From NCBI RefSeq assembly GCF_001613935.1, contig NZ_LQCI01000052.1, forward strand, positions 271,651-335,650: 64,000 nucleotides of DNA, written 5' to 3'. Under the pieces are notes generated by a model. It was not told the origin of the DNA. It did not search any database and saw only the letters and a list, made by a program, of their open reading frames with translations. Source of the DNA: Amycolatopsis regifaucium. Lineage in GTDB: Bacteria > Actinomycetota > Actinomycetes > Mycobacteriales > Pseudonocardiaceae. The translations under genes were made by a program, and so were the position numbers. This document shows positions 1 through 64,000 of the stretch, piece after piece. Position 1 is the first letter of the stretch. Every line of letters begins with the position of its first letter.

Positions 1-488
1 CGCTCACCTCGGCGATGCGCCGGGAACGCGGGGTGAACACCGCCATCGCCCGGATCTTCAACACCTACGGGCCGAGGATGCGCGCCGACGACGGCCGGAT
101 GATCCCGACGTTCGTCTGCCAGGCGCTCGGCGGCGAACCGCTCACCGTGGCCGGGACGGGACAACAGACCCGTTCGATCTGCTACGTGGACGACACCGTC
201 CGAGGCCTGCTGGCGCTGGCGGCCTCCGATCTTCCCGGCCCGGTGAATCTGGGGAACCCGCACGAACTCACCGTGCTGCGGATCGCCAAGGAGGTCTTGT
301 CGGTCACCGGCAGCTCGTCCGCGATCGAGTACATCGACGCGGCGGTCGACGATCCGACGCGCCGCTGCCCCGACATCTCCCTGGCGCGCCGCGAACTGGG
401 CTGGGAGCCGGAGATCGAGATGGCGGAGGGGCTGCCGCGCACGGTCGACTGGTACGCCCGGAACATCCCCCTCGAGCCGCTTCGCTGA
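1..488 (+). CDS. NAD-dependent epimerase/dehydratase, UDP-glucuronate decarboxylase-like (5' end outside window)
   Basis: Only the C-terminal half (about 162 residues) lies in the window; the frame is open to base 1 and closes with TGA at 486-488. The motifs RIFNTYGPRM, QTRSICYVDD and PVNLGNP are typical of UDP-glucuronate decarboxylases (UDP-GlcA to UDP-xylose) and related extended SDR sugar dehydratases. The catalytic YxxxK would be upstream of the window. The UDP-glucose dehydrogenase at 5787 would supply UDP-GlcA, which favours the decarboxylase reading. A dTDP-glucose 4,6-dehydratase-like role cannot be excluded from this fragment. Confidence 0.8.
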   Translation, partial: LTSAMRRERGVNTAIARIFNTYGPRMRADDGRMIPTFVCQALGGEPLTVAGTGQQTRSICYVDDTVRGLLALAASDLPGPVNLGNPHELTVLRIAKEVLSVTGSSSAIEYIDAAVDDPTRRCPDISLARRELGWEPEIEMAEGLPRTVDWYARNIPLEPLR

Positions 489-519
489 GTAGCGACGTCC
501 TGGGCTTTTGCGCCGCGTC

Positions 520-544
520 GTTTATCCACGATTGCACCGGGTAG
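520..544 (+). promoter_or_regulatory. Candidate stress-sigma (SigB/SigF-type) promoter of the heptose operon
   Basis: GTTT (520-523), a 15-base spacer and GGGTAG (539-544) match the SigB/SigF consensus GTTT-N14-16-GGGTA. It lies in the 112-bp gap before the carbamoyltransferase gene, leaving a leader of about 50 nt. The same architecture precedes the GT2-GmhB fusion gene at 16802. Confidence 0.6.
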
Positions 545-600
545 CGCTATAGGAGCAAGGGCGGGTCACGGCCCGCATCCCGGAACAGAGAGGTGGCCCG

Positions 601-2223
601 GTGCGCATTCTCGGTGTCAACGCCGTCTTCCATGATCCGGCCGCCGCGCTGGTCATCGACGGGGAAATCGTGGCCGCGGCGGAGGAGGAACGGTTCAGCC
701 GTCGCAAACACGGCAAACGGCCCGTCCCGTTCTCCACTTGGGAGCAACCGGCCGAAGCGGCCGCGTGGTGCCTCGCCGAAGCGGGCATTTCCGCGCGGGA
801 TCTCGACGCGGTCGGCTATTCCTACGACCCCGCCCTTGTCGAACCCGAGCTCGATGGCCACGACGGGAAGAACGAAGGTCTGCGGACCGATTACGCCCGC
901 CGGGCACCCGCCTTCCTCAAGGCGGCATTGCCCGGTCTGGACCCCGCGATCGTCCGGTTCGTCCGGCATCACGTCGCGCACGCCGCTTCGGCCGCGCTGG
1001 CCGCGCCCTTCGGCGACTGCGCGGTCCTGGTCGCCGACGGTCGTGGTGAAAGTACCTCGTATCTCGCCGGTGAGTACCGCGACGGCAAGTTCGAGGAACT
1101 CGCGGCGCAGCGGCTTCCCCATTCCCTCGGGCTCATGTACGAGGACCTCACCGAACACCTCGGCTTCGCCCGCTCCAGCGACGAGTACAAGGTGATGGCG
1201 CTGGCCTCGTACGGAGAGCCGCGGTTCCTCGACCAGATCCGCGAAAACGTCCACATCAACGGCATGGGTTTCCGGACCGACCCGATCGACTGGACCTCGT
1301 TCGCACCCGCCGTCGAGCCGGGCCAGGAACCGCAGCGGGTACACGCGGACCTGACGGCGAGTGTCCAGCGCTGTCTGGAAGACGTCCTCCTCGACCTCGC
1401 CAAAGGGCTCCACGAGCGCACCGGGCTGACCGATCTGGCGCTGGCGGGAGGGATCGCGCTCAACTGCGTCGCTAACACCCGGCTCCACGCGGAGGGCCCC
1501 TTCGACCGGATCTGGGTGCAGCCCGCCGCCGGTGACGCGGGCACCGCGCTCGGCGCGGCCCTGCAGCTCGCGGCCGACTTCGGTGAACGCGGCCGTCCGA
1601 TGTCCGGCGCCGATCTGGGCCGCGGCTGGACGGACGACCAGCTGGAGAGCGCACTCAAGACCGCGAACGTACGGTACGAGCGGCCGGACGACGTCGCCGA
1701 AACGGTGGCGGAGGCACTCGCGGACGACCGGATCGTGGCTTGGTTCCAGGGCCGGGCGGAGTTCGGCCCGCGCGCGCTCGGCCACCGTTCGCTGCTGGCG
1801 CACCCCGGGCACAAAGCGAATCTCGAACGGCTCAACGACGTCAAGGGCCGTGAACAGTTCCGGCCGGTGGCGCCGATGGTACTCGCCGAACGCGCCGGTG
1901 AGGTCTTCTCCCGTGGCCCCCTGCCCAGCCCCTACATGCTTTTCGTGCATGACGTCGCTCCACAATGGAGGGACCGGCTCCCGGCGGTCACCCATGTCGA
2001 CGGCACCGCCCGCGTGCAGACCGTCGATGCCGCACAGGAACCGCTGGTGGCCAGGATGCTGACGGCGTTCGAACGGCGCACCGGGATCCCCGCCGTCGTC
2101 AACACCAGCCTCAACACCGCGGGAAGGCCGATGGTCGACTCGCCGCGGGACGCGCTCGAGTGCTTCGGCTCCGCGCCCATCGACCTGCTCGCCATCGGCC
2201 CGTTCGTGGTCCGCCGCCCGTGA
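601..2223 (+). CDS. Carbamoyltransferase, NodU/CmcH family
   Basis: A 540-residue protein of the length expected for O-carbamoyltransferases that transfer carbamoyl from carbamoyl phosphate, via carbamoyl-adenylate, to a hydroxyl group. The N-terminal ASKHA-like domain starts ILGVNAVFHD and carries RHHVAHA near residue 122. The C-terminal domain carries GRAEFGPRALGHRS near residue 385 and NTSLN. The GTG start follows AGAGAGG. It heads an operon of heptose and glycosyltransferase genes, so a sugar hydroxyl on a surface glycan is the likely acceptor; this is inference. A second family member at 26300 belongs to a different cluster. Confidence 0.9.
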   Translation: MRILGVNAVFHDPAAALVIDGEIVAAAEEERFSRRKHGKRPVPFSTWEQPAEAAAWCLAEAGISARDLDAVGYSYDPALVEPELDGHDGKNEGLRTDYARRAPAFLKAALPGLDPAIVRFVRHHVAHAASAALAAPFGDCAVLVADGRGESTSYLAGEYRDGKFEELAAQRLPHSLGLMYEDLTEHLGFARSSDEYKVMALASYGEPRFLDQIRENVHINGMGFRTDPIDWTSFAPAVEPGQEPQRVHADLTASVQRCLEDVLLDLAKGLHERTGLTDLALAGGIALNCVANTRLHAEGPFDRIWVQPAAGDAGTALGAALQLAADFGERGRPMSGADLGRGWTDDQLESALKTANVRYERPDDVAETVAEALADDRIVAWFQGRAEFGPRALGHRSLLAHPGHKANLERLNDVKGREQFRPVAPMVLAERAGEVFSRGPLPSPYMLFVHDVAPQWRDRLPAVTHVDGTARVQTVDAAQEPLVARMLTAFERRTGIPAVVNTSLNTAGRPMVDSPRDALECFGSAPIDLLAIGPFVVRRP

Positions 2224-2251
2224 ACTCCTTGAACGACTTTGGAGGTGTCTC

Positions 2252-2815
2252 GTGATCGAAGAACACTTCGCCGCGTTGAGGGACGCGGCCGGGAAATCCG
2301 TTTCCTGGGCGCCGAAACTCCGTGACTGGGGTGACCATCTGGCCACTGTCCTGTCCTCCGGCGGACGACTGCTCGCCTGCGGCAACGGCGGAAGCGCCGC
2401 CGAAGCGCAGCATCTCACCGGTGAGCTGGTGGGCCGGTTCCGCAACGACCGGCGGCCGTTCTCGGCGATCGCCCTGCACGCGGACACCTCCGCCGGCACG
2501 GCCATCGTGAACGACTACGGCGAACACGAACTGTTCGCCCGCCAGGTCCGGGCACACGGTCGTCCCGGTGACATCCTCGTCTGCCTTTCGACCAGCGGTA
2601 CCAGCCAGAACGTCGTCGCGGCGGCGAAAGCCGCCCACGAACTCGGCATCACGACGTGGGCGCTGACCGGCCCCTCCCCCAATCCGCTCGCCTCGCTGTG
2701 CGACGAGGCGATCCCCGTGGAGGCCGCGTCCACGGCCACCGTGCAGGAAGTCCATCTGGCACTGGTCCACGCCTTGTGCACCGCGCTGGACGACGCGCTC
2801 GGGGTGCCGACGTGA
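2252..2815 (+). CDS. gmhA: D-sedoheptulose 7-phosphate isomerase-like SIS protein
   Basis: A 187-residue SIS-domain protein. GNGGSAAEAQHLTGELVGRF near residue 44 is very close to the GmhA signature, and STSGTSQNV is the second phosphosugar-binding loop. GmhA converts sedoheptulose 7-phosphate to D-glycero-D-manno-heptose 7-phosphate in the cytoplasm. The GTG start has a strong GGAGGT site at 2241. The gene overlaps the following kinase/nucleotidyltransferase by four bases (GTGA), which supports coupled translation and a shared pathway. Confidence 0.88.
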   Translation: MIEEHFAALRDAAGKSVSWAPKLRDWGDHLATVLSSGGRLLACGNGGSAAEAQHLTGELVGRFRNDRRPFSAIALHADTSAGTAIVNDYGEHELFARQVRAHGRPGDILVCLSTSGTSQNVVAAAKAAHELGITTWALTGPSPNPLASLCDEAIPVEAASTATVQEVHLALVHALCTALDDALGVPT

Positions 2816-4170
2816 GGCCGCTGGTCGTACTGGGGGACGCCCTGCTGGACGTCGACATCGACGGCACTTCCGAGCGCCTCTGCCCGGACGCGCCCGTCCC
2901 CGTGGTCGATCTCGACCGGCATTGGCGGCGGCCGGGCGGCGCCGGCCTCGCCGCGCTGCTCGCGGCGCGGTCCACCGCCCACGTCGTCCTGGTCGCCCCA
3001 CTCGGTGGTGACCAGGACGGGCGCGCACTGACCGGTTTGCTGGAGCGCGAGGTCGCGCTCGTCCCGATGCCGTTGCGGGGCACCACCGTCACCAAGACGA
3101 GGGTGCGGGCCGCTGGGCAGTCCCTGGTCCGTCTCGACAGCGGCGACGGCACGGCGGACCTGGCACCCTTGTCCCGCGAGGTGCGGGACGCGCTGCGTTC
3201 GGCGGGCACGATCCTCGTCGCCGATTACGGCCGGGGAGTGACCGCCCATCCCGGCGTCCGGAAGCTGCTCGCGGAGCTGGCGGGCGAGATCCCGATCGTC
3301 TGGGATCCGCATCCTCGCGGCGCCGAACCGGTGCCGGGGGTCCGGCTGGCCACGCCGAACCTGGCCGAGGCCGAGCATTTCACCGAAACCCGCTCCGGCC
3401 CGGAAGACCTCGCCAAACGCCTCCACGAGCGGTGGCGCGTCGAAGCGATCAGCGTCACCACCGGCCAGCACGGGGCCGTCCTGACCGACGGAGAGCGGTG
3501 CGCGACGTTCCGGCCGCCCACCGGTATCACCGCCAAGGACACCTGCGGCGCGGGTGACCGCTTCGCCTCCGCGGTGGCCGCCGCCCTGCTCGACGGGGCG
3601 GCCATCGACGACGCGGTGGCCTCGGGGGTCGAAACCGCCGCTCGGTTCGTCGCCACCGGCGGTGCCGCGACCTTGTCCACTATGGACACCCGAGACGAGC
3701 AGGAAACCCGGCACAATGGCGCTTCGGCCTTCGATATCGCCGCCCGGGTCCGCGCGCGGGGCGGCAGGCTGGTCGCCACCGGCGGCTGTTTCGATCTGCT
3801 GCACCCCGGGCACGCCAGTCTGCTGCGCCAGGCGCGCGCACTCGGCGACGCGCTGATCGTATGCCTCAATTCCGATGACTCGGTCCGTCGCCTGAAAGGA
3901 CCGGGTCGGCCGATCGTGGCCGCCCGCGACCGCGCGCGGCTGCTCACCGAACTCAGTTCCGTCGACGCCGTCGCGGTGTTCGACGAGCCCGATCCCGCCG
4001 CACTGCTGGACCGCCTGCGCCCGGATGTCTGGGTCAAGGGCGGCGACTACGCGGACACGGAGCTTCCCGAAAGCGCCGTGGTCCGACGGCACGGCGGCGA
4101 AATCGTCCTGATCCCGACCATCCGCGGTTATTCCACCTCCCGGCTGGTGGCCGCGGCGGAAGGAGCATGA
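2812..4170 (+). CDS. hldE: Bifunctional heptose-7-phosphate kinase / heptose-1-phosphate nucleotidyltransferase (HldE-like)
   Basis: A 452-residue two-domain protein. Residues about 1-300 form a PfkB/ribokinase fold with GAGD near residue 246. Residues about 318-452 form a nucleotidyltransferase with GCFDLLHPGH, KGGDY and a terminal YSTS. The order matches HldE (RfaE), which makes heptose 1,7-bisphosphate and later ADP-heptose from heptose 1-phosphate. I place the start at the GTG overlapping the gmhA stop; the frame stays open upstream, but that region is gmhA. The intervening phosphatase (GmhB) is not in this operon but is fused to a glycosyltransferase at 16802. The nucleotide used (ADP or other) is not proven. 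Confidence 0.88.
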   Translation: MRPLVVLGDALLDVDIDGTSERLCPDAPVPVVDLDRHWRRPGGAGLAALLAARSTAHVVLVAPLGGDQDGRALTGLLEREVALVPMPLRGTTVTKTRVRAAGQSLVRLDSGDGTADLAPLSREVRDALRSAGTILVADYGRGVTAHPGVRKLLAELAGEIPIVWDPHPRGAEPVPGVRLATPNLAEAEHFTETRSGPEDLAKRLHERWRVEAISVTTGQHGAVLTDGERCATFRPPTGITAKDTCGAGDRFASAVAAALLDGAAIDDAVASGVETAARFVATGGAATLSTMDTRDEQETRHNGASAFDIAARVRARGGRLVATGGCFDLLHPGHASLLRQARALGDALIVCLNSDDSVRRLKGPGRPIVAARDRARLLTELSSVDAVAVFDEPDPAALLDRLRPDVWVKGGDYADTELPESAVVRRHGGEIVLIPTIRGYSTSRLVAAAEGA

Positions 4171-4856
4171 TGCGTCCCCTCGGCAATATCCTGATCACCG
4201 GCGGAGCTTCCGGCCTCGGTGCGGCGACGATCGAGGCCGTCCGCGAGGCGGGCGGCACCCCGCTCGTCATCGACCGCGCCGAACCAGCCGCCGACGTCGA
4301 CTTCGTCCAGGCGGATCTGGCGGATTCCACCGCGGCCGAGAACGCCGTGCGGGTACTCGCCGAACGCGCGGGCGGGCTCGACGGGGTGTTCACCGCGGCG
4401 GGTACCGATGCCTGCGGAGCACTCGACGAAGTGTCCACAGAGGACTGGGAACGCGTGGTCCGGGTCAACCTGCTCGGTACGGCCGCGGTCGTCCGCGCCG
4501 CGCTGCCGTATCTGCGTGAGAGCCACGGCACGGTCGTCACTTGCGCGTCGACGCTCGGGGTCCGGGTCGCGGGCGACGCGAGTGCTTACTGCGCCTCGAA
4601 ATTCGGCGTCGTCGGCTTCACGAGGGCGCTCGCCATGGAACTCGCCGGCCGCGTCGGGGTGACCTTGCTCGTCCCCGGCGGAATGCACACGGCGTTCTTC
4701 GACGACCGCGCCGAGCAGTACAAGCCGCCGCCGGACGCGAAACTCAACCAGCCCGAGCACGTCGCCGCGAGCGTGGTGTTCGCGCTGTCGCAGCCGCCCG
4801 GCTGTGAGGTCCGGGAACTCGTGGTGTGCGCGTCGGAGGAAGGGTCGTGGCCGTGA
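4167..4856 (+). CDS. SDR family oxidoreductase
   Basis: A 229-residue classical short-chain dehydrogenase. The nucleotide-binding loop TGGASGLG is near the N-terminus, the catalytic Ser is in CASTLG, and YxxxK appears as YCASK. The ATG overlaps the upstream stop (ATGA), and the 3' end overlaps the next glycosyltransferase. Its position between HldE-like and GT9 genes suggests it modifies the heptose or another sugar nucleotide, for example by epimerisation or ketoreduction. It is not an HldD-type epimerase by sequence (HldD is an extended SDR), so any epimerase role is inference. Confidence 0.82.
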   Translation: MMRPLGNILITGGASGLGAATIEAVREAGGTPLVIDRAEPAADVDFVQADLADSTAAENAVRVLAERAGGLDGVFTAAGTDACGALDEVSTEDWERVVRVNLLGTAAVVRAALPYLRESHGTVVTCASTLGVRVAGDASAYCASKFGVVGFTRALAMELAGRVGVTLLVPGGMHTAFFDDRAEQYKPPPDAKLNQPEHVAASVVFALSQPPGCEVRELVVCASEEGSWP

Positions 4857-5794
4857 GCGGCGGCATCCTCGTGCTGCGTGCGCTCGGCCTCGGCGATCTG
4901 CTCACCGGTGTCCCCGCGCTGCGCGCCCTACGGCGGGCGTTCGACGGCGAACGGCTGGTCCTCGCCGCCCCTGAAGGCCTCCGCGACATCGTCGAACTCA
5001 TCGACGCGGTCGACGAACTTCTCCCGACGGCGGGCCTCGGCGAGCTGGCGTGGCCCGGTGCACCGCCGCGGCTCGCGGTCAACCTGCACGGCCGCGGCCC
5101 GGAGAGCATCCACGACCTGCTCGCGCAGGAACCGGTCGAACTGATCACCCACCGGCATCCCGACTTCCCCGGGGTCGACGGCCCGGACTGGCCCGAAGAC
5201 GTGCACGAGGTCGACCGCTGGTGCCGCCTGCTCGAAGCGGCGCGCATCCCGGCGGAACGCGACGCACTCGGGCTCCCACCGCCGCCCGGGCCGAGTCCGG
5301 CACCCGGTGCGGTGGTGATCCACCCGGGCGCCGCCTTCGCGGCCCGCCGCTGGCCACCGGAGCGTTACGCGCACGTGGCGCGGGAACTCGCCGGAGAGCA
5401 CCGGGTGGTCGTCACCGGCAGCGCCGCCGAGGTACCGCTCGCCAGAGAGGTGGCGGAAGCGGCGGGGCTGCCGGAAGACGCCGTCCTCGCCGGGAACACC
5501 GGCCTCGCCGAACTCGCCGCGACCGTCGCCGAGGCGAAGCTCGTCATCTGTGGTGACACCGGCGTCGGACATCTCGCCACCGCGTACGGAACGCCGTCGG
5601 TGCTGCTGTTCGGGCCGACTCCACCGTGCCGCTGGGGACCGCCGCGCGAGGCTCGGCAGCACGTGGTGCTTTGGGTGGGCGATGTCGGCGATCCGCACGC
5701 CGACCGGCCGGATCCGGGTCTGTTGCTGCTGCGCGAAGACCGCGTCCTCACCGCGGCCGAAGGACTGCTCGCGGAAAGGGCGTCGCATGGTTGA
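4847..5794 (+). CDS. Glycosyltransferase family 9 (heptosyltransferase-like)
   Basis: A 315-residue GT-B enzyme. The N-terminal RALGLGDLLTGVPALRAL resembles the GT9 acceptor-side loop. IHPGAAFAARRW near residue 160 and CGDTGVGHLATAYG near residue 235 form the donor site typical of ADP-heptose transferases. Start chosen at GTG 4847 (GGAGGAAGG just upstream), overlapping the SDR stop by ten bases; GTG 4853 is an alternative. Linked to gmhA/hldE, it probably transfers heptose to a cell-surface or lipid-linked acceptor. Confidence 0.85.
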   Translation: MAVSGGILVLRALGLGDLLTGVPALRALRRAFDGERLVLAAPEGLRDIVELIDAVDELLPTAGLGELAWPGAPPRLAVNLHGRGPESIHDLLAQEPVELITHRHPDFPGVDGPDWPEDVHEVDRWCRLLEAARIPAERDALGLPPPPGPSPAPGAVVIHPGAAFAARRWPPERYAHVARELAGEHRVVVTGSAAEVPLAREVAEAAGLPEDAVLAGNTGLAELAATVAEAKLVICGDTGVGHLATAYGTPSVLLFGPTPPCRWGPPREARQHVVLWVGDVGDPHADRPDPGLLLLREDRVLTAAEGLLAERASHG

Positions 5795-7097
5795 GCGGGT
5801 CGGCGTGATCGGCGCCGGATACGTCGGTCTCACGAGCGCCGCGTGCTTCGCGCACCTGGGGCATCAGGTGATCTGCGTCGACAACGACCAGTCCAAAGTA
5901 GGCTTACTCGATCGCGGCGAGATCACCATCGCCGAACCCGGCCTGGCGGAGCTGGTCCGCGAGGGCCTGAACTCCCGTCGGCTGCGGTTCTCCACGGCGC
6001 CGGAGACGCTGTCCGATGTGGACGTGCTCCTGCTGTGCCTGCCCACACCGAAGGGCGACGGCGGGAACGCCGACGTCCGTATCCTCGAAGAGGTCGTCGC
6101 CACCCTGCCCGACCTGCTCGAATCGGGATGCGTGGTGGTCACGAAGTCCACCGTCCCGGTGGGCACCGGCGCGCGGCTGCCGGAGCTGCTGGGCCGGCCG
6201 GATCTGCCGGTGGTGAGCAATCCCGAATTCCTTCGTGAGGGCCACGCCGTCGAGGACTTCCTGAACCCCGACCGGATCGTGCTGGGCTCGACGGAGCAAA
6301 ACCGGCGCGCTGCCGAACGAGTGGCCGCGTTGTACGGGGAGACCGGCGCTCCGGTCTGGTTCACCGACCCGGCGAGTGCCGAGCTGGCGAAGTACGCCAG
6401 CAACGCGTTCCTGGCGCTGAAGGTGTCCTATGTGAACATTCTCGCCGAACTCTGCGAGCACTACGGTGCCGACATCCGCGACGTCGGGCGGCTCATGGGG
6501 CTCGACCCCCGGATCGGTCCCGCGTTCCTGTCCCCCGGCCCCGGCTGGGGTGGCTCGTGCCTGCCCAAGGACACCGCCGCGCTGCTGCGGACCGCCGAGC
6601 AGGCAGGCGTAGATTTCGGCATCCTGCGTGACGCCATGAAGGCCAACGCCCGTCAGCAGGCCGCCGTGACGCGAAAGATCCGGCAAGCGGTCACCGGCGC
6701 TTCGGACGGCTCGCTCGCGGGCGTCCGCATCGGACTGCTGGGACTGGCGTTCAAGGCGGGGACCGGGGACCTGCGGGACTCCCCCGCGCTGGCGATCGCC
6801 CGCGAACTCGCCCGCGGCGGCGCGATCCTGACCGCCTACGACCCGGGCGTCGAAGCGGTCGAACCGGACCTCGTCCAGGTGGTGGACGACCCGTATCTGG
6901 TGGCGAAGGACGCCGCCGCGCTGGTGGTGCTCACCGAATGGCCCGAGTTCCGTGATCTCGACTGGGACCGGCTCGCCACCGCCGCCGAACGCGCCGTCGT
7001 CGTCGACGCCAGGAACCTTCTGGACCCGGCGGCCGTCGCCCGAGCCGGGTTCACCCATACGGGGCTCGGCACCCATCCGAACAGGAGGACACGATGA
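5787..7097 (+). CDS. UDP-glucose/GDP-mannose 6-dehydrogenase
   Basis: A 436-residue enzyme that oxidises a UDP-sugar at C6 using two NAD+, most likely UDP-glucose to UDP-glucuronate. GVIGAGYVGL begins the N-terminal Rossmann domain, and GGSCLPKD near residue 254 holds the catalytic Cys. The start is the ATG at 5787, overlapping the GT9 stop by eight bases and preceded by GGAAAGGG. With the decarboxylase-like gene at the window start it gives a UDP-glucuronate/UDP-xylose branch next to the heptose branch. Confidence 0.9.
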   Translation: MVERVGVIGAGYVGLTSAACFAHLGHQVICVDNDQSKVGLLDRGEITIAEPGLAELVREGLNSRRLRFSTAPETLSDVDVLLLCLPTPKGDGGNADVRILEEVVATLPDLLESGCVVVTKSTVPVGTGARLPELLGRPDLPVVSNPEFLREGHAVEDFLNPDRIVLGSTEQNRRAAERVAALYGETGAPVWFTDPASAELAKYASNAFLALKVSYVNILAELCEHYGADIRDVGRLMGLDPRIGPAFLSPGPGWGGSCLPKDTAALLRTAEQAGVDFGILRDAMKANARQQAAVTRKIRQAVTGASDGSLAGVRIGLLGLAFKAGTGDLRDSPALAIARELARGGAILTAYDPGVEAVEPDLVQVVDDPYLVAKDAAALVVLTEWPEFRDLDWDRLATAAERAVVVDARNLLDPAAVARAGFTHTGLGTHPNRRTR

Positions 7098-7705
7098 CCC
7101 AGCCGTTGAAGGCCCTCGCACTGGTGTGCACGCTGAAACCGTCGCCATCCCCCACGAGCAGCGGGCTGATCGCCCAGCAGGTGCTGGACAAACTGGCCGA
7201 ACACGGGGCGACCGGCGAACTGGTACGCGTTGTCGATCACGACGTCAAACCCGGTGTCGAGGCCGACATGGGCGAAGGCGACGCCTGGCCCGAGATCCGC
7301 CGCAAGATCGCCGCCGCCGACATCCTGCTGATTTCGACGCCGACCTGGGTCGGGCACCTGTCCAGTGTGGCCCAACGCGTACTGGAACGGCTCGACGCCG
7401 AACTGTCCGAAACCGACGATGAGGGCAGGCCGTCGATGTTCGGCAAGATCGCGGTGACCGCGGTCGTGGGCAACGAGGACGGCGCGCACAAGATCACCGC
7501 GGACCTGTTCCAGGCGCTCAACGACATCGGGTTCACCGTGCCCGCGCAAGGTGGGACGTATTGGAACGGCGAAGCCATGCAGGGCGGCGACTACAACGAC
7601 CTCGACGAAACGCCGGAAGCGGTCGAATCGACCAACGCGACCCTGGCCCGCAACGCCGTCCACTTGGCGAACCTGCTGCGCACGAGCCAATACCCCGCGT
7701 CATGA
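7094..7705 (+). CDS. Flavodoxin-like / NADPH-dependent FMN reductase family protein
   Basis: A 203-residue flavodoxin-fold protein with a phosphate-binding loop region PSPTSSGLIAQQ and a STPTWVGHLSS flavin-contact segment. This family includes quinone and FMN reductases. It overlaps the UDP-sugar dehydrogenase by four bases (ATGA) after AGGAGG, so it is the last gene of the operon. Its link to sugar metabolism is not obvious, and a redox-stress role fits the stress-type operon promoter. Confidence 0.75.
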   Translation: MTQPLKALALVCTLKPSPSPTSSGLIAQQVLDKLAEHGATGELVRVVDHDVKPGVEADMGEGDAWPEIRRKIAAADILLISTPTWVGHLSSVAQRVLERLDAELSETDDEGRPSMFGKIAVTAVVGNEDGAHKITADLFQALNDIGFTVPAQGGTYWNGEAMQGGDYNDLDETPEAVESTNATLARNAVHLANLLRTSQYPAS

Positions 7706-7716
7706 CAAAACGCGGT

Positions 7717-7742
7717 GTGTAATCGAGTGCCTGGCGGGGTAC
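7717..7742 (+). promoter_or_regulatory. Candidate stress-sigma promoter of the lipoprotein gene
   Basis: GTGT (7717-7720), a 16-base spacer and GGGTAC (7737-7742). The -10-like hexamer ends nine bases before the GTG start at 7752, so transcription should begin at or next to the start codon. Confidence 0.5.
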
Positions 7743-7751
7743 CTCTGGTGC

Positions 7752-8132
7752 GTGATCGTGAAAGTGCTGGCGCTCGGTGCTTGCCTGCTGCTGGCCGGTT
7801 GCACCGGAGCGAGCGGGCAGGAACCGGTGAAAGAAGCCACCGGGAGGTTCCTCGGCGCACTCGCGTCGGGTGACCAGCGCTCGGCGTGCGCTTTGCTCGC
7901 GCCCCGGGTCCGGGAGTCCTGGGGCCCGGAAGGCTGCGAACACGGTCTCACCAGAGCGGCCGTGCCGGGCGGCACTCCGGAAACGACGTCGATCTGGAGC
8001 GAAGAAGCCCAGGTCAAGACCGGCGGCGACACCCTCTTCCTGCACGAGTTCTCCGTCGGATGGTTGATCACCGGCGCGGGCTGCCATCTCCGCAACGAAC
8101 AGGTCTACGACTGCGCGGTAGGTGGGCCATGA
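7752..8132 (+). CDS. Small lipoprotein of unknown function
   Basis: A 126-residue protein with an N-terminal signal peptide ending in the lipobox LLAGC (Cys at about residue 18), so it should be a membrane-anchored lipoprotein on the outer face. The remainder (EATGRFLGALASGDQRSACA, several Cys) resembles the NTF2-like secreted lipoproteins common in actinomycetes; that is a weak call. GTG 7752 is chosen because the candidate promoter lies nine bases upstream; GTG 7758 is an alternative. It overlaps the next tiny gene by four bases. Confidence 0.7.
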   Translation: MIVKVLALGACLLLAGCTGASGQEPVKEATGRFLGALASGDQRSACALLAPRVRESWGPEGCEHGLTRAAVPGGTPETTSIWSEEAQVKTGGDTLFLHEFSVGWLITGAGCHLRNEQVYDCAVGGP

Positions 8133-8218
8133 GGGCGCGGGGGGTCTTCACCGTTTACCTGGTCTTCGTCGTGGCAGGCCTCGGGTACTGCATCCTTCTC
8201 GGGCTGCTGCACCGGTGA
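8129..8218 (+). CDS. 29-residue single-span membrane peptide
   Basis: ATG at 8129 overlaps the lipoprotein stop (ATGA) and the frame runs 29 residues to TGA. Almost the whole peptide is one hydrophobic helix (TVYLVFVVAGLGYCILLGLL) between basic ends (MRARG and HR). Tight coupling to the lipoprotein suggests co-translation and perhaps an assembly partner. It is too short for homology, so it stays hypothetical. Confidence 0.5.
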   Translation: MRARGVFTVYLVFVVAGLGYCILLGLLHR

Positions 8219-8230
8219 AGGGGGGCGACG

Positions 8231-8905
8231 ATGCGACGCTTTCTTCGTGACAACGGCCTTTCACTGGGCTTCGGATTATTGTTTCTGGCCAGTCTCGTGG
8301 GACAGGCGTTCGCCGGACTCTCCGCCTACAACGACGGACAATTGCGGCACGCCGCCGAACCCATCGGCCTGATCGACTACCTGACCTCCGCCGATTTCGC
8401 CGTCGACGTCGCCGAAAACTGGCAATCCGAATACCTGCAATTCTTCCTCTACGTTTTCGCCACCGTATGGCTCCTGCAACGCGGTTCGCCCGAATCCAAA
8501 CCCGCCGGCCGGGCCGGCCTGGAGAGCGACGAAGCCCAGCAGGTCGGGGCGCACGCCACCAAGGAGTCACCCCGCTGGGTGCGGGCGGGCGGCTGGCGCA
8601 CCGGCGTTTTCTCGGTGTCGCTCGGCCTGATGATGCTGGGCCTGTTCCTGCTGTCGTGGCTGGCCCAGTCGGTGGCCGGGATGAGCGCCTACAACGCCGA
8701 GCAGCTCGCGGACTTCGGCGACCCCGTGAGCTGGTTCGAGTACCTGGTCTCGGCCGATTTCTGGAACCGGTCCCTGCAGAACTGGCAGTCGGAATTCCTC
8801 GCCATCGGCTCGATGGCGGTGTTCAGCGTATATCTGCGCCAGCGCGGTTCCCCGGAATCGAAACCGGTCGGCGCACCCCATCACGTCACCGACGAATCCG
8901 GGTGA
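8231..8905 (+). CDS. DUF6766-like membrane protein with internal duplication
   Basis: A 224-residue membrane protein made of two similar halves, residues about 1-95 and 115-217. Each half has a hydrophobic helix, then GLSAYN or GMSAYN, a YLTSADF or YLVSADF stretch, NWQSEYL or NWQSEFL, another helix and the ending QRGSPESKP. Predicted topology is four membrane spans. Function is unknown; I recognise it as the family annotated DUF6766. It starts 12 bases after the 29-residue gene and may share its transcript. Confidence 0.75.
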   Translation: MRRFLRDNGLSLGFGLLFLASLVGQAFAGLSAYNDGQLRHAAEPIGLIDYLTSADFAVDVAENWQSEYLQFFLYVFATVWLLQRGSPESKPAGRAGLESDEAQQVGAHATKESPRWVRAGGWRTGVFSVSLGLMMLGLFLLSWLAQSVAGMSAYNAEQLADFGDPVSWFEYLVSADFWNRSLQNWQSEFLAIGSMAVFSVYLRQRGSPESKPVGAPHHVTDESG

Positions 8906-8931
8906 GTCCCCACCCGTCCGCACTGTCCGAA

Positions 8932-8986
8932 GTCCGTGAAGGCCTCCTTCCCTACCTTGAGAGTAGGGAAGGAGGCCTTCACGGAC
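8932..8986. terminator. Perfect 55-bp palindrome, bidirectional terminator
   Basis: Two perfectly complementary 24-base arms flank the 7-base loop CTTGAGA. It lies between the convergent DUF6766-like gene and phoU, as expected for a two-way terminator. An identical copy lies at 51556-51610, and half-copies lie at 30939-30970 and 20220-20240. Confidence 0.8.
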
Positions 8987-9031
8987 ATTCGAAAACGCGA
9001 CGGCCCGATCGGACCGGTAATGCCGCCGCGC

Positions 9032-9706
9032 TTACGAAGTCTCGGCCAGGACGTCCCGCACCGAAGAAGCGGGCAACTCTCCCGTCAGCGCGAAATCCAC
9101 CCGCCGCGCCACGGAGACGACCTGGTCGGCGAACCGCTCGTAGAACCGCGCCAGCAACGTCACCGAGATCGCGGGCGCGACGCCGTCGGTCCAGTCGGGG
9201 CCGGTGACCAGCTCCATCAGCTCCTCGTAGAGGGCGTCGACGCGCTGATCGGACCGCGCCAGCGACTGGAACACCTCGGCCGTCGGCCCGTCGATCGCCG
9301 CGCCGAGGTCTTCCGCCATCGAACAGGCCAGTATGCCCATTTCGCCGAACCGTCCGGTGAGCGCGTCGGGAACGGCGAACTCCGGTGACCGCAGGGCCTG
9401 CTCGGCGATGTGCTGGGCGAGGTCGCCCATCCGCTCCAGCCGGTCGGCGCAGTACACCGCGGCGAGCACGGTCCGCAGGTCCCGCGCGACCGGCGCCTGC
9501 AGGGCGAGCAGCTTCTGCGCGGTCTCCTCGCACTCGGTCCGTGCCGCGTTCAGTCGCACTTCGACCGTCGCGAGCTCGGCGGCCGCCTCGACGTCGTGGT
9601 CGAGGAAGACGCGGTTGGCCAGGCGGAGCTCCTCGCACGCCATGCCGCACATGTCCGACAAGCGCTCACCGAGGACGCTCAGCTGGCCATGGAATCGTTC
9701 CCTCAT
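9032..9706 (-). CDS. phoU: PhoU family phosphate signalling protein
   Basis: A 224-residue, all-helical protein with two PhoU repeats, starting MRERFHGQLSVLGERLSDMC and containing VARDLRTVLAAVYCADRLER. PhoU normally links the PstSCAB transporter to the PhoR/PhoP two-component system. No pst genes are near. It is the last gene of a four-gene operon with a metallophosphoesterase, a nucleotidyltransferase and an epimerase, all overlapping by four bases. Confidence 0.9.
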   Translation of the reverse strand: MRERFHGQLSVLGERLSDMCGMACEELRLANRVFLDHDVEAAAELATVEVRLNAARTECEETAQKLLALQAPVARDLRTVLAAVYCADRLERMGDLAQHIAEQALRSPEFAVPDALTGRFGEMGILACSMAEDLGAAIDGPTAEVFQSLARSDQRVDALYEELMELVTGPDWTDGVAPAISVTLLARFYERFADQVVSVARRVDFALTGELPASSVRDVLAETS

Positions 9707-10440
9707 GCCAAGGCCTTCGCTGGTTCAAGGACGTACGTCGCGTAGGCCGACCTGATCACCGGCTGGGCGACATTGCGCACCGGCACCCCGCCCGGGCTGA
9801 CGCCCTGTTCGCTGCCGTAATGCGCGTGCCCGTGCAGCGCGAGCGCGGCCCCGACCTCGTCGATCGGCTCGCACAACAGGTACGAACCGAGGAACGGGTG
9901 GATCTCCGGTGGTTCGCCGTGCAGCGTACCGGGAATCGGCGCGTAGTGCGTCAACGCGACGATCACGTCCGGCTCCTCCTCGCGGAGCCCTTCCAGCGCG
10001 GTGCGCAGCCGGTTGGCCGCCGCGATGGTGTGCTCGACGAAATCCTTCATCTCGCGTTCGCCGAACCGGCTCGCGCATTTGCCCGCGAAGCCGCCGCCGA
10101 AGCCTTTCACCCCGGCGACGCCGAGTGTGCCGCCGTCGAGTTTCACCGTCGTGGCACTGCCTTCCAGGACGGTGATCCCGCTTTCCTCCAGCAATCCGCT
10201 GACCGCTTCGGCCTGGTCGGAGTGGTAGTCGTGGTTGCCGAGCACCGACACCACCGGGACGTCGAGCCCGGCGAACTCGTCGGCGACCACCCTGGCTTCG
10301 TCGATGGTGCCGTGCCGGGTGAGGTCGCCGGCGAGCAGCAGCACGTCGGCGTGCTCGGCGATGTTGTCCAATGCCGGCCGCAGCAGGCCTCGGTTGTCCT
10401 CACCGAGGTGGACGTCCCCGACCGCGGCGACCCGGATCAC
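9703..10440 (-). CDS. Calcineurin-like metallophosphoesterase
   Basis: A 245-residue phosphoesterase with the metal-binding motifs in order: GDVHLGEDN, GDLTRHG, GNHDYHS and near the C-terminus HGHAHYG. These ligate a two-metal centre for phosphomono- or diester hydrolysis; the substrate is unknown. The GTG start overlaps the upstream gene's stop and its own stop overlaps phoU. Confidence 0.88.
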   Translation of the reverse strand: MIRVAAVGDVHLGEDNRGLLRPALDNIAEHADVLLLAGDLTRHGTIDEARVVADEFAGLDVPVVSVLGNHDYHSDQAEAVSGLLEESGITVLEGSATTVKLDGGTLGVAGVKGFGGGFAGKCASRFGEREMKDFVEHTIAAANRLRTALEGLREEEPDVIVALTHYAPIPGTLHGEPPEIHPFLGSYLLCEPIDEVGAALALHGHAHYGSEQGVSPGGVPVRNVAQPVIRSAYATYVLEPAKALA

Positions 10441-11246
10441 CGGATCTCCTCGGCGCGCGCGGGTTCGCGCACGTCGGCCAGCCGGACGTCGTTGTGCACG
10501 AGTTCGGCGGCGATGTGTTCGCAGATGACGGCCTCGACGTCGGCCTTGCGGTTCTCGCAGGCGACCTCGCCGCTGAGCCGGACCTGATCACCGCGCACCG
10601 TGACGTGCACACCGAGTTCGGCCGTCCTCGGATCCTCGGCCAGTGCCTTGGTCAGCCTCGCTACCAGGTACTGGGGTGCCTCCGCTGGCATGGGGAGCTC
10701 CTTCCCGTCGATGATGGACAGTGCCGCGAGCAGGGTGAGGAACGACCACGCGTAAGGCGACTCGGAGGTCTCCTCGGCCACCCGGTGCCAGTCGACCTGC
10801 TCGCGGAGGTCGCGCGCGATCCGCAGCAGCGGCCCGAAATCACACCGGTGCGGGCTGAGGACGAGGACCTTGTCGACGAGCAGGTCCGTGCCGTTGAGCA
10901 CGGGCGCGGCGGTCGCCCCGATCCGCATCAGCGAAGCGCGGTCGAGCATCTCGTCGTTCACCGGCCGGTGGTTGGGGCGGAAGATCAGGTCGACCAGGCA
11001 GTCGCCGTCGTAGACCTTGGTGAGCCAGTCCTCGGGCGGGTGCACCCGTCTCATCCCCGCCGCTTCCAGGGCCCGCGCCGCTTCCTCGATGTCTTCGTGC
11101 TTGAGGAAGAGGTCGACGTCGTGATCGGACGGAGGGCCGCCTCGCGCGTAGACGGCGAGACCGCCCGCGACGGCGAACCGCACCGAAGTCCCGTCCAAAG
11201 TGGTCACCACTTTGGTCAAGGTGTGCAACAGCTCCTTCTCGTTCAC
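10437..11246 (-). CDS. Nucleotidyltransferase-fold protein fused to a BON-like domain
   Basis: A 269-residue protein. The N-terminal part has GGLAVYARGGPPSDHDVDLF, a nucleotidyltransferase-fold signature with the metal-binding D-x-D. The last 65 residues (VHVTVRGDQVRLSGEV) look like a BON domain, normally a phospholipid- or envelope-binding module. This fusion is unusual; the substrate is unknown. The GTG start overlaps the epimerase stop by four bases. An upstream extension of the frame exists but lies inside the epimerase gene. Confidence 0.7.
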   Translation of the reverse strand: MNEKELLHTLTKVVTTLDGTSVRFAVAGGLAVYARGGPPSDHDVDLFLKHEDIEEAARALEAAGMRRVHPPEDWLTKVYDGDCLVDLIFRPNHRPVNDEMLDRASLMRIGATAAPVLNGTDLLVDKVLVLSPHRCDFGPLLRIARDLREQVDWHRVAEETSESPYAWSFLTLLAALSIIDGKELPMPAEAPQYLVARLTKALAEDPRTAELGVHVTVRGDQVRLSGEVACENRKADVEAVICEHIAAELVHNDVRLADVREPARAEEIR

Positions 11247-12298
11247 GGCCGCTCCCCCACTCCGGTCGCCAGTTCGTGGGCTCGGCCGACGTCCGGTTTC
11301 AACGGCTCGGTCGGCAGCCCTTTCCCTTCCTTCAGTCCGTTGAGGAACGCTTCGATCGCCTCCTCCGACGAATATCGCGGCGTCCAGCCCAATTCCTCCC
11401 TGGCCCGCGTGCAGTCCATCACCGGCAGGTGCAGGACGGCGTCGAAGAGTCCCGGCGTGGCCGGGATCAAGTGCAGGGACCAGGCCGCGGCGAGCGCGCG
11501 CCGGACGAAGACCGCCGGGACCTTCACCGGCTTGGCACCGAAGATCCGGGCCAGCGAGCGGGTGTCCAGCACCGGGTCGGCGGCGATGTTGAACGCGCCC
11601 CTGACCTCTTGCAGCGCGCAGCGGCGATAGGCGTCGGCCACGTCGTCGGTGTGCGCGGTCTGGATCCGCAGCTGCGGGATGTCCGGCAGGAGGGGGATCA
11701 GGGACGGGCGCACGAGCTTTCCCGGCACGAAGGGACCGCCGAAGAGGCGGCGCTGTTCGGGCGCCGCGGCCTTCTGGAAGAGGAAGCCCGGGCGCAGCCG
11801 CACCACCCGCATCCGCGGATGGCTCCGGTCGAACGCTTCGAGAACCCTTTCCACATAAGCTTTTTCGCGGGTATACGCGGCCTTCGGTGAGCCGTGCGTC
11901 GGCCACTCCTCGGTCACCGGGTGATCGTCGTCGCGTGGCGAATACGCCCCGATCGACGAGGCGTACACCAGCGCCGGGACCCGCATGGCCTGTGCGGTCT
12001 CGAAGACCCGGATCGAGCCGAGCACGTTGGCGCGCCAGGTGATTTCGGGCCGGTGGGTGGGCTGGAACAGCCAGGCGAGGTGGATCACCACATCGGCACC
12101 GTCGAACACGGCACGAAGGTCGTCGCGGGCGACGTCGGCGGTGACGAACTCGGTTTTCGGGCTCTCCCATCGGCTGGGGCGCCTGGCCACCCCGACGATC
12201 GACCCGACCTCCGGATCCGAACCGAGCGCACGCACCACGGCTGTCCCGACGTTACCGGTGGCGCCGGTGACCACAATCCGCTTTCCGCTTCCGGTCAT
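11243..12298 (-). CDS. NAD-dependent epimerase/dehydratase family protein
   Basis: A 351-residue extended SDR with TGATGNVG at residues about 11-18, ASSIGAYSP, and the active-site Tyr-Lys in YTREKAYVE. The substrate is unknown; relatives act on sugar nucleotides or as general NAD(P) oxidoreductases. The ATG at 12298 is preceded only eight bases away by a GGGTAA hexamer, so the transcript is probably leaderless and the first of a four-gene operon ending with phoU. Confidence 0.82.
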   Translation of the reverse strand: MTGSGKRIVVTGATGNVGTAVVRALGSDPEVGSIVGVARRPSRWESPKTEFVTADVARDDLRAVFDGADVVIHLAWLFQPTHRPEITWRANVLGSIRVFETAQAMRVPALVYASSIGAYSPRDDDHPVTEEWPTHGSPKAAYTREKAYVERVLEAFDRSHPRMRVVRLRPGFLFQKAAAPEQRRLFGGPFVPGKLVRPSLIPLLPDIPQLRIQTAHTDDVADAYRRCALQEVRGAFNIAADPVLDTRSLARIFGAKPVKVPAVFVRRALAAAWSLHLIPATPGLFDAVLHLPVMDCTRAREELGWTPRYSSEEAIEAFLNGLKEGKGLPTEPLKPDVGRAHELATGVGERP

Positions 12299-12306
12299 GG
12301 GTACGG

Positions 12307-12332
12307 TTACCCAAGGTGGACGCGGCTTAATC
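12307..12332 (-). promoter_or_regulatory. Candidate stress-sigma promoter of the epimerase-phoU operon
   Basis: On the minus strand GATT (12332-12329), 16 bases and GGGTAA (12312-12307). The hexamer ends eight bases before the ATG, giving a near-leaderless mRNA. It overlaps the end of the upstream FUSC gene. Confidence 0.5.
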
Positions 12333-13382
12333 CGCCTCCAGCCGCTGTACCAGGCGGCGGGCGGGCAGGGCCATCGCGCCGAGCCCGATCGACGTCGTGA
12401 CCTCGTCCGTGGGCATGACGAGCAGGCGATCGAGTTCCTCGACCAGGCTCCGGCAGCGGTCCAGCTTCTCCGAATCACCCGAACGGGCCACCTCCGCGAG
12501 CGTCTCGAGCAGCTCGCCGATCACTCCGCGCGCGTACTCCCCCGGTGGCTGGATCGGTTGCTCGCTCTGGACGGCTTCGCTCACCGCGTCGATCAGCTGG
12601 GCGAGCGGCGGCCACAGCGAGACCAGGTTCGCCAGCGGCTCTTCCCGCTCCTCGCGCCCTCGGCGGAGGTTCAGGTACCGGCTCTCCCTGGTCCAGCCGA
12701 TCGCGTCCTCCGCCTCCGCGACCAGGCTGCGGACGTCACGCATCCGCTCCTGCAGGCGTTCGGCCGCTTCGGGATCGTCACCGCCGCGGACCAGGTGCGC
12801 GGTCTCCTCCAGGACGTCCCCGATCGCCGAAGCGAGCCGGGACGTCGCCGTCCGCAGCCGTTCCCCGTGCAGAGGCGGCAGGACGACCGCGTTCAGCACC
12901 GCGCCGATCGCCGCGCCCAGCGCGGTTTCCAGCAGCCGGTCGGCGAGCAGGACGGGCTCGGTCGCGCTGCCGTAGGAGATCAAGAGCATGCCGGTGATCC
13001 CGACCCACACCCCCGAGTCGCCGAACGCCCGCCAGGAGCCGATCAGCAATCCGGTGAAGACGGCCAGCCCGAGCGCCACCGTCACCGATGGGATCAGCTG
13101 GCCCGCGGCGGCCGCCAGCAGCACTCCCACACTGACCGCGCCGACCTGCTGTGCCCAGCCGCGCACGGATCGGTACACGGTGGCCTGCACCAGGAACACG
13201 GCCGCGTACGGCGCGAGAAAGGGCTGCGGAAGCCTGAGCACCGCCGTCGCGACGATCCACGCGATCACGGCCGCCGCCGTGGCCTTCGTGATCTGGATGA
13301 GGCTTCGCCGCTCCTCTCCCGGGACGCGGATCACCCGGACGATCCACGCGAACGGCGACGTCCACCGGATTCCCCCCGCCAT
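12327..13382 (-). CDS. FUSC family membrane protein
   Basis: A 351-residue protein with an N-terminal block of six or so hydrophobic helices (residues about 30-170) and a long soluble helical C-terminal half. This is the pattern of FUSC/aromatic acid exporter proteins. It starts where the aldehyde dehydrogenase ends, so the pair is co-transcribed. It may export weak organic acids; that is inference. Confidence 0.8.
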   Translation of the reverse strand: MAGGIRWTSPFAWIVRVIRVPGEERRSLIQITKATAAAVIAWIVATAVLRLPQPFLAPYAAVFLVQATVYRSVRGWAQQVGAVSVGVLLAAAAGQLIPSVTVALGLAVFTGLLIGSWRAFGDSGVWVGITGMLLISYGSATEPVLLADRLLETALGAAIGAVLNAVVLPPLHGERLRTATSRLASAIGDVLEETAHLVRGGDDPEAAERLQERMRDVRSLVAEAEDAIGWTRESRYLNLRRGREEREEPLANLVSLWPPLAQLIDAVSEAVQSEQPIQPPGEYARGVIGELLETLAEVARSGDSEKLDRCRSLVEELDRLLVMPTDEVTTSIGLGAMALPARRLVQRLEAD

Positions 13383-14746
13383 CAGGGTCCCGGCGGCGCG
13401 AGGTGGACGACCTTCGTCTGCGTCATCTCGTCGAGCAGTTCGGGTCCGTAGCCGTAGCCGCTCCCGCTGGCCCGCCGCGGATGCGCGGCCCCGCCGGGTG
13501 CGCCGCCGAAGACGTTGTTGATCTTCACCGTGCCGACCGGGAGTTCACGCCAGGCCCGCTGCGCGTGCGTCATCGACGAGGTGAGCACGGTGGCGGCGAG
13601 GCCGTACTCGTCGCTGGCCGCCTGGCTGAGCGCCTGGTCGAAGTCGGCGACCACGCGGACGGGAGCGACCGGGCCGAAGGTCTCCTCGGTGAAGACCCGC
13701 ATTCCCGGTGTGCAGCCGGTGAGCACGGTCGCCGGGTAGAACGCGCCGGGACCGTTCGGCAGGTAGCCGCCGATCAGCGGATCGGCTCCCTGCGCGAGCG
13801 CCTCCGCCACCTGGCCGTGCACGCGATCGCGATGCCGCCGGTCGACGAGCGGGGCCAGCTCGCGAGTAGCGGCCTCGGCGACCAGTGCGCTGAGGAAGGT
13901 GTCGGCGATGTCTTGATGGACATAGATCCGTTCCACGGAAACGCAGATCTGCCCTGAGTTGGCGAAAGCCCCCGTCGCGGCCTGTTCGGCCGCCCAGCGC
14001 GGGTCCACGTCGGCGTCGACGATGAGGGGATCGTTGCCGCCGTTCTCCAGCAGCACCTTGGCTCCCGTCCTCGCCGCGCTCTCGGCGATCGAACGGCCCG
14101 CCACCGTGCTGCCGACGTGCGCGACGAGGTCGACGTCCGGATGGGCGGCGAGTTCGGCGCCGACACTCCCGTCGCCCTGCAAGGTCTGGAGCACCCCTTG
14201 TGGCAGCGCTTGGGACAGCACGCCACCGAGCCAGGCCCCGGTATAGGGGCAGCGCTCGCTCGGCTTGTGCACCACGGTGTTCCCGGTGACCAGCGCGGCG
14301 CCGAGCAGGCCGCAGGCCACCGCGACCGGATCGTTCCACGGGGTCAGCACCGCCACCACGCCCCGCGGTTCCGGCACCATCAAGTCGGTCGCCCCGGGGT
14401 CACCGAGCAGAGACCTCCCCCGGTGTACCGGGCCCAATTCGGCGTACTGCTCCAGTGTCCCGGCCCCGGCCAGCACACCTTCCTCCGCTTCCGCCCGGGG
14501 TTTCCCGGTCTCGTTCTCGATGAGGACGGCGAGTTCACTCGCCCTGGCACGCAGCGACCGGGCCGCGTCCTTCACCGCGGCCCCCCGTTCCGCCGCCGGC
14601 GTCGCCGCCCAGGCGGACCACTCGCGCCGAGCCGTGGTGAGCACGGCCTGGACAGCGTCCGGGGTCGCGCACTTGACGCTCCCGACGAGGCTGTCGTCGG
14701 CCGGGTTGCGGATCTCCAGCACGGCCGTGCGATCCGTTGCCGTCAT
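13382..14746 (-). CDS. Aldehyde dehydrogenase family protein
   Basis: A 454-residue NAD(P)-dependent aldehyde dehydrogenase. [13 protein letters not shown] near residue 234 carries the general-base Glu, and [11 protein letters not shown] near residue 265 the catalytic Cys. ATG 14746 is preferred because AAGGAG sits seven bases upstream; ATG 14752 would have no gap to it. It pairs with the FUSC protein and is divergent from the catalase pseudogene with a stress-type promoter, consistent with aldehyde detoxification. Confidence 0.88.
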
Positions 14747-14776
14747 TCGCATCTCCTTCGAAGTCTTTGCGAGCGG

Positions 14777-14801
14777 TTACCCCGAACAAGCGTTCCGACA
14801 C
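14777..14801 (-). promoter_or_regulatory. Candidate stress-sigma promoter of the aldehyde dehydrogenase gene
   Basis: On the minus strand GTGT (14801-14798), 15 bases, GGGTAA (14782-14777). It is back to back with the katE promoter at 14814-14838. Confidence 0.45.
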
Positions 14802-14813
14802 CTCGTATGTGCC

Positions 14814-14838
14814 GTTTACCGGATCCGCGGCTGGGTAA
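14814..14838 (+). promoter_or_regulatory. Candidate stress-sigma promoter of the katE pseudogene
   Basis: GTTT (14814-14817), 15-base spacer, GGGTAA (14833-14838), followed by a leader of about 30 bases to the GTG at 14875. A SigB-type promoter is typical for large-subunit catalases. Confidence 0.55.
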
Positions 14839-14874
14839 CGGTCCCGAAAGACGACCACCGAGAAGGGCGGGCCC

Positions 14875-16753
14875 GTGGCGCAGCGCCGAGAGGACGCGAA
14901 GGACGAACAGCTGCAGGGAGCCGGGTGGACCCGCGGGATTCCGTCTTGACCACCCAGCGAGGGGTCCGGATCGATCACACGAACGACTCACTGACGGCCG
15001 GAAGCCGCGGCCCCACCCTGCTCGAAGACTTCCACGCCCGGGAGAAGATCACGCGTTTCGATCACGAGCGGATCCCCGAACGCGTCATCCACGCGCGCGG
15101 CGCGGGCGCCTACGGATACTTCGAGGCCTACGACGACTCCCTGGCCGATTACCCGGTCGCCGAGTTCCTCACCAGCGGCGAGAAGATCCCCGTCTTCGTG
15201 CGCTTCTCCACCGTCGCCGGTTCACGCGGCTCGGCCGACACCGTCCGCGGATTCGCGACGAAGTTCTTTTCCCGGCAACGGAACTACGACCTGGTCGGCA
15301 ACAACATGCCGGTGTTCTTCATCCAGGACGGTATCAAGTTCCCCGATTTCGTGCACGCGGTCAAACCCGAGCCGCACAACGAGATCCCGCAGGCGCAGTC
15401 GGCGCACGACACGTTCTGGGACTTCGTCTCCCTGCAGCAGGCAAGGACCCCGACTTCAACCGGCGCGATCTGTGGGACGCCATCGAGGCCGGGCGGTACC
15501 CGGAATGGGAACCGGGGGTGCAGCTCGTCGACGAGGACGCCGAACACGACTTCGACTTCGATGTGCTGGATCCCACGAAGCTCATCCCCGAGGAGCAGGT
15601 GCCCGTGCGGCCGGTCGGGCGGATGGTACTGGGCCGCAACCCCGACGACTTCTTCGCCGAGACCGAGCAGATCGCCTTCCACACCGCGAACGTCGTGCCC
15701 GGGATCGACTTCGGCAACGATCCGCTGTCGCAGGCGCGGAACTTCTCCTACCTCGACACACAGCTGGTCCGGCTCGGCGACCCCAACTTCCCGCAGCTGC
15801 CGGTGAACCGGCCGATCGCGCAGGTGCACACGAACCAGCGCGACGGCCACGGGCAGCAGGGTGTCCACAAGGGACGGACGAGCTACTTTCCCAATTCGCT
15901 CGGCGGTTGCTGCCCGGCGATCGCCGATTCCGGCGTGTTCAGGCACTACATCGAAGCCGTGGCCGGGCGCAAGATCCGGGAACGCAGCGAAAGCTTCAAG
16001 GACTTCTACAGCCAGGCGACGTTGTTCTGGAACAGCATGACCGCCGTCGAGCGCGAGCACATCGTCACCGCGTTCCGGTTCGAACTCGGCAAGGTGGAGG
16101 ACCGCGAGGTCCGGGTGAGGACGATCACCGAACTCGACAACGTCGATCACGACCTGGCCGCCCGGGTGGCCGAAGGGATCGGTGTCAGCGCACCCGCCGC
16201 TCCCGCGACCCCGCACCATGACCGCACTTCACCCGCGCTTTCGCAGCTGAACCAGCCGACCGGGAATCCTGCCAGCCGCAAGGTCGCCGTGCTCGCCGCC
16301 GACGGCGTCGACACGGTCGGCGTCGGCCGTCTCGTCGCGGCCCTGACCGAACAGGGCGCGATCGTCGAGGTCTTGGCACCCACCGAAGCCGAGCTCCGGC
16401 CGGGCGGCGAGGGGGATCCACACCATGGCCTCGGTGCTCTACGACGCCGTCGTCGTTCCGTGCGGTCCGGGTGCGACCGACATCCTGGAACGCGACGGCT
16501 ACGAGGTCCACTTCGCCGCCGAGGCGTACAAGCACGGCAAGCCGGTTGCGGGGTTCGGTTCGGGTCTGAACCTGCTTCGCCGTGCCGGAATGACGGCGAA
16601 ACGGCCGACGACGCCGAAACCCTGATCGACCAAGGCGTCGTCACCACCACCGCGGCCGAGCAGACCATTCCCGACGGGTTCTTCGCCTCGTTCCTCGCGC
16701 AGCTGGGTGAACACCGCTCGTGGCTGCGGAAAACGGACTCGATTCCCGCGTAG
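14875..16753 (+). pseudogene. katE: Degraded large-subunit catalase (KatE/HPII type)
   Basis: Catalase sequence is spread over three frames. The start (GTG 14875, [14 protein letters not shown]) runs into a stop near 14949, and the frame changes around 14920-14935. The second part carries [13 protein letters not shown] (catalytic His), [10 protein letters not shown] (Asn) and [13 protein letters not shown]. At about 15440 it jumps to [12 protein letters not shown]: roughly 63 codons present in E. coli HPII are missing and the frame shifts. The third part runs through FPNSLGG to the C-terminal flavodoxin-like domain. Near 16400 and 16590 two further frame changes with apparent small deletions occur before SFMAQLGEHR-like SFLAQLGEHRSWLR and TAG. 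At least four lesions make a single sequencing error unlikely. Confidence 0.85.
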
Positions 16754-16767
16754 CGGGCGGGTCCCGG

Positions 16768-16792
16768 GTTTGTGCCGGGCGTACCCGGGTAT
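16768..16792 (+). promoter_or_regulatory. Candidate stress-sigma promoter of the GT2-GmhB fusion gene
   Basis: GTTT (16768-16771), 15 bases, GGGTAT (16787-16792), a very good SigB/SigF match. The hexamer ends nine bases before GTG 16802, so the mRNA may be nearly leaderless. The same promoter type precedes the gmhA-hldE operon. Confidence 0.65.
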
Positions 16793-16801
16793 CGGAAGAG
16801 A

Positions 16802-18289
16802 GTGACCCACCTGGATTACACCATCGTCATCCCGACCACCGGCCGGGAGAATCTCCAGACGCTCCTGGCCGGTATCGAAGCCGCCGGGGAACCGCGACCC
16901 GCGCGGATCATCGTGGCCGACGACCGGCCCGGCGGTGCCGACCTCGAGCTGCCTCAGTGCACGCCGGAGGTCGAGGTGATCCGCACCGGCGGGCGCGGTC
17001 CCGCCGCCGCTCGCAACGCCGGGTGGCGACGCGCGGCGACGGAGTGGATCGCCTTCCTCGACGACGACGTACTGGTCAGCTCGGAATGGCCGAGGAAACT
17101 CGCTGAGGACCTTCTTCCGCTCGGACCGGACACCGCGGCGTCCCAGGCCCGGCTCGTCGTGCCGCTGCCCCCGGACCGCCGTCCGACCGATGACGAACGC
17201 GGGACCGCCGGCCTGGAGACGGCCAGGTGGATCACCGCCGACATGGCCTACCGCCGGACGGTGCTGGCCGAGGTCGGCGGCTTCGACGAACGCTTCCCCC
17301 GCGCCTACCGCGAGGACTCGGATCTGGGGTTGAACGTCGCCAAGGCGGGCTACCTCATCGCGAAGGGCGAACGGGTCACCACCCATCCGCCCAAGCGGTC
17401 GGGTCCGCTGGCCAGCCTGCGGGCTCAGCGCGGCAACGCCGACGACGCGCTCATGCGGCGCAAGCACGGTGTCCTCTGGCGTCAGCAGACCGCCGCGGGC
17501 CACGGGCGGCTCGACCGGCACGCGCTGGCCACGGCGAGCGCGGTGGGCGCCGCCGCGCTGTTCGCGGCGGGACGGCGTAAGGCAGCCGCCGCGGCGGTCG
17601 GGGTGTGGGCGGGGCTGACCGCCGAGTTCGCCGCCCGCCGGATCGCGCCGGGGCCGCTCACGCCCGGCGAGGTTTCGCGCATGCTCGTGACCAGCGTGCT
17701 CATCCCGCCCGCGGCCTGCTATCACCGGCTTCGCGGCGAACTGCGCCATCGCCTGTCCCGGCGGCCTCAAGCGGTGCTGTTCGACCGGGACGACACCCTC
17801 ATCTTCGACGTGCCCTACCTCGACGATCCCGAAGGCGTCCGTCCCGTGCCCGGCGCCAAGGAACTGGTGCACAGCGTGCGGAGCGCGGGCATCCGCGTCG
17901 GCGTGGTCAGCAACCAGTCCGGAGTGGCGAAAGGCCTGATCACGCCGGAACGGCTGGCCGCGGTCAACGCCCGCGTCGAAGAGGCGCTCGGACCGTTCGA
18001 CACCTGGCAGGTCTGCGTGCACGACGACGGCGACGGCTGCACGTGCCGGAAACCGGCGCCCGGAATGGTGCGCCAGGCCGCCGAAGCGCTCGGTGTGGAC
18101 GTCCGCCGGTGTGTGGTCATCGGCGACACGGGAGCCGACGTCGACGCGGCGCTCGCCGCCGGAGCCCGCGGGATCCTCATCCCGACCGCGCGGACCCGGC
18201 CCGAGGAGGTCGTCCGCGCCCGCCGCCGCGCGACCGTCGCCCGCGATCTCGCCGAAGCCGTCCACCTGGCCGTCGCGGGTACCCGATGA
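16802..18289 (+). CDS. Fusion of GT2 glycosyltransferase and GmhB-like heptose bisphosphate phosphatase
   Basis: A 495-residue two-domain protein. Residues about 1-250 are a GT-A glycosyltransferase (TIVIPTTGRENL, FLDDDVLV near 86, and AYREDSDLGL). A hydrophobic alanine-rich stretch near 240-300 may contact the membrane. Residues about 320-495 are a HAD phosphatase beginning VLFDRDDTLIF near 327, with a Cys-His-Cys-Cys zinc loop CVHDDGDGCTCRKP near 405 and GDTGADVDAA. That zinc loop is the mark of GmhB-type phosphatases, which convert heptose 1,7-bisphosphate to heptose 1-phosphate. It supplies the step missing from the operon at 601-7705. A GmhB-like histidinol-phosphatase is the alternative. 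Confidence 0.8.
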   Translation: MTHLDYTIVIPTTGRENLQTLLAGIEAAGEPRPARIIVADDRPGGADLELPQCTPEVEVIRTGGRGPAAARNAGWRRAATEWIAFLDDDVLVSSEWPRKLAEDLLPLGPDTAASQARLVVPLPPDRRPTDDERGTAGLETARWITADMAYRRTVLAEVGGFDERFPRAYREDSDLGLNVAKAGYLIAKGERVTTHPPKRSGPLASLRAQRGNADDALMRRKHGVLWRQQTAAGHGRLDRHALATASAVGAAALFAAGRRKAAAAAVGVWAGLTAEFAARRIAPGPLTPGEVSRMLVTSVLIPPAACYHRLRGELRHRLSRRPQAVLFDRDDTLIFDVPYLDDPEGVRPVPGAKELVHSVRSAGIRVGVVSNQSGVAKGLITPERLAAVNARVEEALGPFDTWQVCVHDDGDGCTCRKPAPGMVRQAAEALGVDVRRCVVIGDTGADVDAALAAGARGILIPTARTRPEEVVRARRRATVARDLAEAVHLAVAGTR

Positions 18290-19329
18290 GGGGAACGGTG
18301 CTGGTCGCGAGGATGGACAACCTCGGCGACGTCCTGCTCGCCGGTCCCTGCGTCCGCGCGGTGGCCGCCGGGGCGGAGCGGGTCGTCCTGCTCACCGGCC
18401 CCCGCGGGCGCGCGGCGGGTGACCTGCTGCCCGGTGTCGACGAGGTCGTGACCTGGTGCGCCCCGTGGATCGACCCCGAACCCCCGCCGGTGACCGGCGA
18501 AGACATCGACCAGCTCGTCCGGCGGCTGCGCGGACTGTCCCTCGACGCGGCACTCGTGCTCACGTCGTTTCACCAGTCCCCGCTCCCGCTGGCACTGGTG
18601 CTGCGGATGGCGGGCGTGCCCTGGATCGGCGCGATCTGCGAGGACTATCCGGGTTCCCTGCTGGACCTGCGGCATCACGTGCCCGGTGATCCGCCGGAAC
18701 CGGTCCGGATGCTGTCACTCGCCCAGCAGGCCGGGTTCTCCTTGCCTTCGGAAGACGACGGCGGTCTCGCCGTCCGCGAACCGTTGCCGCCGGTTGACCA
18801 CTTGCCCGGGTTCGAAGCGCTCGATGAGGGCTACGTCGTCGTCCACCCCGCGGCGTCGGTTCCGGCCCGCCAGCCCTCCGCCGCCCGTTCCGCAGCGATC
18901 GTCCGGGCACTCCAGGCCGCCGGGCGGCGCGTCGTCGTCACCGGTTCGCCGTCGGAACGCGCCCTCACCCGGGAAGTCGCCGGAGACGCGCTCGACCTGG
19001 GCGGGCGCACCTCACTGCCCGAGCTGGCGGCCGTGCTCGCCGGCGCGGATGTGGTCGTCGCGCCCAACACCGGCACCGCCCACCTCGCCGCCGCAGTCGG
19101 GACGCCGGTGGTGTCTCTGTTCGCCCCGGTCGTCCCCGCGGCCCGCTGGGCGCCCTATGGCGTGCCGACCGCGCTGCTGGGCGATCAGCACGCCGCGTGC
19201 CGGGACAGCCGGGCCCGGATCTGTCCGGTACCCGGCCATCCCTGCCTGGACCGCGTGCCGCCCGAAGCCGTCGTCGAGGCGGTGGAACGGCTCAGCCTGG
19301 TGTCGTCTCGCCGCCGAGTGCCGCGATGA
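18286..19329 (+). CDS. Glycosyltransferase family 9 (heptosyltransferase-like)
   Basis: A 347-residue GT9 protein. VARMDNLGDVLLAGPCVRA matches the N-terminal loop of heptosyltransferases, VHPAASVPARQ is the donor phosphate region, and APNTGTAHLAAAVGTP the second donor loop. It overlaps the GT2-GmhB gene by four bases (ATGA). A Cys-rich tail (AACRDSRARICPVPGHPCL) is common in this family. Its 3' end overlaps the convergent SDR gene by 38 bases. Confidence 0.87.
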   Translation: MRGTVLVARMDNLGDVLLAGPCVRAVAAGAERVVLLTGPRGRAAGDLLPGVDEVVTWCAPWIDPEPPPVTGEDIDQLVRRLRGLSLDAALVLTSFHQSPLPLALVLRMAGVPWIGAICEDYPGSLLDLRHHVPGDPPEPVRMLSLAQQAGFSLPSEDDGGLAVREPLPPVDHLPGFEALDEGYVVVHPAASVPARQPSAARSAAIVRALQAAGRRVVVTGSPSERALTREVAGDALDLGGRTSLPELAAVLAGADVVVAPNTGTAHLAAAVGTPVVSLFAPVVPAARWAPYGVPTALLGDQHAACRDSRARICPVPGHPCLDRVPPEAVVEAVERLSLVSSRRRVPR

Positions 19330-20146
19330 CCTCGCCGCTGTAGTACGACGAGAGCCGGTTCGACGCCAGGAACACGTACGAGGGCGCGAGGTCGTCGGGG
19401 TGGGCCGCCCGCTCGAACGGGACCTGCAGGCCGAACTTCTCCACCTTCTCGGGCGGGAACGTCGACGGGATCAGCGGCGTCCACACCGGACCCGGCGCGA
19501 CACAGTTGATCCGGACGCCGCGGTCGGCCAGTGCCTGCGCCATCGCGTAGGTCCAGGCGTGCACGGCGCCCTTGGTCGCGGAGTAGTCGATGAGGGACTT
19601 GTTACCTCGCAAGCCGTTCACCGAACCGGTGTTGATGATCACCGAGCCCTTGTCCAGATGCGGCAGCGCGGCGTTCGTCACCCGGAAGTAGCTGTGGATG
19701 TTCACCTCGAACGTGTGAGTCCACTGTTCGTCGGTGAGTTCTTCCGGCGAGTCGACCGGCCATTGGGTGGCGATGTTGTTGACCAGGATGTCGAGCCCGC
19801 CGAGTTCGTTCACGGTCCGGTCGACGATCTCGCGGCACTGCGCCGCCTCGGCCAGGTCACCCGGTAGAAGGAGGCACTCGCGACCCTCGGCCCGTACGCG
19901 CTCCTCAGTGTACTTCGCGTCTTCGTGCTCGTTGAGGTAGGCGATCGCGACGTCGGCGCCCTCCTTCGCGAAGGCGATCGCGACCGCCCGGCCGATTCCC
20001 GAGTCCCCGCCGGTGATGAGCGCGCGCTTGCCGTCCAACAGGCCACGGCCCTCGTAATCCTCCATGGAGTCACGGGGATGCGGGTCCATTTTCGACGTCA
20101 CGCCCGGCGGGTCCTGTTGCTGCGGCGGTCGTAACTTGTCGGCCAT
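19292..20146 (-). CDS. SDR family oxidoreductase (stress-type, YghA/GspB-like)
   Basis: A 284-residue SDR whose N-terminal extension (QQDPPGVTSKMDPHPRDSM) precedes ITGGDSGIGRAVA. The active site is NTGSVNGLRG with YSATKGA. This N-terminal extension is characteristic of the bacterial general-stress SDRs similar to B. subtilis YdaD/YhdF. It is preceded by a stress-sigma promoter and a GGAGGAG ribosome site. Confidence 0.85.
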   Translation of the reverse strand: MADKLRPPQQQDPPGVTSKMDPHPRDSMEDYEGRGLLDGKRALITGGDSGIGRAVAIAFAKEGADVAIAYLNEHEDAKYTEERVRAEGRECLLLPGDLAEAAQCREIVDRTVNELGGLDILVNNIATQWPVDSPEELTDEQWTHTFEVNIHSYFRVTNAALPHLDKGSVIINTGSVNGLRGNKSLIDYSATKGAVHAWTYAMAQALADRGVRINCVAPGPVWTPLIPSTFPPEKVEKFGLQVPFERAAHPDDLAPSYVFLASNRLSSYYSGEVIAALGGETTPG

Positions 20147-20185
20147 GGGGGCTCCTCCGGTCGGTTGTGGATCTTCCCGGAGGGG

Positions 20186-20211
20186 TTACCCGTGTCGGCG
20201 CGGTTCTGAAC
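20186..20211 (-). promoter_or_regulatory. Candidate stress-sigma promoter of the SDR gene
   Basis: On the minus strand GTTC (20211-20208), 16 bases, GGGTAA (20191-20186), then a leader of about 40 bases with GGAGGAG before the ATG at 20146. Confidence 0.5.
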
Positions 20212-20219
20212 ATGGGCGC

Positions 20220-20240
20220 GTCCGTGAAGGACTCCTTGAG
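20220..20240 (+). repeat. Decayed half-copy of the 55-bp palindrome
   Basis: The sequence begins GTCCGTGAAGG and continues with changes from the arm of the 8932-8986 palindrome; the second arm is absent. Together with the hairpin at 20317 it fills the 299-base gap between the SDR gene and the oxygenase gene. Confidence 0.4.
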
Positions 20241-20316
20241 GACTCGTATTCGGCTACCCACTGGCGCGAAGCCTGTGCGGTTTGCCGGTCCACAGGTCGT
20301 GATCGGGCACGAGCTC

Positions 20317-20365
20317 GATCAACGGAAGATCGGGGACGTCGAGTGTCCCGGATCTTCCGTTGATC
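20317..20365. terminator. 49-bp hairpin at the 3' end of biosynthetic operon B
   Basis: Arms of 21 bases with one mismatch flank GTCGAGT. It lies 80 bases past the oxygenase stop, so it is a plausible terminator for the whole operon read leftward. Its top GAC-GTCGAGT-GTC is almost identical to that of the hairpin at 30988-31028. Confidence 0.65.
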
Positions 20366-20445
20366 AAGGTGCGAGAGCAGGCGACGATGCCTGCGGAACA
20401 CCACCCTCGTGCAGGTCAGGCGCGGGTACGCGAACTCACCGGCCG

Positions 20446-21459
20446 TCAGTGCACCCGCCGGTCCTCGGCCGTGCCCCGGTACCGGATCGTCCACAGGCTG
20501 CGCCGGATGTAGGTGCGCTGCAGCCACCGGTCCCGCCCGTTGTGCCGCGCGAAGAACTGCGACCGCGCGTGCAGCCCCTTCCGGTTGTTGATCAGCAGCG
20601 CCGTCCCGGGCTCCAGCTTGACCTGGTGCGCGACTTCGCGGCAGACCCGCTGCAGTTCCTCCAGCGCCTGCTCCGCCTCGACGGTCTCCCCCACCACACC
20701 GTTGGCCGAGACCGCGACCTCCGGCGAATCCGACGGTCCGGAGATGATCGGCACGAGGTCGGACAGCACGTCGGCCCCCTTGGCCACGTCGCGCACGTAA
20801 CTCCCGGGCGCGTTGAGCCGGAACAGGGGACGCCGCAGGACGTCGAGCACCTGGGGGTCGAGTGCGCCGGAGATGTCCCGGCCGTCGGCGTAGTAGGTGA
20901 CGGCCTCCTTGTTCCCGTCCTGCCGCACGCAGTTCAGCACCAGGAAGTCCGGATTGGACACGTCGTACCGGCCGAGGTCGTCGTGCACGATGTCGTTGTG
21001 GAAGTTGAGGAACACGTGCGAGCTCTGATTCGTCTGGCTGCGCGCCCCGGCCGAGACCGGGACGACGTCGTGCACGAGCCGCCCGCTCTTCTCGGTGGTG
21101 AACCCGACAGGCTCGCCGAGCAGCTGACTCAGTCCCAACAGGACGGTCTCGGCGACGAACGTCTTCTTGTCCTTGCTGGGTTCCCCGTCGACCGGTGTCT
21201 CCGGCAGTTCCGGATCCACCGGCAGGTTGCGCACGAGCGCGACACCGGGGGTGTCGACGTGCCTGCCGAAGTCCAGGATCGTCTGCGACTGGTCGATGGG
21301 CAGCCGCGAGAAGACCACCCGCAGCATCGCCAGCGAACGGTCGATGTCGTCGACGGGATTCGGGAAGGTCCGCAGCTCGCTTCCGATGGTCTCGCGGACC
21401 TCGTCGGCGAGCACGACCTCCGCGAAGGTGCTGACTAGGGTTTCCTGCTTGCTGGTCAT
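20446..21459 (-). CDS. Clavaminate synthase-like Fe(II)/2-oxoglutarate oxygenase
   Basis: A 337-residue TauD/clavaminate-synthase superfamily enzyme. FHNDIVHDD gives the iron-binding H154-x-D156, and GLHARSQ near H297 the distal His with the following RDRWLQRTYIR. That tail is close to VioC/AsnO-type amino acid hydroxylases, which hydroxylate arginine, asparagine or lysine at an unactivated carbon. It is the last gene of operon B, next to an antiporter and a DDAH-like enzyme. I infer hydroxylation of a basic amino acid or peptide, perhaps creating the hydroxyl used by the carbamoyltransferase at 26300. Confidence 0.82.
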   Translation of the reverse strand: MTSKQETLVSTFAEVVLADEVRETIGSELRTFPNPVDDIDRSLAMLRVVFSRLPIDQSQTILDFGRHVDTPGVALVRNLPVDPELPETPVDGEPSKDKKTFVAETVLLGLSQLLGEPVGFTTEKSGRLVHDVVPVSAGARSQTNQSSHVFLNFHNDIVHDDLGRYDVSNPDFLVLNCVRQDGNKEAVTYYADGRDISGALDPQVLDVLRRPLFRLNAPGSYVRDVAKGADVLSDLVPIISGPSDSPEVAVSANGVVGETVEAEQALEELQRVCREVAHQVKLEPGTALLINNRKGLHARSQFFARHNGRDRWLQRTYIRRSLWTIRYRGTAEDRRVH

Positions 21460-21465
21460 GGCGTC

Positions 21466-22887
21466 CTATCTGCTTTCCGCCGCCGCTGGACCGGCGGACT
21501 TCTCTTCGTCCTTTTCGGACTTCTTCCCGAACCTGGAGATCAGGGCGAGCGCGGGAGCGGTGGCGACGGTCGAGACCAGCGTCATGATCACGAGCATCGC
21601 GAACACCGTCGGGCTGATCACCTTCAACTGGAGACCGACGTTGAGCACCACCAGCTCGGTCAGCCCCCGGCAGTTCATCAACGCCCCGAGCGACAGCGAA
21701 TCGCGCCAGCCGACGCCGGTCAGCCGAGCGGCGGTGGTACTGCCGGCCCATTTGCCGAACACCGCCACCGCCGTGATCAGCGCGCACCACGCCCACAGGC
21801 TCGCCTCGCCGAGCAGGCCGAACTGCGTGCGCAAACCGGTGTAGGCGAAGAAGAGCGGCAGCAACAGGGTCACCGTGACACTGCCCAATTTGCCGGCCGC
21901 GCGGCTCACCACCGGATCCTTGCGCGGCGCGACCACGCCGAACAGGAACGCGCCGAAGATCGGGTGGATGCCGATCTCCTCGGTCGCCAGCGCCGACAGC
22001 ATGATCCCCGCGAGCAGGATCGCCAGCACCGCCGTTTCGGGGACCCGCGGCAGCCATTTCGCCAGCACCGGGCGGACCACGTAGACCATCACCAGGGCGA
22101 AGACCACGGTCAGCGCGATGGTGAGGAAGACCTCGGTGCCCGATCCGCCCTGGCTGATCGCGATCACGACGGCCAGCAGGCACCAGGCCGCGACGTCGTC
22201 GACGGCCGCGCAGGTCAGCGCGAGCGCGCCCAGTGTGGTCTTCGCGATCCCGCGATCGGTCAGGATCCTCGCCAGCACGGGAAAGGCGGTCACGCTCATC
22301 GACACCGCGATGAACAACCCGAAGCTCAGGAATCCCACGTCACCGCCGAAGACCGGATACAACCCCAAGGCCAGCACGATGCCCGAAGCCATCGGCAGCG
22401 CGATGCTCACCTGGCTCACCGTCACCGCGGTGAACCCCCGCCGCCGCACCGCGTCGAGATCGATCTCCGAGCCGACCAGGTACATGAAGAAAATGAGTCC
22501 CAGCTGCGCGAGGATGTTGATGATGGAGACCACATCGCCGGGGAACAGCCAGGCGAACCCGGCGGGCCAGAGCAACCCGAGCAGGGAGGGGCCCAGCAGC
22601 ACACCGGCGACGATCTCGCCGATGACCGCGGGCTGGCCGAGCCGTCGCGCGGCCAGCCCGGCGAGATGACACGCGGCCAGAATCACCGGAAGCGCGACGA
22701 GCAAGCGCGGATACGGATCCGACCCGCCCGTCGCGGCCGTGGTCGCGGCGACGTGGCCCTCGTCGTACGCCGAGCCGAGCCCGAGCACCACGATCACGAC
22801 CACGAGCGGGACCGCGACCAGCACGGCGCCCGTCAGTACCCGCCGGACGGTGACCGTCCTGCGGGCTTCCGGCTGCGCGGACTTCAT
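21466..22887 (-). CDS. Cation:proton antiporter (Na_H_Exchanger family)
   Basis: A 473-residue membrane protein with about 13 hydrophobic spans. It has LLGPSLLGLLWP after an early GEIVAGV motif, DDVAAW in mid-protein and a charged C-terminus, all typical of CPA2 (KefB/NhaS-like) antiporters. It sits seven bases upstream of the oxygenase and ten bases downstream of the DDAH-like gene, so it is part of operon B. Such antiporters occur in several natural-product clusters, where the role (resistance or ion balance) is unclear. Confidence 0.85.
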   Translation of the reverse strand: MKSAQPEARRTVTVRRVLTGAVLVAVPLVVVIVVLGLGSAYDEGHVAATTAATGGSDPYPRLLVALPVILAACHLAGLAARRLGQPAVIGEIVAGVLLGPSLLGLLWPAGFAWLFPGDVVSIINILAQLGLIFFMYLVGSEIDLDAVRRRGFTAVTVSQVSIALPMASGIVLALGLYPVFGGDVGFLSFGLFIAVSMSVTAFPVLARILTDRGIAKTTLGALALTCAAVDDVAAWCLLAVVIAISQGGSGTEVFLTIALTVVFALVMVYVVRPVLAKWLPRVPETAVLAILLAGIMLSALATEEIGIHPIFGAFLFGVVAPRKDPVVSRAAGKLGSVTVTLLLPLFFAYTGLRTQFGLLGEASLWAWCALITAVAVFGKWAGSTTAARLTGVGWRDSLSLGALMNCRGLTELVVLNVGLQLKVISPTVFAMLVIMTLVSTVATAPALALISRFGKKSEKDEEKSAGPAAAESR

Positions 22888-22896
22888 CTGTTCCCC

Positions 22897-23709
22897 TTAT
22901 CCCGCACGCAGTTCCAGCGTGCAGCATTTGACGCTGCCGCCCGCCTTGAGCAATTCGGACAGGTCCGCGCCGATCGGCTCGAAACCGCGTTCGCGCAGCT
23001 GCGCGGTAAGCCCGGTGGCCGCCGGCGGGAGCACGACGTGCTTGCCGTCGGACACGGCGTTGAGGCCGAACACGGCGGCGTCGCGTTCGGAGGCCAGGAT
23101 CGCGTCGGGGTACAGCTCCTTCAACACCATGAGGCTGTCCTCGGAGAACGCCTCCGGGTAGTACATGACCGTCTCGTCGTCGAGGACGGCGAGCGCGGTG
23201 TCGAGGTGGTAGTACCGCGGGTCGATCAGCGTCAGCCCGATCACCGGGCGGCCGAAGAACTCACGGGATTCGTTGTGCGCCTCCGGATTCGTGCGGAACC
23301 CGGTCCCGGCGAGGATCTTCTGCCCGGCGACGAGGTAGTCGCCCTCCCCCTCGTTGACCCACTGCGCCTGCCGCACGTAGCGGTATCCGTTGGCGCGGAA
23401 CCAGTCCAGGTACGCCGCGGACTCGCCACAGCGCTGCGTGTGCTGGAATCGCGCGACGAGCACCTGCCCGTCGACCACGGTGGCGCCGTTGGCCGCGAAC
23501 ACCATGTCGGGCAGCCCGGGCAGCGGGTCGAGCAGGTCGACGCGATGACCCAGGTCGACGTACAGATCGTGCAGCCACTCCCACTGAGCGATGGCCAGTT
23601 CGGTGTACGTGGGCTTCTTCGGGTCCATCCAGGGGTTGATCGAGTACTCGACGTCGAAGTACGTCGGTCTGACCATCAGGTAGTGCCTTGGGGTGGCTGT
23701 ACGTGACAC
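22897..23709 (-). CDS. Dimethylarginine dimethylaminohydrolase (DDAH)-like amidinohydrolase
   Basis: A 270-residue member of the guanidino-group modifying superfamily. MVFAANGATVV, GEGDYL, YYHLDTAL and the C-terminal GGSVKCCTLEL (catalytic Cys near 262) are in the family order. These enzymes attack the guanidinium carbon of arginine derivatives, releasing citrulline and an amine, or transfer the amidino group. GTG 23709 is chosen because GGAGG lies five bases upstream. In operon B it may hydrolyse a hydroxyarginine-type intermediate. A housekeeping dimethylargininase is the alternative. Confidence 0.85.
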   Translation of the reverse strand: MSRTATPRHYLMVRPTYFDVEYSINPWMDPKKPTYTELAIAQWEWLHDLYVDLGHRVDLLDPLPGLPDMVFAANGATVVDGQVLVARFQHTQRCGESAAYLDWFRANGYRYVRQAQWVNEGEGDYLVAGQKILAGTGFRTNPEAHNESREFFGRPVIGLTLIDPRYYHLDTALAVLDDETVMYYPEAFSEDSLMVLKELYPDAILASERDAAVFGLNAVSDGKHVVLPPAATGLTAQLRERGFEPIGADLSELLKAGGSVKCCTLELRAG

Positions 23710-23789
23710 GCTGTCCTCCACGCGGTTTTGGGCGTCTTCCACCGCCGCGCCCTGGGTGAGGGCGCGGGTTCGTCGAACGGGATTCGGTG

Positions 23790-25043
23790 CTACTTCTGGG
23801 TTTCGCTCAGCTTGACCTCGATCTTCCCGGCCAGGTCGTTCGCGTTGCGCATGGCTTCGTCGAAGGAAGAGCCGAGCGCGCCGATACCACCGAAGATGTT
23901 GTTGCCGAGCGGCGGTCGCTTGATCAGATCACCCGGCTTCGCGAAGATCTTGAGGTAGTACAGGGATGCCGACTCGCTCACCGCCGGCGGGACCTCGATC
24001 GAGGAGATCACACCCCCAGGGCAGATCAGGCACATCGCGGCGGTGTGCACGCCGGTCGGGTGGTAGTGCTGGACATCCGGCCGCACGCCTCGGGAGACGT
24101 CCATGAGTCCCTTGATGGGGTCGTAGCCCGCCGAAAGCCGCGCCATGTGGTCGAGTCCCCCGCCGCCGGGACGGACGGCGATCTCCAGCAAATACGGTCT
24201 GCCCTGGTGGAACCGGACCTCTGCGTGCAACGCGCCGCGCGTGAGCCCCTGCGCCCGCACCCCGGCGGTCACCACGGCGTGCACCTCGGCCACCTGTTCG
24301 GGGGTCAGCGACGTCGGAGCGTGGTGCACGTCGTCGTCGAAGGTCTCCCCCTCCGACGTGACTCTGTCCACAATGGACCCGAGGTAGACCTCGTCGTCCC
24401 ACGCGAGCGCTTCGATGAGATGCTCGTGACCGTCCAAGAAGGACTCGACGAGCAGGCCGTGCGGCCCGAGGTCCAGCCCTTCGGCCTCCATGTTGTACCA
24501 GCTCATGTTGTCGATTCCGGCCCGCGCCTGCGCATAGCGCTCCCGCATCTTTTCCTCGTCGTCGACACGGAAGACGAAGTTGCTGGCCGCGCCGAGCGTC
24601 GGCTTCAGGATCACCGGGTAACCGAAGTCCTCGGCCGCGCGCAGGGCCTCGTCGACGTCCTCGACGAACCGGAAGTCCGGATGCGCGGCGCCACCCTTCT
24701 CGTGTGCCTGCCGCATGATCAGCTTGTTCCGGCTCGTGCGCGCCGCGTCGACGCCGATCCCGGGCAGCCCGAGCGCTTCGGCGACGGCGGCGACCAGGAC
24801 CACGCCGGACTCGGAGAAGGTGAGCACCCCGTCGAAGGACTCCTCGGCGTGCCACGCCTTGGCGTGCCGGATCAGGTCGTCGAGGTGGTTGCTGCCGGCG
24901 ATCCGGTAGCGCTCCCGTGGCCAGAGGTCTTCCGTGCCGATCCCGTTGAGCACGTACAGCACCCCGCCGAAGTCCTCGATCTGCTGGTACCGGGGCAGGT
25001 AGTAGTAGGAGTTCTGACTGGCTTCCAGCGCGAGCAGTTTCAC
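23790..25043 (-). CDS. ATP-grasp ligase (third of the cluster)
   Basis: A 417-residue ATP-grasp protein. The middle part has GYPVILKPTLGAASNFVF (ATP-binding) and GLLVESFLDG, and later PYLLEIAVRPGGGG with the metal-binding residues. Such enzymes activate a carboxylate as acyl phosphate and join it to an amine. The GTG start overlaps the stop of the FAD oxidase gene (GTGA). It is one of three ATP-grasp ligases in the cluster and is presumed to form an amide bond. Confidence 0.85.
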   Translation of the reverse strand: MKLLALEASQNSYYYLPRYQQIEDFGGVLYVLNGIGTEDLWPRERYRIAGSNHLDDLIRHAKAWHAEESFDGVLTFSESGVVLVAAVAEALGLPGIGVDAARTSRNKLIMRQAHEKGGAAHPDFRFVEDVDEALRAAEDFGYPVILKPTLGAASNFVFRVDDEEKMRERYAQARAGIDNMSWYNMEAEGLDLGPHGLLVESFLDGHEHLIEALAWDDEVYLGSIVDRVTSEGETFDDDVHHAPTSLTPEQVAEVHAVVTAGVRAQGLTRGALHAEVRFHQGRPYLLEIAVRPGGGGLDHMARLSAGYDPIKGLMDVSRGVRPDVQHYHPTGVHTAAMCLICPGGVISSIEVPPAVSESASLYYLKIFAKPGDLIKRPPLGNNIFGGIGALGSSFDEAMRNANDLAGKIEVKLSETQK

Positions 25044-26197
25044 GACACACCTCGTAGGGCAGGGCGGGATGGGTGGACGCCGGACGCGCGCACGAGCGGC
25101 CGGTCGAGCGGTTCGAGTCCGGTCGGGGCCGGTTCCGCGCCGGTCAGGCGCGCGGCGAGCGACCGGGCGATCAGCGGGGCGAACTTGAAGGACGAGCCGC
25201 CGCACGCCGCGTAGGACAGGACCCGGTCGCCGAGGACGGCGAGCATCGGGCCGAGGGTGGAACGCCGGGCGAGGTAGTGGCAGTCCCGGGTGTCGATCAG
25301 CCAGTCCCGGCGGAAACCCGGGATCAGCGCGGCGAACGTGTCGATCAGGTGCTCACGCCACCACGACGGCGCGGCGCCACCGCCGACCTCGTCGACGATC
25401 CGGCAGGCGCTCGCGGCGCTGAGCTTCAACGGCGTCCCGGCGACCGGCGGGACCAGCCACGCGCCGCCGGGAGTGCCGAGCGAGGTGATCGCCGGGGTCG
25501 CCGCCCACGCGGCGGCCTCGGCGGGCGGCACATCGCAGTAGAGCATCGTCTGCCGGTGCAGTACGAGTTCTCTGGAGAGCTCGGGGGCCAGCAGGTCACG
25601 CGACCACGGACCGGCCGCGAGCAGGACGGCGTCACCGCGGATGACCTCACCGTCGGCCAGTCGTACCTCGGCCCGGTCGGCTTCGACACCGACCACCTTG
25701 CGATGCGGGTGAAGTTCGGCGTGCGCGTGCCGGCGCAGCCAGCCCGCGCAGGCCGCCAGGACCCGGTCGGCGAGCAGGACTCCGGCATGGGACTCGAAAA
25801 CCGCCCCCGTACCGGGGTGGAACCCGGCGTGTGGGAACGCGGCGGTGAGTTCGTCCGCACCGTACACTTCGGCCTTCGAACCGGCCGCGGTCAGCAGTTC
25901 CCGCGCGGCCGTCGCCTTGTCCGCGTCGAGCGCGGTGAGCGCGCCGACCTGCTCGTAGAACGCCGTGGTCAGCAGCTGTTCGAGCTCGATCCACGCGTGA
26001 TGCGCGCCGACGGCGGCCGTCGTCGTGGCGAGGTCGCCGGGATGCAGCGCACGCAGCACGCGGTGGCGGTCGAACGAAGTGGCGCCGGAGAACGGGATGT
26101 CGGCCTGGTCGGCGACGATCACCTCGTGCCCGGCCGACACGCACTCGACGGCGGTCAGCAGCGCGATGACGCCACCGCCCGCGAGCACGACTCGCAT
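25040..26197 (-). CDS. FAD-dependent amino acid oxidase (DAO family)
   Basis: A 385-residue FAD oxidoreductase with the N-terminal dinucleotide fold VVLAGGGVIALLTAVE and the C-terminal YAACGGSSFKFAPLIA typical of DAO/sarcosine-oxidase-like enzymes. In the s56-p1 hydrazine pathway a DAO-type enzyme (Spb39) cleaves the lysine part of the N-N-linked lysine adduct. With the N-hydroxylase, cupin and MetRS-like genes at 39703-43042 this protein is the natural candidate for that step, although it lies in the other operon. The ATG is followed directly by the Rossmann motif, supporting the start. Confidence 0.82.
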   Translation of the reverse strand: MRVVLAGGGVIALLTAVECVSAGHEVIVADQADIPFSGATSFDRHRVLRALHPGDLATTTAAVGAHHAWIELEQLLTTAFYEQVGALTALDADKATAARELLTAAGSKAEVYGADELTAAFPHAGFHPGTGAVFESHAGVLLADRVLAACAGWLRRHAHAELHPHRKVVGVEADRAEVRLADGEVIRGDAVLLAAGPWSRDLLAPELSRELVLHRQTMLYCDVPPAEAAAWAATPAITSLGTPGGAWLVPPVAGTPLKLSAASACRIVDEVGGGAAPSWWREHLIDTFAALIPGFRRDWLIDTRDCHYLARRSTLGPMLAVLGDRVLSYAACGGSSFKFAPLIARSLAARLTGAEPAPTGLEPLDRPLVRASGVHPSRPALRGVS

Positions 26198-26299
26198 GGC
26201 CTTCCCCTTCGGTGGAAAGTTCGAGTGGGCGCGACGGGATGCCCGGACGCCGCCACTGGGGAGGCGGCGTCCGGGTCTTGCCCGGTGTCGGGCAAGAGA

Positions 26300-27868
26300 T
26301 CAGGACGCGCGCGGGGTCACGAACGTGTCGTTGATGACGTAGCCGTCGAGGCCGTACGTCTCCCCGTACTCGATGAGATCACTGGTGCGGTTGAGGAAAC
26401 CGCGTCCGTTGTTGTTCAGCGAGGTGTTGCACAGCACGCTGAACCCGGTCTGCTCGCGGAACGCTTCGAGCAGGTCCGTGATGCCGGCGTTGCGTTCCCG
26501 CGTCACCGTCTGGGTGCGCGCGGTACCGTCGACGTGCGTGATGGCCTTCAATTCGTCGGAGGTGACGTGGTTGAAGTACAGCATGTACGGATCCTCCACC
26601 GAACCGACGAACCACTTCGGCGCGTCCGACTCCAGCGCGATCGGCGCGATCGGGCGGTAGTCCTCGCGACGCTTGATCTTGTTGAGCCGCACGGTGGTGT
26701 CCACGGTGAACGGCGCGGCCAGGATCGACCGGTTGCCGAGCGCCCGCGGGCCCATCTCGTACCGGCCGCGCGCCCAGCCGATGATGTTGCCGTCCTTGAG
26801 GTATTTCGCGACCTCGCTCGCCACGAGCGGCCGCGTCTCGTACTTCGCCGGATCCGGGACGACGTCCTCGACGAAGTTCTCCCCCGCGTAGACGTCCCAT
26901 TCGATGGTCGCCTGCCCGGTGTAGAACCACTGCGCGTCGATGGCCGTGCCCAGCGCGGAACCGCTGTCGTTCGGGCAAGGCGGCACGAACACCGAGGAGA
27001 ACAGACCGCTCTCCCGCCACAACCGGTTCCAGTCGCAGTTCAGCCCACAGCCTCCGGAGATCAGCAGCGGCAGGCCTTCGGTCAGGTTCTTCTCGGCGTA
27101 GTCGTGGAACCGGTTGAAGATCGCCTGCGAGTGCTTGGCCGCCGCGTTGCGGTACTCCTGCGACCAGACCCCGGCGTTGTACAGATGCGACCACGACATT
27201 TCCTCTTTGGACAGACCGAGGATGATGCCGTCACGGTCGAGGATGAAGTCGATGGTCTTCTGCTCGTCGGGGGTGAGCGGGCCGGGTTCGGCGAACCCGG
27301 TCAGCGCCATCTGCTTGCCGGCGTCGTTGAACCGGAACTTTCCCTTGCCGAGCGGGAAACCCGGATCCGCCAGCGCGAAGAGGTAGGCGTACTTCGCGCC
27401 CGGGTCGGTCAGCACGTGCTGCAGGTGAGTGGCCTCACCGCGCTCGTCGATCCGGTAGAAGTCCCCGATGTTGCCTTCCCACACCAGGGAGTAGTACGCC
27501 TGGCCGGGTGCCGCGGGGGCCATCCCCAACGAGGTGTAGATGTGCGAGCGCTCGTGGGTCGAGGAGAAGTAGCGCACGTCCTTGCCGAAGAACTTGCCCG
27601 CCTCGTCGGAGATCGCGCCCTCGCCGACACCGAAGTATCCGGTGCGGGACGGTGGTTCCACCGAGAACTCTCCCTTGACCCAGCCGCCGAGCGCCACCAC
27701 GTCGGGTTGCCTGTCGAGCATCCCCGCCGCTCGCGCCATCAGCTCGCCGGTGATCCGGTCGTAGCGCGGGTAGTTGTCCTTTTCCGACTCCAGCGCGAAC
27801 AGCAGCTTGCCGTCCTCGATCGCCACGATCCCGCCATCGTGACCCTCTTTCATGGACAGAATCAGCAT
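26300..27868 (-). CDS. Carbamoyltransferase, NodU/CmcH family (biosynthetic)
   Basis: A 522-residue carbamoyltransferase with SSTHERSHIY in the N-terminal domain, SGGCGLNCDWN in the middle and ARGRYEMGPRALGNRS near residue 380, plus NTSLNNNGRG. These match CmcH/TobZ-type enzymes that carbamoylate a hydroxyl. First gene of operon B, 57 bases after the shared cluster motif. It is clearly divergent from the carbamoyltransferase at 601. Predicted to put a carbamoyl group on the cluster product. Confidence 0.9.
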   Translation of the reverse strand: MLILSMKEGHDGGIVAIEDGKLLFALESEKDNYPRYDRITGELMARAAGMLDRQPDVVALGGWVKGEFSVEPPSRTGYFGVGEGAISDEAGKFFGKDVRYFSSTHERSHIYTSLGMAPAAPGQAYYSLVWEGNIGDFYRIDERGEATHLQHVLTDPGAKYAYLFALADPGFPLGKGKFRFNDAGKQMALTGFAEPGPLTPDEQKTIDFILDRDGIILGLSKEEMSWSHLYNAGVWSQEYRNAAAKHSQAIFNRFHDYAEKNLTEGLPLLISGGCGLNCDWNRLWRESGLFSSVFVPPCPNDSGSALGTAIDAQWFYTGQATIEWDVYAGENFVEDVVPDPAKYETRPLVASEVAKYLKDGNIIGWARGRYEMGPRALGNRSILAAPFTVDTTVRLNKIKRREDYRPIAPIALESDAPKWFVGSVEDPYMLYFNHVTSDELKAITHVDGTARTQTVTRERNAGITDLLEAFREQTGFSVLCNTSLNNNGRGFLNRTSDLIEYGETYGLDGYVINDTFVTPRAS

Positions 27869-27924
27869 TGTGTCACCGAATTTCGCTCGCCTTCATTCGT
27901 CGACTCATTCAAGCCGCGCCGCCC

Positions 27925-27960
27925 GTTGACCGGAAGCTTCGCGCGGGGAGAACAATCAAC
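27925..27960 (-). promoter_or_regulatory. Cluster motif, copy B (upstream of operon B)
   Basis: Read on the minus strand: GTTGATTGTTCT (27960-27949), a 13-base spacer and TTCCGGTCAAC (27935-27925). The outer GTTGA and TCAAC are inverted. The element ends 57 bases before the carbamoyltransferase ATG. A near-identical element stands 56 bases before operon A at 44413-44449, so this is a candidate operator or activator site shared by the two operons. Confidence 0.7.
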
Positions 27961-29422
27961 CTTCCGACGAGCTGCCCGGCAGGGTGCGCACGGCCTCGTG
28001 TCGCAGCGACTCGAACGCGTTCTTCCGCGCCCGGCGGCCCACCATCGGGACCGCGGCGGCGAGCGGGTTCGGTTCCCGTTGCCGCTCGGCGGCGAACGCG
28101 CTGACCAACCGGGAGACCGCGTAGCGGCCGGCCACAGTGGCGCGCTGGAGAAGTCCGGCGTCCACCACGGATTCGAGGAGTTCGTCCGCGGTCTCGATCA
28201 TGATGCCCATCGCCGCGGCGACCCCGATCGACGTCGCCCAGCCCGCCCCGCTCTGCCCGAAGTGATGGATGGCCTCCCGCCCGGCGGGCGAAAGATGTTC
28301 GTAGGCCGAAGTGAACCGGTCCCGGACGTTGACGTCACCGACACAGAGACTGTCCATGAGCCGTTCGCGATCCGCGAGCCTGCCCGCCGTGTACGCGATC
28401 GCCCATTCCGGACGCGCGGCGATCTTGCGGCCGACGATGTTGATCGCCAAGGGCAGATCGCCGCACAGGTCGGCGATCGCGTCGGTCGCGTCGTGTTCGG
28501 CGTGGACCCGGCCCACCCCGGCGATCCGCCCGATCAACGCCAGCGATTCTTCGCGGGTGAACGTATCCAGCTCGATCCGGTTCGTGTCCTCCAGCCCGAG
28601 CAGCCGGGCGCGGCTGGTCACCACGACCTGGCTGTGCGTGGCCTGGCCCAGCAACGGCCGCACCTGACCTTCGTCACCGACCCCCGCGAGCAACACGAAC
28701 AACCTGCGTTCGGCGAGCAGGGACCGGTACAGGCCGACGCGCTGCATCGGGTCGTCGGGCACGAGATGCGCCGGCACCCCGAGCGCGCGCAGGAAGCCGC
28801 GCACGATCCCGTTGGCCGACCGGCCGCCGGTGCCACTGTTGCTCAGATCGGCGTAAAGCCGCCCGTCCGGGAAGTCGGCGGCGACCTCTTCGGCCAGCCG
28901 CAGGGCGAAGGCCGTTTTACCGACCCCGATCGGACCACTGACGACCAGCGGCGCCTTGACCGGACCGGTCGCCCCGATCATCCGGGTGGCCTTGGCCAAA
29001 TCCCTTTCCCTGCCGACGAAAGTCCTCGATCCCATCGGCAGCTGGGCCGGACGGGCCAAGTGGATGACGCCGGATGCCGACGCGTGCGCGCCATCCGCCG
29101 GAATCTCGGCCGGCGGTGGTGCGGGCGCGCGCTCCTCCCGCGCTTCGACACCGCCTCCCGTTTGGCCTGCGACGCTCCGCCAACGCCGTTCCCACGCCGC
29201 GCGGTCGCCCCCGCACGCGGAGACGAACGCCAGTGTCACGGCGAGGGTGGGCAGCCGGTGGCCGCTCGCCGCGCTGGACAGCACGGAAGGCGCGAACAGC
29301 GCCGTCCTCGCGAGTTCCCGGTAGCTCGGGTTTCCCGCCCGGTTCCGTAACACCCGCAGATCATGAGCGAATGCGGCGATCGGACCAGTGGAGCCGTCCA
29401 ACGGTCGCTCGGGTCTGCCCAT
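27956..29422 (-). CDS. HTH + NB-ARC transcriptional regulator
   Basis: A 488-residue protein. The first 80 residues form an actinomycete-type XRE-like helix-turn-helix (LRVLRNRAGNPSYRELARTA, LSSAASGHRLPT). A linker follows, then an NB-ARC ATPase with P-loop GPIGVGKTA near residue 167 and a helical C-terminal part. It resembles AfsR-like regulators without the SARP domain. ATG 29422 is chosen for its GGGGAGGAG site. It sits between the operons, and its end overlaps motif B, so it is the best candidate for the pathway-specific regulator. Confidence 0.82.
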   Translation of the reverse strand: MGRPERPLDGSTGPIAAFAHDLRVLRNRAGNPSYRELARTALFAPSVLSSAASGHRLPTLAVTLAFVSACGGDRAAWERRWRSVAGQTGGGVEAREERAPAPPPAEIPADGAHASASGVIHLARPAQLPMGSRTFVGRERDLAKATRMIGATGPVKAPLVVSGPIGVGKTAFALRLAEEVAADFPDGRLYADLSNSGTGGRSANGIVRGFLRALGVPAHLVPDDPMQRVGLYRSLLAERRLFVLLAGVGDEGQVRPLLGQATHSQVVVTSRARLLGLEDTNRIELDTFTREESLALIGRIAGVGRVHAEHDATDAIADLCGDLPLAINIVGRKIAARPEWAIAYTAGRLADRERLMDSLCVGDVNVRDRFTSAYEHLSPAGREAIHHFGQSGAGWATSIGVAAAMGIMIETADELLESVVDAGLLQRATVAGRYAVSRLVSAFAAERQREPNPLAAAVPMVGRRARKNAFESLRHEAVRTLPGSSSEG

Positions 29423-29475
29423 GCCATCTCCTCCCCTGGATGGGGTAACGCGATCGCGCTGCGTAACCGACATCC

Positions 29476-29496
29476 TTGTGGCCTTCCTGGCCACAA
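29476..29496. promoter_or_regulatory. Perfect inverted repeat upstream of the NB-ARC regulator
   Basis: TTGTGGCC-TTCCT-GGCCACAA, eight-base arms with a five-base centre, 54 to 74 bases upstream of the regulator's ATG and before the divergent gene at 29610. A dimer-binding operator for autoregulation is plausible. A weak terminator is unlikely since neither gene ends here. Confidence 0.45.
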
Positions 29497-29609
29497 CCCT
29501 AAAGGACCAATGAACCATGCAGCAGATACAAATAGGTGACTCAATGTACAAAGTCCAATAGTTGGACGCGGAAATTCACCTGCTTGGTGGCACCGGATAG
29601 GGTTCCGCC

Positions 29610-30317
29610 ATGTCCCGCTCCCTCCCGCCTCTCGCAGAACTCCGACGCGCCGCCGAAGTGTTCAACGGGTTCGCGAATGCCGACACCTCTTGGCTTCGGC
29701 TCCTCGAAGCTGTGTCCGATCAAAACGGGCTCTCCGCGATCGACCTGTCACAGACCGCACATCGCACAATTCTTCTTCGCTGGTTGAACTCGTGGGGTTG
29801 CCGTATCCGCTATCCGCGGGAAGGGGAGCCCGCTCCGTTCGACGACGGGATCCGGGATTGGTGGGAAACCTGGGGCGCGGCCCTGCCGGACGTCGAGCTG
29901 GTCCACCTGACGGATGCGGGCATCGACACGGCCGCGAAGGCATACGCGGACCTCTCCGGTGTCGTCGTCTCAGCGGGACGGACGAAGCGCACCCTCGGTC
30001 CGACCGCCGCCGCGAAGGCGCTGTATGCGTTGCGACCCAACACGATCATGCCGTGGGACGCAGCCATCGCGGGCACGCTCCACGGCGCCAGGGACGGCGC
30101 CGCGTTCGGCAGGCACCTGCGCCTCGGCCGCGAGTGGGCCGCCGCCACTCTCGCGGAGGCGGACTCGAACGGCGACGGTATTTCTGCCCTGGTGGGCAGA
30201 CCGGTGTCACTCGCGAAGATCCTCGACGAATATCTTTACGTCGCCATCACCATGGGCGCGGCGGGTGACTGGGGAACGGACAGCGGAGAATGGTGGAAAG
30301 ATGGTAACCGGGGATGA
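29610..30317 (+). CDS. Hypothetical protein, 235 residues
   Basis: No family recognised. The protein is rich in Trp (WLRLLEAVS, DWWETWGAA, GEWWKDG), has LSQTAHRTILLRWLNSWGCR early and KALYALRPNTIMPWDAAIAG in the middle, and has no signal peptide or membrane span. The PNTIMPWDAAIAG portion resembles helix-hairpin-helix base-flipping proteins, but that is a weak impression. It is on the plus strand inside the otherwise minus-strand cluster and overlaps the following YjbR-like gene by 17 bases. Confidence 0.6.
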   Translation: MSRSLPPLAELRRAAEVFNGFANADTSWLRLLEAVSDQNGLSAIDLSQTAHRTILLRWLNSWGCRIRYPREGEPAPFDDGIRDWWETWGAALPDVELVHLTDAGIDTAAKAYADLSGVVVSAGRTKRTLGPTAAAKALYALRPNTIMPWDAAIAGTLHGARDGAAFGRHLRLGREWAAATLAEADSNGDGISALVGRPVSLAKILDEYLYVAITMGAAGDWGTDSGEWWKDGNRG

Positions 30318-30651
30318 CGTCAGAAAGATCGCTTCGGAGCTGCCTCGCGCGTATGAAGCGCTGGTCCGGGACCGGGTGAAGTTCCGCGTGGGGCGAATCG
30401 TGTTCCTTTCGCTCTCACCTGACGAAACCGTCCTGGGATTCGGCTATCCCAAAGAGGAGCGAGAAGCGCTCGTGGCGGGCGAACCGGACAAGTTCATGAT
30501 GCCGATCGCGTCCGATATGCGCTATCAGTGGGTTCGCGTCCGTCTGTCCGCGATAGATTACGAAGAGTTACGAGAGCTGATCGTCGACTCGTGGCGAATG
30601 TGCGTGCCGAAGAAGGTCTGGGCGGAATACCTCCAAAAGAACCCGCGGTGA
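30301..30651 (+). CDS. MmcQ/YjbR-like protein
   Basis: A 116-residue protein with the MmcQ/YjbR fold pattern: ELPRAYEALVRDRVKFRVGR, GYPKEERE, and the terminal YEELRELIVDSWRMCVPKK. The family has a double-wing DNA-binding-like fold of unclear role. The ATG follows GGAAAG inside the end of the preceding gene. The pair is probably unrelated to the biosynthetic operons flanking it. Confidence 0.7.
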   Translation: MVTGDDVRKIASELPRAYEALVRDRVKFRVGRIVFLSLSPDETVLGFGYPKEEREALVAGEPDKFMMPIASDMRYQWVRVRLSAIDYEELRELIVDSWRMCVPKKVWAEYLQKNPR

Positions 30652-30818
30652 AGCCCGCCTTTCGGCGTGAGCCATTCGGCGTCGTCGACTGCCCTTTTCG
30701 GTCGCGTGAATCGCCGCCGAATCCGCAGGTTCCTTCACGGCAAATGCGCCTTGGAGTGCCCCAAGGGGCGACCGCCGCGGGCCGCGGTGACGCGTGCGTC
30801 GGAGTGGTCTCGCTCGCA

Positions 30819-30865
30819 ATGAAAGGTCCTTTCCTCGCAAATTTTGCAAGGAAAGGACCTTTCAT
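30819..30865. terminator. 47-bp near-palindrome with 17-base perfect outer arms
   Basis: Outer arms starting ATGAAAGGTCCTTTCCT pair perfectly with the right arm ending AGGAAAGGACCTTTCAT; the inner GCAAA/TTTGC extends the stem past one mismatch. Likely terminator of the plus-strand pair ending at 30651. Confidence 0.6.
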
Positions 30866-30938
30866 GGCATCCGGCGCGCCGCCCACTCCGCACCCACCCA
30901 CACGGCGCCGGTCGCGGTCCGCTGTTCAGGTGCGGGAA

Positions 30939-30970
30939 GTCCGTGAAGGCCTCCTTTCCTACCTTGAACG
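30939..30970 (+). repeat. Half-copy of the 55-bp palindrome
   Basis: Matches the left arm and loop of the 8932-8986 element (GTCCGTGAAGGCCTCC then TTTCCTACCTTGA) with small changes, but has no right arm, so it cannot fold as the full copies do. Confidence 0.55.
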
Positions 30971-30987
30971 TCAGGGTGCAGGCCGCC

Positions 30988-31028
30988 GATGAAGGAATCG
31001 GGACGTTGAGTGTCCCAATTCCTTCATC
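30988..31028. terminator. 41-bp hairpin at the 3' end of biosynthetic operon A
   Basis: Arms of 17 bases with one mismatch flank GTTGAGT. It begins 14 bases past the stop of the last operon A gene. The tip GAC-GTTGAGT-GTCCC is nearly the same as in the operon B hairpin at 20317-20365. Confidence 0.65.
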
Positions 31029-31041
31029 GACGCGGGGGCAC

Positions 31042-31371
31042 CTACTCGGCGACCTCTTCGATCGCCGAGATCCCCCGTGACCCGTGAGTGCCGTACCGCT
31101 CCCACACCTCGTTGAGCCGGATCCGCCCGTCCGGCAGGAACTCCGGGGTGTTCGTGCTGTGTCCCGAAATCACCTGCCCGCCGGTCAGCACCATGGTGTA
31201 GGCCAGCTCGATCGTCCCGTCCTCGCCGCACTTCCCGGTCAGCGACCCGAGCCGCACGCCGCCGCCGGACAGTTCGGCCCACACCAGGTCGTCCTTCTGC
31301 CGGTACCGGGTCACCGGCGCGTCCGGGTCGGCGCTGACCTTCCGGAACCGTTTCCCGTCGTAGTTGATCAT
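31042..31371 (-). CDS. Small conserved protein, often labelled N-acetylglutamate synthase-like
   Basis: A 109-residue protein starting MINYDGKRFRKV with later VWAELSGGGVRLGSLTG and LPDGRIRLNEVWER. I recognise this as a small beta-rich family that databases sometimes call N-acetylglutamate synthase; it has no acetyltransferase motif, so the label is doubtful. The ATG overlaps the FMN protein's stop, so it is the last gene of operon A. Confidence 0.65.
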   Translation of the reverse strand: MINYDGKRFRKVSADPDAPVTRYRQKDDLVWAELSGGGVRLGSLTGKCGEDGTIELAYTMVLTGGQVISGHSTNTPEFLPDGRIRLNEVWERYGTHGSRGISAIEEVAE

Positions 31372-32621
31372 GCGTCCTGCTCCTTCGGTCCGGGAGCACC
31401 CGGAAACCAGAGATCGTCCGAGGTGAGATCGGTGAGGTCGTACTTCCCGAGGGCGCTGGCGAGCAGCCGCAGTTCGAGTTCGAGGCACCGCACCAGCCGC
31501 ACGAGCCCTTCGGTCGCGTCCTCGTCGACGGCGAGCAGCGCCGCCCGGCCGAGGCCGACCGCGGAAGCGCCCATCGCCAGGCATTTCAGCGCACGGGCCC
31601 CTTCCCAGATCCGGCCGGACACCAGCAGCGACGCGTCGTGCTTGCCGACCCGGCGCAGGCATTCCACCAGCGGCAGGCCCACCTGGTCGAGGAACACCGA
31701 CGGCGCCCAGCCGGTGCCGCCCTCGGCACCGTCCACGGTGACCGCGTCCGCTCCCGCCGCCCACGCGACCTGTGCCGCCTCACCGACGTCCCGGCCTGGA
31801 TGCAGTTTCACCCAGGCCCGCGCCCGCGGGTAGTTGTTGCGCATCAGGTGGATCTGCTGGCGCAGGATCTCCCCGGTGAACGTGCCGGGACTGCTCGAGC
31901 GCAGCACCATCGCGGTGTCCGTGCCGAACGCTTCGTCCACTGTGTACTGTTCGGCGACCTCGCCCGCGGCCGTGCGCGAGAGCACGGTCATCCCGCCGAG
32001 GCCCGGTTTGGCCCCCTGGCCCACCTTCAGTTCGAACGCCAGACGCCCGCTCTCCAGCAGTTTCGTCGCGGACGGGTCGCTGTAGACGAGATTCCAGACC
32101 TCCGCGTCGGCGTCCTCGGTGCTCTGCTGCACCACCACACCACCCAGCCCGTCCGGCACCGCGCCGGCGTACGCGCGGATCCGCCCGAGCAGCCCGTCTT
32201 CCGCGCTTTCGCCCATCCGCCCGTAGCCGTGCATGGGCACGACGTTCTCGCCGATCACCATCGGCATCCCGAGTCTGCCCGCCTGCTCGCTCGCGGCGAT
32301 CCCGAGTCCGCTGCCCGCCACCTGCGTTGACCCGAACGCGCACAGGAAGACCGGCGACGGCGCCGTGAAGCCGCCGAGGACCGTCGTCAGCCCGACATCG
32401 CCGTAGACCGGTTCCCGTGCGAGGTCGAACATCTTCTCCAGGCGCCGCGGGACGAACACCGGCGGCACGATCCGCGCGCGGTCGAGTTCGTCGGTGCCCG
32501 AATCGACGTCCGCGCCGAACAACGTGCGCCCGTATCCCCCGACATCGGGGAAGATCGCCGCGCTGCCTTCCCGCGCCCGCGCGCGGATCGCGTCTTCCGG
32601 AAGCTGCCGTGCGGTGATCAC
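31368..32621 (-). CDS. Glutamate synthase-like FMN-binding protein
   Basis: A 417-residue protein with the TIM-barrel core of glutamate synthase: FELKVGQGAKPGLGGM, VTVDGAEGGTGWAPSVF and LLVSGRIWEGARALKCLAMGA. These bind FMN and are conserved in GltB and archaeal glutamate synthase; the glutamine amidotransferase domain is missing. It may reductively aminate an imino intermediate. The GTG start overlaps the AsnRS-like stop, and the gene overlaps the small gene downstream. Confidence 0.8.
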   Translation of the reverse strand: MITARQLPEDAIRARAREGSAAIFPDVGGYGRTLFGADVDSGTDELDRARIVPPVFVPRRLEKMFDLAREPVYGDVGLTTVLGGFTAPSPVFLCAFGSTQVAGSGLGIAASEQAGRLGMPMVIGENVVPMHGYGRMGESAEDGLLGRIRAYAGAVPDGLGGVVVQQSTEDADAEVWNLVYSDPSATKLLESGRLAFELKVGQGAKPGLGGMTVLSRTAAGEVAEQYTVDEAFGTDTAMVLRSSSPGTFTGEILRQQIHLMRNNYPRARAWVKLHPGRDVGEAAQVAWAAGADAVTVDGAEGGTGWAPSVFLDQVGLPLVECLRRVGKHDASLLVSGRIWEGARALKCLAMGASAVGLGRAALLAVDEDATEGLVRLVRCLELELRLLASALGKYDLTDLTSDDLWFPGAPGPKEQDA

Positions 32622-33613
32622 GGCGCCGCGATCCCCGGCAGCTTCGGGTACGCGTTGGCCTGCCAGACCGCGTCCAGCCCGGCGAGGTACCGCGTCACCC
32701 GCTCCAGTCCCATGCCGAAGCCGGCGCTCGGGGGGAGTCCCTCGCGCGCGAGGTCGAGGTACCAGCGGTACTTCGCCGGGTTCTCCCCTGTCTCCCGCAT
32801 CCGCTCGATGAGCCGCCGGTACTCGTGCGTGCGCTCACCGCCACTGCACAGTTCGCCGTACCCGTCCGCGGCGATGAGGTCGAAGTTCCGCAGCACGCCC
32901 GGTTCGGTGCTCGACTCGCCGTCGGTGAACCCGCGGGACCCCTTGGGGTAGTCGACGATGAAGAACGGCCGGTTCGTCTGCTCGGAGATGATCCGCTCGC
33001 CCTGCCAGTCGATCTCCGCGTCGGCGCTCTGCCCGTGCAGCAGCCCCCGCAGCCGCGACACCGCCTCGCGGTGCGTCATCCGCTCGAAGTCCTCCTCCAG
33101 CAGCGGCGTGAACGCGTCCTGGTCCCGGCCGAGCGCGGCGAGGTCCATTTTGGACTCCCGCAGTGTGTAGGCGACCACGTGCCGGAGCAGTCCCTGCGCG
33201 AGATCGAGGACGTCCTCCCGGCTCGCCCGCGCGACCTCGACGTCGATCTGGGTGAACTCGACCAGATGCCGTCCGGTGGTCGAGGTCTCCAGCGGCTCCA
33301 GCCGCACGTTCGGAGCGACGTAGAAGATCTTGTCGAAGGCCAGCAGCGACGCCTGTTTGTACAGGATGACGCTGGTCATCATCTTGTACTTGTGCCCGTA
33401 GTAGTCGACGTCGACCTGTTTGGCGCCGCGGCAACCCGGGTCGGTCACTGGCCCGATCAACGGCGGCTGCAGTTCCACGAAGCCGTTCATGCCGAGATAC
33501 TCGCGGGTGCCCGCGGTGATGCTGTTCTGGATGCGCAACGCCGCCTGTGTCACCGGCGACGTGAGATGCTCGCGGGTACCCGGCGGCAATGCCGCGTCCG
33601 CTGTTCCGGTCAT
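32618..33613 (-). CDS. Asparaginyl-tRNA synthetase-like / archaeal-type asparagine synthetase-like ligase
   Basis: A 331-residue class II aminoacyl-tRNA synthetase catalytic core. Motif 2 is in the TTGRHLVEFTQIDVEVA region and motif 3 is GFGMGLERVTRYLAGLD. There is no N-terminal anticodon-binding domain. Archaeal asparagine synthetase related to AsnRS has the same truncation. In this operon it probably adenylates an aspartate-like carboxylate, perhaps methylaspartate from the adjacent glutamate mutase, and joins it to ammonia or an amine. It is not a housekeeping tRNA synthetase by context or length. Confidence 0.8.
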   Translation of the reverse strand: MTGTADAALPPGTREHLTSPVTQAALRIQNSITAGTREYLGMNGFVELQPPLIGPVTDPGCRGAKQVDVDYYGHKYKMMTSVILYKQASLLAFDKIFYVAPNVRLEPLETSTTGRHLVEFTQIDVEVARASREDVLDLAQGLLRHVVAYTLRESKMDLAALGRDQDAFTPLLEEDFERMTHREAVSRLRGLLHGQSADAEIDWQGERIISEQTNRPFFIVDYPKGSRGFTDGESSTEPGVLRNFDLIAADGYGELCSGGERTHEYRRLIERMRETGENPAKYRWYLDLAREGLPPSAGFGMGLERVTRYLAGLDAVWQANAYPKLPGIAAP

Positions 33614-34917
33614 GTCCTACTCCCCTGAATTAGTTGAACGGTGTCGATTCCGGGCATCCCGTAGCGCTCGTCGAACGACCGCTCGACGTACCGGAGCGCG
33701 TCCAGCAGGTCGCTGGAGGTCATTCGTCGCTCCGACGGCAGGTCGACGAGATCGCCCAGTGGCATCGCGCCGATCCGCTGCCATTCCAGGCGCCCGCCCG
33801 CGTCCAGCCGTCCACGCGCCCGGCCGGCGTTGTCCGGGTGCAGGCAGAACGGGACGTCCAGCTGTCCCCGCGCGAACGCGGTGACCAGCGCCCGTCCGAG
33901 GTCGCCGTCGAGCGAAAGGACGTTGTCCACCAGCGCTTTCGCCTGCGCGTGGATCCCGGTGTCACCGAGATGACCGATCCGGGAGACGCCCCGCGCGGCG
34001 TCGGCGGCGTGTTCGAGGGCGGTCACGTTCTCCGCCACGGTCGGCAGCCGGTGCGCTTCGGCGGTGGTCTTCACGATCAGCCTGCTCGCGCCGGTGCGGG
34101 CGGCCAGCCGCGCGGACTCCGCGATCAGCGCCAGCGCGCCGCCGGGAGTCCTCGGGTAGACGCCCATGTAGCCGTAGACCACCACGTGCGTCCGCGCGTG
34201 CGGTACGTATTCCCTGATCAGGGCGTGCAGCGCGGCGATCGCCTCCTCGTCCTGCCCGGCGTGGGTCTGCTGCGCGTAGCTGAAGGAAAGGCAGCGCACG
34301 CCGTGCCGCCAGAAGAACATCCCCTCCAGCACACTCAGCGCGACCAGCAGCGCGGGCGGGCACAGCTGCCCCATCATGCAGCCGCCGAAGGTCTCCAGAT
34401 GCGGCTCCAGTTCCGGGCTCCTGGCCTCGGCCAGGGTTTCGCAACAGCGCCGCCAGTTGTCGACGGCCGCCGAGAGCGGCATCCGGCTGTAGGGCAGGCA
34501 GTACGACACCGGCCCGCCCTCGGTCGCGTGCAGCCCGAAGTCGAGCAGTGTCCGCACGATCCGGCGGGGATCCGCCGAACCGTGCCGGATCTGCACCGGG
34601 AAATCCTCGGACAGCACCCCGTCGAGCAACGCCGCCGTGGTGGCGGGCTCGTGGTCGGCGAGCGGGTAGCCGTTGAGGTCGGCACCGGCGGCCAGCGCCG
34701 CCCGTGCCGCCTCGCTGTCGCCGACCCGGGTGTAGCTGTCGATCGTGATGGTGCCGACGGTCGCGGCCCGCGCCGCCCTGGTCGCCAGCAGTCCCCTGGT
34801 CATCCGTCCCGGATCCGCGAAACCCATCCGGGGCTGGACGACCAGGTCTCCCCTGGCGTGGTGGCGTTCGACCACCGCGCCGAACGAAAGTCCCCGTCGC
34901 GGGGCGAGCACGCTCAT
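33610..34917 (-). CDS. glmE: Glutamate mutase epsilon subunit (methylaspartate mutase E)
   Basis: A 435-residue TIM-barrel protein. GTITIDSYTRVGD near the N-terminus, ETFGGCMMGQLCPPALLVA and the SFSYAQQTHAGQDEEA region match the catalytic subunit of coenzyme B12-dependent glutamate mutase. The complex interconverts L-glutamate and (2S,3S)-3-methylaspartate. The ATG overlaps the stop of the B12-binding subunit gene. In a biosynthetic cluster it most likely supplies 3-methylaspartate, as in friulimicin-type pathways. Confidence 0.88.
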   Translation of the reverse strand: MSVLAPRRGLSFGAVVERHHARGDLVVQPRMGFADPGRMTRGLLATRAARAATVGTITIDSYTRVGDSEAARAALAAGADLNGYPLADHEPATTAALLDGVLSEDFPVQIRHGSADPRRIVRTLLDFGLHATEGGPVSYCLPYSRMPLSAAVDNWRRCCETLAEARSPELEPHLETFGGCMMGQLCPPALLVALSVLEGMFFWRHGVRCLSFSYAQQTHAGQDEEAIAALHALIREYVPHARTHVVVYGYMGVYPRTPGGALALIAESARLAARTGASRLIVKTTAEAHRLPTVAENVTALEHAADAARGVSRIGHLGDTGIHAQAKALVDNVLSLDGDLGRALVTAFARGQLDVPFCLHPDNAGRARGRLDAGGRLEWQRIGAMPLGDLVDLPSERRMTSSDLLDALRYVERSFDERYGMPGIDTVQLIQGSRT

Positions 34918-35378
34918 CCGGCACCCAGCGGGACACCGGGGGCGCGCACGGACAGCGTCCGCAGGAACGTCCGGAACGGGCTCAGCCCGCCGGAGTCCTC
35001 GAACACCGCGTCGAAGCCTGCCTCCAGCAGCCGGGCGGCGTTGCTCCCGCCGGTGACGTCGAGCTTCCCGCCGATCACGACCGGCGTCGTGACCAGCGCC
35101 GGCTCCGCGCGGAAGGCGTCCATCAGCCGGACGCCGTCTTGGCAGCCGTGTCCGTTCAGACTGCTGATCACCACCAGGTCCGGCCGCCGGGTGACGCATT
35201 CGCGCACGATCGTCGCGTCCGGGACGCAGGCGCCGAGATTGGTCACCCGGCACCCCAGTTCCTCCAGCAGCAGCTCCAAATACACCAGGTTCCAGGTGTG
35301 CGCGTCGGACGAGAGCCCGGTGACGATCACGTCGAGACCGGCGTCCGGAAGGGCGGGCTGGACGGTTTCGATGCTCAT
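34914..35378 (-). CDS. glmS: Glutamate mutase cobalamin-binding subunit (methylaspartate mutase S)
   Basis: A 154-residue flavodoxin-fold B12-binding protein. The DxHxxG-type motif appears as DAHTWN, with the axial His present and Asn where Gly is usual; VVISSLNGHGCQDG is the second B12-contact loop. The gene is between an ATP-grasp gene and glmE with four-base overlaps on both sides, so the subunits are made together. Confidence 0.85.
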   Translation of the reverse strand: MSIETVQPALPDAGLDVIVTGLSSDAHTWNLVYLELLLEELGCRVTNLGACVPDATIVRECVTRRPDLVVISSLNGHGCQDGVRLMDAFRAEPALVTTPVVIGGKLDVTGGSNAARLLEAGFDAVFEDSGGLSPFRTFLRTLSVRAPGVPLGAG

Positions 35379-36655
35379 GGCGCGGCGTTCTCCCTCTCCT
35401 CGCCGTCCGGCCGCACGTCGATCTCGATCAGCGCGACCGCTTCTTCGGCCAGGCGCGACGCCTCCGCCGGACTGGCCGCGGTCACCATCAGATCGCCGAC
35501 GCGGTCCCACGAACTGCGCAGCCCGTCGAACCGGTCACCGGCCGAAACGCCGACGTCGCACAGGAACACGCCCTCGGCCTGTGCCGCCTTCTCGACACCG
35601 CGCACGTCCTCGATGAAGCCGGGCTCGATGGACACGAACCGCACCGCGGCACCGCGTTCGGCCTTGCGCGGCAACGCGTCCACAACCGGTTCACCCTTCA
35701 TCACCGAGAAGTAGGCGCGATTCAGCTCCACCGGGTAGGCGCGCTGGATCAGCTCGATGATGCCGTCGCCCGCGAACCGGCCGGCGCATTCGACCAGATA
35801 CGGCACCCCGTTCGAGACGATCCATTCACAGTGGACGATGCCGGTGCCGAAGCCGGTCGCCTCGGTGAGCCGCCGGGTTTCCTCGGTCAGCAGCGCGGTC
35901 AGTTCGTCCGGGATGTCGGCGGGGACGATGTGCGCGAGTTCCACCGGGCGCGACCCGGGGAACAGCCGTTTGCCGGTGACGTTGGCGAACAACGGTTCGC
36001 CGTCCCGCAGCAGCATTTCGACGCTGTACTCGTCGCCGTCGACGAAGCTCTCGGCCAGCATCTTCAGTTCCATCGCGCGGTCCGGGACGAAGACGCCCTC
36101 GTCCTGCACGGCACAGTCGGCCCAAGCCTGCTCGACCTCGGCCGGGTCGGTGATCACCTGGGTGCCCACCGACGCCTGCCGGTTCGCGGGCTTCAGCACG
36201 ATCTTTCCCGGATGCCGCGCCATGAACTCGCGGACCTGCGCCGGGGTTCCGACCTGGGCCGAAGGCGGGTTCGCGACCCCCGCCGCCCGGCTGACCAGGC
36301 GCAGCATCCCCTTGTCCCGCAGGATCTGCGCCGCGCCGAAGCCCGCGCCCGGCAGGCCGTACCGTTCCGCGAGCCGGGCCGCGAACGGGGTCGCGTACTC
36401 GGTCAGCGGGACCACCGCGGCCGGATCGAGGTCGTCGTGGACGTGGTAGAACTCGTCCGCCTTGCCGGGGAGGTGGAACTCCCACTCGATCAGGTCCCGC
36501 ACCAGGGCCGAACCCGCCACCGTCTCCCGCGCGCCGCGTTTGCGGACCACGTCGGGCTCCTCGACGAAGATGACCGTTCCGTCGGGCTGGAAGTCCTTGA
36601 TGGACGAACCCAGCGCGGCGGCCACGAAGCCGACCAGCAGCACCGGGCGCGTCAT
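35375..36655 (-). CDS. ATP-grasp ligase (second of the cluster)
   Basis: A 426-residue ATP-grasp protein: HPGKIVLKPANRQASVGT (ATP-binding), LAESFVDGDEYSVEML, and HCEWIVSNGVPYLVECAGRF with the metal-binding residues. It is of the carboxylate-amine ligase type. Overlaps by four bases with both the substrate-binding-protein gene and glmS. Its neighbours suggest it may couple methylaspartate to another amino acid. Confidence 0.86.
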   Translation of the reverse strand: MTRPVLLVGFVAAALGSSIKDFQPDGTVIFVEEPDVVRKRGARETVAGSALVRDLIEWEFHLPGKADEFYHVHDDLDPAAVVPLTEYATPFAARLAERYGLPGAGFGAAQILRDKGMLRLVSRAAGVANPPSAQVGTPAQVREFMARHPGKIVLKPANRQASVGTQVITDPAEVEQAWADCAVQDEGVFVPDRAMELKMLAESFVDGDEYSVEMLLRDGEPLFANVTGKRLFPGSRPVELAHIVPADIPDELTALLTEETRRLTEATGFGTGIVHCEWIVSNGVPYLVECAGRFAGDGIIELIQRAYPVELNRAYFSVMKGEPVVDALPRKAERGAAVRFVSIEPGFIEDVRGVEKAAQAEGVFLCDVGVSAGDRFDGLRSSWDRVGDLMVTAASPAEASRLAEEAVALIEIDVRPDGEERENAAP

Positions 36656-38406
36656 GACTCGTCCTCCTCCACGTAGTACCAGTTCTCGGGGTTGATCAGG
36701 CCGTACGGGTTGAGCGGGGTGAACCCGCGCAGGTTCCCGGCGACTTCGAACAGGCGCCGGGGGAACGTCGGCATGAAGATCACCGGGGCCTGGTCGGCGA
36801 TGTACTCCTGGTACTCGTACAGCGCTTCGAGGTCGTCGGTGGTGACCGTCTTCGCGATCAGCTCGTCGGCCCTGGCGTCGCGGTAGTTGCTGAAGTTGCA
36901 GGCGGCCCCGCTCTGGAAGAGGTTCTCGCCGGTCGGGTAGTTGTAGACCCAGCCTCCACCCCAGCAGGACAGCTCCCACAGCCGCTTCTCGCCCGGCCCG
37001 TCCTCCGCCACCAGGACCGAACCCATCACCTCTTCCAGGCGGATCTCGATCCCGGCCTTGGCCGCGTCGTCGCGGAACTGCGTCATGAGCCGGGCCAGCG
37101 AAGGCCGCCCTTCCCAGTAACGCAAGGAGAAACTCAGCTCGGTTCCGGCAGGGATGCCCTCGCCCGCCGCGCCGGGCCCGGTTCCGGGCCGCACGCACAC
37201 GGCGGGGGAAGCCTCGGTGTCCCAGCCGTTTTCGGCCAGCAGCGTACGTGCCCGTTCCAGGTCGAACGGCCAGGACCCGCCGCGTTCGGTGATCTTCGGT
37301 GAGACCAGGTCGCTCTTGGGCAGGACCGGGATCGGCCCGGTCTGGCTCCAGCCGTAACCCTGATAGACCTCGCGGGCGCCGTACTCCTGGTCGAAACAGC
37401 TCTGGAGTGCCTGCCGCACGTACGGTTGCCGGAGCAGCTGGCCGGCGACGGTGGGGTTGCCGAAGTTCACCGCCATGAAGTTGATGTTGAACAGGATCTG
37501 CGGTTCCAGCTGGAATCCGGCGCCGAGCGGGTTCGGCCCGCCCCGCGTCGGGTCGCCGTCCGGTTGGACGCCCTTACCCGGCGGCAGGAAACCGACCTGG
37601 ACGTCGCCCGACCGCAGCAGTTCGTACTGCTGCTCGTCCGACGTCGTCGAGACCTGGCGCAACTCGTCCAGGTGCGGCGGGTTGGGGCCGCTGTAGTGCT
37701 CGTTCGGGACGAAGGTGATGACCCCTTCTTTCGTGTAGCTCTTCAGCCGCCACGGTCCGTTGACGACACTCCACACCGGACTGTCCGCCCACCGGGTGCG
37801 GTGGGTGTTGTCCTCGGCGACGGGATCGCCGTTCTCCGCCATCAGGAACTCGTACACCGCTTCCGCTTGGCCGATGTCGTGGGTCGCGTCGGCGGGTCCG
37901 GCCGCGGTGCGGTCCCACGCCTTCGGCATCGGCGTGATCATGGTGAGCTGGTTCAGCAGCACCCAGTTCTTCGAGTACGCCTTGTCGAAGGTGAAGCTCA
38001 CCTTGTCGTCGACGACCTTCTCGAAGGACACCAGGTTGTCCGGGAAGTAGCCTTCGCTGTAGGCGCCGAACTTCGGCCCCTTCGTCTTCAGCATGTTCAT
38101 CCAGAAGACGACGTTGTCCGCGCAGACCGTCTCGCCGTTGGACCATTTCCACGGTTTGATCCGGACCGTGCAGGTGCGGCCGGTCTCGTCCCACACCGGC
38201 TCTTCGCCCACGCTGAGGTCGTAGTCGATCGCGGGTTCGCCGTCGCGGCCGAGCCAGTAGAGGGGCCGGTACATCAGCATCTGGAACTCGTAGAGGTTCC
38301 GGATGCCGAAACGCTCTCCGGGGGTGAACGGGAAGATCACCGCGGGCGGGAACCCGGGAAGGCAGGCCCAGGTCGCCACGCCGCCCTTGATCGGCTTGTC
38401 CGTCAT
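36652..38406 (-). CDS. SBP_bac_5-type peptide-binding protein lacking an export signal
   Basis: A 584-residue family 5 extracellular solute-binding protein (PWKWSNGETVCADNVVFWMN, GPWRLKSYTKEG, ANYNP-like VYNYPTGENLF). It starts MTDKPIKGGVATWA: the GG-hydrophobic strand that normally follows the lipobox Cys begins at residue 8, so there is no signal peptide or lipobox. It should be cytoplasmic. No ABC permease or ATPase gene is near. It may bind, shield or carry a pathway intermediate, or have become an enzyme; that is inference. Confidence 0.85.
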   Translation of the reverse strand: MTDKPIKGGVATWACLPGFPPAVIFPFTPGERFGIRNLYEFQMLMYRPLYWLGRDGEPAIDYDLSVGEEPVWDETGRTCTVRIKPWKWSNGETVCADNVVFWMNMLKTKGPKFGAYSEGYFPDNLVSFEKVVDDKVSFTFDKAYSKNWVLLNQLTMITPMPKAWDRTAAGPADATHDIGQAEAVYEFLMAENGDPVAEDNTHRTRWADSPVWSVVNGPWRLKSYTKEGVITFVPNEHYSGPNPPHLDELRQVSTTSDEQQYELLRSGDVQVGFLPPGKGVQPDGDPTRGGPNPLGAGFQLEPQILFNINFMAVNFGNPTVAGQLLRQPYVRQALQSCFDQEYGAREVYQGYGWSQTGPIPVLPKSDLVSPKITERGGSWPFDLERARTLLAENGWDTEASPAVCVRPGTGPGAAGEGIPAGTELSFSLRYWEGRPSLARLMTQFRDDAAKAGIEIRLEEVMGSVLVAEDGPGEKRLWELSCWGGGWVYNYPTGENLFQSGAACNFSNYRDARADELIAKTVTTDDLEALYEYQEYIADQAPVIFMPTFPRRLFEVAGNLRGFTPLNPYGLINPENWYYVEEDES

Positions 38407-38436
38407 GGTTTTCGCTTCCTCCGAATTCGGCCGCGG

Positions 38437-39696
38437 TCAGGCGGCGGTCGCCTCGAGAACTTCGGCGGGCTGCTTGTTGTCCTGCGCCGACAGCGGTTTC
38501 GCCAGACTGAAGTAGGTGCCGATCACGATCGCGCCCTGCAGGATCGCCAGCCCCCAGAAGGCGTGGGGCACGGTGGTCGCGTCCGCCAATGTCGACAAGC
38601 CGACCGTCGCGCCGACGCCGAGCCCGAGGCCGACGGCCTGGGTGCCGCCGAAGATCCGGCCGACCCGCTCCTCCGGGCTCGCCCGCATCAGCAGGGTGCG
38701 GGCGGCGATGCGGCCCTGCGCGAAACAGAACCCGGCGAACGGGATCGCCACCATCAACGCGATGTAGTGCAACGGCTGGATCGCCAGGCAGATCAGGTTC
38801 CCGAGCGTGCCGAGCACGGCGAGGTGGATGCCCTTGAACCGTTTGCTGACCTTGCCGTACAGGGCGGCGCCGGCGATGAACCCGGCCCCGGCCAGCGCGT
38901 CGACCACGCCGATCATCCAGGCGCCCTGGTTGAACGTCTGCAGGATCAGCGTCGTCAGGATGACGTTGGCGACCATCAGGCCGATGTTCCCGTTGGCGTA
39001 CAACAGCGCGAGCCGCTTGATCGGCTGGCGCACCGGTACCTCGACCGGCGCCGACGGGTCCACGGTCACCGTCTCGACGATGACCGGCGCCTTGACCGGC
39101 TTCCGGCCGATCGCGTAGACGAGGACGGCCGAGAGCATGAAGGTCAGCGAGTTGAAGATGAACAGCGGTGTGGCGCCGAACCAGATCACCAGGAAACCCG
39201 CCAGCGACGAGGCGAGCAGCATGCCGGCGTTGCTCGCCATCTCGAAGTGGGAGTTGAACTTCCCGAGCCGTTCGTCGGCGACCCGTTCCTTGATCAAGCC
39301 GTTGCTGGCGGGCATGAACAGCGCCGCGGTGCAGGCGAGCATGAAGTTCGCTATGTAGGAGCCCAGGTTCGCCGGGCCGCCGATCCACAGCCACACCGGC
39401 AGCGCGAACGCGGTCATCGCGCTGACCAGGTCCGCCGCCACGCAGAGCATCCGCCGGTCGACCCGGTCGACCAGTTTGCCGAACAGCAGCGCGAGCGCGA
39501 CCTGCGGGACCGACACCGCGATGAACAGCCAGCCGACGGCCAGTGTGGTCTGCTCGGCGTGGAAGACCAGGATCGCGGCCGCGGTGATCTGGAAGGCGTT
39601 GCCCGCCGTGGTGATGAAGCCGGCCGGGACGAGCAGCCGTTCGGCGATCCGGGACCGCCGGACCGCGTCGGCGGAGAGGGTGCTGTCGAGTGACAT
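38437..39696 (-). CDS. MFS transporter
   Basis: A 419-residue major facilitator with about 12 hydrophobic spans, an LVDRVDRR loop after span 2 (the MFS motif A position) and a soluble middle loop rich in Pro/Val. It lies 30 bases downstream of the SBP gene's upstream neighbour and within operon A. Probable exporter of the product and so a self-protection gene. Confidence 0.85.
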   Translation of the reverse strand: MSLDSTLSADAVRRSRIAERLLVPAGFITTAGNAFQITAAAILVFHAEQTTLAVGWLFIAVSVPQVALALLFGKLVDRVDRRMLCVAADLVSAMTAFALPVWLWIGGPANLGSYIANFMLACTAALFMPASNGLIKERVADERLGKFNSHFEMASNAGMLLASSLAGFLVIWFGATPLFIFNSLTFMLSAVLVYAIGRKPVKAPVIVETVTVDPSAPVEVPVRQPIKRLALLYANGNIGLMVANVILTTLILQTFNQGAWMIGVVDALAGAGFIAGAALYGKVSKRFKGIHLAVLGTLGNLICLAIQPLHYIALMVAIPFAGFCFAQGRIAARTLLMRASPEERVGRIFGGTQAVGLGLGVGATVGLSTLADATTVPHAFWGLAILQGAIVIGTYFSLAKPLSAQDNKQPAEVLEATAA

Positions 39697-39702
39697 GGGG
39701 GC

Positions 39703-41319
39703 TCAGACCTCGCTCGTCGGGGGGAATTCCAGTGGTGGCACGGCGAACGCCGTGGTGTGCGTGACGTCGTAGGCGTCCGCGGTGATCCGGAGGTCGAATC
39801 CGCCCGCGCTCGCGGCACGCGCGGAGAGGTCGATGAGGATCGGTGAGGCACAGCCGATCAGCGCGCGCAGTTCCAGGAAGAGGTCACCCAGCCTGCCGCG
39901 GAGCACCTCCTGGTCGAGGTTCCCCGCGAGGGTGCGTTCCGCGGCCGCCCGCAGCCGTTCGACGTGCTGCACCACCAGATCCGCCGCCCGGCTGAGGCTG
40001 AAGTCCTCGAGTTCGTAGTTCAGGACGAACCGGGACACCATCGCCGCCGCGCGTTCCGTGGCCTCGGTGGACACCGGAAGCCCGCCTTCGCCGCCGACCT
40101 CGGCGGTGAGCTTGGCCAGGGTCTCCGCGAGTTCGTTCCAGGGCGCGACGAGCCGTTCCCCGGCGATCTTCTCCAGCGCGGCGCGGCTGAAGTTGGTCCT
40201 GGCGAACTCGGGGGCGGTGAGGTTGAGATAGAACCGCGCGAGGTCGCGCGGCAGTTCGGCCGCCAGTTCACGGGCCCAGACCACATGTCCCTTGCTGGTG
40301 GAGAACTTCTCGTTCTCGAGTTCGTAGAACTCGTTGACCAGCAACGTGTCCGGCAGGACGTAGCGGCCGTCGTGGGCGATCAGCTCGGCGACGTGGACGA
40401 CGCCCCAGGTGAACAGCGGGTCGAACCCCATGAACACCACGACCCGCGCGTCGTTCTCCGCGAGCCACGCGTCGTCGTCGGCGACGACCGGCTTTCCGTT
40501 GCGTCGCAAGGCGTATTCGGTGCAGTACATCGACGCGGGCATGCCCTCGACCCAGGCGTTGAGCGTCTGCCCCGGCGTTTCCGCGAACGGCGCGGGCAGC
40601 CCCCAGCTCACCGGATAGGTGATGGCGAAGTCCGGCAACGGTCCGGCCAGCAGTTCGCGCATCAGCCCGAGCACGTGCGGCCGCCAGGCGGGACCGCGTT
40701 CCTCGTAGTAGGCGAGCAACTGTTCGCGGTACTCCGAGACGGGGAAGACCAGGATCTCCGTCTCGCGGTAGGTCACCTCGTCTGCCGGGTCGAGCACCGA
40801 ATACGGCTCGATGAGCGCGTCGAAGTCGATCGGGTGCCCGCATCCCTCGCAGAATCCGCCGCGGCTGTCGGCGAGACAGGTGGGGCAGCCACCGCCGACG
40901 AAACCTTCGACCAGGAATTCGCCCTCGCGCTCGCTGTAGGGCAGCCGCACCTTGCGCAGGCGAAGCTTTCCGTTGTCGTACAAGCGGTTGACGTAGTCGT
41001 GCACAAGGACCTTGTAGCCGTCGTCGGTCGGCGAGAAGCCGTCGACCTCGACGCCCATCGCCTTGAAGGTGCGCTGGATGTTCTCGGTCGACTGCTTCAC
41101 CAGCTCGGGCGGGGTCACCCCGACCCGGGCGGCGCTGGTGACGAGGTAGGTCTGGCTGTCGTCGGTGCACGAGGCGAACACGCCCTCGCGACCCGCCGCG
41201 CGCAGATACCGCCGGTGCACGTCGGCGCCGAGATACGGGCCGGCGATATGCCCGATGTGCAGGTCCCCGTTGGACGTCGGCGGGCCGCCGATGATCACGA
41301 CCGGTCTCGTGTCGGCCAT
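39703..41319 (-). CDS. Methionyl-tRNA synthetase-like protein, probable N-N bond (hydrazine) synthetase component
   Basis: A 538-residue class I synthetase homologue. GDLHIGHIAG carries the HIGH signature at residues 21-24, a zinc-knuckle CPTC...CEGC lies near 145-160, and KFSTSKG near 340 replaces KMSKS. Standing between a cupin and a lysine N-hydroxylase, it matches the MetRS domain of Spb40/PyrN-type hydrazine synthetases, which activate an amino acid and join it to N6-hydroxylysine, forming an N-N bond after rearrangement on the cupin metal. In characterised cases the two domains are fused; here they are adjacent genes. GTG 41325 is an alternative start overlapping the cupin stop. Confidence 0.85.
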   Translation of the reverse strand: MADTRPVVIIGGPPTSNGDLHIGHIAGPYLGADVHRRYLRAAGREGVFASCTDDSQTYLVTSAARVGVTPPELVKQSTENIQRTFKAMGVEVDGFSPTDDGYKVLVHDYVNRLYDNGKLRLRKVRLPYSEREGEFLVEGFVGGGCPTCLADSRGGFCEGCGHPIDFDALIEPYSVLDPADEVTYRETEILVFPVSEYREQLLAYYEERGPAWRPHVLGLMRELLAGPLPDFAITYPVSWGLPAPFAETPGQTLNAWVEGMPASMYCTEYALRRNGKPVVADDDAWLAENDARVVVFMGFDPLFTWGVVHVAELIAHDGRYVLPDTLLVNEFYELENEKFSTSKGHVVWARELAAELPRDLARFYLNLTAPEFARTNFSRAALEKIAGERLVAPWNELAETLAKLTAEVGGEGGLPVSTEATERAAAMVSRFVLNYELEDFSLSRAADLVVQHVERLRAAAERTLAGNLDQEVLRGRLGDLFLELRALIGCASPILIDLSARAASAGGFDLRITADAYDVTHTTAFAVPPLEFPPTSEV

Positions 41320-41321
41320 GC

Positions 41322-41705
41322 TCACACCCCCGCCCGCTCGGACGGCTGTGCCGCGTGCCGGGCGGCGAACTTCGCCGTCATGTCGGCGTCCCACCAGATC
41401 GCGTACATCTCGAAGTCCTCCGCACCGTCGTTGAGGATGCGGTGCTCGGTGCCGGGCGCGTGGAACTCGATGTCGCCCGGCCGGAACGCGCGGCGTTCGC
41501 CCCCGGTCTCGACGACCGCCTCGCCGCTGACGGCGATGAAGATCTCGTACTCGTGGTGAGAGTGCGCACCCGTCGCGCCGTGGGCGGGCACCGTGACCCA
41601 GGCACCTTCGAACGGCGCGTTCAGCGCCGCCCACGGCAGGAGCCGCTGTCCGTAGGCGCCGTTCTCGAAGACCATCTTTTCCCGCTCCAGCGGACGGATC
41701 TCCAT
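41322..41705 (-). CDS. Stand-alone cupin, probable partner of the MetRS-like protein
   Basis: A 127-residue single-domain cupin. GATGAHSHHEYEIFIAVSGE contains the metal-binding His residues and Glu, and PGDIEFHAPGTEHRI the last His. In the fused hydrazine synthetases a zinc cupin rearranges the O-acyl hydroxylamine ester into the N-N-linked product. The gene ends one base before the GTG/ATG of the MetRS-like gene and follows the N-hydroxylase, so a two-subunit hydrazine synthetase is likely. Confidence 0.83.
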   Translation of the reverse strand: MEIRPLEREKMVFENGAYGQRLLPWAALNAPFEGAWVTVPAHGATGAHSHHEYEIFIAVSGEAVVETGGERRAFRPGDIEFHAPGTEHRILNDGAEDFEMYAIWWDADMTAKFAARHAAQPSERAGV

Positions 41706-41728
41706 GACTGCTTCTTCCTTTCCGTGGC

Positions 41729-43042
41729 TCAGCGGGTGGCGACGATGGGCGCGGTGTCCGACGTCGGCTGCGGCGGCACCGACGGGGCCTCGCCGCGATG
41801 GGCGAGGATGTCCTGCAGGATGTCGTTGGCGCGCGGGGCGAGCACGCTCAGCAGCGAGTCCGCGATCCCGTGCGTCGCCTCGTTGACCCCCTGGAGGTAG
41901 ACGGCGGCGGTGGCGGGCTGGTCGATCTCCAGCCGGTAGTCGCGGGTCACCTTGATCTCCGAGAGACCGATCGATTTCGCGATCTCCTGGACCATCCTCG
42001 GCATCTCCGGCGAGAAGCCGGTGCCGAGCAGCACGAGATCCGTGCGCAGTTCCTGCGTCTCGCCGGTACGCCGGTCGGTCAGTTCCAGCACGACCTCGTC
42101 ACCCTCGTCACGGGCGTCGGTGATGTCGCTCATCGTGATCATCCGCAGCCGCGAACGCCCGGAAAGCCGGTCGAGGTACATCGAGCGGTAGAGCGCGTCC
42201 ATCGTGCCCGGCGCCAGCCCGGAGTAGTTCGTGTGGTGCATCTCGGCGAGCATCTGCTCGCGTGCCGCGGGCAGCGCGTCGAAGAACTTGTCGACCTGGG
42301 ACGGGAAGAACAGCTCGTTGTTGAACTTGCTGCTCTCGTAGTAGTTCAGGCCGATCGACCGCATCACCATCGTGGGCTTGCATTCGGGCAGGTCGTTCTG
42401 CACCGCGCCGAACAGTTCCGCCGCGCTCTGGCCGGCGCCGATCACCGCGACGCGGTAGGGCAGGTCCTTGCGCAGCTTGGCGATCCGCGGCAGGTACTGG
42501 GTGCTGTGGATGACGCGGTCCTGGTTCACCGTCCGGAGCTGGTCCGGGATCCGCGCGTCGCGGCCTGCCCCGACCACCAGGTACCGGCTGCGGATGACCT
42601 CGCCGTCGGCGATCCGGGTCTCCCAGCCGGTGAGCGTGCCGTCCGTCCACACGGGAGTGATCTCGCGGCATTCCCGGCCGCGCTGAAGATCGACCATCGA
42701 CAGCGAGTCGGCAGTCCACTTCAGATAGTCGGCCAGCTCGACCCGGTACGGGACGAAGCTGCCCATGTTCACGAACTCGTTGAGCCGGTTGGTGTCGTGC
42801 AGATAGTTGAGGAACGAGAACCGGCTGCGCGGATTGCGCAGGGTCACCAGGTCCTTGAGGAACGAGACCTGCGACAACGCCTCCGGCAGGAGCATGCCCC
42901 GCTGCCAGGAGACCTCCTCGTCGCGTTCGATCAGGACCGAATCGCGGGCCAGGCCGGGCGCGAGCTCCTCCAGTGCCACTGCGAGTGCCAGGTTGGACGG
43001 TCCTGCTCCGACTGCGAGAAGCTCGACATCACGGTTCGCCAT
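41729..43042 (-). CDS. Lysine/ornithine N-monooxygenase
   Basis: A 437-residue flavin-dependent N-hydroxylase. AVGAGPSNLALAVALEE (FAD), LTTLRNPRSRFSFLNYL-like region TLRNPRSRFSFLNYLH (substrate side), VIGAGQSAAELF (NADPH) and LLGTGFSPEMP are in the order of the SidA/IucD family. It hydroxylates the side-chain amine of lysine or ornithine. ATG 43042 is chosen because GGAG lies seven bases upstream; earlier GTG 43108 would overlap the ATP-grasp gene. The cupin/MetRS neighbours favour N6-hydroxylysine for hydrazine formation over a siderophore. Confidence 0.88.
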   Translation of the reverse strand: MANRDVELLAVGAGPSNLALAVALEELAPGLARDSVLIERDEEVSWQRGMLLPEALSQVSFLKDLVTLRNPRSRFSFLNYLHDTNRLNEFVNMGSFVPYRVELADYLKWTADSLSMVDLQRGRECREITPVWTDGTLTGWETRIADGEVIRSRYLVVGAGRDARIPDQLRTVNQDRVIHSTQYLPRIAKLRKDLPYRVAVIGAGQSAAELFGAVQNDLPECKPTMVMRSIGLNYYESSKFNNELFFPSQVDKFFDALPAAREQMLAEMHHTNYSGLAPGTMDALYRSMYLDRLSGRSRLRMITMSDITDARDEGDEVVLELTDRRTGETQELRTDLVLLGTGFSPEMPRMVQEIAKSIGLSEIKVTRDYRLEIDQPATAAVYLQGVNEATHGIADSLLSVLAPRANDILQDILAHRGEAPSVPPQPTSDTAPIVATR

Positions 43043-43100
43043 TGTTTGCTCCGCCATCGTTGAGAGTGCTTGGAAGGTGTTCTGCGGTGCGGTCACGCGG

Positions 43101-44357
43101 TCAGCCACCGGTGGCCACGGAGGGCAGCAGGGGGTACGCGGTCAGCCGGACCTGGGCCATGGCTTTGTCCAGCACCACCTCGCAATCGTCGGGATCTCGA
43201 CCGGCACAGATCACATACGCGTGGCGCGAAATGAACTCCGCCGGCGGCAGCCGCATCCGCGCGCCCGGTTCGACGAGCCCGCCGGAGGCGAGAATCCCGT
43301 TTCCCAGCAAGGGTTCCGGCACCGAAACCGATTCGACGACGCAGTCCTGCTTGGGGTAGCCGAACCGCACGCCGACCCACCGGTCCTCGGCCTCGTGCGG
43401 GATATGGGGCCGCATGCCGAGCGCGACGTCGACCGCGGCGGCGCCCGGGTCGATCCCGGTCGCGAACCGGGCCAGCAACGGGATCAGGTCCCCGCCGAGC
43501 CTGCCGTTGATCTCCACGATCACCGGCCCGCGTTCGGTGAGCTTGAGTTCGGTGTGGGTGACGCCGTACCGGAAATCGATCGCGCCGTGCGCTCGGGCCA
43601 GCGTCGAACGGAGTACGGGGTCGGCGAGCAGTTCGTCGGAGGAGCTGACCAGGTGGCCGAGTTCCTCGAAGTACGGATGCATGCCGACCGTCTTGTGCGC
43701 CAGGAACATCGGCGTGTACTCGCCGTCGACGACGGCGCCGTCCACGCTGATCTCCGGGCCGGTCAGATACTCCTCGACCAGCGCCCCGCCCTGGTAGGCG
43801 GGAGAGCCACCGAAGCTGGCCTCCTCCGCGGTGCGGAACGCCTTCCGCACCGCCTCGCCGTCTTCCGCGAGGCTGACGCCGATGCTGGCCCCTCCCCCGC
43901 GCGGCTTGACGACGACCGGATAGCCGATCCGCTCAGCCACGCGGACCGCCTGCTCTTCGTCGTGCACGAAACCGAAGTCCGGCTGCGCGACCCCGGCCGC
44001 GGTGAGCGTCCGGCGGCTGAGCCATTTGTCGCGGCAGCCCTCGATCGCGGAGATCCCCGCGCCCGGCACGCCGAGTTCGTCCGCGACGTGCGCCGCGGTC
44101 ACGATCAACGCCTCGTCCCACGAAACCACGCCGAATACCGGCGTGGTCGCGTTCAGCGCGCGGGCCGCGGCCAGTACGGCGTCACGGTCCTGCAGGTCCA
44201 GCACCGTGGCGCCGGTGATGTAGCGGTCCTGCCAGGTCGGTTCGTCCCCGTTGAACAGCCACAAGGGATGCCGGTGACCGGCCGACGCCAACAGGTACTC
44301 CCGGTACGGCCGCATCCCGCAGCCGATGACCAGGACAACACCCTCCGCTGAGCTCAT
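43101..44357 (-). CDS. ATP-grasp ligase (first of the cluster)
   Basis: A 418-residue ATP-grasp protein: GYPVVVKPRGGGASIGVSLA (ATP site), ALVEEYLTGPEISVDG and PVIVEINGRLGGDLIPLL (metal site). It resembles L-amino-acid ligases that form dipeptides through an acyl phosphate. First gene of operon A; the ATG follows GGGGAGAGGGA. The shared cluster motif ends 56 bases upstream. Confidence 0.86.
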   Translation of the reverse strand: MSSAEGVVLVIGCGMRPYREYLLASAGHRHPLWLFNGDEPTWQDRYITGATVLDLQDRDAVLAAARALNATTPVFGVVSWDEALIVTAAHVADELGVPGAGISAIEGCRDKWLSRRTLTAAGVAQPDFGFVHDEEQAVRVAERIGYPVVVKPRGGGASIGVSLAEDGEAVRKAFRTAEEASFGGSPAYQGGALVEEYLTGPEISVDGAVVDGEYTPMFLAHKTVGMHPYFEELGHLVSSSDELLADPVLRSTLARAHGAIDFRYGVTHTELKLTERGPVIVEINGRLGGDLIPLLARFATGIDPGAAAVDVALGMRPHIPHEAEDRWVGVRFGYPKQDCVVESVSVPEPLLGNGILASGGLVEPGARMRLPPAEFISRHAYVICAGRDPDDCEVVLDKAMAQVRLTAYPLLPSVATGG

Positions 44358-44412
44358 TCCCTCTCCCCACCAGCCCGTCGCTTCGTCGCGGGCTACTACA
44401 TCCCGGGGATTG

Positions 44413-44449
44413 GTTGACCGGAACCCTTGATTCGGGCAGAACAATCAAC
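44413..44449 (-). promoter_or_regulatory. Cluster motif, copy A (upstream of operon A)
   Basis: Read on the minus strand: GTTGATTGTTCT (44449-44438), a 14-base spacer and TTCCGGTCAAC (44423-44413). The outer GTTGA/TCAAC are inverted. The 12-mer and 11-mer are identical to motif B at 27925-27960, and the distance to the start codon (56 vs 57 bases) is the same. Candidate shared regulatory site. Confidence 0.7.
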
Positions 44450-44539
44450 GGGATGCGTGGTGGAGCACGTCTCGTGAGTGGCAGGGATGGTCAGAACCGT
44501 CAGCACCGCTCCCGACTTACCTGCTGTTCGGGACCGGGC

Positions 44540-44908
44540 CTAGTTGCGGTTCCCGTAGGACTGCTCGCACGGGTATCCGTCACGGTCGGCGTCCCAGCTC
44601 AGCGGACGGCCCGCGGCCACCCAGGCGTTGAACGCGTACTCGAACGAGTACCCCTCGGAGAGAAGCCGCTGACACGAAGTGAGCCGCTGGACCGCGGGCG
44701 TCCGGGTGACCGTCATCGGCGGCTCCACGACGACCACGGAAGTGGGCGGCGGCGGTGCGACGACCACGGCGGTGGTCGTCGACGGCGGCGCGAGTTCGCG
44801 CACCACGGTGACCGGGGTACCGACGGTGGGCGTCCCGCAACCGCCCAGTCCCCCGGCGGATACGGCGGCACCTGCCGAAACCAGCAGCGCCGCGATCTTC
44901 CTGTTCAT
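44540..44908 (-). CDS. Lipoprotein with C-terminal excalibur domain
   Basis: A 122-residue secreted lipoprotein. The signal peptide ends at GGLGGC (lipobox-like). A Thr/Val/Pro-rich linker with repeated VVV and PPP stretches follows, then SWDADRDGYPCEQ, the excalibur calcium-binding motif DxDxDGxxCE. It probably sits on the outer surface and binds Ca2+. It is separated from operon A by its own upstream region and is not thought to be part of the pathway. Confidence 0.82.
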   Translation of the reverse strand: MNRKIAALLVSAGAAVSAGGLGGCGTPTVGTPVTVVRELAPPSTTTAVVVAPPPPTSVVVVEPPMTVTRTPAVQRLTSCQRLLSEGYSFEYAFNAWVAAGRPLSWDADRDGYPCEQSYGNRN

Positions 44909-45052
44909 CTACTTGCCTCCCGATGGAACCGCCGGATGCTCTCCAGAGGAGGTCGGCGGTTCCACCGGTGTCATGACACGAATCGCGTGATCGAGGCCGT
45001 AAGTCCCCGGAGGCCGGGAGTTATGGCAGGGCAGGGACCGGGCCGGAAAGCC

Positions 45053-45460
45053 CTAGGACTGGACGACGTTCACCATCCACGAGATGCCGAACTTGTCGGT
45101 GCAGGCGCCGAATTCGTCGCCCCACATCTGCTTTTCGAACGGGACCGAAACCGTGCCTTCGGCGGACAGTTTCTCCCAGTATCCGCGCAATTCCGCACCG
45201 TCGTCACCACTGAGGCTGACCGACACATTGGTGCCCGGGTTGTGCTCCATTCCCGGCGGCGTGTCCGAGGCCATGATCGTGTACCCGCTCGGCGATTCGA
45301 GCTGGGCGTGCATGATCTGGTCCGCCACGGGCGAGTCCGCCATCCCGTATTCGCCGAACGTGTTCAGCGTCAGTTCCCCGCCGACCACCGACTTGTAGAA
45401 CTCCATGGCCTGGCGGGCGTCACCGGCGAAACTGATATAAGGGTTGAGACGAGAAGCCAT
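45053..45460 (-). CDS. VOC family protein (PhnB-like)
   Basis: A 135-residue vicinal-oxygen-chelate fold protein starting with LNPYISFAGDARQAMEFYKS and containing FGEYGMADSP and DKFGISWMVN. It is of the PhnB/glyoxalase-like type common in actinomycetes. The substrate is unknown. Monocistronic on the minus strand. Confidence 0.83.
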   Translation of the reverse strand: MASRLNPYISFAGDARQAMEFYKSVVGGELTLNTFGEYGMADSPVADQIMHAQLESPSGYTIMASDTPPGMEHNPGTNVSVSLSGDDGAELRGYWEKLSAEGTVSVPFEKQMWGDEFGACTDKFGISWMVNVVQS

Positions 45461-45689
45461 CGAACGCTCCTTCGGATCGGTTCACCGAGCATCCTGGCAG
45501 ACCCCGCGGAACGCGACAATGACGGAACTACGGCCGGGTGAATCCGGCAGGGGGCCGAAAATTCAACGCGGTTCACCGAACGCGGTGAGCGAATTCCCGA
45601 ATGCGCCTTTTCCGGCGAGCGTCGTTGTGACGGCCCGCCCGCAGACGTCTACCCGGGAGCACGAGAAGGACGCATCTTGGATCGCTGGA

Positions 45690-45716
45690 CGATAGCTACC
45701 GATTGACTTTCGATAG
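45690..45716 (+). promoter_or_regulatory. Direct CGATAG repeats near a TTGACT element
   Basis: CGATAG occurs at 45690-45695 and 45711-45716, exactly two helical turns apart, with TTGACT between them at 45703-45708. They lie 22 bases before the DUF2975 gene. They could be an operator for the HTH protein made from the same transcript. Confidence 0.35.
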
Positions 45717-45737
45717 ATAACGCGCGAAGATCGATGC

Positions 45738-46217
45738 ATGCTCACAGCGCAACGGGCGGTCGCGCCCCTCAGAGTGTTCCTCGTGCTCCTGTTCGGGATC
45801 CTGGTGCTCTTCCAGGTCATGTCCCTGCCCGGGCAGTTCGCGCACATGGCCCGCCAGAACCCCGACCTGGCCTACCTGCGCTGGCCCGCGACGGCCGTTT
45901 CCGTCTTCTGGGTGCTGTGCGTCCAGGTCGTGGTCGTGGCCACCTGGCAACTGCTCACCCTGGTCAAGAAGGACCGGATCTTCACCGAAGCGTCGTTGAG
46001 GTGGGTGGACGCGATCGTCTGGGCGATTCTCGCCGGTTGGCTCGTGCTCGCGGGCGTGTTCCTCTACGTGGGCTTCAACGCCAAGGACCCGGGCCTGCCA
46101 CTCCTGTTGTTCCTGGCGTTGATCGGCGTCGCCGTACTGGGCCTCCTCATGGTGGTGATGCGCACGCTGCTGCGCCAGGCCACCACGCTGCGGTCCGATC
46201 TGGAACAGGTGATCTGA
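45738..46217 (+). CDS. DUF2975-like membrane protein
   Basis: A 159-residue membrane protein with four hydrophobic spans, including FLVLLFGILVLFQVMSL and VVVVATWQLLTLV, in the arrangement of DUF2975 proteins. The usual partner, a small YozG-like HTH protein, follows with a one-base overlap (TGATG). Function unknown; the pair is often considered a membrane-signal and regulator module. Confidence 0.8.
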   Translation: MLTAQRAVAPLRVFLVLLFGILVLFQVMSLPGQFAHMARQNPDLAYLRWPATAVSVFWVLCVQVVVVATWQLLTLVKKDRIFTEASLRWVDAIVWAILAGWLVLAGVFLYVGFNAKDPGLPLLLFLALIGVAVLGLLMVVMRTLLRQATTLRSDLEQVI

Positions 46218-46429
46218 TGCCGATCGTCGTCCGCATCGACGTCGAACTGGCCAAACGCAAGATGAGTGTCGGCGAATTCGCCGAACTCGTCGGCCTCACC
46301 CCGGCGAACGTGGCCGTGCTGAAGAACGGCCGCGCCAAGGCGGTGCGGTTCAGCACCCTGGAAGCCATGTGCCGAGTACTCCAATGCCAGCCCGGCGACC
46401 TGCTGGAATGGGTCGACGACGAAGCCTGA
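46217..46429 (+). CDS. Small HTH transcriptional regulator (YozG-like)
   Basis: A 70-residue XRE-type protein: VELAKRKMSVGEFAELVGLT, NVAVLKNGRAKAVRFSTLEA and LQCQPGDLLEW. It is almost entirely a helix-turn-helix domain like YozG/CopR-type regulators. It overlaps the DUF2975 gene and is likely its dedicated regulator. Confidence 0.85.
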   Translation: MPIVVRIDVELAKRKMSVGEFAELVGLTPANVAVLKNGRAKAVRFSTLEAMCRVLQCQPGDLLEWVDDEA

Positions 46430-46435
46430 TCGGGC

Positions 46436-47749
46436 TCAGCCGGAGACCAGCTCGAACTTCAGGTGGAAGTTGTCGAGCGTCGCGGGCAACGGCCGCTCCG
46501 GACCGAGGACGGCACCCGAAACCAGCTCGAAACGACGGTCGCGGATCAGGTGGGCGAGCATCGTGCTCGCGCAGAACAGCACCAGATCGCGGCCGGGGCA
46601 GATGGCGGGGCCGGCGCTGAAGGGCACCAGCGCCGGATTGGCCGCCGCGCTGCCGTCCAGCCAGATTTCGGGTTCGAACCGGTCGGCATAGGGCATCGAC
46701 TCCGGATCGCGGTGGAAGAACGGGGTGAAGATCAGGATCGTCGTCCCCGCCGGCCCCCACGCGGTATCGGCGGTGCTCTCGCGCAGCAACGCCGGCGTGG
46801 TCGGCCACAGCCGGACCGATTCGAGAGCGCAGGCACGCAGGTAGGCGAATTGATTCGGCTGGGCCAGATCGGCGTCACCGAGTTCCTCGTCGGCCCGTTC
46901 GCGGGCGGCGGGATGGGTGGCGAGCAGCGCGAGGGCGCGGAAAGTGACGATTCCGGCCGCGTCGAACGCGAAAAGCCAATGGGCGACCTGGTCGGCGACG
47001 ACCTCGGGTTTCCGTTCCTCGGTGGCGGAGGCGATGACCTCGGCGAGGCTGCCGGGTTCGACCCGCTCCAGGTGCTCGATCAGCCGCTTGCGGAACCGCT
47101 CGTGCAGTTCCTCGCGGCGGGGATGCGCGTAGGCCCAATTCGCGTCTTTACGCAGCCGGGCGAGCATGTCGGTGAGTTCGTCGTCGCCCGCGGCGGACTC
47201 GCCGAGGGTGACCTGCCGGACGATCCGCCACCAGGCGAGGTTGAAGGTGTCCCAGTCCAGGGTCCCCTTGTCCCACAAGGACGCCGCTTCCTTGGCGATC
47301 ACCGTCGCGAAGGGGGCGGCGAGGTCGTGGAGCGGACGGCCCGGTTCGAGGACCTCCTCGTTGAACCGACGGCGCGGCGGCCGGTCGGTCGCGTCCGAGA
47401 TCAGCACGCCGTGCGGCTGGAAGTGGCCCAGCGCGGCCCTCTTCTCCTTCGTCGACGGGCTGAACGGCACCGGCGCGGCGGCGAGCACCTCGGCGACGTC
47501 CTCCGCGGAAAGCGCCAGATCGACCGAACGCCCTGGCACCCGCAGCCGCAACGGCCCCGGCCCGTATCGGGCCCTGAGCCGACCCAGCAAGCGCACTGCC
47601 GGGCGGTCCACCTGCAGTTTCTGCGCAGCGGCCAAGCCGAGCGGCCGCCGCTTGATCACCCCGCCCGCGAGCGTGGGCAGCACGACCTGCACGGCGACGC
47701 GGAGCGTGTCCTGAATGGAGGCGGTGGCCGGTTCGGTGTTGGTGACCAT
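46436..47749 (-). CDS. Cytochrome P450
   Basis: A 437-residue P450. ESVRLWP carries the ExxR motif, AAGIVTFRAL the I-helix with Thr, and FSAGPAICPGRDLVLF the heme-ligating Cys. The ATG is nine bases past a candidate stress-sigma -10 and has GGGAG in between. The substrate is unknown; no redox partner is adjacent. Divergent from udgX. Confidence 0.88.
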   Translation of the reverse strand: MVTNTEPATASIQDTLRVAVQVVLPTLAGGVIKRRPLGLAAAQKLQVDRPAVRLLGRLRARYGPGPLRLRVPGRSVDLALSAEDVAEVLAAAPVPFSPSTKEKRAALGHFQPHGVLISDATDRPPRRRFNEEVLEPGRPLHDLAAPFATVIAKEAASLWDKGTLDWDTFNLAWWRIVRQVTLGESAAGDDELTDMLARLRKDANWAYAHPRREELHERFRKRLIEHLERVEPGSLAEVIASATEERKPEVVADQVAHWLFAFDAAGIVTFRALALLATHPAARERADEELGDADLAQPNQFAYLRACALESVRLWPTTPALLRESTADTAWGPAGTTILIFTPFFHRDPESMPYADRFEPEIWLDGSAAANPALVPFSAGPAICPGRDLVLFCASTMLAHLIRDRRFELVSGAVLGPERPLPATLDNFHLKFELVSG

Positions 47750-47758
47750 GACTCCCGG

Positions 47759-47783
47759 CTACCCATCGCGATGGGCGCGAAAC
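47759..47783 (-). promoter_or_regulatory. Candidate stress-sigma promoter of the P450 gene
   Basis: On the minus strand GTTT (47783-47780), 15 bases, GGGTAG (47764-47759). Ends nine bases before the ATG, another near-leaderless arrangement. Confidence 0.5.
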
Positions 47784-47820
47784 CGGTTTGACCGGGTGGT
47801 GGGCCGGGAAATCGCTCGAA

Positions 47821-48438
47821 ATGGCGACCAAGGCACCCGGGGCGGATCCGCCCGAAACCACTGACCTGGACCGGCTCCGTGAGGCGGCGTCCTCCTGTCA
47901 CGGATGTGATCTCTACCGCGACGCGACCCAGACCGTCTTCGGCGAGGGGCCCCGCAAGGCGGAGATCATGGTGGTCGGAGAACAGCCCGGCGACCAGGAA
48001 GACCGGGCGGGTGCGCCGTTCGTCGGACCGGCCGGACGGCTCCTCGACCGGGCCCTCGACGAAGCGGGTTTCGATCGCCGGAAGATCTACGTCACCAACG
48101 CGGTCAAACACTTCAAGTTCAAACGCGACGAACGCGGCAAGCGGCGCATCCACAAGACGCCGTCGAAGACCGAGATCGTCGCGTGCCGTCCGTGGCTGCA
48201 CGCGGAACTGGCGGCGATCCGTCCGGAGCTCTTGATCTTCCTCGGCGCGACAGCGGCGAAGGGGCTGCTGGGCGACGACTTCCGCATCACCAAAAGCCGT
48301 GGCGAGCGGATCGAGCTCCCCGAATTCGACCTCACCGCCGTCGCCACGGTCCACCCGTCCGCGGTGCTGCGCGCGCCGGACCGCGACGAGGCCTATCAGG
48401 CCTTCGTCGCGGACCTCGTGGCGGCGCGCGGCCGTTGA
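47821..48438 (+). CDS. udgX: UdgX-type uracil-DNA glycosylase
   Basis: A 205-residue family 4-like uracil-DNA glycosylase with CHGCDLY and other Cys typical of the Fe-S cluster, GEQPGDQEDRAG (motif A) and HPSAVLR (motif B). The insertion KRRIHKTPS is diagnostic of UdgX: its His forms a covalent bond to the abasic sugar after uracil removal, suicidally linking enzyme to DNA. ATG 47821 is preferred over TTG 47788, which would add an odd 11-residue leader. Confidence 0.9.
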   Translation: MATKAPGADPPETTDLDRLREAASSCHGCDLYRDATQTVFGEGPRKAEIMVVGEQPGDQEDRAGAPFVGPAGRLLDRALDEAGFDRRKIYVTNAVKHFKFKRDERGKRRIHKTPSKTEIVACRPWLHAELAAIRPELLIFLGATAAKGLLGDDFRITKSRGERIELPEFDLTAVATVHPSAVLRAPDRDEAYQAFVADLVAARGR

Positions 48439-48450
48439 TTCACCGCTGGA

Positions 48451-48648
48451 TCAGGCCACTTCGGAGCTGCGACCGCTGCTCGCGTGCAGGCCGAGCATGT
48501 CCAGCAGCCTCGCGCAGTCATCGGCGCTCGTCGCCCGTGAAGCGACGGCGAGCGCCGCCTTGCGGCGCACCGCCTGGTACTCCGGGGAGTCTTGGCCCTC
48601 CGGGAGCAGGTCAGGTACCGAGTGAAGTCCGAGTTCGTTGCTCATCAT
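48451..48648 (-). CDS. Small hypothetical protein, 65 residues
   Basis: Starts MMSNELGLHSVPDLLPEG after AAGGGGGA and ends with ADDCARLLDMLGLHAS. It is hydrophilic and helical with no signal peptide. Small proteins with a conserved ARLLDMLGL-type tail are frequent in actinomycetes but I know no function. It is convergent with udgX. Confidence 0.6.
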   Translation of the reverse strand: MMSNELGLHSVPDLLPEGQDSPEYQAVRRKAALAVASRATSADDCARLLDMLGLHASSGRSSEVA

Positions 48649-48727
48649 TCCCCCTTCAGGTGAAGGCCGACGTAGGGCCAAGTACCCACGACAGCCGGCT
48701 TAAACACAGGTGACTCCGTTCGGATGA

Positions 48728-49690
48728 TCAGCCGCGCAACGCCGGAAGCAGCTTGTCCTCGGCGAACCGGAGGAAACCTTCCTGCTGATCGCCGCCGATC
48801 TGGATGAGGGCGAGGTCGGTGAAGCCCGCCGCCTCGTACTCGGCGGCCTGCTTCACGATCTGGTCGACGTCCGGTCCGCACGGGATGGCCGCGGCGACGT
48901 CCTCCGGTTTGACGAACTGCGTGGCCCCGGCGAACCCCGACGGCCCCGGCAGCTCGGCGTTGACCTTCCAGCCGCCCGCGAACCAGCGGAACTGCTCGTG
49001 CGCGCGCCGGACGGCGGCGTCGCGGTCCTCACCCCAGGACACCGGCATCTGGGCGATCTTCCGGCTCGGCGGGCCGAGTTTGGCGGCGTCCCACTCGCGG
49101 CTCAGCGATTCGTCCGGCTCGACCGCGATCATCGCGTCGGCGACCGGGGCGAACCTGGTCACCGACTGTGACCCGGACACCGCCACCGCGATCGGGACGC
49201 GCTGCTCCGGGAGGTCCCAGAGCTTCGCCGAATCCACCCGGAAGTGCTCACCCGCGTAGTTGAAGTACCCGCCGTCGAACAGCCCGCCGATGATCTGGAG
49301 TGCTTCGGCGAGCATCTCGTGGCGAACGTTCGCCGGTGGCCAGCCCTGGCCGATGACGTGCTCGTTGAGGTTCTCCCCCGCGCCGAGGCCGAGGGTGAAC
49401 CGGCCGTCCGAGAGCGCCTGGATGGTCGCCGCCTTCTGCGCGACCACCGCCGGGTGGTACCGCATGGTCGGGCACGTCACAAAGGTCATCAATTCGACCC
49501 GTTCGGTGCTCTGGGTCACCGCTCCCAGTACGCTCCACGCGTACGGCGAATGGCCCTGTTCATCCAGCCAAGGTGAGTAATGGTCGCTCATCACCTCGAA
49601 GTCGAATCCCGCCTCCTCCGCCCCGGCGGCGTACTTCACCAGGTCCTTCGGTCCGGCCTGTTCGGTCATGAGCGTGTAGCCGATACGCAT
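48728..49690 (-). CDS. F420-dependent LLM-class oxidoreductase, glucose-6-phosphate dehydrogenase-like
   Basis: A 320-residue luciferase-like TIM-barrel protein. MSDHYSPWLDEQGHSPYAW, VTCPTMRYHPAVVAQKAAT and LGLGAGENLNEHV match the family of F420-dependent glucose-6-phosphate dehydrogenase and its relatives (TIGR03557-type). It transfers hydride between a substrate and cofactor F420. Substrate unknown. Controlled by a candidate stress-sigma promoter divergent with the one at 49750. Confidence 0.85.
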   Translation of the reverse strand: MRIGYTLMTEQAGPKDLVKYAAGAEEAGFDFEVMSDHYSPWLDEQGHSPYAWSVLGAVTQSTERVELMTFVTCPTMRYHPAVVAQKAATIQALSDGRFTLGLGAGENLNEHVIGQGWPPANVRHEMLAEALQIIGGLFDGGYFNYAGEHFRVDSAKLWDLPEQRVPIAVAVSGSQSVTRFAPVADAMIAVEPDESLSREWDAAKLGPPSRKIAQMPVSWGEDRDAAVRRAHEQFRWFAGGWKVNAELPGPSGFAGATQFVKPEDVAAAIPCGPDVDQIVKQAAEYEAAGFTDLALIQIGGDQQEGFLRFAEDKLLPALRG

Positions 49691-49719
49691 CGAAGCCTCC
49701 CTTCGCGTCTGATCACCGC

Positions 49720-49744
49720 GTACCCACCCGTTGTCGAGGTCAAC
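49720..49744 (-). promoter_or_regulatory. Candidate stress-sigma promoter of the F420 oxidoreductase gene
   Basis: On the minus strand GTTG (49744-49741), 15 bases, GGGTAC (49725-49720). It is back to back with the promoter of the 49803 gene. Confidence 0.5.
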
Positions 49745-49749
49745 CGAAG

Positions 49750-49776
49750 GTTTATCCGGCGAATCGATCGGGGTAC
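49750..49776 (+). promoter_or_regulatory. Candidate stress-sigma promoter of the 49803 gene
   Basis: GTTT (49750-49753), 17-base spacer and GGGTAC (49771-49776), followed by GAGAGGAG before the ATG at 49803. Confidence 0.45.
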
Positions 49777-49802
49777 CTGCCCGGGTGAGAGAGGAGTCAC
49801 GG

Positions 49803-50135
49803 ATGCCTCAGCAGGGTTGGAGCGACAAACGAGAACGTCAGTACGAGCACATCAAGGAATCGGCCGAGGACCGGGGCGTGAGCACCGACCGCGCCGAGGA
49901 GATCGCCGCGCGCACGGTCAACAAGAACCGCGCGCAGGCCGGCGAGTCGCGCGAGGCGAGCCGCTCCTCCCTCGAGGACATGTCACCACAGCGACGGGGT
50001 GGCAAGCGCTCGGGCAATCGGCTGGGGCCGAACGGCCCGACCAAGGACCAGCTCTACAACGAAGCGAAGAAACGCAACGTCAAGGGCCGGTCGAAGATGT
50101 CCAAAAAGGAGCTTCAGCGGGCCCTCGGCCGTTGA
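49803..50135 (+). CDS. Small basic protein, plasmid-stabilisation-like with Rho-N-like tail
   Basis: A 110-residue, highly charged protein: WSDKRERQYEHIKESAEDRG, then TVNKNRAQAGES, and the C-terminal TKDQLYNEAKKRNVKGRSKM resembling a Rho termination factor N-terminal/SAP-like helix. Databases often name it plasmid stabilisation protein. It may bind nucleic acid; the stress-type promoter suggests a stress-induced role. Confidence 0.75.
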   Translation: MPQQGWSDKRERQYEHIKESAEDRGVSTDRAEEIAARTVNKNRAQAGESREASRSSLEDMSPQRRGGKRSGNRLGPNGPTKDQLYNEAKKRNVKGRSKMSKKELQRALGR

Positions 50136-50165
50136 TCACGCGTCCCGCGGCGGGTCCCCTCCGCG

Positions 50166-50191
50166 GTTGTCATACGGCCACGGACGGATAG
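50166..50191 (+). promoter_or_regulatory. Candidate autoregulated promoter of the RsbW-SigB operon
   Basis: GTTG (50166-50169), 16 bases, GGATAG (50186-50191). The -10-like hexamer ends eight bases before the ATG at 50200. SigB-type sigma operons are usually autoregulated, so this site is expected. Confidence 0.45.
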
Positions 50192-50199
50192 GTTTGAGA

Positions 50200-50652
50200 A
50201 TGGATGCACACGGACGGGGCCGCCTCACCCCCCAAACCCGGCCTCAGTCGGACGGCTTGGTCGACCAGGTCGAGCTTCGCCTCCCTGCGGAGGCGGAACA
50301 GATTCCTCTCGTCCGCACGCTCACCCATGGGGTGGTGGCGCGTGCGGACTTCGGCTTGGACGCCATTTCAGACGCGAAGATGGCCGTCGACGAAGCCTGT
50401 TCACAACTCGTCCAGCCCGCGGAACTGGGAGCCGTGCTGTGCTGTGTCTTTCACGAGATTCCGGAGGGCATCGCCGTCTCGATCTCGACGCGGACTTCGA
50501 AGCCCTTCTTGCCGAGCGAAACGACGTTCGGCTGGCATGTCCTGACAACCTTGACGCGCTCGGTGACGGCGCGCGCCGAGCCGATTCCCGGCGAAGTTGG
50601 GGGTATCACGACGATCGAACTCGTCCTGACCCCGGGAACGAGCGACGGGTGA
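50200..50652 (+). CDS. Anti-sigma factor / RsbW-like HATPase protein
   Basis: A 150-residue protein with DAKMAVDEACSQLVQ, the N-box of GHKL anti-sigma factors, and FGWHVLTTLTRSV near the C-terminus as in UsfX/RsbW regulators. It should bind and hold the sigma factor encoded immediately downstream (GTGA overlap). The ATP-binding glycine boxes are weak, so it may depend little on ATP. Confidence 0.8.
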   Translation: MDAHGRGRLTPQTRPQSDGLVDQVELRLPAEAEQIPLVRTLTHGVVARADFGLDAISDAKMAVDEACSQLVQPAELGAVLCCVFHEIPEGIAVSISTRTSKPFLPSETTFGWHVLTTLTRSVTARAEPIPGEVGGITTIELVLTPGTSDG

Positions 50653-51437
50653 GCGGCGAGCGCAAGACACTCGCACGGCAGGCGGACGACTACGCCCAGT
50701 GCGAGCCGCTCTTCGAGGAGTTGTCCACCCTGCCGGCGGACTCCCCGCGCCGCCAAGAGGTGCGGGCCCGGCTGGTCACCGAACTGCTGCCCCTCGCCGA
50801 GCACATCGCCACCAGGTTCTCCGGCCGGGGCGAGCCCCGCGAAGATCTGGTGCAGGTGGCGCGGATCGGGTTGATCAACGCGGTCGATCGCTTCGATCCC
50901 GCCCGGGGCCACGACTTCCTCTCCTTCGCCGTGCCCACGGTCATGGGCGAGGTCCGGCGGCACTTCCGCGACACCGGCTGGTCGGTCCGGGTTCCGCGGC
51001 GGCTCAAGGAACTCCACGTTTCCCTCAGCCAAGGGACGGCCGCGCTGTCCCAGACTCTCGGACGTGCGCCGACGCCGACGGAACTCGCCGAATACCTGGG
51101 CCTCGACATCAACGAGGTGCGTGAAGGCCTGCTCGCCGGCCAGGCGTACCAGACGTTGTCGGTCGACAAGCCGGTGCACGACGACGCCACCGAAGCCCTT
51201 TCCCTCGCCGACACTATCGGTGAGGAGGACCACGAGATGGCCTTGGTGGAGAACCACGAGGCGCTGCAACCGCTGCTGCGGGAACTGCCGAAGCGGGAGC
51301 GGGCGATCCTCGTGATGCGGTTCTTCGGCGGCTACACGCAGACGCAGATCGCCGAGAAGGTCGGCATCTCGCAGATGCACGTCTCGCGGCTTCTTTCGCA
51401 GACGCTGGACCAGCTGCGAGGAAAACTCTCGGAGTAG
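50649..51437 (+). CDS. SigB/SigF-family RNA polymerase sigma factor
   Basis: A 262-residue group 3 sigma factor. Region 2 has GEPREDLVQVARIGLINAVD and ARGHDFLSFAVPTVMGEVRR, region 3 has PTELAEYLGLDINEV, and region 4 has GGYTQTQIAEKVGISQMHVSRLLS. It recognises GTTT-N-GGGTA-like promoters in relatives. At least 14 sites with that pattern are in this window, including upstream of its own operon. The GTG start overlaps the anti-sigma stop. Confidence 0.92.
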   Translation: MSGERKTLARQADDYAQCEPLFEELSTLPADSPRRQEVRARLVTELLPLAEHIATRFSGRGEPREDLVQVARIGLINAVDRFDPARGHDFLSFAVPTVMGEVRRHFRDTGWSVRVPRRLKELHVSLSQGTAALSQTLGRAPTPTELAEYLGLDINEVREGLLAGQAYQTLSVDKPVHDDATEALSLADTIGEEDHEMALVENHEALQPLLRELPKRERAILVMRFFGGYTQTQIAEKVGISQMHVSRLLSQTLDQLRGKLSE

Positions 51438-51473
51438 GCGCCCCACGCCTCGTGGGCGCTGAAGATCGGTGCG

Positions 51474-51528
51474 GTACATGATGGCCCCCTTCCTTGCGCC
51501 TGGCGCAAGGAAGGGGGCCATCATGTAC
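51474..51528. terminator. Perfect 55-bp palindrome (ATGATGGCCCCCTTC type)
   Basis: Two perfectly complementary 27-base arms around a single central T. It is located after the sigma gene and before a second 55-bp palindrome, so it is probably the terminator of the rsbW-sig operon. Confidence 0.75.
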
Positions 51529-51555
51529 TTGGGGGCCGCAGGGCACAGCCCAAAC

Positions 51556-51610
51556 GTCCGTGAAGGCCTCCTTCCCTACCTTGAGAGTAGGGAAGGAGGC
51601 CTTCACGGAC
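51556..51610. terminator. Perfect 55-bp palindrome, identical to 8932-8986
   Basis: Same 24-7-24 structure and sequence as at 8932-8986. It stands between the convergent sigma-factor and membrane-protein genes, in tandem with the palindrome at 51474. Confidence 0.8.
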
Positions 51611-51618
51611 TTGTTTTC

Positions 51619-52083
51619 CTACGGCGTCGTATACGGCGCGTGCTGTTCGATCGACGGGCTGGCCGTCGGGAAACGCCCTTCCTGGCCGGGAACCGGAGCC
51701 ACCGTGGTGCCCTGCTGTTCGGGCTCGACACGCTGCCTGGGGCGGTTGATCACCGCTTCGGCCTCCTGCTCACCGCGGATCCGGGAGAGCACGCTCAGCG
51801 TGATCCCGTGGGCGATGGCCAGGACCAGCAACAGCACACCCAGTCGGCCCACCACACCCGGCAGGTCACTGCCGCCGATGTCGACCGTCGACAGCAACGC
51901 CAGCACGCCCAGGGTCGCGAGGTGGAACAACACCGTGATGAGCCAGGTCATGGACGCCCCGGCGGCGGGATCGCCGTGCGAACCTCGCAGGTAGCGCTTA
52001 CCGCTCTGGTAGATGATCAGGCCGTCGAGCATGACCAGCGCCACCCCGATGACGAGGAAGGCTACGTATGCGTTGGTAGTCAT
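51619..52083 (-). CDS. Four-span membrane protein of unknown function
   Basis: A 154-residue protein with about four hydrophobic spans (FLVIGVALVMLDGLIIY, ITVLFHLATLGVLALL, LGVLLLVLAIAHGITLSV) and a hydrophilic Pro/Glu/Gln-rich tail. No family named. It lies between two terminator palindromes, so it is a single-gene unit. Confidence 0.7.
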   Translation of the reverse strand: MTTNAYVAFLVIGVALVMLDGLIIYQSGKRYLRGSHGDPAAGASMTWLITVLFHLATLGVLALLSTVDIGGSDLPGVVGRLGVLLLVLAIAHGITLSVLSRIRGEQEAEAVINRPRQRVEPEQQGTTVAPVPGQEGRFPTASPSIEQHAPYTTP

Positions 52084-52122
52084 GCCGGGACGCTCCCTTC
52101 GTAGAGGACCTCACCCACAGAG

Positions 52123-52177
52123 ATACCCGGGACTTCCACCTGGAAAACGCGCTTTTCCAGGCGGAAGTCCCGGGTAT
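52123..52177. terminator. 55-bp near-perfect palindrome
   Basis: Two 25-base arms with one mismatch around CGCGC, beginning ATACCCGGGACTTCC. It begins four bases past the stop of the SRPBCC gene (read leftward) and should terminate it before the membrane-protein gene. Confidence 0.75.
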
Positions 52178-52180
52178 GGG

Positions 52181-52642
52181 TCAGCTGCCGGGGCGGTCGA
52201 CGTCGCCGCGCCAGGCGCCGGTCTCGTGACCGCGGCTCTCGATGAACTCCTTGAACCGCTTCAGGTCGCTCTTGACCCGGCGGTCGAGGACACCGAGCTT
52301 GTCGGCCACGTTTTCGACGAAGCCCTCGGGGTCTATGTCCATCTGCGCGGTGACCCGGGTCTTGTTGTCGTCCAGGCGATGGAAGGTGATGACGCCGGCG
52401 TGGTCCGGACCGGAGTCCGACGTCCACGCGACGCGCTCGTCGGGGTGCTGTTCGGTGATGGTCGCGTCGAATTCCCGGCTCACCCCACCGAACTTGGTCA
52501 CCCAGTGGGTGTGGGTCGCGTCGATTTGACGGATCTCTTCGACGCCTTCCATGAACTGCGGGAAGGACTCGAACTGAGTCCACTGGTTGTACGCGGTCTT
52601 GACCGGTACGTCGACGTCCACCATTTCGGTGATCGTGCTCAT
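52181..52642 (-). CDS. SRPBCC family protein
   Basis: A 153-residue START/Bet v1-like protein: VPVKTAYNQWTQFESFPQFM near the N-terminus and WVTKFGGVSREFDATITEQ are usual for the polyketide cyclase/dehydrase-like SRPBCC subset annotated as cyclase or hydrolase in actinomycetes. It probably binds a hydrophobic ligand. The ATG follows CAGGAGGAT. Stress-type promoter upstream. Confidence 0.85.
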   Translation of the reverse strand: MSTITEMVDVDVPVKTAYNQWTQFESFPQFMEGVEEIRQIDATHTHWVTKFGGVSREFDATITEQHPDERVAWTSDSGPDHAGVITFHRLDDNKTRVTAQMDIDPEGFVENVADKLGVLDRRVKSDLKRFKEFIESRGHETGAWRGDVDRPGS

Positions 52643-52688
52643 GCATCCTCCTGTCGGTTGGGTGCTGTTCGAGCCGGCACTCTCTCGG

Positions 52689-52714
52689 CTACCCGGCGCT
52701 CCCCGCGCTGAAAC
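52689..52714 (-). promoter_or_regulatory. Candidate stress-sigma promoter of the SRPBCC gene
   Basis: On the minus strand GTTT (52714-52711), 16 bases, GGGTAG (52694-52689), then a leader with GGAGGAT. One of the better matches in the window. Confidence 0.55.
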
Positions 52715-52721
52715 TCGCCGT

Positions 52722-52747
52722 GATTGACCAGCCGTACTCCCGGGTAC
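52722..52747 (+). promoter_or_regulatory. Candidate stress-sigma promoter of the holin-X operon
   Basis: GATT (52722-52725), 16 bases, GGGTAC (52742-52747), back to back with the SRPBCC promoter; GAGGAGG precedes the ATG at 52780. Confidence 0.45.
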
Positions 52748-52779
52748 CCGGCGGACAGAACACTCCGAGGAGGTGCTCC

Positions 52780-53193
52780 ATGATCGAGGAAATCCACCGG
52801 AAGCCGGCGGCGGACAAGTCGATCGGCGAACTGGTCTCCGACCTGAGCGACGAGGTCAAGCACCTCGTCCGCGACGAGATGCGGCTGGCCGTGGTCGAAT
52901 TGCAGGGCAAAGGAAAACGCTTCGGGCTCGGCGCCGGGCTGTTCGGCGCGGCCGGCGTCTTCGCCCTGTTCGGCCTGGCGACCCTGATCGCGGCGGTAGT
53001 GCTGGCACTCGCTCTCGTCATGCCCGCGTGGCTGGCGGCCGTGGTGACCGGCGCCGCACTGCTGCTGATCGGCGGCCTTGCGGCCGTCGTCGGCCGCAAG
53101 GAGGTCGCGAGTGCGACCCCGCTGATGCCGGAAGAGGCCATCGAAGGCGTCCGCAAGGATGCCGACACCGTCAAGCAGGGGGTGCGCTCATGA
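52780..53193 (+). CDS. Holin-X / DUF1469-like membrane protein
   Basis: A 137-residue protein beginning with a helical cytoplasmic part (SIGELVSDLSDEVKHLVRDE), two hydrophobic spans near residues 50-105 and a charged tail. This pattern is called Actinobacterial Putative Holin-X or phage holin family, but it is chromosomal and paired with DUF3618, so it is not a phage gene. GAGGAGG is seven bases upstream. First gene of a stress operon. Confidence 0.8.
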   Translation: MIEEIHRKPAADKSIGELVSDLSDEVKHLVRDEMRLAVVELQGKGKRFGLGAGLFGAAGVFALFGLATLIAAVVLALALVMPAWLAAVVTGAALLLIGGLAAVVGRKEVASATPLMPEEAIEGVRKDADTVKQGVRS

Positions 53194-53495
53194 GTGATTT
53201 TCCCAAGAACGCCGAAGAAGCCCGCGCCGATCGCGACGTGACTCGCGAGGAACTCACCGAAACCCTCGACGCGCTCGGCAAGAAACTCGACGTGAAGGCC
53301 CGCGTGCACGACAACCTGGACGCCAAGGTCGACCAGGCCAGCGAAAAGATCGCCGAAAAGGTTTCGGAGCCGGCCGCGCGAAAGTTCCGTCAGGGTGCCG
53401 AAGTCGTCCGCGCCAACCCATTGCCGGTCTTCGCCGGAGTTCTCGCGCTCCTCGTGACGATCCGTCTGATCATGCGAAAGAGGTCTTCGTCGTGA
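53190..53495 (+). CDS. DUF3618 family protein
   Basis: A 101-residue protein. ADRDVTREELTETLDALGKK is the DUF3618 signature, a coiled-coil-like KARVHDNLDAKVDQASEKI follows, and one hydrophobic span lies near the basic C-terminus. Partner of holin-X proteins in actinomycetes; function unknown. Overlaps both neighbours by four bases. Confidence 0.83.
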   Translation: MSDFPKNAEEARADRDVTREELTETLDALGKKLDVKARVHDNLDAKVDQASEKIAEKVSEPAARKFRQGAEVVRANPLPVFAGVLALLVTIRLIMRKRSSS

Positions 53496-53758
53496 ACAAG
53501 GTTCTCTACAAACCGATGAACATGGTCATCAGCGCCCTCGGCGGGATCCTCGCCGGGGCGGCGTTCAAGCAGATCTGGAAACGCGTCAGCGGTGACGAGG
53601 ACGCGCCGGACGCCATGGACCGGGACTTCACCTGGGCCCAGGTGATCGTCGCCGCCGCCGCGCAGGGTGCGATCTTCGGCGCGGTGAAGGCGGCCACCGA
53701 ACGAGCGGGCGCGATCGGTTACCGCAAGGCGACCGGCGACTGGCCCACCAAGGACTGA
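53492..53758 (+). CDS. DUF4235 family protein
   Basis: An 88-residue protein with two hydrophobic stretches (MVISALGGILAGAAFKQIW and VIVAAAAQGAIFGAVKAA), as in DUF4235. Third member of the holin-X/DUF3618/DUF4235 stress unit. GTG start overlapping the DUF3618 stop by four bases. Confidence 0.83.
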   Translation: MNKVLYKPMNMVISALGGILAGAAFKQIWKRVSGDEDAPDAMDRDFTWAQVIVAAAAQGAIFGAVKAATERAGAIGYRKATGDWPTKD

Positions 53759-53773
53759 CCCGGAAGGGTGACG

Positions 53774-55069
53774 ATGCGCGTAGTGATCATCGGCGGCGGT
53801 TTCGCCGGCTACAACGCCGCCAAGACCCTGCTCAAATCGGTCGACGACGACACGGAAATCGTCGTGCTGAACCCGACCGATTACTTCCTCTATCTCCCCT
53901 TGCTCCCCGAAGTCGCCGCCGGAATCCTCGAACCCCGGCGGATCTCGGTGTCCATTCCCGGCACCCTGCGCGGCGTGCGCCTGGTGCTCGGCACCGCGAC
54001 GTCGGTCGACTTCGACGGCCGGACCGTGAGTTACACCGATCCCGAGGATCGCGAACACCACATCGGATACGACAGGCTCGTGCTCGCCGCGGGCAGTGTC
54101 AACAAACTGCTGCCGATCCCTGGGGTGCCCGAGTACGCCCACGGTTTCCGTGGTCTTCCCGAAGCCCTCTACCTCCGTGATCACGTCACACGGCAGATCG
54201 AACTCGCCGCCTCCGCGACGGATCCGGCCGAACGCGACGCACGCTGCACGTTCGTCGTGGTCGGTGCCGGATACACCGGGACCGAGGTCGCCGCGCAGGG
54301 TCCGGCCTTCACCGACGCGCTCGCCGCGCGGCATCCCGAACTCGAAGGCCAGAAGATCCGGTGGCTGCTGCTGGACGTGGCCGAACGCGTCCTGCCGGAA
54401 CTCGACCGGCGGCTCGGCAAAACCGCCGACGAGGTGCTGCGGGCACGCGGGGTCGAGGTGCTGATGAAGACCTCCGTCGACAACGCCGACGAAAAGGGCG
54501 TGACGCTGACCTCCGGCGAATCCGTGCCGACCAACACCCTCGTCTGGTGTGTCGGGGTCCGGCCGGATCCGCTGATCGAGGACCTCGGCCTCAAGACGGC
54601 CAAGGGCAGGCTGGTCGTGACCGCACAGCTGAACGTCCCCGGACGGCGGGACGTCTACGCCTGCGGTGACGCGGCCGCGGTGCCGGATCTGACCCGGCCG
54701 GGCGAATACACCCCGATGACGGCACAGCACGCCGAACGCCAGGGGAAGCTCGCCGGACGGAACGTGGCCGCGTCACTGGGACACGGCTCGCACGGCACCT
54801 ACCGGCATCACGATCTCGGCTTCGTCGTCGACCTCGGCGCCCACCAGGCCGCGGCGAATCCGTTGCACATCCCGCTTTCCGGTCTCGCGGCCAAGGCGGT
54901 CACCCGTGGCTACCATCTGCTCGCCATGCCGGGTAACCGGCTGCGGACCGCCGCCGACTGGGCACTGGAAGCGGTGGGCAAACGGCAAACCGTGCAGTTA
55001 GGACTCGTCCGGTCGGGCTCGGTGCCATTGGACACCGATTCCCCGGAACTCCCCCGGACCAAGTGTTAG
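53774..55069 (+). CDS. Type II NADH dehydrogenase-like FAD oxidoreductase
   Basis: A 431-residue protein: VVIIGGGFAGYNAAKTLL (FAD), VVVGAGYTGTEVAA (NADH) and DVYACGDAAAVPDL (second FAD site). It is the NDH-2 family, transferring electrons from NADH to quinone at the membrane without proton pumping. ATG 53774 is preferred because GGAAGG is six bases upstream; GTG 53768 would touch it. Probably co-transcribed with the holin-X genes. Confidence 0.85.
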   Translation: MRVVIIGGGFAGYNAAKTLLKSVDDDTEIVVLNPTDYFLYLPLLPEVAAGILEPRRISVSIPGTLRGVRLVLGTATSVDFDGRTVSYTDPEDREHHIGYDRLVLAAGSVNKLLPIPGVPEYAHGFRGLPEALYLRDHVTRQIELAASATDPAERDARCTFVVVGAGYTGTEVAAQGPAFTDALAARHPELEGQKIRWLLLDVAERVLPELDRRLGKTADEVLRARGVEVLMKTSVDNADEKGVTLTSGESVPTNTLVWCVGVRPDPLIEDLGLKTAKGRLVVTAQLNVPGRRDVYACGDAAAVPDLTRPGEYTPMTAQHAERQGKLAGRNVAASLGHGSHGTYRHHDLGFVVDLGAHQAAANPLHIPLSGLAAKAVTRGYHLLAMPGNRLRTAADWALEAVGKRQTVQLGLVRSGSVPLDTDSPELPRTKC

Positions 55070-55082
55070 AGGAAAGGTGATC

Positions 55083-55586
55083 ATGTCCGCCGAACCCGAT
55101 CCCGTCCGCGCCGAAGGCCCCTCGGTCGTCACCGACGGTGGCAACGAAGCGGCGAAACTCGTCGTCCTCGACCCCGCCGGCGAAGGCAAGAACGGCGAGC
55201 TCCCGGCGACCTGGCGTCCGCTCACGGCCCAGCGTCAGGTGATCTGGTGCCGTCTGCCGGTGGACGGTGCGTTGACCCAGGCCGACGATGTGGTCGGTGA
55301 CGCGGAACCCGGCGGGCCGCCGATCGATGTCGTGGCGAGCGGCGAGGCGGCCGGAGACGCGTTGCGGCTGGCGGAACGGCACCCGCGCGCGGTCGGCCAC
55401 GTGCTGCTCGTCGATCCCGTACCCGACGAGACCTCCGAACTGGCCGAGCGGGTGCGTTCGGCCGGGACCGTGGTCGAAGTGCTCCCCCACAGCACGGGCG
55501 AACCGTTCAACCGGGTCCCGCCGCCGTTGCCCCTCGGGCATCCGGACGTCGTCGCCGGGCTCACCAGGATCCTCGAGGACGTTTAG
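55083..55586 (+). CDS. Hypothetical protein with alpha/beta-type sequence
   Basis: A 167-residue acidic protein. The middle has APATWRPLTAQ-like LPATWRPLTAQRQVIWCRLP and HPRAVGHVLLVDPVPDETSE, suggestive of a truncated alpha/beta-hydrolase fold without a visible Ser nucleophile. ATG 55083 sits six bases after GGAAAG. It is between NDH-2 and a POX-like gene and its end contains the next promoter. Confidence 0.6.
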   Translation: MSAEPDPVRAEGPSVVTDGGNEAAKLVVLDPAGEGKNGELPATWRPLTAQRQVIWCRLPVDGALTQADDVVGDAEPGGPPIDVVASGEAAGDALRLAERHPRAVGHVLLVDPVPDETSELAERVRSAGTVVEVLPHSTGEPFNRVPPPLPLGHPDVVAGLTRILEDV

Positions 55587-55606
55587 CCGCCGGACGGCGG
55601 CGGTAT
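55581..55606 (+). promoter_or_regulatory. Candidate stress-sigma promoter of the TPP-enzyme gene
   Basis: GTTT (55581-55584), 16 bases, CGGTAT (55601-55606); one mismatch to GGGTAT. Ends nine bases before the ATG, near-leaderless. Confidence 0.4.
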
Positions 55607-55615
55607 CCGCCGCCC

Positions 55616-57406
55616 ATGAGCGAAACCGTTGCGGACCACGTTCTGGCCAGGCTGCGCGAATGGGACGTCGAGCAGGTCTTCGCCTATCCCGGGGACGGGA
55701 TCAACGGGCTGGTGACCGCGTTCGGCGCGGCGGACAACAGACCTCGCTTCGTGCAGACCCGGCACGAGGAGATGGCGGCGTTCGCGGCCGTCGGGTACGC
55801 GAAACTGAGCGGTCGGCCGGGCGTCTGCATGGCGACGTCCGGCCCGGGCGCGATCCACCTGCTCAACGGCCTGTACGACGCCAAACTCGACCACGTGCCG
55901 GTGGTCGCGATCGTCGGGCAGACGGCGCGCAGCGCGATGGGTGGCAGTTACCAGCAGGAGGTGGACCTCCAGGCGTTGTTCAAAGACGTCGCGAGCGAGT
56001 ACCTCGTCGAGGTGAATGTCCCCGAACAGCTGCCGAACGCGCTCGACCGCGCCCTGCGCACGGCCATGGCCCAGCGCGCTCCCACCGCGCTGATCATCCC
56101 GGCGGATCTGCAGGAAGAGCCCTATCACCCGCCACAGCACGAGTTCAAGCACGTGCCGTCCTCCCCGCCGGATCACCCGCGGGCCAGTGTCGTCCCGCCG
56201 ACCGAAGAACTCACCCGGGCCGCGGAAGTGCTGAACGCGGGCGAAAAGGTCGCGATCCTGATCGGGCAAGGCGCGCGCAACGCCGTGACCGAGCTGCGTG
56301 AGGTCGCCGAACTCGCCGGCGCCGGAGTGGCGAAAGCGTTGCTGGGCAAGGATGTCCTGCCCGATGACCTGCCATACGTCACTGGCTCGATCGGCCTGCT
56401 CGGGACCCGGCCCACCTACGAGATGATGCGGGACTGCGACACCCTCCTGATCGTCGGTTCGAACATGCCGTACGCGCAGTTCCTGCCGGAATTCGGCCAG
56501 GCCCGTGCGGTCCAGATCGACATCGACCCCCGGTTCCTCGGGTTGCGTTATCCGACCGAGGTCAACCTGCTCGGCGACGCGAAGAGCACCTTGCAGCAGC
56601 TGATTCCTTCGCTGGAACGCAAAACCGAGCGGGGCTGGCGGGAGAAGATCGAGAAGAACACCGCCGAATGGCAGGAGACCGTGACCCGCCAGGCGATGCT
56701 GGAGGCGAATCCGGTCAACCCGATGCGGATCGTGCACGAGCTGTCCGAACGGATCCCCGAAGACGCCATCGTCACCGCGGATTCCGGTTCGGCCACCAAC
56801 TGGTACGCCAGGAATCTGCGCATGCGCGGCCGGATGCGGGGCACGCTGTCCGGCACGCTGGCGACGATGGGTTCCGGCGTCCCGTACGCGATCGGCGCGA
56901 AGTTCGCCCATCCCGACCGGCCGGTGATCGCGCTGGTGGGCGACGGCGCGATGCAGATGAACGGGATGGCCGAACTGCTGACCATCGCCCGGTATCGCGA
57001 ACTGTGGGCGGATCAGCGGTGCGTCATCTGCGTGTTCCACAACGGCGATCTGAACCAGGTCACCTGGGAGCTGCGCGCCATGGGTGGCTCACCCAAATTC
57101 GAACCCTCGCAGAGCCTGCCGGAAGTGTCCTATTCGGACTTCGCGCTCCAAGTCGGCCTCGGCGGGATCGCCGTCGACGATCCCGCCCGGCTCGGGGAGG
57201 CGTGGGACGTCGCGCTGTCGGCCGATGTGCCGACGGTGCTCGACATCCGCTGCGACCCCGAGGTGCCGCCGATCCCGCCGCACGCCACCTTCGAGCAGCT
57301 GAAGTCGATGACCGAAGCCGTCCTCAAGGGCGAGCCCGACGCCTGGCACATCGTGACGCAGGGGATCAAGACGAAGATGCAGGAACTGCTGCCTTCGCGC
57401 CGCTGA
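55616..57406 (+). CDS. Thiamine-pyrophosphate-dependent enzyme, pyruvate oxidase-like
   Basis: A 596-residue protein of three domains. The N-terminal TPP-Pyr domain has FAYPGDGINGLV and the conserved Glu in QTRHEEMAAFAAVGYAKL. The middle domain follows from about residue 200. The C-terminal TPP-PP domain has LVGDGAMQMNGMAEL with GDG and the Asn. Best fit is PoxB-type pyruvate oxidase/decarboxylase, yielding acetate and CO2. An acetolactate-synthase-like role is less likely without an operon context. Confidence 0.85.
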   Translation: MSETVADHVLARLREWDVEQVFAYPGDGINGLVTAFGAADNRPRFVQTRHEEMAAFAAVGYAKLSGRPGVCMATSGPGAIHLLNGLYDAKLDHVPVVAIVGQTARSAMGGSYQQEVDLQALFKDVASEYLVEVNVPEQLPNALDRALRTAMAQRAPTALIIPADLQEEPYHPPQHEFKHVPSSPPDHPRASVVPPTEELTRAAEVLNAGEKVAILIGQGARNAVTELREVAELAGAGVAKALLGKDVLPDDLPYVTGSIGLLGTRPTYEMMRDCDTLLIVGSNMPYAQFLPEFGQARAVQIDIDPRFLGLRYPTEVNLLGDAKSTLQQLIPSLERKTERGWREKIEKNTAEWQETVTRQAMLEANPVNPMRIVHELSERIPEDAIVTADSGSATNWYARNLRMRGRMRGTLSGTLATMGSGVPYAIGAKFAHPDRPVIALVGDGAMQMNGMAELLTIARYRELWADQRCVICVFHNGDLNQVTWELRAMGGSPKFEPSQSLPEVSYSDFALQVGLGGIAVDDPARLGEAWDVALSADVPTVLDIRCDPEVPPIPPHATFEQLKSMTEAVLKGEPDAWHIVTQGIKTKMQELLPSRR

Positions 57407-57409
57407 CGC

Positions 57410-58180
57410 TCAAGCGGTGACGCCGCCGTCGAGGACGATGTCGTGCCCGACGACGTACGCGGACTCGTCGGAGGCCAGCCAGAGTACCGCCGCGGCGATC
57501 TCGTCGACCGTGCCGATGCGGCCCAGCGGGATGACCGCGGCGAGCCGTTCGGCACGGTCGGCCTCGGTCTCACCGGGCCGGAAGGACATTCCGGTGTCGG
57601 TGGCGCCGGGGCTGACGGCGTTGATGCGGATCCCTTCGGCGATGTGGTCGCGGGCGGCGGTGCGGGTCAGCACACTCACGGCGGCCTTCGAAGCGGCGTA
57701 GGCGGCCATGCCGGGCAGGCGGTTGTGCGAGCCGATGTTGGACGCCATGTTGACGATGACTCCCCCACCGCTCGCCCGCATCCGCGCGATCTCGTGCTTC
57801 ATGGACAACCAGGTGCCGGTGAGATTGGTACGTATGACGGCGTCGAACCCGTCTTCGTCGAGATCGGCTGTCGGCGCCGGAGTGCCGAGAACACCCGCGT
57901 TGTTGAACGCGATGTCGAGCTTTCCGTGCCGCCGCACGGTTTCGGTGACAAGGCGCTCGACTTCGGCGCCGACACCCACATCGGCGGCCACCGCGTCGGC
58001 CGCGCCGCCCTCGGCCTCGATCTCCTTCACCGTCTGCCGCAGTTTCTCGCTGTCCCGACCGGAGACGACGACCTGCGCGCCTTCGCGCGCGAAGGCCGCC
58101 GCTGTGGCGCGGCCGATGCCGGAACTTCCGCCGGTCACCAGCACGACCTTGCCGCTGAAACGCTTCCCCACCGTGCTCAC
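57410..58180 (-). CDS. SDR family oxidoreductase, glucose 1-dehydrogenase-like
   Basis: A 256-residue SDR: VTGGSSGIGRATAAAFA, FNNAGVLGTP, NMASNIGSH and YAASKAAV (YxxxK) followed by SPGATDTGM. This is the FabG/glucose-dehydrogenase type. The start is ambiguous: GTG 58180 is used here, TTG 58189 and GTG 58171 are alternatives and none has a good ribosome site. It is divergent from nothing and sits next to a TetR gene that may regulate it. Confidence 0.8.
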   Translation of the reverse strand: MSTVGKRFSGKVVLVTGGSSGIGRATAAAFAREGAQVVVSGRDSEKLRQTVKEIEAEGGAADAVAADVGVGAEVERLVTETVRRHGKLDIAFNNAGVLGTPAPTADLDEDGFDAVIRTNLTGTWLSMKHEIARMRASGGGVIVNMASNIGSHNRLPGMAAYAASKAAVSVLTRTAARDHIAEGIRINAVSPGATDTGMSFRPGETEADRAERLAAVIPLGRIGTVDEIAAAVLWLASDESAYVVGHDIVLDGGVTA

Positions 58181-58229
58181 AGTACCCAACTTTCTGGTCC
58201 GATCGTTCTAGTATTCGGAGCTGAAAAAA

Positions 58230-58826
58230 TCATCGCGACCGGGCGGCATCGAGGACCGCGAGAGCCTGCTCCGCCGTCGCCTTGGCCCGTGGCGCCGGAT
58301 CCGGCCCCTTGCTCAGCACCCGCATGCCCTGCAGAACGGTGAGCAGGAAGCGGGCGAGCGCCTCCGGATCGGTGGCGGCGTCGAGTTCGCCTTGCGCCTT
58401 CGCCCGGCTCAACGCCATCCGCAAGGCCAGCTCGAGCGCGTCCCAGCTGCGCTCGACGGCGCGGGCGACCTCGGGATCCTTCGGCATCATCTCCATCGCG
58501 GCGTTGACGACGAAACAGCCGTCGCGCCCCGATTCATCGAGAATTTCGGCAAGATAGCGCTCGATGAGCCGCCGCACCCCCGCGAGCGCGGGCCCCGGTC
58601 CGGCGAAGTCCTCGACGAACCGCTCGTTGCCCCGGGCGATGTAGCGGTTCAGCGCCGTCAGGTACAGGTCGTGCTTGGTACCGAAGGTCGCGTAGAGACT
58701 CGCCTTGCCGATGCCCAGCGCGGCGACGAGGTCGTTGACCGAAGTGGCCTCATATCCCTGCCGCCAGAACAGTTCCAGCGCGGCGTCGCAGGCCGCGTCG
58801 ACGTCGAATTCCTTCACCCGGGACAC
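58230..58826 (-). CDS. TetR/AcrR family transcriptional regulator
   Basis: A 198-residue regulator. FDVDAACDAALELFWRQGYE and VNDLVAALGIGKASLYATFG form the HTH; the C-terminal ligand domain is of the TetR_C type with FVVNAAMEM. It lies just upstream of the SDR gene in the same orientation, 49 bases apart, and probably represses it. Confidence 0.87.
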   Translation of the reverse strand: MSRVKEFDVDAACDAALELFWRQGYEATSVNDLVAALGIGKASLYATFGTKHDLYLTALNRYIARGNERFVEDFAGPGPALAGVRRLIERYLAEILDESGRDGCFVVNAAMEMMPKDPEVARAVERSWDALELALRMALSRAKAQGELDAATDPEALARFLLTVLQGMRVLSKGPDPAPRAKATAEQALAVLDAARSR

Positions 58827-58859
58827 GAGAGGAAGACTAGCCGTATCTGTAACAGTCGG

Positions 58860-59246
58860 TCAAATAAGCGGCAGTGTGCGATGGGTCTCGTCGTAGGCCG
58901 ACCGGGCCTCCTCCACCTTCGGCAGGTTCTCCGTCGACCAGACCGAGAGGGTCGCGAACAGCGGCGCCAGGCTTCGCCCCAGGTCGCTGATCTCGTACTC
59001 GACCCGCGGTGGCACTTCCGCGTGATAGGTCCGCGTGAGGAGGCCGTCGCGTTCCAGTTGCCGCAGCCGCTGGGTCAGCACCTTCGGCGTGATCGTTCCG
59101 ATCCGCCGCTCGAGTTCGACGAATCGCAGCCTGCCGAACTCGTTGAGTGCCCACAGAATCGGCGTGGTCCAGCGACTGAAGACGAGGTCGACCACCGGGG
59201 CGATCGGACAGGCCTGCTCAGGGGTCGGCAAAGCGTCGGCTCGCAT
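58860..59246 (-). CDS. HxlR family transcriptional regulator
   Basis: A 128-residue winged-helix protein with PIAPVVDLVFSRWTTPILWAL, LERRIGTITPKVLTQRLRQL and VPPRVEYEISDLGRSL, the HxlR signature. The target is unknown; the gene pair TetR/HxlR suggests sensing of electrophiles or drugs. The Cys in EQACPIAP could be redox sensitive. Confidence 0.87.
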   Translation of the reverse strand: MRADALPTPEQACPIAPVVDLVFSRWTTPILWALNEFGRLRFVELERRIGTITPKVLTQRLRQLERDGLLTRTYHAEVPPRVEYEISDLGRSLAPLFATLSVWSTENLPKVEEARSAYDETHRTLPLI

Positions 59247-59330
59247 GGGACCAAGTTACGCGGCTCCGGGTTGCCGAGTCGTCATGATCCGGACACCTCC
59301 TCGCCCCCGAAGGCGGCGTAACGTTCTGTT

Positions 59331-59855
59331 ATGGAGTTGACCACCGAGAGGCTCGTCGTCCGCGAGTGGTCCGAGGACGACGCCGAAGCCGCGCTGGCGA
59401 TCTACGGCACCACTGAGGTGACCCGCTGGCTCACCCCGGCGATGAACCGGGTGGCCGACGCCGCGGCCATGCGTTCGGTATTGCAGGCCTGGCACCAGGC
59501 ACAGCCCAATCTCGTGCCGCCGCGCGGGAGATGGGCGGTGCAGCGCAAGAAGGACGGCGCGGTCGTCGGCGGGCTGGGCATCCATCTGCTGCCCCCGTAC
59601 GAAGAAGACCTGGAGATCAGCTGGCAGCTGCATCCGGACGCCTGGGGCGAGGGATACGCTTGCGAGGCCGCCCGCGCGCTGATCGGCTGGGCGTTCACCC
59701 AGGACACGGACGAACTCTTCGCCGTCGCGCGGCCGAACAACGTGCGCGCCATCGCGACCGCGAAACGGCTCGGAATGGCCTGGGTCGGGGAAACCGACAA
59801 GTACTACGGGCTCCGCCTGCAGGTGTACCGGATCCGGCACACGGACCTCGTCTAG
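59331..59855 (+). CDS. GNAT family N-acetyltransferase
   Basis: A 174-residue RimJ/RimL-like acetyltransferase: LTTERLVVREWSEDDAEAAL at the start, GGLGIHLLPPYEEDLEISWQ and DAWGEGYACEAARALIGWAF with the acetyl-CoA loop, then NNVRAIATAKRLGMAWVG. The acceptor amine is unknown. Confidence 0.88.
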   Translation: MELTTERLVVREWSEDDAEAALAIYGTTEVTRWLTPAMNRVADAAAMRSVLQAWHQAQPNLVPPRGRWAVQRKKDGAVVGGLGIHLLPPYEEDLEISWQLHPDAWGEGYACEAARALIGWAFTQDTDELFAVARPNNVRAIATAKRLGMAWVGETDKYYGLRLQVYRIRHTDLV

Positions 59856-60067
59856 GCCCGCTGGTCCACACGCGACATATCGCCCGTCCGCGGTGGCGAC
59901 GATCCACCCCCGCGGGACCCCGGACCGCGGCCTCGGCCTCGTCGCTGACCGCGAGCAGCCCACAGCCGCTGTCGGCGTCCCAGCGCGTCGCGCGCGTTGC
60001 ACTCGCACGCAAATCGAGATACCGTCACCATTCAGATGATGAAAACATCCGAACTGGGAGACCTGCC

Positions 60068-61258
60068 TTGTCCGACGTTCCCGAGATCTCCTTGACCGAC
60101 CCCCAGGTCCTGCACGACCCCTTCACCGCCTACAGCCCCGCCCGCGAGCGCTCCCCGGTCGCCAAACTGGTCGCACCAGGACTGGCGATGTGGGCGGTCC
60201 TGCGCCACGAAGAGGCGCGGAAGATGCTGAGCGACCCGCGCTTCGCCTTGAGCCCGAACAGCTACCAGCGGATGGACATCCCCGACCATTGCCGCCCGTA
60301 CATGCGGACCATGCAGGAGGCCGAAGGCGCGGAACACCTGCGGCTCCGGCGACTCGTCTCCCCCGCGTTCACTCCGCGCAAGGCCGCCGCGCTCCGGCCG
60401 GGCATGGAACGGCTCGTGAACGAACTCCTCGACGGTTTCGCCGGGGAAAGCCAGGTGGACCTGATCACCGCGTTCGCCCGCCCGCTGCCGATGGACGTGA
60501 TCTGCGCACTGGTCGGCATCCCCGAAGCCGACCGCCCACGCTGGCGTGAGTACGGCGCGACGGTCGCGGCCGGGGACGGCGCGGGACTGGCGAAGGCGGT
60601 CCCGGGGATCGTCGAGGACTCGCTCGCCGCCATCGCGCACCGGAAGCTCGAACCCGCCGAAGACGTCGTCTCGCAGCTCCTCCAGATCCAGGCCGACGAC
60701 GGGGACAGGCTCAGCGAAACCGAATTGGTCGCACTCGTCTGGCAACTCGTCCTGGGCGGCCAGGTGCCCGGCAACCTCATCGCCAACTCCGTCGAAACCC
60801 TGTTCGCCCACCCCGCCCAGCTGGCCGAACTCCGCGAAGACCCGGCGCTCATGCCGGGCGCGGTCGAGGAACTGATGCGCTGGTGCAGTCCTCAGCTGCT
60901 GACGATCCCCCGGTTCACCACCGAGCACGTCCGGATCGGCGACGTCCTGATCCCCGAGGGAGAACCTGTTACCGTAGCGATCCCGGCGGTGAACCGCGAC
61001 CCGAGGACGTTCCCCGACCCGGAGGTCTTCGACATCCGGCGCGCGGCTGGACCGGCATGGCACCTGGCGTTCGCCCACGGACCACATTTCTGCCTCGGCG
61101 CCTCGCTGGCCAGGGCGCAGACCGAGGTCGCACTCACCGCCCTGCTGCGCCGCTTCCCCGACCTCGCGCTCACGGACGGTCTGCGGCGGATCCCGGATCC
61201 GGGCACGTGGCGGCTCGACGCACTGCCGGCCAGCCTGCGCGCGCCGGTTGCGGGCTGA
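60068..61258 (+). CDS. Cytochrome P450 with atypical I-helix
   Basis: A 396-residue CYP107/105-like P450. ExxR is in EELMRW, and the heme loop is FAHGPHFCLGASLAR. The I-helix reads LVLGGQVPGNLI: where most P450s have A/G-G-x-D/E-T it has G-G-Q-V-P, so the acid-alcohol pair for O2 activation is missing. The TTG start follows GGGAG. Substrate unknown; no ferredoxin nearby. Confidence 0.87.
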   Translation: MSDVPEISLTDPQVLHDPFTAYSPARERSPVAKLVAPGLAMWAVLRHEEARKMLSDPRFALSPNSYQRMDIPDHCRPYMRTMQEAEGAEHLRLRRLVSPAFTPRKAAALRPGMERLVNELLDGFAGESQVDLITAFARPLPMDVICALVGIPEADRPRWREYGATVAAGDGAGLAKAVPGIVEDSLAAIAHRKLEPAEDVVSQLLQIQADDGDRLSETELVALVWQLVLGGQVPGNLIANSVETLFAHPAQLAELREDPALMPGAVEELMRWCSPQLLTIPRFTTEHVRIGDVLIPEGEPVTVAIPAVNRDPRTFPDPEVFDIRRAAGPAWHLAFAHGPHFCLGASLARAQTEVALTALLRRFPDLALTDGLRRIPDPGTWRLDALPASLRAPVAG

Positions 61259-61284
61259 AACACGTTCTAATAGCGTGACCGGCT

Positions 61285-62142
61285 GTGAGACACGGGATCG
61301 TACTGTTCACCAGTGACCGGGGCAGCACACCGGCCGCCGCCGCACAGGCGGCCGAAGCCGCCGGCTTCGACACCTTTCACGTGCCGGAACACACGCATAT
61401 CCCGGTCAAACGGGAGGCTCCGCATCCGCGCACCGGCGACTCGTCGCTGCCCGACGACCGGTACCTGCGCACGCTGGATCCGTGGGTGGCGCTGGCCACG
61501 GCGGCGTCGGTGACCACGCGGATCCGGCTCGCGACGGCGGTGGCCCTCCCCGTCGAGAGCGATCCGATCACGCTGGCGAAGACGATCGCCAGCCTCGATC
61601 ACCTCTCGGCCGGGCGGGTCACCCTCGGCGTCGGCTTCGGCTGGAACATCGACGAACTGACCGATCACGGCGTCCCCGCCGGCAAGCGGCGGACAGTCCT
61701 GCGCGAGTACCTCGAGGCGATGCGAGCGCTCTGGACGGACGACGAAGCGTCGTACGCGGGCGAGTTCGTCTCGTTCGGCGCGAGCTGGGCGTGGCCGAAA
61801 CCGGCGCAGGCACGTATCCCGGTGATCGTCGGCGCCGGCGGGACGGAGAAGACCTTCCGCTGGATCGCGAAGTCGGCCGACGGCTGGCTCACCACACCGG
61901 GTGACACCGACATCGAGGGCAAGGCCCGGCTGCTGCGCGAGATCTGGCACGAAGCGGGCCGCGACGGCGAGCCGGAGATCTCGGCGCTCGGGGTGCGCCC
62001 GGATCCGGAAAACCTGGCCGGGCTGGAAGCGGCCGGGGTCACCGAGACGATCTTCGGTCTCCCGGACCGCTCCCCCGGCGAGGTCGAAGCGTGGCTCCAG
62101 CGCCTCGCCGGGAAACTCGGCCTCAGCGCTGGGAATCGATGA
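61285..62142 (+). CDS. F420-dependent LLM-class oxidoreductase
   Basis: A 285-residue luciferase-like protein: GIVLFTSDRGSTPAAAAQAA, HVPEHTHIPV, TAVALPVESDPITLAKTIAS and GRVTLGVGFGWN, which match the TIGR03619-type F420 oxidoreductases. GTG start 27 bases after the P450. Substrate unknown. Its 3' end overlaps the convergent kinase gene by 20 bases. Confidence 0.85.
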   Translation: MRHGIVLFTSDRGSTPAAAAQAAEAAGFDTFHVPEHTHIPVKREAPHPRTGDSSLPDDRYLRTLDPWVALATAASVTTRIRLATAVALPVESDPITLAKTIASLDHLSAGRVTLGVGFGWNIDELTDHGVPAGKRRTVLREYLEAMRALWTDDEASYAGEFVSFGASWAWPKPAQARIPVIVGAGGTEKTFRWIAKSADGWLTTPGDTDIEGKARLLREIWHEAGRDGEPEISALGVRPDPENLAGLEAAGVTETIFGLPDRSPGEVEAWLQRLAGKLGLSAGNR

Positions 62143-63523
62143 GGTAGCGGCCGTCCTGCTGCACCATGACGAACGTGGCCCGCTCCGTCGTCGTCCCCCC
62201 GGACGCCTTGAGGTAGGTCAGCGTCGCCGTCACCGTGGTGCCGGATTCGGACACGTTCGACACGGTCACCCCGCGGTAGTCCTTCCAGAAGTTCGAGTAC
62301 CGCTCGAAACTCTGGTTCTTCGCCCGCTTGAAGTTGTCCGTCAGTGTCGCGAACCCGGCTTGGAGATTCCCGGGGATCAGCGCGTAGTAGGCCGCGAGCG
62401 CCTGCCCGGGCGTCTGCGCGGGAGGCGGTGGCGCCGAGGATGACGTGGACGGGGGCGGCGTTGACGACGACGGGGCCGAGGAGGGCGGCTGCTGCGGCTG
62501 CGGTTCGGCGGACGACGACGGTGTCGGTGTCGGCGTCGGGGCGGCGGAGCTGGCCGGCGGCGCCCCGGCCGAGGGGTTGTCCCCCCTGTTGGCGAGCACC
62601 ACGACCACGGCCGCGACGGCCGCCAGCACGAGGAATCCGGCGATCACACCGATCAGTGCGCCCTTGCGCGCCCGCGGCGGCGGCTCCTCGGCGACCAGTG
62701 TCGTCGGTTCTCCCGCCGCCAGCGCCCGCAGCTCCCGCTCGGTCTCGGCCATCGTCGGCCTGCTGTCCGGCCGGACGTCGAGCAGCCTGGTCAGCAGCGG
62801 GGTGAGAATGCCCGACCTGACCGGCGGGGTGATCTCCCCACTCGACGCGCGGTACAGCAGCGCGATGGGGTTCTCCGCCGTTCCGTAGGGCGTACCGCCT
62901 TCGAGCGCGGTGTACAGCGTCGCGCCGAGCGAGAACACGTCGGAAGCGGAGGTCGCGTCCTCGCCACGGGCCACCTCGGGCGCCAGGAACGCCGGTGTCC
63001 CGGAGATCTCGCCGGTCGCGGTGAGCTGGACGTCGCCCATCGCCCGCGAAATCCCGAAGTCGGTGATCTTGACGGTGCCGTCCTCGCCGAGCAGGACGTT
63101 GCCGGGCTTGATGTCGCGGTGGACGATGCCCGCCCGATGCGCGGCCGCCAGCGCCGAGCACAGCTGGATGGCGAGGCGGATGACGTCGTCGACCTCCATC
63201 GGCCCGTCGCGCAGTTTGTCCGCGAGACTGGTCGAGGGCAGGTACTCCATGATGATCCACGGGCGGTCCTGCTCGTCGATCACGCCGAAGACGGTGATGG
63301 CGTGCGGATGGACCAGCCGCGCGGCGATCCTCGCCTCACGCAGCGCGCGATTCTTGGCCTCGTCGGCCTTCTGTTCCCCTTGCCCGTGCGGCAGAAGGAG
63401 TTCCTTGATCGCGACCGTGCGCTCCAGGTTGTCGTCGCGCGCCCGCCACACGGTGCCCATGGAGCCGCCGCCGACGGGCTCGATGAGGTCGAACCGGTCG
63501 GCGAGGCGGCGGATCTCCTCCAT
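62123..63523 (-). CDS. Membrane-anchored serine/threonine protein kinase
   Basis: A 466-residue kinase. The N-terminal domain has GGGSMGTVW, the VAIKE lysine, HRDIKPGNVLL and DFGIS, with GTPAFLAPEVA. One hydrophobic span lies near residue 300, then a Ser/Pro/Thr-rich linker and an extracytoplasmic domain (about 110 residues) of NTF2-like pattern. It is a PknB-like receptor kinase. ATG 63523 is chosen because the kinase domain begins there; an upstream frame without a kinase-like sequence exists. Confidence 0.88.
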   Translation of the reverse strand: MEEIRRLADRFDLIEPVGGGSMGTVWRARDDNLERTVAIKELLLPHGQGEQKADEAKNRALREARIAARLVHPHAITVFGVIDEQDRPWIIMEYLPSTSLADKLRDGPMEVDDVIRLAIQLCSALAAAHRAGIVHRDIKPGNVLLGEDGTVKITDFGISRAMGDVQLTATGEISGTPAFLAPEVARGEDATSASDVFSLGATLYTALEGGTPYGTAENPIALLYRASSGEITPPVRSGILTPLLTRLLDVRPDSRPTMAETERELRALAAGEPTTLVAEEPPPRARKGALIGVIAGFLVLAAVAAVVVVLANRGDNPSAGAPPASSAAPTPTPTPSSSAEPQPQQPPSSAPSSSTPPPSTSSSAPPPPAQTPGQALAAYYALIPGNLQAGFATLTDNFKRAKNQSFERYSNFWKDYRGVTVSNVSESGTTVTATLTYLKASGGTTTERATFVMVQQDGRYLIDSQR

Positions 63524-63753
63524 TGTCGACGTCCCCCTGGCAGGTTTGGTGTTCGCGCGAACCTTGCCAGCATGCCAGGAACGCGCCGGAGCGGCGGACC
63601 CGGCACGGCCGTTGCGGGCGCGGTGTCGGTCACGTCGCGGGCTGGACCGTTCAGCGGAACCCCGCCCTTCCGGCTGCCCGAAAGTTCGTATCCCGGTCCA
63701 CCGGGCGCGCACTTTACTTCTCCGGTGTGACTTGTTCTCGGGAAAGGGCGGCG

Positions 63754-64000
63754 ATGCGGGAAACCATCGGCGGGCGCGGCGTGCTCGAAGGCGCGTTCGC
63801 GTTGCTCGAAGCACTCAACGAGCACGGCGGGCGGGCCGGGCTGACCCAGCTCGTGCGTGCCACCGGGCTTCCGAAGACCACCGTGCACCGCCTTCTCGAC
63901 CAGCTGACCGACCTCGGCGCGGTCGAACGGGCCGGCCACGGCTACCGGATCGGCTCGCGGGTGTTCCGGCTCGGCCGGTTCTGGCAACCCGAACTACGGG
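63754..64000 (+). CDS. IclR family regulator, N-terminal part (cut by window end)
   Basis: 82 residues are visible: GRGVLEGAFALLEALNEHGG, LVRATGLPKTTVHRLLDQL and YRIGSRVFRLGRFW form the IclR-type winged HTH. The ligand-binding domain is outside the window. The ATG follows GGAAAGGG. Confidence 0.85.
   Translation, partial: MRETIGGRGVLEGAFALLEALNEHGGRAGLTQLVRATGLPKTTVHRLLDQLTDLGAVERAGHGYRIGSRVFRLGRFWQPELR

Follow-up and report, generated by a model that had tools for sequence, protein, structure and literature searches.

A gene on the minus strand of the 64-kb stretch of DNA analysed here (the window) encodes a family 5 solute-binding protein (SBP) that carries no export signal and belongs to a single clade of signal-less proteins tied to hydrazine gene clusters of actinobacteria, whose predicted products are peptide-like and hold a nitrogen-nitrogen bond. 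Proteins of this type ordinarily work outside the cell, delivering peptides to an importer. The protein most likely stays in the cytoplasm, where its probable role is to bind a peptide-like molecule made by an ATP-grasp ligase, and perhaps to pass it on. Both the fold and the family are known, and what appears to be new is a signal-less, transporter-free clade linked to a pathway. When an SBP is encoded in a biosynthetic cluster (e.g. that of clavulanic acid), it is usually taken for a part of a transporter; with this clade, the idea that a binding protein can become a component of the pathway itself can be put to the test. The gene and its ribosome-binding site are:

36652..38406, minus strand, signal-less family 5 SBP gene, 584 aa (PF00496, fold model and no upstream signal)
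38418..38422, minus strand, GGAGG ribosome-binding site of the SBP gene, 11 nt before the ATG (from the sequence)

The ORF matches the SBP_bac_5 profile (PF00496) at 137 bits against a cut-off of 32.4 (E 1e-39), and this is the sole Pfam match in its 584 residues, which make up a full-length family 5 protein. Its N-terminus, MTDKPIKGGVATWACLPGF..., starts at strand beta-1, and the original prediction, according to which the protein begins at the strand following the usual lipid-modified Cys, is confirmed as to ORF, coordinates and beta-1 start. In the AlphaFold model residues 10-14 form beta-1 of the folded domain, to which 'TWAC' belongs, and in aligned exported relatives the lipid Cys is found shortly ahead of the strand matching it. 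'TWAC' itself was ruled out as a lipobox, having a Trp at -2 and no hydrophobic region. A missed upstream start was ruled out as well: the stop codon of the MFS gene (38437-38439) shares the SBP frame 10 codons ahead of the ATG, and those 10 codons are hydrophilic and without alternative start, so that a signal peptide cannot be encoded and the in-frame upstream start that the original prediction had itself raised is excluded. As a control, the genome's 13 SBP_bac_5 matches were compared: each of the other 12 begins with a signal sequence, which includes a lipobox in 11 and is of Sec type in one. Nor is the gene decaying, since its dN/dS is ~0.10-0.20 within Amycolatopsis and it is intact in many genera; the SBP of the nearest named relative, A. 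orientalis, is 96% identical.

A homologue search of 392 genomes of the family, 395 of the class and the GTDB contig collection yielded 77 distinct homologues. All those with at least 56% identity (46/46, or 47/47 including the window SBP) are without signal peptide or lipobox, and all those at 27-40% identity (31/31) are exported relatives with a signal. Start codons of the homologues are predictions: in L080, L088 and L095 the automatic start lies inside the frame, and the open frame ahead of it contains a lipobox motif, while for L078 a lipobox (IGAGC) missed by the motif is visible in the sequence. The height of a simple hydrophobicity peak within residues 1-45 is a poor guide to the two groups because a hydrophobic segment of the domain (PPAVIFPF) follows beta-1. 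In phylogenetic analysis the signal-less proteins form one clade among the exported proteins (support 100/100, stem of 0.96 changes per column), with which the gap in identity between the groups (40-56%) agrees. Chance loss of the signal in one genome is ruled out by this grouping of all 47; the clade has a single origin and, judging by the tree, the export signal was lost once, at its root. The clade spans at least four actinobacterial families (its sources being Pseudonocardiaceae, Micromonosporaceae, Streptomycetaceae, Thermomonosporaceae and an unclassified actinobacterial MAG). The original prediction had proposed to look for signal-less SBPs in other hydrazine or ATP-grasp clusters, and they were indeed found, as this one clade, every member with adequate flanks lying in a hydrazine cluster. 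The exported sister group (actinobacterial dipeptide/oligopeptide SBP lipoproteins, e.g. L055, L068 and L070) is of the same family, 40% identical over the full length and has the same beta-1 start, but differs from the clade in its signal peptide and lipobox, its intact Cys404/Cys414 pair and the lack of an insert. The residues that set the clade apart are encoded at:

38362..38364, minus strand, Cys15 codon, directly after beta-1 (Cys in 47/47 clade members, 0/31 exported relatives)
37798..37821, minus strand, codons of a clade-specific 8-residue insert, residues 196-203 (a gap in 31/31 exported relatives)
37195..37197, minus strand, Cys404 codon (kept in 47/47; partner Cys414 gone in 47/47)
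36964..36966, minus strand, Cys481 codon, at a strand end (Cys in 46/47 clade members, 0/31 exported relatives)

Within the insert, Glu198, Asn200 and Arg203 are near-invariant in the signal-less clade. Each of the 31 exported relatives has both Cys404 and Cys414, and 30 of them have an even total number of cysteines, as expected for disulfides; the co-occurrence and hairpin position of these pairs suggest that they are disulfide-bonded. Four of the 47 signal-less proteins have a Cys at position 413, through which a shifted pair might have been kept. A second pair (472/475) is present in 28/31 exported relatives and in 22/47 signal-less proteins, so that the loss of Cys pairs is not universal in the clade. 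The broken 404/414 pair and the new cysteines would be marks of a move to the cytoplasm, and it is from these comparisons (no signal in 47/47, Cys-pair partner lost, new invariant cysteines) that the expectation of a protein staying inside the cell draws its support. Loss of the classical Asp that binds the peptide amine was considered as a further mark of the clade and dropped, as exported relatives are also without it.

The fold appears intact and bilobal in the AlphaFold model (pLDDT 93.1, pTM 0.91), with peptide binders as its best matches. The 50 PDB matches listed for the model are all SBPs of this kind, with TM scores by target reaching 0.83, and the best by profile and fold, hence the closest solved structure among the matches listed, is AppA of Bacillus subtilis (1xoc). 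Unlike the signal-less SBP, to which it is ~20% identical, AppA is the oligopeptide-binding protein of an importer.

Blast with 28 permease references from the same genome detected no ABC permease in the window, and a scan for ABC-ATPase motifs no ABC ATPase. All 75 BPD_transp_1 matches of the genome lie outside the window, the nearest on the contig ~154 kb away. Blast of the loci with flanks against the genome's permeases likewise found none beside any signal-less clade member; the permease matches of L045 and L062 lie near the locus edges, at least 7-10 kb from the SBP and on the cluster's far side. The absence of a nearby ABC transporter, which had been read from the window, thus extends to the other clade members. 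Of the exported relatives, nine loci had flanks; eight of these include neighbouring ABC permeases, and hydrazine or ATP-grasp genes were found at none. The company of the signal-less gene in the window is of another kind:

43101..44354, minus strand, ATP-grasp ligase A (ORF opens at 44444, start provisional; Pfam ATP-grasp_4 1e-16)
41729..43108, minus strand, lysine/ornithine-type N-hydroxylase (Pfam Lys_Orn_oxgnase 3e-85)
41322..41705, minus strand, stand-alone cupin half of the hydrazine synthetase (Pfam Cupin_2 1e-12)
39703..41286, minus strand, MetRS-like half of the hydrazine synthetase, adjoining the cupin (Pfam tRNA-synt_1g 1e-65)
38437..39696, minus strand, MFS transporter, probable exporter (Pfam MFS_1 3e-26)
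35375..36655, minus strand, ATP-grasp ligase B (Pfam ATP-grasp_4 and LAL_C2)
34914..35378, minus strand, glutamate (methylaspartate) mutase S-like, B12-binding protein (Pfam B12-binding 5e-13)
33610..34899, minus strand, glutamate (methylaspartate) mutase E-like protein (ORF opens further upstream; Pfam Met_asp_mut_E 3e-79)
32618..33613, minus strand, asparaginyl-tRNA-synthetase-like / asparagine synthetase A-like enzyme (NCBIfam NF005052, 426 bits, above cut-off)
31368..32621, minus strand, glutamate-synthase-like FMN protein (Pfam Glu_synthase 7e-23)
25040..26197, minus strand, FAD amine oxidase, DAO (Pfam DAO 4e-22)
23790..25049, minus strand, ATP-grasp ligase C, ~11.6 kb from the SBP gene (Pfam ATP-grasp_4 3e-18)
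22897..23742, minus strand, dimethylargininase-like hydrolase, DDAH (NCBIfam NF045659, 452 bits, above cut-off)

The N-hydroxylase, cupin and MetRS-like genes together are the core of a hydrazine synthetase cluster. The ATG of ligase B overlaps the SBP stop codon (ATGA), so the two genes are probably translationally coupled. The region 31368-44354 combines the hydrazine core with both mutase subunits (S and E), the AsnRS-like enzyme, the GltB-like FMN protein and two ATP-grasp ligases, and this mutase-type cluster is kept in many Amycolatopsis, Kibdelosporangium and Dactylosporangium; no matching description of hydrazine clusters with a glutamate mutase was found in the open-access literature. 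Further along, 20446-27868 holds a carbamoyltransferase, the FAD oxidase, ligase C, the dimethylargininase-like gene, a cation/proton antiporter and a VioC/clavaminate-synthase-like oxygenase. As these genes are joined to hydrazine genes in other genomes (L039, L149), the cluster probably spans ~20-44 kb of the window.

The tie to hydrazine and ATP-grasp genes, foreseen by the original prediction, is borne out across genomes. Cupin and MetRS-like genes are present in every signal-less locus with adequate flanks, with an N-hydroxylase within reach in nearly all, and the MetRS-like gene is found in all 31 other Pseudonocardiaceae genomes with a signal-less copy. Conversely, a signal-less SBP was found in none of 20 other hydrazine loci examined (0/20). 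The gene most tightly linked with the SBP in other genomes is ligase C, present in 19/19 hydrazine loci with the SBP vs 2/20 without it (Fisher 3e-9, a value that ignores shared ancestry); the corresponding figures are 15/19 vs 3/20 for DDAH and 13/19 vs 1/20 for the antiporter. Ligase C, DDAH (where present) and the SBP follow in that order on one strand in 18 of the 19 loci, where at most one gene separates ligase C from the SBP downstream of it. The distance of both ligase C and DDAH from the SBP is greater in the window and in Kibdelosporangium, although they are still in the same region.

One of the two SBP-free loci with ligase C (L134) is cut by a contig edge. The other, L136 (G385:C1:1990000-2009900, in a complete genome), has ligases C and A and the antiporter, without DDAH and without the signal-less SBP, so that the SBP is not strictly required alongside ligase C; this locus is a case of natural loss or of a state before the gain. 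L135 (G220:C9:64000-83900) is a mutase-type hydrazine cluster in which both ligase C and the SBP are absent within 20 kb, and a second hydrazine cluster in the same genome has both. Two hydrazine clusters without the SBP (L143, L146) carry a DDAH-like gene 77-79% identical to that of the window, closer than in most SBP-bearing clusters, which suggests mixing of modules between clusters. With such close copies in two SBP-free clusters, and with the counts given above, DDAH is a weaker candidate for an obligatory partner than ligase C. The mutase genes were ruled out as a needed partner, being absent from many clusters that have the SBP. Between the cluster types, median identity is 61% for the SBP and 62% for ligase C, against 57% for the N-hydroxylase and 50% for both the MetRS-like protein and the cupin. 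As the SBP exceeds the parts of the hydrazine synthetase in this respect, its shared function seems to be constrained. With secretion abandoned at the clade root, the linkage points to a single ligation step.

A mechanism can be proposed on this basis. A peptide-binding lipoprotein would have been captured once by a hydrazine/ATP-grasp pathway; signal peptide, lipobox and partner ABC transporter would have disappeared, and the protein would now work in the cytoplasm. N-hydroxylase, cupin and MetRS-like protein would combine an N-hydroxylated diamino acid with a second amino acid into a hydrazine, and ATP-grasp ligases would then add amino acids to it. The SBP would close around the small peptide-like, hydrazine-bearing ligase product (most likely that of ligase C), sequester this reactive compound and present it to the next enzyme or to the exporter. 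We infer the cytoplasmic location, the ligand and the hand-over from the comparisons above.

The first of these steps follows the known chemistry of this enzyme family (PMC8664883, PMC11705231). The core of N-hydroxylase, cupin and MetRS-like protein is shared with the s56-p1, triacsin, azaserine, pyrazomycin and Rhodococcus jostii RHS1 pathways, for which the accounts consulted mention no SBP, and stand-alone cupin and MetRS genes such as those of the window are found in R. jostii (PMC8664883). For the last steps, the strongest precedent is OppA2 of Streptomyces clavuligerus, where the clavulanic acid cluster has an operon of gcaS (ATP-grasp), orf16 and oppA2 (PMC6382702). OppA2 is essential for clavulanic acid, its mutant secretes N-acetylglycyl-clavaminic acid, and the protein has been proposed to bind this compound in a multi-enzyme complex (PMC7830376). 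Like OppA2 (Orf15) and OppA1, the signal-less SBP is a family 5-type protein of the peptide-binding kind whose gene shares a biosynthetic cluster with that of an ATP-grasp ligase. The pathway of OppA2 leads to a beta-lactam, however, whereas that of the window is predicted to lead to a hydrazine; OppA proteins are usually discussed in terms of peptide transport, whereas the clade has no export signal; and OppA2 is absent from the best 60 PDB matches with profile A1 and the best 10 with profile A2, listings that lend no support to placing the SBP in the OppA2 group by sequence. By this analogy the SBP would be a soluble cytoplasmic carrier that binds and hands on a ligase-made hydrazine intermediate, a tentative reading to which we give a little less than an even chance.

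The main rival is that the SBP has been recruited as an enzyme, its fold catalysing a step common to all these clusters via Cys15, Cys481 and Glu198/Asn200/Arg203. Cys15 and Cys481 were gained and are practically invariant, these cysteines and the clade-only insert with its invariant charged residues could equally mark an active site, and the conservation of the protein is enzyme-like, equal to that of ligase C and above that of the hydrazine synthetase. Related folds have turned into enzymes elsewhere (porphobilinogen deaminase, MqnA/MqnD, Thi5), but we know of no family 5 SBP that is one. Neither a cofactor nor a catalytic motif of any recognised kind was found in the protein, moreover, and the putative position of the residues in the inter-lobe cleft is read from strand positions only, so we regard catalysis as possible and somewhat doubtful. 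Much the same holds for the wider proposal of a cytoplasmic enzyme or obligatory intermediate carrier for non-ribosomal, ATP-grasp-made hydrazine peptides, acting on the ligated intermediate via the new cysteines near the cleft and the insert, which we think rather unlikely.

Hydrazines are toxic, and the SBP could alternatively serve self-protection inside the cell by binding a finished product that leaks back or awaits export; it adjoins export-type genes (the MFS gene at 38437-39696 in the window, an antiporter of the Na/H-exchanger type in other clusters). Clusters with differing downstream genes (mutase type or not) should nevertheless make different products, and the N-terminal motif and the insert are invariant all the same; many hydrazine clusters have no such SBP, and stoichiometric immunity by a 64-kDa protein would be costly. 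We consider this reading improbable. The linkage with ligase C, and residues that stay invariant throughout the clade in both cluster types, speak for a part in the pathway, as binder, carrier or enzyme, rather than for pure self-protection. The original prediction, which named self-protection, a pathway enzyme or a scaffold as possible roles, is partly supported. A ligand-sensing regulator has a precedent in SgrR, a cytoplasmic protein that carries an SBP_bac_5 domain joined to one that binds DNA, but the 584 residues contain no DNA-binding or extra domain, the Pfam match being to the SBP domain alone, which makes this very improbable. Least probable of all is a protein still working outside the cytoplasm through non-classical export and a transporter encoded elsewhere, for which the 75 BPD_transp_1 matches could supply a permease, given that all 47 members lack a signal, that the conserved Cys-pair partner is lost and that no member has a permease beside it as exported relatives do.

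No description of a signal-less SBP clade in hydrazine/ATP-grasp clusters was found in the open-access literature. The gene can serve as a marker for hydrazine natural products made with ATP-grasp ligases, a family so far uncharacterised, and the clade may help explain why OppA1 and OppA2 are needed for clavulanic acid. Elsewhere in the window, a second carbamoyltransferase-like ORF (601-2223, 33% identical to part of 26300-27868) belongs to another gene group at the window start, and a single ORF at 16772-18289 joins a family 2 glycosyltransferase domain to a HAD-like hydrolase domain.

What the first reader, a model, noticed from the sequence alone, without database searches (positions are those of the whole stretch)
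39703..43042. Split hydrazine synthetase: separate cupin and MetRS-like genes next to a lysine N-hydroxylase
Seen: N-hydroxylase, 127-residue cupin and a 538-residue MetRS homologue with HIGH and KFSTSKG are consecutive. Known: in s56-p1, triacsin and pyrazomycin-type pathways an N6-hydroxylysine-forming enzyme works with one fused cupin-MetRS protein (Spb40, PyrN) to make an N-N bond. Here the two domains are separate genes in cupin-MetRS order, touching at the stop/start. A two-subunit hydrazine synthetase would be a useful variant and marks the cluster as making an N-N product. The amino acid activated (Gly, Glu or 3-methyl-Asp) is unknown.
Basis: partly seen in the sequence, partly recalled or inferred. 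Interest (0 to 1): 0.9.

Follow-up and report, generated by a model that had tools for sequence, protein, structure and literature searches.

The report
Split enzyme pair making nitrogen-nitrogen bonds
An Amycolatopsis-type genome carries a cupin gene and a methionyl-tRNA-synthetase-like gene, side by side, that very probably work as a two-protein enzyme joining two nitrogen atoms; such split pairs are already known, but here they sit in a gene cluster of unknown product that also carries an unusual glutamate-rearranging gene set.

Summary
In detail: N-hydroxylase, 127-aa cupin and 538-aa MetRS-like gene are consecutive on the minus strand, cupin stop and MetRS start 2 nt apart. The cupin keeps the four metal/catalytic positions of PyrN; the MetRS-like model matches the PyrN MetRS domain best (Z 39.4, next 32.8); a normal MetRS lies elsewhere in the genome. 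A functional split hydrazine synthetase is very likely. The split form is not new: predicted in 2010, shown in Rhodococcus jostii in 2021, and present in 78 of 80 related named loci examined here. Less ordinary is the cluster, in the same order in Amycolatopsis and Kibdelosporangium: a cassette of two glutamate-mutase-like subunits, an AsnA-like synthetase and a glutamate-synthase-like FMN protein, plus three ATP-grasp ligases, a sarcosine-oxidase-like enzyme and a carbamoyltransferase. My paper searches found no account of it. The MetRS pocket lacks the arginine of glutamate-using PyrN and looks less filled than in an azaserine-type (glycine) homologue, so a neutral amino acid is likely; that it is the cassette's product is an untested guess, and tests on pocket positions were not significant. 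Product unknown.

The parts
41729..43108 (-). FAD-dependent lysine/ornithine N-hydroxylase (start 43108 or 43042)
   Evidence: Pfam PF13434 2.9e-85; PDB best hits 3s5w L-ornithine 5-monooxygenase 4.1e-78, MbtG 1.1e-71
41322..41705 (-). stand-alone cupin, predicted N-N-forming zinc cupin; H48, H50, E54, H88
   Evidence: Pfam Cupin_2; spacing identical to PyrN H50/H52/E56/H90 and RHS1 D63/H65/E69/H103; matches RHS1 structure 5uqp at 1e-9
39703..41319 (-). stand-alone MetRS-like amino-acid-activating subunit (538 aa)
43101..44357 (-). ATP-grasp ligase 1
   Evidence: Pfam PF13535 1.3e-16
38437..39696 (-). MFS transporter
   Evidence: Pfam MFS_1 3.4e-26
36652..38406 (-). family 5 (oligopeptide-type) solute-binding protein
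   Evidence: Pfam SBP_bac_5 1.1e-39
35375..36655 (-). ATP-grasp ligase 2 with LAL_C2 domain
34914..35378 (-). B12-binding subunit, glutamate mutase S-like (below the NCBIfam cut-off)
   Evidence: Pfam B12-binding 5.5e-13; NCBIfam 43.7 bits against cut-off 110
33610..34917 (-). methylaspartate (glutamate) mutase E-like subunit (below the NCBIfam cut-off)
   Evidence: Pfam PF06368 1.8e-79; TIGR01503 154.4 bits, cut-off 390.1
32618..33613 (-). AsnA-like class II synthetase, 331 aa, catalytic domain only
   Evidence: NCBIfam NF005052 426 bits, cut-off 368
31368..32621 (-). glutamate-synthase/FMN-dehydrogenase-like protein
   Evidence: Pfam Glu_synthase 7e-23, FMN_dh 3.5e-12
27956..29473 (-). HTH plus NB-ARC-like regulator
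26300..27868 (-). carbamoyltransferase-like protein
   Evidence: Pfam Carbam_trans_C 5e-54
25040..26197 (-). sarcosine-oxidase-like FAD oxidoreductase, predicted C-N cleaving enzyme (Spb39/Tri27 role)
   Evidence: Pfam DAO 3.9e-22; sarcosine oxidase hits 1.2e-8; a homologue lies directly after the MetRS-like gene in 32 of 80 named loci
23790..25043 (-). ATP-grasp ligase 3
   Evidence: Pfam PF13535 4e-18
22897..23742 (-). dimethylargininase/arginine dihydrolase-family enzyme
   Evidence: NCBIfam NF045659 451.6 bits, cut-off 300; PDB closest Sll1336 and Alr4995
21466..22887 (-). cation/proton antiporter, last gene of the block that I traced
   Evidence: Pfam Na_H_Exchanger; same position in five same-genus genomes and Kibdelosporangium

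Best explanation
The pair is a two-subunit, tRNA-independent hydrazine synthetase. The flavin N-hydroxylase makes N6-hydroxylysine (or N5-hydroxyornithine). The MetRS-like subunit adenylates an amino acid with a neutral side chain and moves it onto the hydroxylamine oxygen as an unstable ester; the zinc cupin captures the ester and, through Glu54, rearranges it to the N-N bond. The sarcosine-oxidase-like enzyme at 25040-26197 then probably cuts one C-N bond to release a hydrazino acid, which the ATP-grasp ligases build into a small exported peptide together with an amino acid made by the mutase/AsnA-like/FMN cassette. Shown here: gene identity, motifs, predicted fold, conservation, synteny. 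Known for relatives from papers: chemistry of the two subunits and of the oxidase. Inferred: substrate choice, order of steps and product.
For: MetRS-like model (pLDDT 89.9): best structural match is the PyrN MetRS domain, Z 39.4, rmsd 2.5, 518 residues; next (Leishmania MetRS) 32.8. HIGH and KFSTS motifs kept. Cupin keeps H/H/E/H at PyrN spacing, as do 83 of 83 cupins extracted beside homologues. The genome has a separate MetRS at 1.4e-141, and the protein scores far below the methionine--tRNA ligase cut-offs (best 216.5 against 587). An N-hydroxylase homologue lies in 79 of 80 named loci. Chemistry of relatives: PMC8664883; oxidase role: PMC11705231 passages. An oxidase homologue lies directly after MetRS in 32 of 80 named loci, and an annotated FAD oxidoreductase follows it in the Pantoea and Deinococcus records.
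Against: By sequence alone the MetRS-like protein is about as close to a real archaeal MetRS (171.6 bits) as to PyrN (174.8). No activity, metal or partner binding can be shown here. In the window the oxidase lies 13.5 kb away in a second gene group, not next to MetRS. Lysine against ornithine is undecided: the best PDB hit of the hydroxylase is an ornithine monooxygenase. The amino acid is unknown.
Confidence: 0.85

Rival explanations
1. About the substrate only (compatible with the best explanation): the MetRS-like subunit uses a common small amino acid (Ala, Ser or Gly), as other family members do, and the mutase/AsnA/FMN cassette feeds only the ATP-grasp ligases.
For: Homologues at 60% identity without the cassette in their loci (L072-L076) share much of the pocket. 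The minimal Pantoea and Deinococcus clusters show no cassette in the stretches seen. Two sister-clade genomes (L073, L091) carry the cassette on another contig, away from the MetRS-like gene, so it can serve something else. Differences of cassette clade I are not enriched at preset pocket positions (3 of 15 against its sister, p 0.34; 1 of 15 against the rest, p 0.33).
Against: All 12 clade I rows have T, V or I at position 304 and Glu at 312, against 0 of 62 other rows and 0 of 10 clade II rows; nine of the 12 are close relatives, so these are few independent events.
Confidence: 0.55
2. The MetRS-like subunit activates Glu, as PyrN and the R. jostii pair do.
For: The PyrN MetRS domain is the closest solved structure, but it may be the only hydrazine synthetase MetRS domain solved.
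Against: PyrN has Arg where this protein has Trp305 (E. coli His301), in both alignments made. None of the cluster proteins scanned matched a saccharopine dehydrogenase family, the marker used to find Glu-type clusters, though azaserine clusters carry such genes too.
Confidence: 0.05
3. It is a duplicate methionyl-tRNA synthetase acting in translation.
For: Pfam tRNA-synt_1g match and intact adenylation motifs.
Against: Separate MetRS elsewhere; below the MetRS cut-offs listed; changed methionine pocket, e.g. His301 to Trp, Tyr15 to Thr; regular partnership with cupin and hydroxylase.
Confidence: 0.02

Closest known systems
Rhodococcus jostii RHA1 RHS1 cupin plus stand-alone MetRS-like protein (Zhao et al. 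2021)
   Same: Two separate genes with an N-hydroxylase; cupin metal-ligand spacing (D/H/E/H there, H/H/E/H here).
   Different: Glu-using, found by way of a saccharopine-dehydrogenase gene; RHS1 is only distantly similar (1e-9).
PyrN (pyrazomycin)
   Same: MetRS fold (Z 39.4) and cupin residues.
   Different: One fused polypeptide; Arg at the Trp305 position; Glu substrate.
Spb40, Tri28, AzsN (s56-p1, triacsin, azaserine)
   Same: N-hydroxylase, FAD oxidase and cupin/MetRS logic.
   Different: Fused, leading to hydrazinoacetic acid from glycine; AzsN has a carrier domain. The azaserine-type homologue L146 is 32% identical over the MetRS part.
MtRS paralog operons of Iyer et al. 2010
   Same: Stand-alone cupins, lysine monooxygenase, ATP-grasp, peptide-binding protein, transporter, dimethylargininase.
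   Different: That paper's main text has no 'mutase' and no 'Amycolatopsis'; the mutase/AsnA/FMN cassette is additional.

Membership tests
cupin/MetRS-like hydrazine synthetase | MetRS-like protein with intact adenylation motifs, distinct from the genome's translational MetRS | tested here: met
cupin/MetRS-like hydrazine synthetase | fold closer to a known hydrazine synthetase MetRS domain than to MetRS | tested here: met
   Z 39.4 against 32.8; sequence scores nearly tie
cupin/MetRS-like hydrazine synthetase | cupin with metal ligands and the invariant Glu | tested here: met
cupin/MetRS-like hydrazine synthetase | adjacent lysine/ornithine N-hydroxylase | tested here: met
cupin/MetRS-like hydrazine synthetase | zinc binding and tRNA-independent N-N bond formation | not testable with these tools
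   needs purified proteins
fused Spb40/PyrN subtype | cupin and MetRS in one polypeptide | tested here: not met
Glu-specific (PyrN) subtype | Arg at the position of E. coli MetRS His301 | tested here: not met
   Trp305; that this Arg binds Glu is my inference
translational methionyl-tRNA synthetase | NCBIfam methionine--tRNA ligase cut-offs | tested here: not met
   216.5 against 587 for the best model, the other five listed models also below

The most novel reading that the evidence does not exclude
In this cassette-bearing clade the MetRS-like subunit activates the cassette's own product, for example 3-methylasparagine made from glutamate by the mutase and the AsnA-like enzyme, a substrate not among the Gly, Ala, Ser, Glu and Tyr listed for the family (PMC11705231); or the AsnA-like enzyme couples the mutase product to the freed hydrazine as a hydrazide. 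Either would give a new class of branched hydrazino peptide. (Lowered from 0.2 to 0.15 after searches showed the complete cassette away from any hydrazine synthetase gene in two sister-clade genomes.)
Probability: 0.15. Interest if true: 0.65.

Novelty: new member of a known kind. Interest (0 to 1): 0.35.

Why it matters
The pair gives separately expressible subunits with a pocket unlike the glutamate- and glycine-type references compared here, useful for extending biocatalytic hydrazine synthesis. The surrounding cluster, kept across actinomycete genera, points to an uncharacterised N-N natural product that may contain a rearranged-glutamate building block. The claim that a split synthetase is itself a new variant does not hold, because split pairs are known.

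Tried and rejected
Rejected: 'the two-subunit form is new' (papers above). Rejected as unproven: that pocket changes track the mutase cassette. Clade I (12 rows) has unique residues, but Fisher tests on a pocket set recalled from the E. coli MetRS literature are not significant; clade II has the same cassette with a different pocket (Leu259, Phe305 in 10 of 10 rows), and the two clades are not sisters in the tree. Post hoc, 5 of the 10 clade-I-only positions fall at 295-312; I give this no weight. The 62 'other' rows include L097, which looks like clade II but whose 4.6-kb contig cannot show the cassette.

Corrected: the B12-subunit query used was translated out of frame, so its hits there are void; it was redone in frame. 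I first called the 281-aa protein an arginine dihydrolase from PDB hits (the function of those two proteins is recalled, with AgrE and its dihydrolase activity seen in passages of PMC8262935); the curated NCBIfam model says Mycobacterium-type dimethylargininase, so its reaction is left open. A plasmid search for the mutase gave 17 records; I looked at two, with malonyltransferase/AMP-ligase or type I polyketide synthase neighbours and no AsnA-like or FMN gene named.

Literature searches: (glutamate mutase, hydrazine, biosynthetic gene cluster) 0 papers; (three of Amycolatopsis, N-N bond, ATP-grasp, cupin) 2 papers, one a sulfonamide review seen only in the listing, the other PMC10445470 seen in passages; (two of methylaspartate mutase, ATP-grasp, biosynthetic gene cluster) 98 papers, 10 listed, none of the ten holding 'methylaspartate mutase'. 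The library lacks most subscription journals, including the phylogeny paper on pocket residues that PMC11705231 cites. No coordinates of the model were available to my scripts, so the pocket was read from alignments only.
Full report
Observation. On the minus strand the N-hydroxylase (43108 or 43042 to 41729), cupin (41705-41322) and MetRS-like gene (41319-39703) follow each other; the cupin stop and the MetRS ATG are two bases apart. They lie in a run of eleven closely packed minus-strand genes from 44357 to 31368: ATP-grasp, N-hydroxylase, cupin, MetRS-like, MFS, solute-binding protein, ATP-grasp, B12-binding subunit, mutase E, AsnA-like, FMN protein. A second minus-strand group, 27868-21466, holds a carbamoyltransferase, a sarcosine-oxidase-like FAD enzyme, a third ATP-grasp ligase, a dimethylargininase-family enzyme and an antiporter.

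Conservation. Of 297 genomes sampled from the window's family, its own included, 58 have a match to the MetRS-like protein at 1e-55 or better. Seven further genomes of the same genus match at 91-93%. For five of them (G194, G223, G085, G283, G278) I fetched both flanks and found the genes from ATP-grasp 1 to the antiporter in the same order; for G107 and G015 I fetched only the first group, and its eleven genes are there. Kibdelosporangium (G163) has the same order. Actinokineospora (G100) has the eleven genes in order with the antiporter, dimethylargininase, ATP-grasp 3 and oxidase genes on the other side; the carbamoyltransferase was not seen in the stretches fetched. Dactylosporangium (L071) has the same core without the first ATP-grasp gene in place. 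The closest named loci are from Amycolatopsis. In the three genomes compared, protein identity exceeds third-position identity for each of the 17 genes.

Split form. The thirty loci L010-L039 (the window's own included) all have the cupin just upstream and not fused; in 29 it is in another frame, in L021 in the same frame but behind a stop. A scan of named genomes gave 157 confirmed relatives, of which the best 80 were kept. Of these 80, 78 have a separate cupin just upstream, none is fused, and two have no cupin detected there: L130, where one lies about 10 kb away on the other strand, and L141, cut by the contig end. The 83 cupins extracted (78 named loci, four plasmid records, L059) all keep H-x-H-x3-E-x33-H. 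Only the distant azaserine-type plasmid homologue L146 scored as fused; L147 is annotated as one long protein, but my search did not detect its cupin.

Prior knowledge. PMC2922099 (passages) predicted these operons in 2010, stand-alone cupins included. PMC8664883 (parts 1-4 of 7) showed that the MetRS-like part makes an ester, that the zinc cupin rearranges it, that separated domains work in trans, and that a natural pair works in R. jostii. PMC11705231 (passages) lists further pairs, the substrates Gly, Ala, Ser, Glu and Tyr, and the role of the FAD enzymes Spb39 and Tri27. PMC10445470 (passages) gives the azaserine gene order that I used to recognise L146 as a glycine-type reference; that assignment is by gene content.

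Structure and pocket. The AlphaFold model of the MetRS-like protein has mean pLDDT 89.9. Among the Foldseek-ranked PDB chains re-aligned by VIA, the PyrN MetRS domain is first by a clear margin. E. coli MetRS pocket positions are recalled from the literature. At His301 this protein has Trp305, PyrN Arg, L146 His; at Phe300 this clade has Thr, Ile or Val, its sister clade Phe, L146 Tyr; at Ala256 Gly here, Met in L146; at Tyr260 Ser here, Phe in L146. PyrN's stretch opposite residues 250-263 aligns differently by phmmer and MAFFT and was not used. I infer a neutral pocket, more open than the glycine type. This does not identify the amino acid.

Cassette. Mutase E, AsnA-like and FMN genes occur together in 14 of the 80 named loci as first fetched, and the B12 subunit in the same ones. 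In six more (L096, L098, L099, L102, L114, L115) the locus ended too early; the same contigs, recognised by length, carry the complete set just beyond. That makes 20 of 80. In the tree the cassette loci form two well-supported clades: I (this one, 100/100) and II (100/100). Clade I is sister (99/93) to Streptomyces and Micromonospora loci without the cassette nearby, so linkage was gained or lost more than once. Against a strict tie: of the sister genomes, those of L073 and L091 carry the complete cassette on another contig, with no cupin or MetRS-like gene in the 15-16 kb fetched; those of L074 and L076 carry a mutase pair alone in the stretch fetched; those of L072 and L075 have no mutase match at 1e-60; L080 was not tested. 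The tree tool warned of long branches for the outgroup and L145. Both mutase proteins score well below the NCBIfam cut-offs, so even 3-methylaspartate as their product is an inference.

Verdict. Ordinary in its headline: a new member of a known, characterised enzyme family in its known split form. Mildly interesting in its cluster and pocket. Interest 0.35.

Noticed in passing
26300-27868: The carbamoyltransferase-like protein is the slowest-changing cluster protein (98.9% and 97.9% identical in two same-genus genomes; 87.9% in Kibdelosporangium, where the other 16 range from 67.7 to 79.7%); the family's N-terminal profile matches only a short stretch.
   Followed up: partly
34914-35378: The B12-binding subunit reads D-A-H-T-W-N where the DxHxxG motif (recalled) is expected; the final Gly is replaced.
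   Followed up: no
22897-23742: A second, 56% identical copy of this dimethylargininase-family enzyme lies elsewhere in the genome (G000:C34:763188-764003), so the cluster copy may be dedicated.
   Followed up: partly
L154 (7801 on) and L156 (4436-8018 region): The complete mutase S/E, AsnA-like and FMN cassette occurs without a nearby cupin or MetRS-like gene, so it is a module that may serve other pathways.
   Followed up: partly
L059 and L105 (clade II clusters): Both carry a cytochrome P450, a second N-hydroxylase-family gene and a 481-498 aa protein without a Pfam match just before the cupin.
   Followed up: partly
L143 10362-18413: A plasmid of a Pantoea ananatis onion isolate carries a minimal version: N-hydroxylase, cupin, MetRS-like, FAD oxidoreductase, MFS, ATP-grasp, solute-binding protein, GNAT; Deinococcus ficus plasmid L144 has a similar set.
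   Followed up: partly
L130 10001-11491: A Kutzneria MetRS-like gene without an upstream cupin; a cupin match lies about 10 kb away on the other strand.
   Followed up: no
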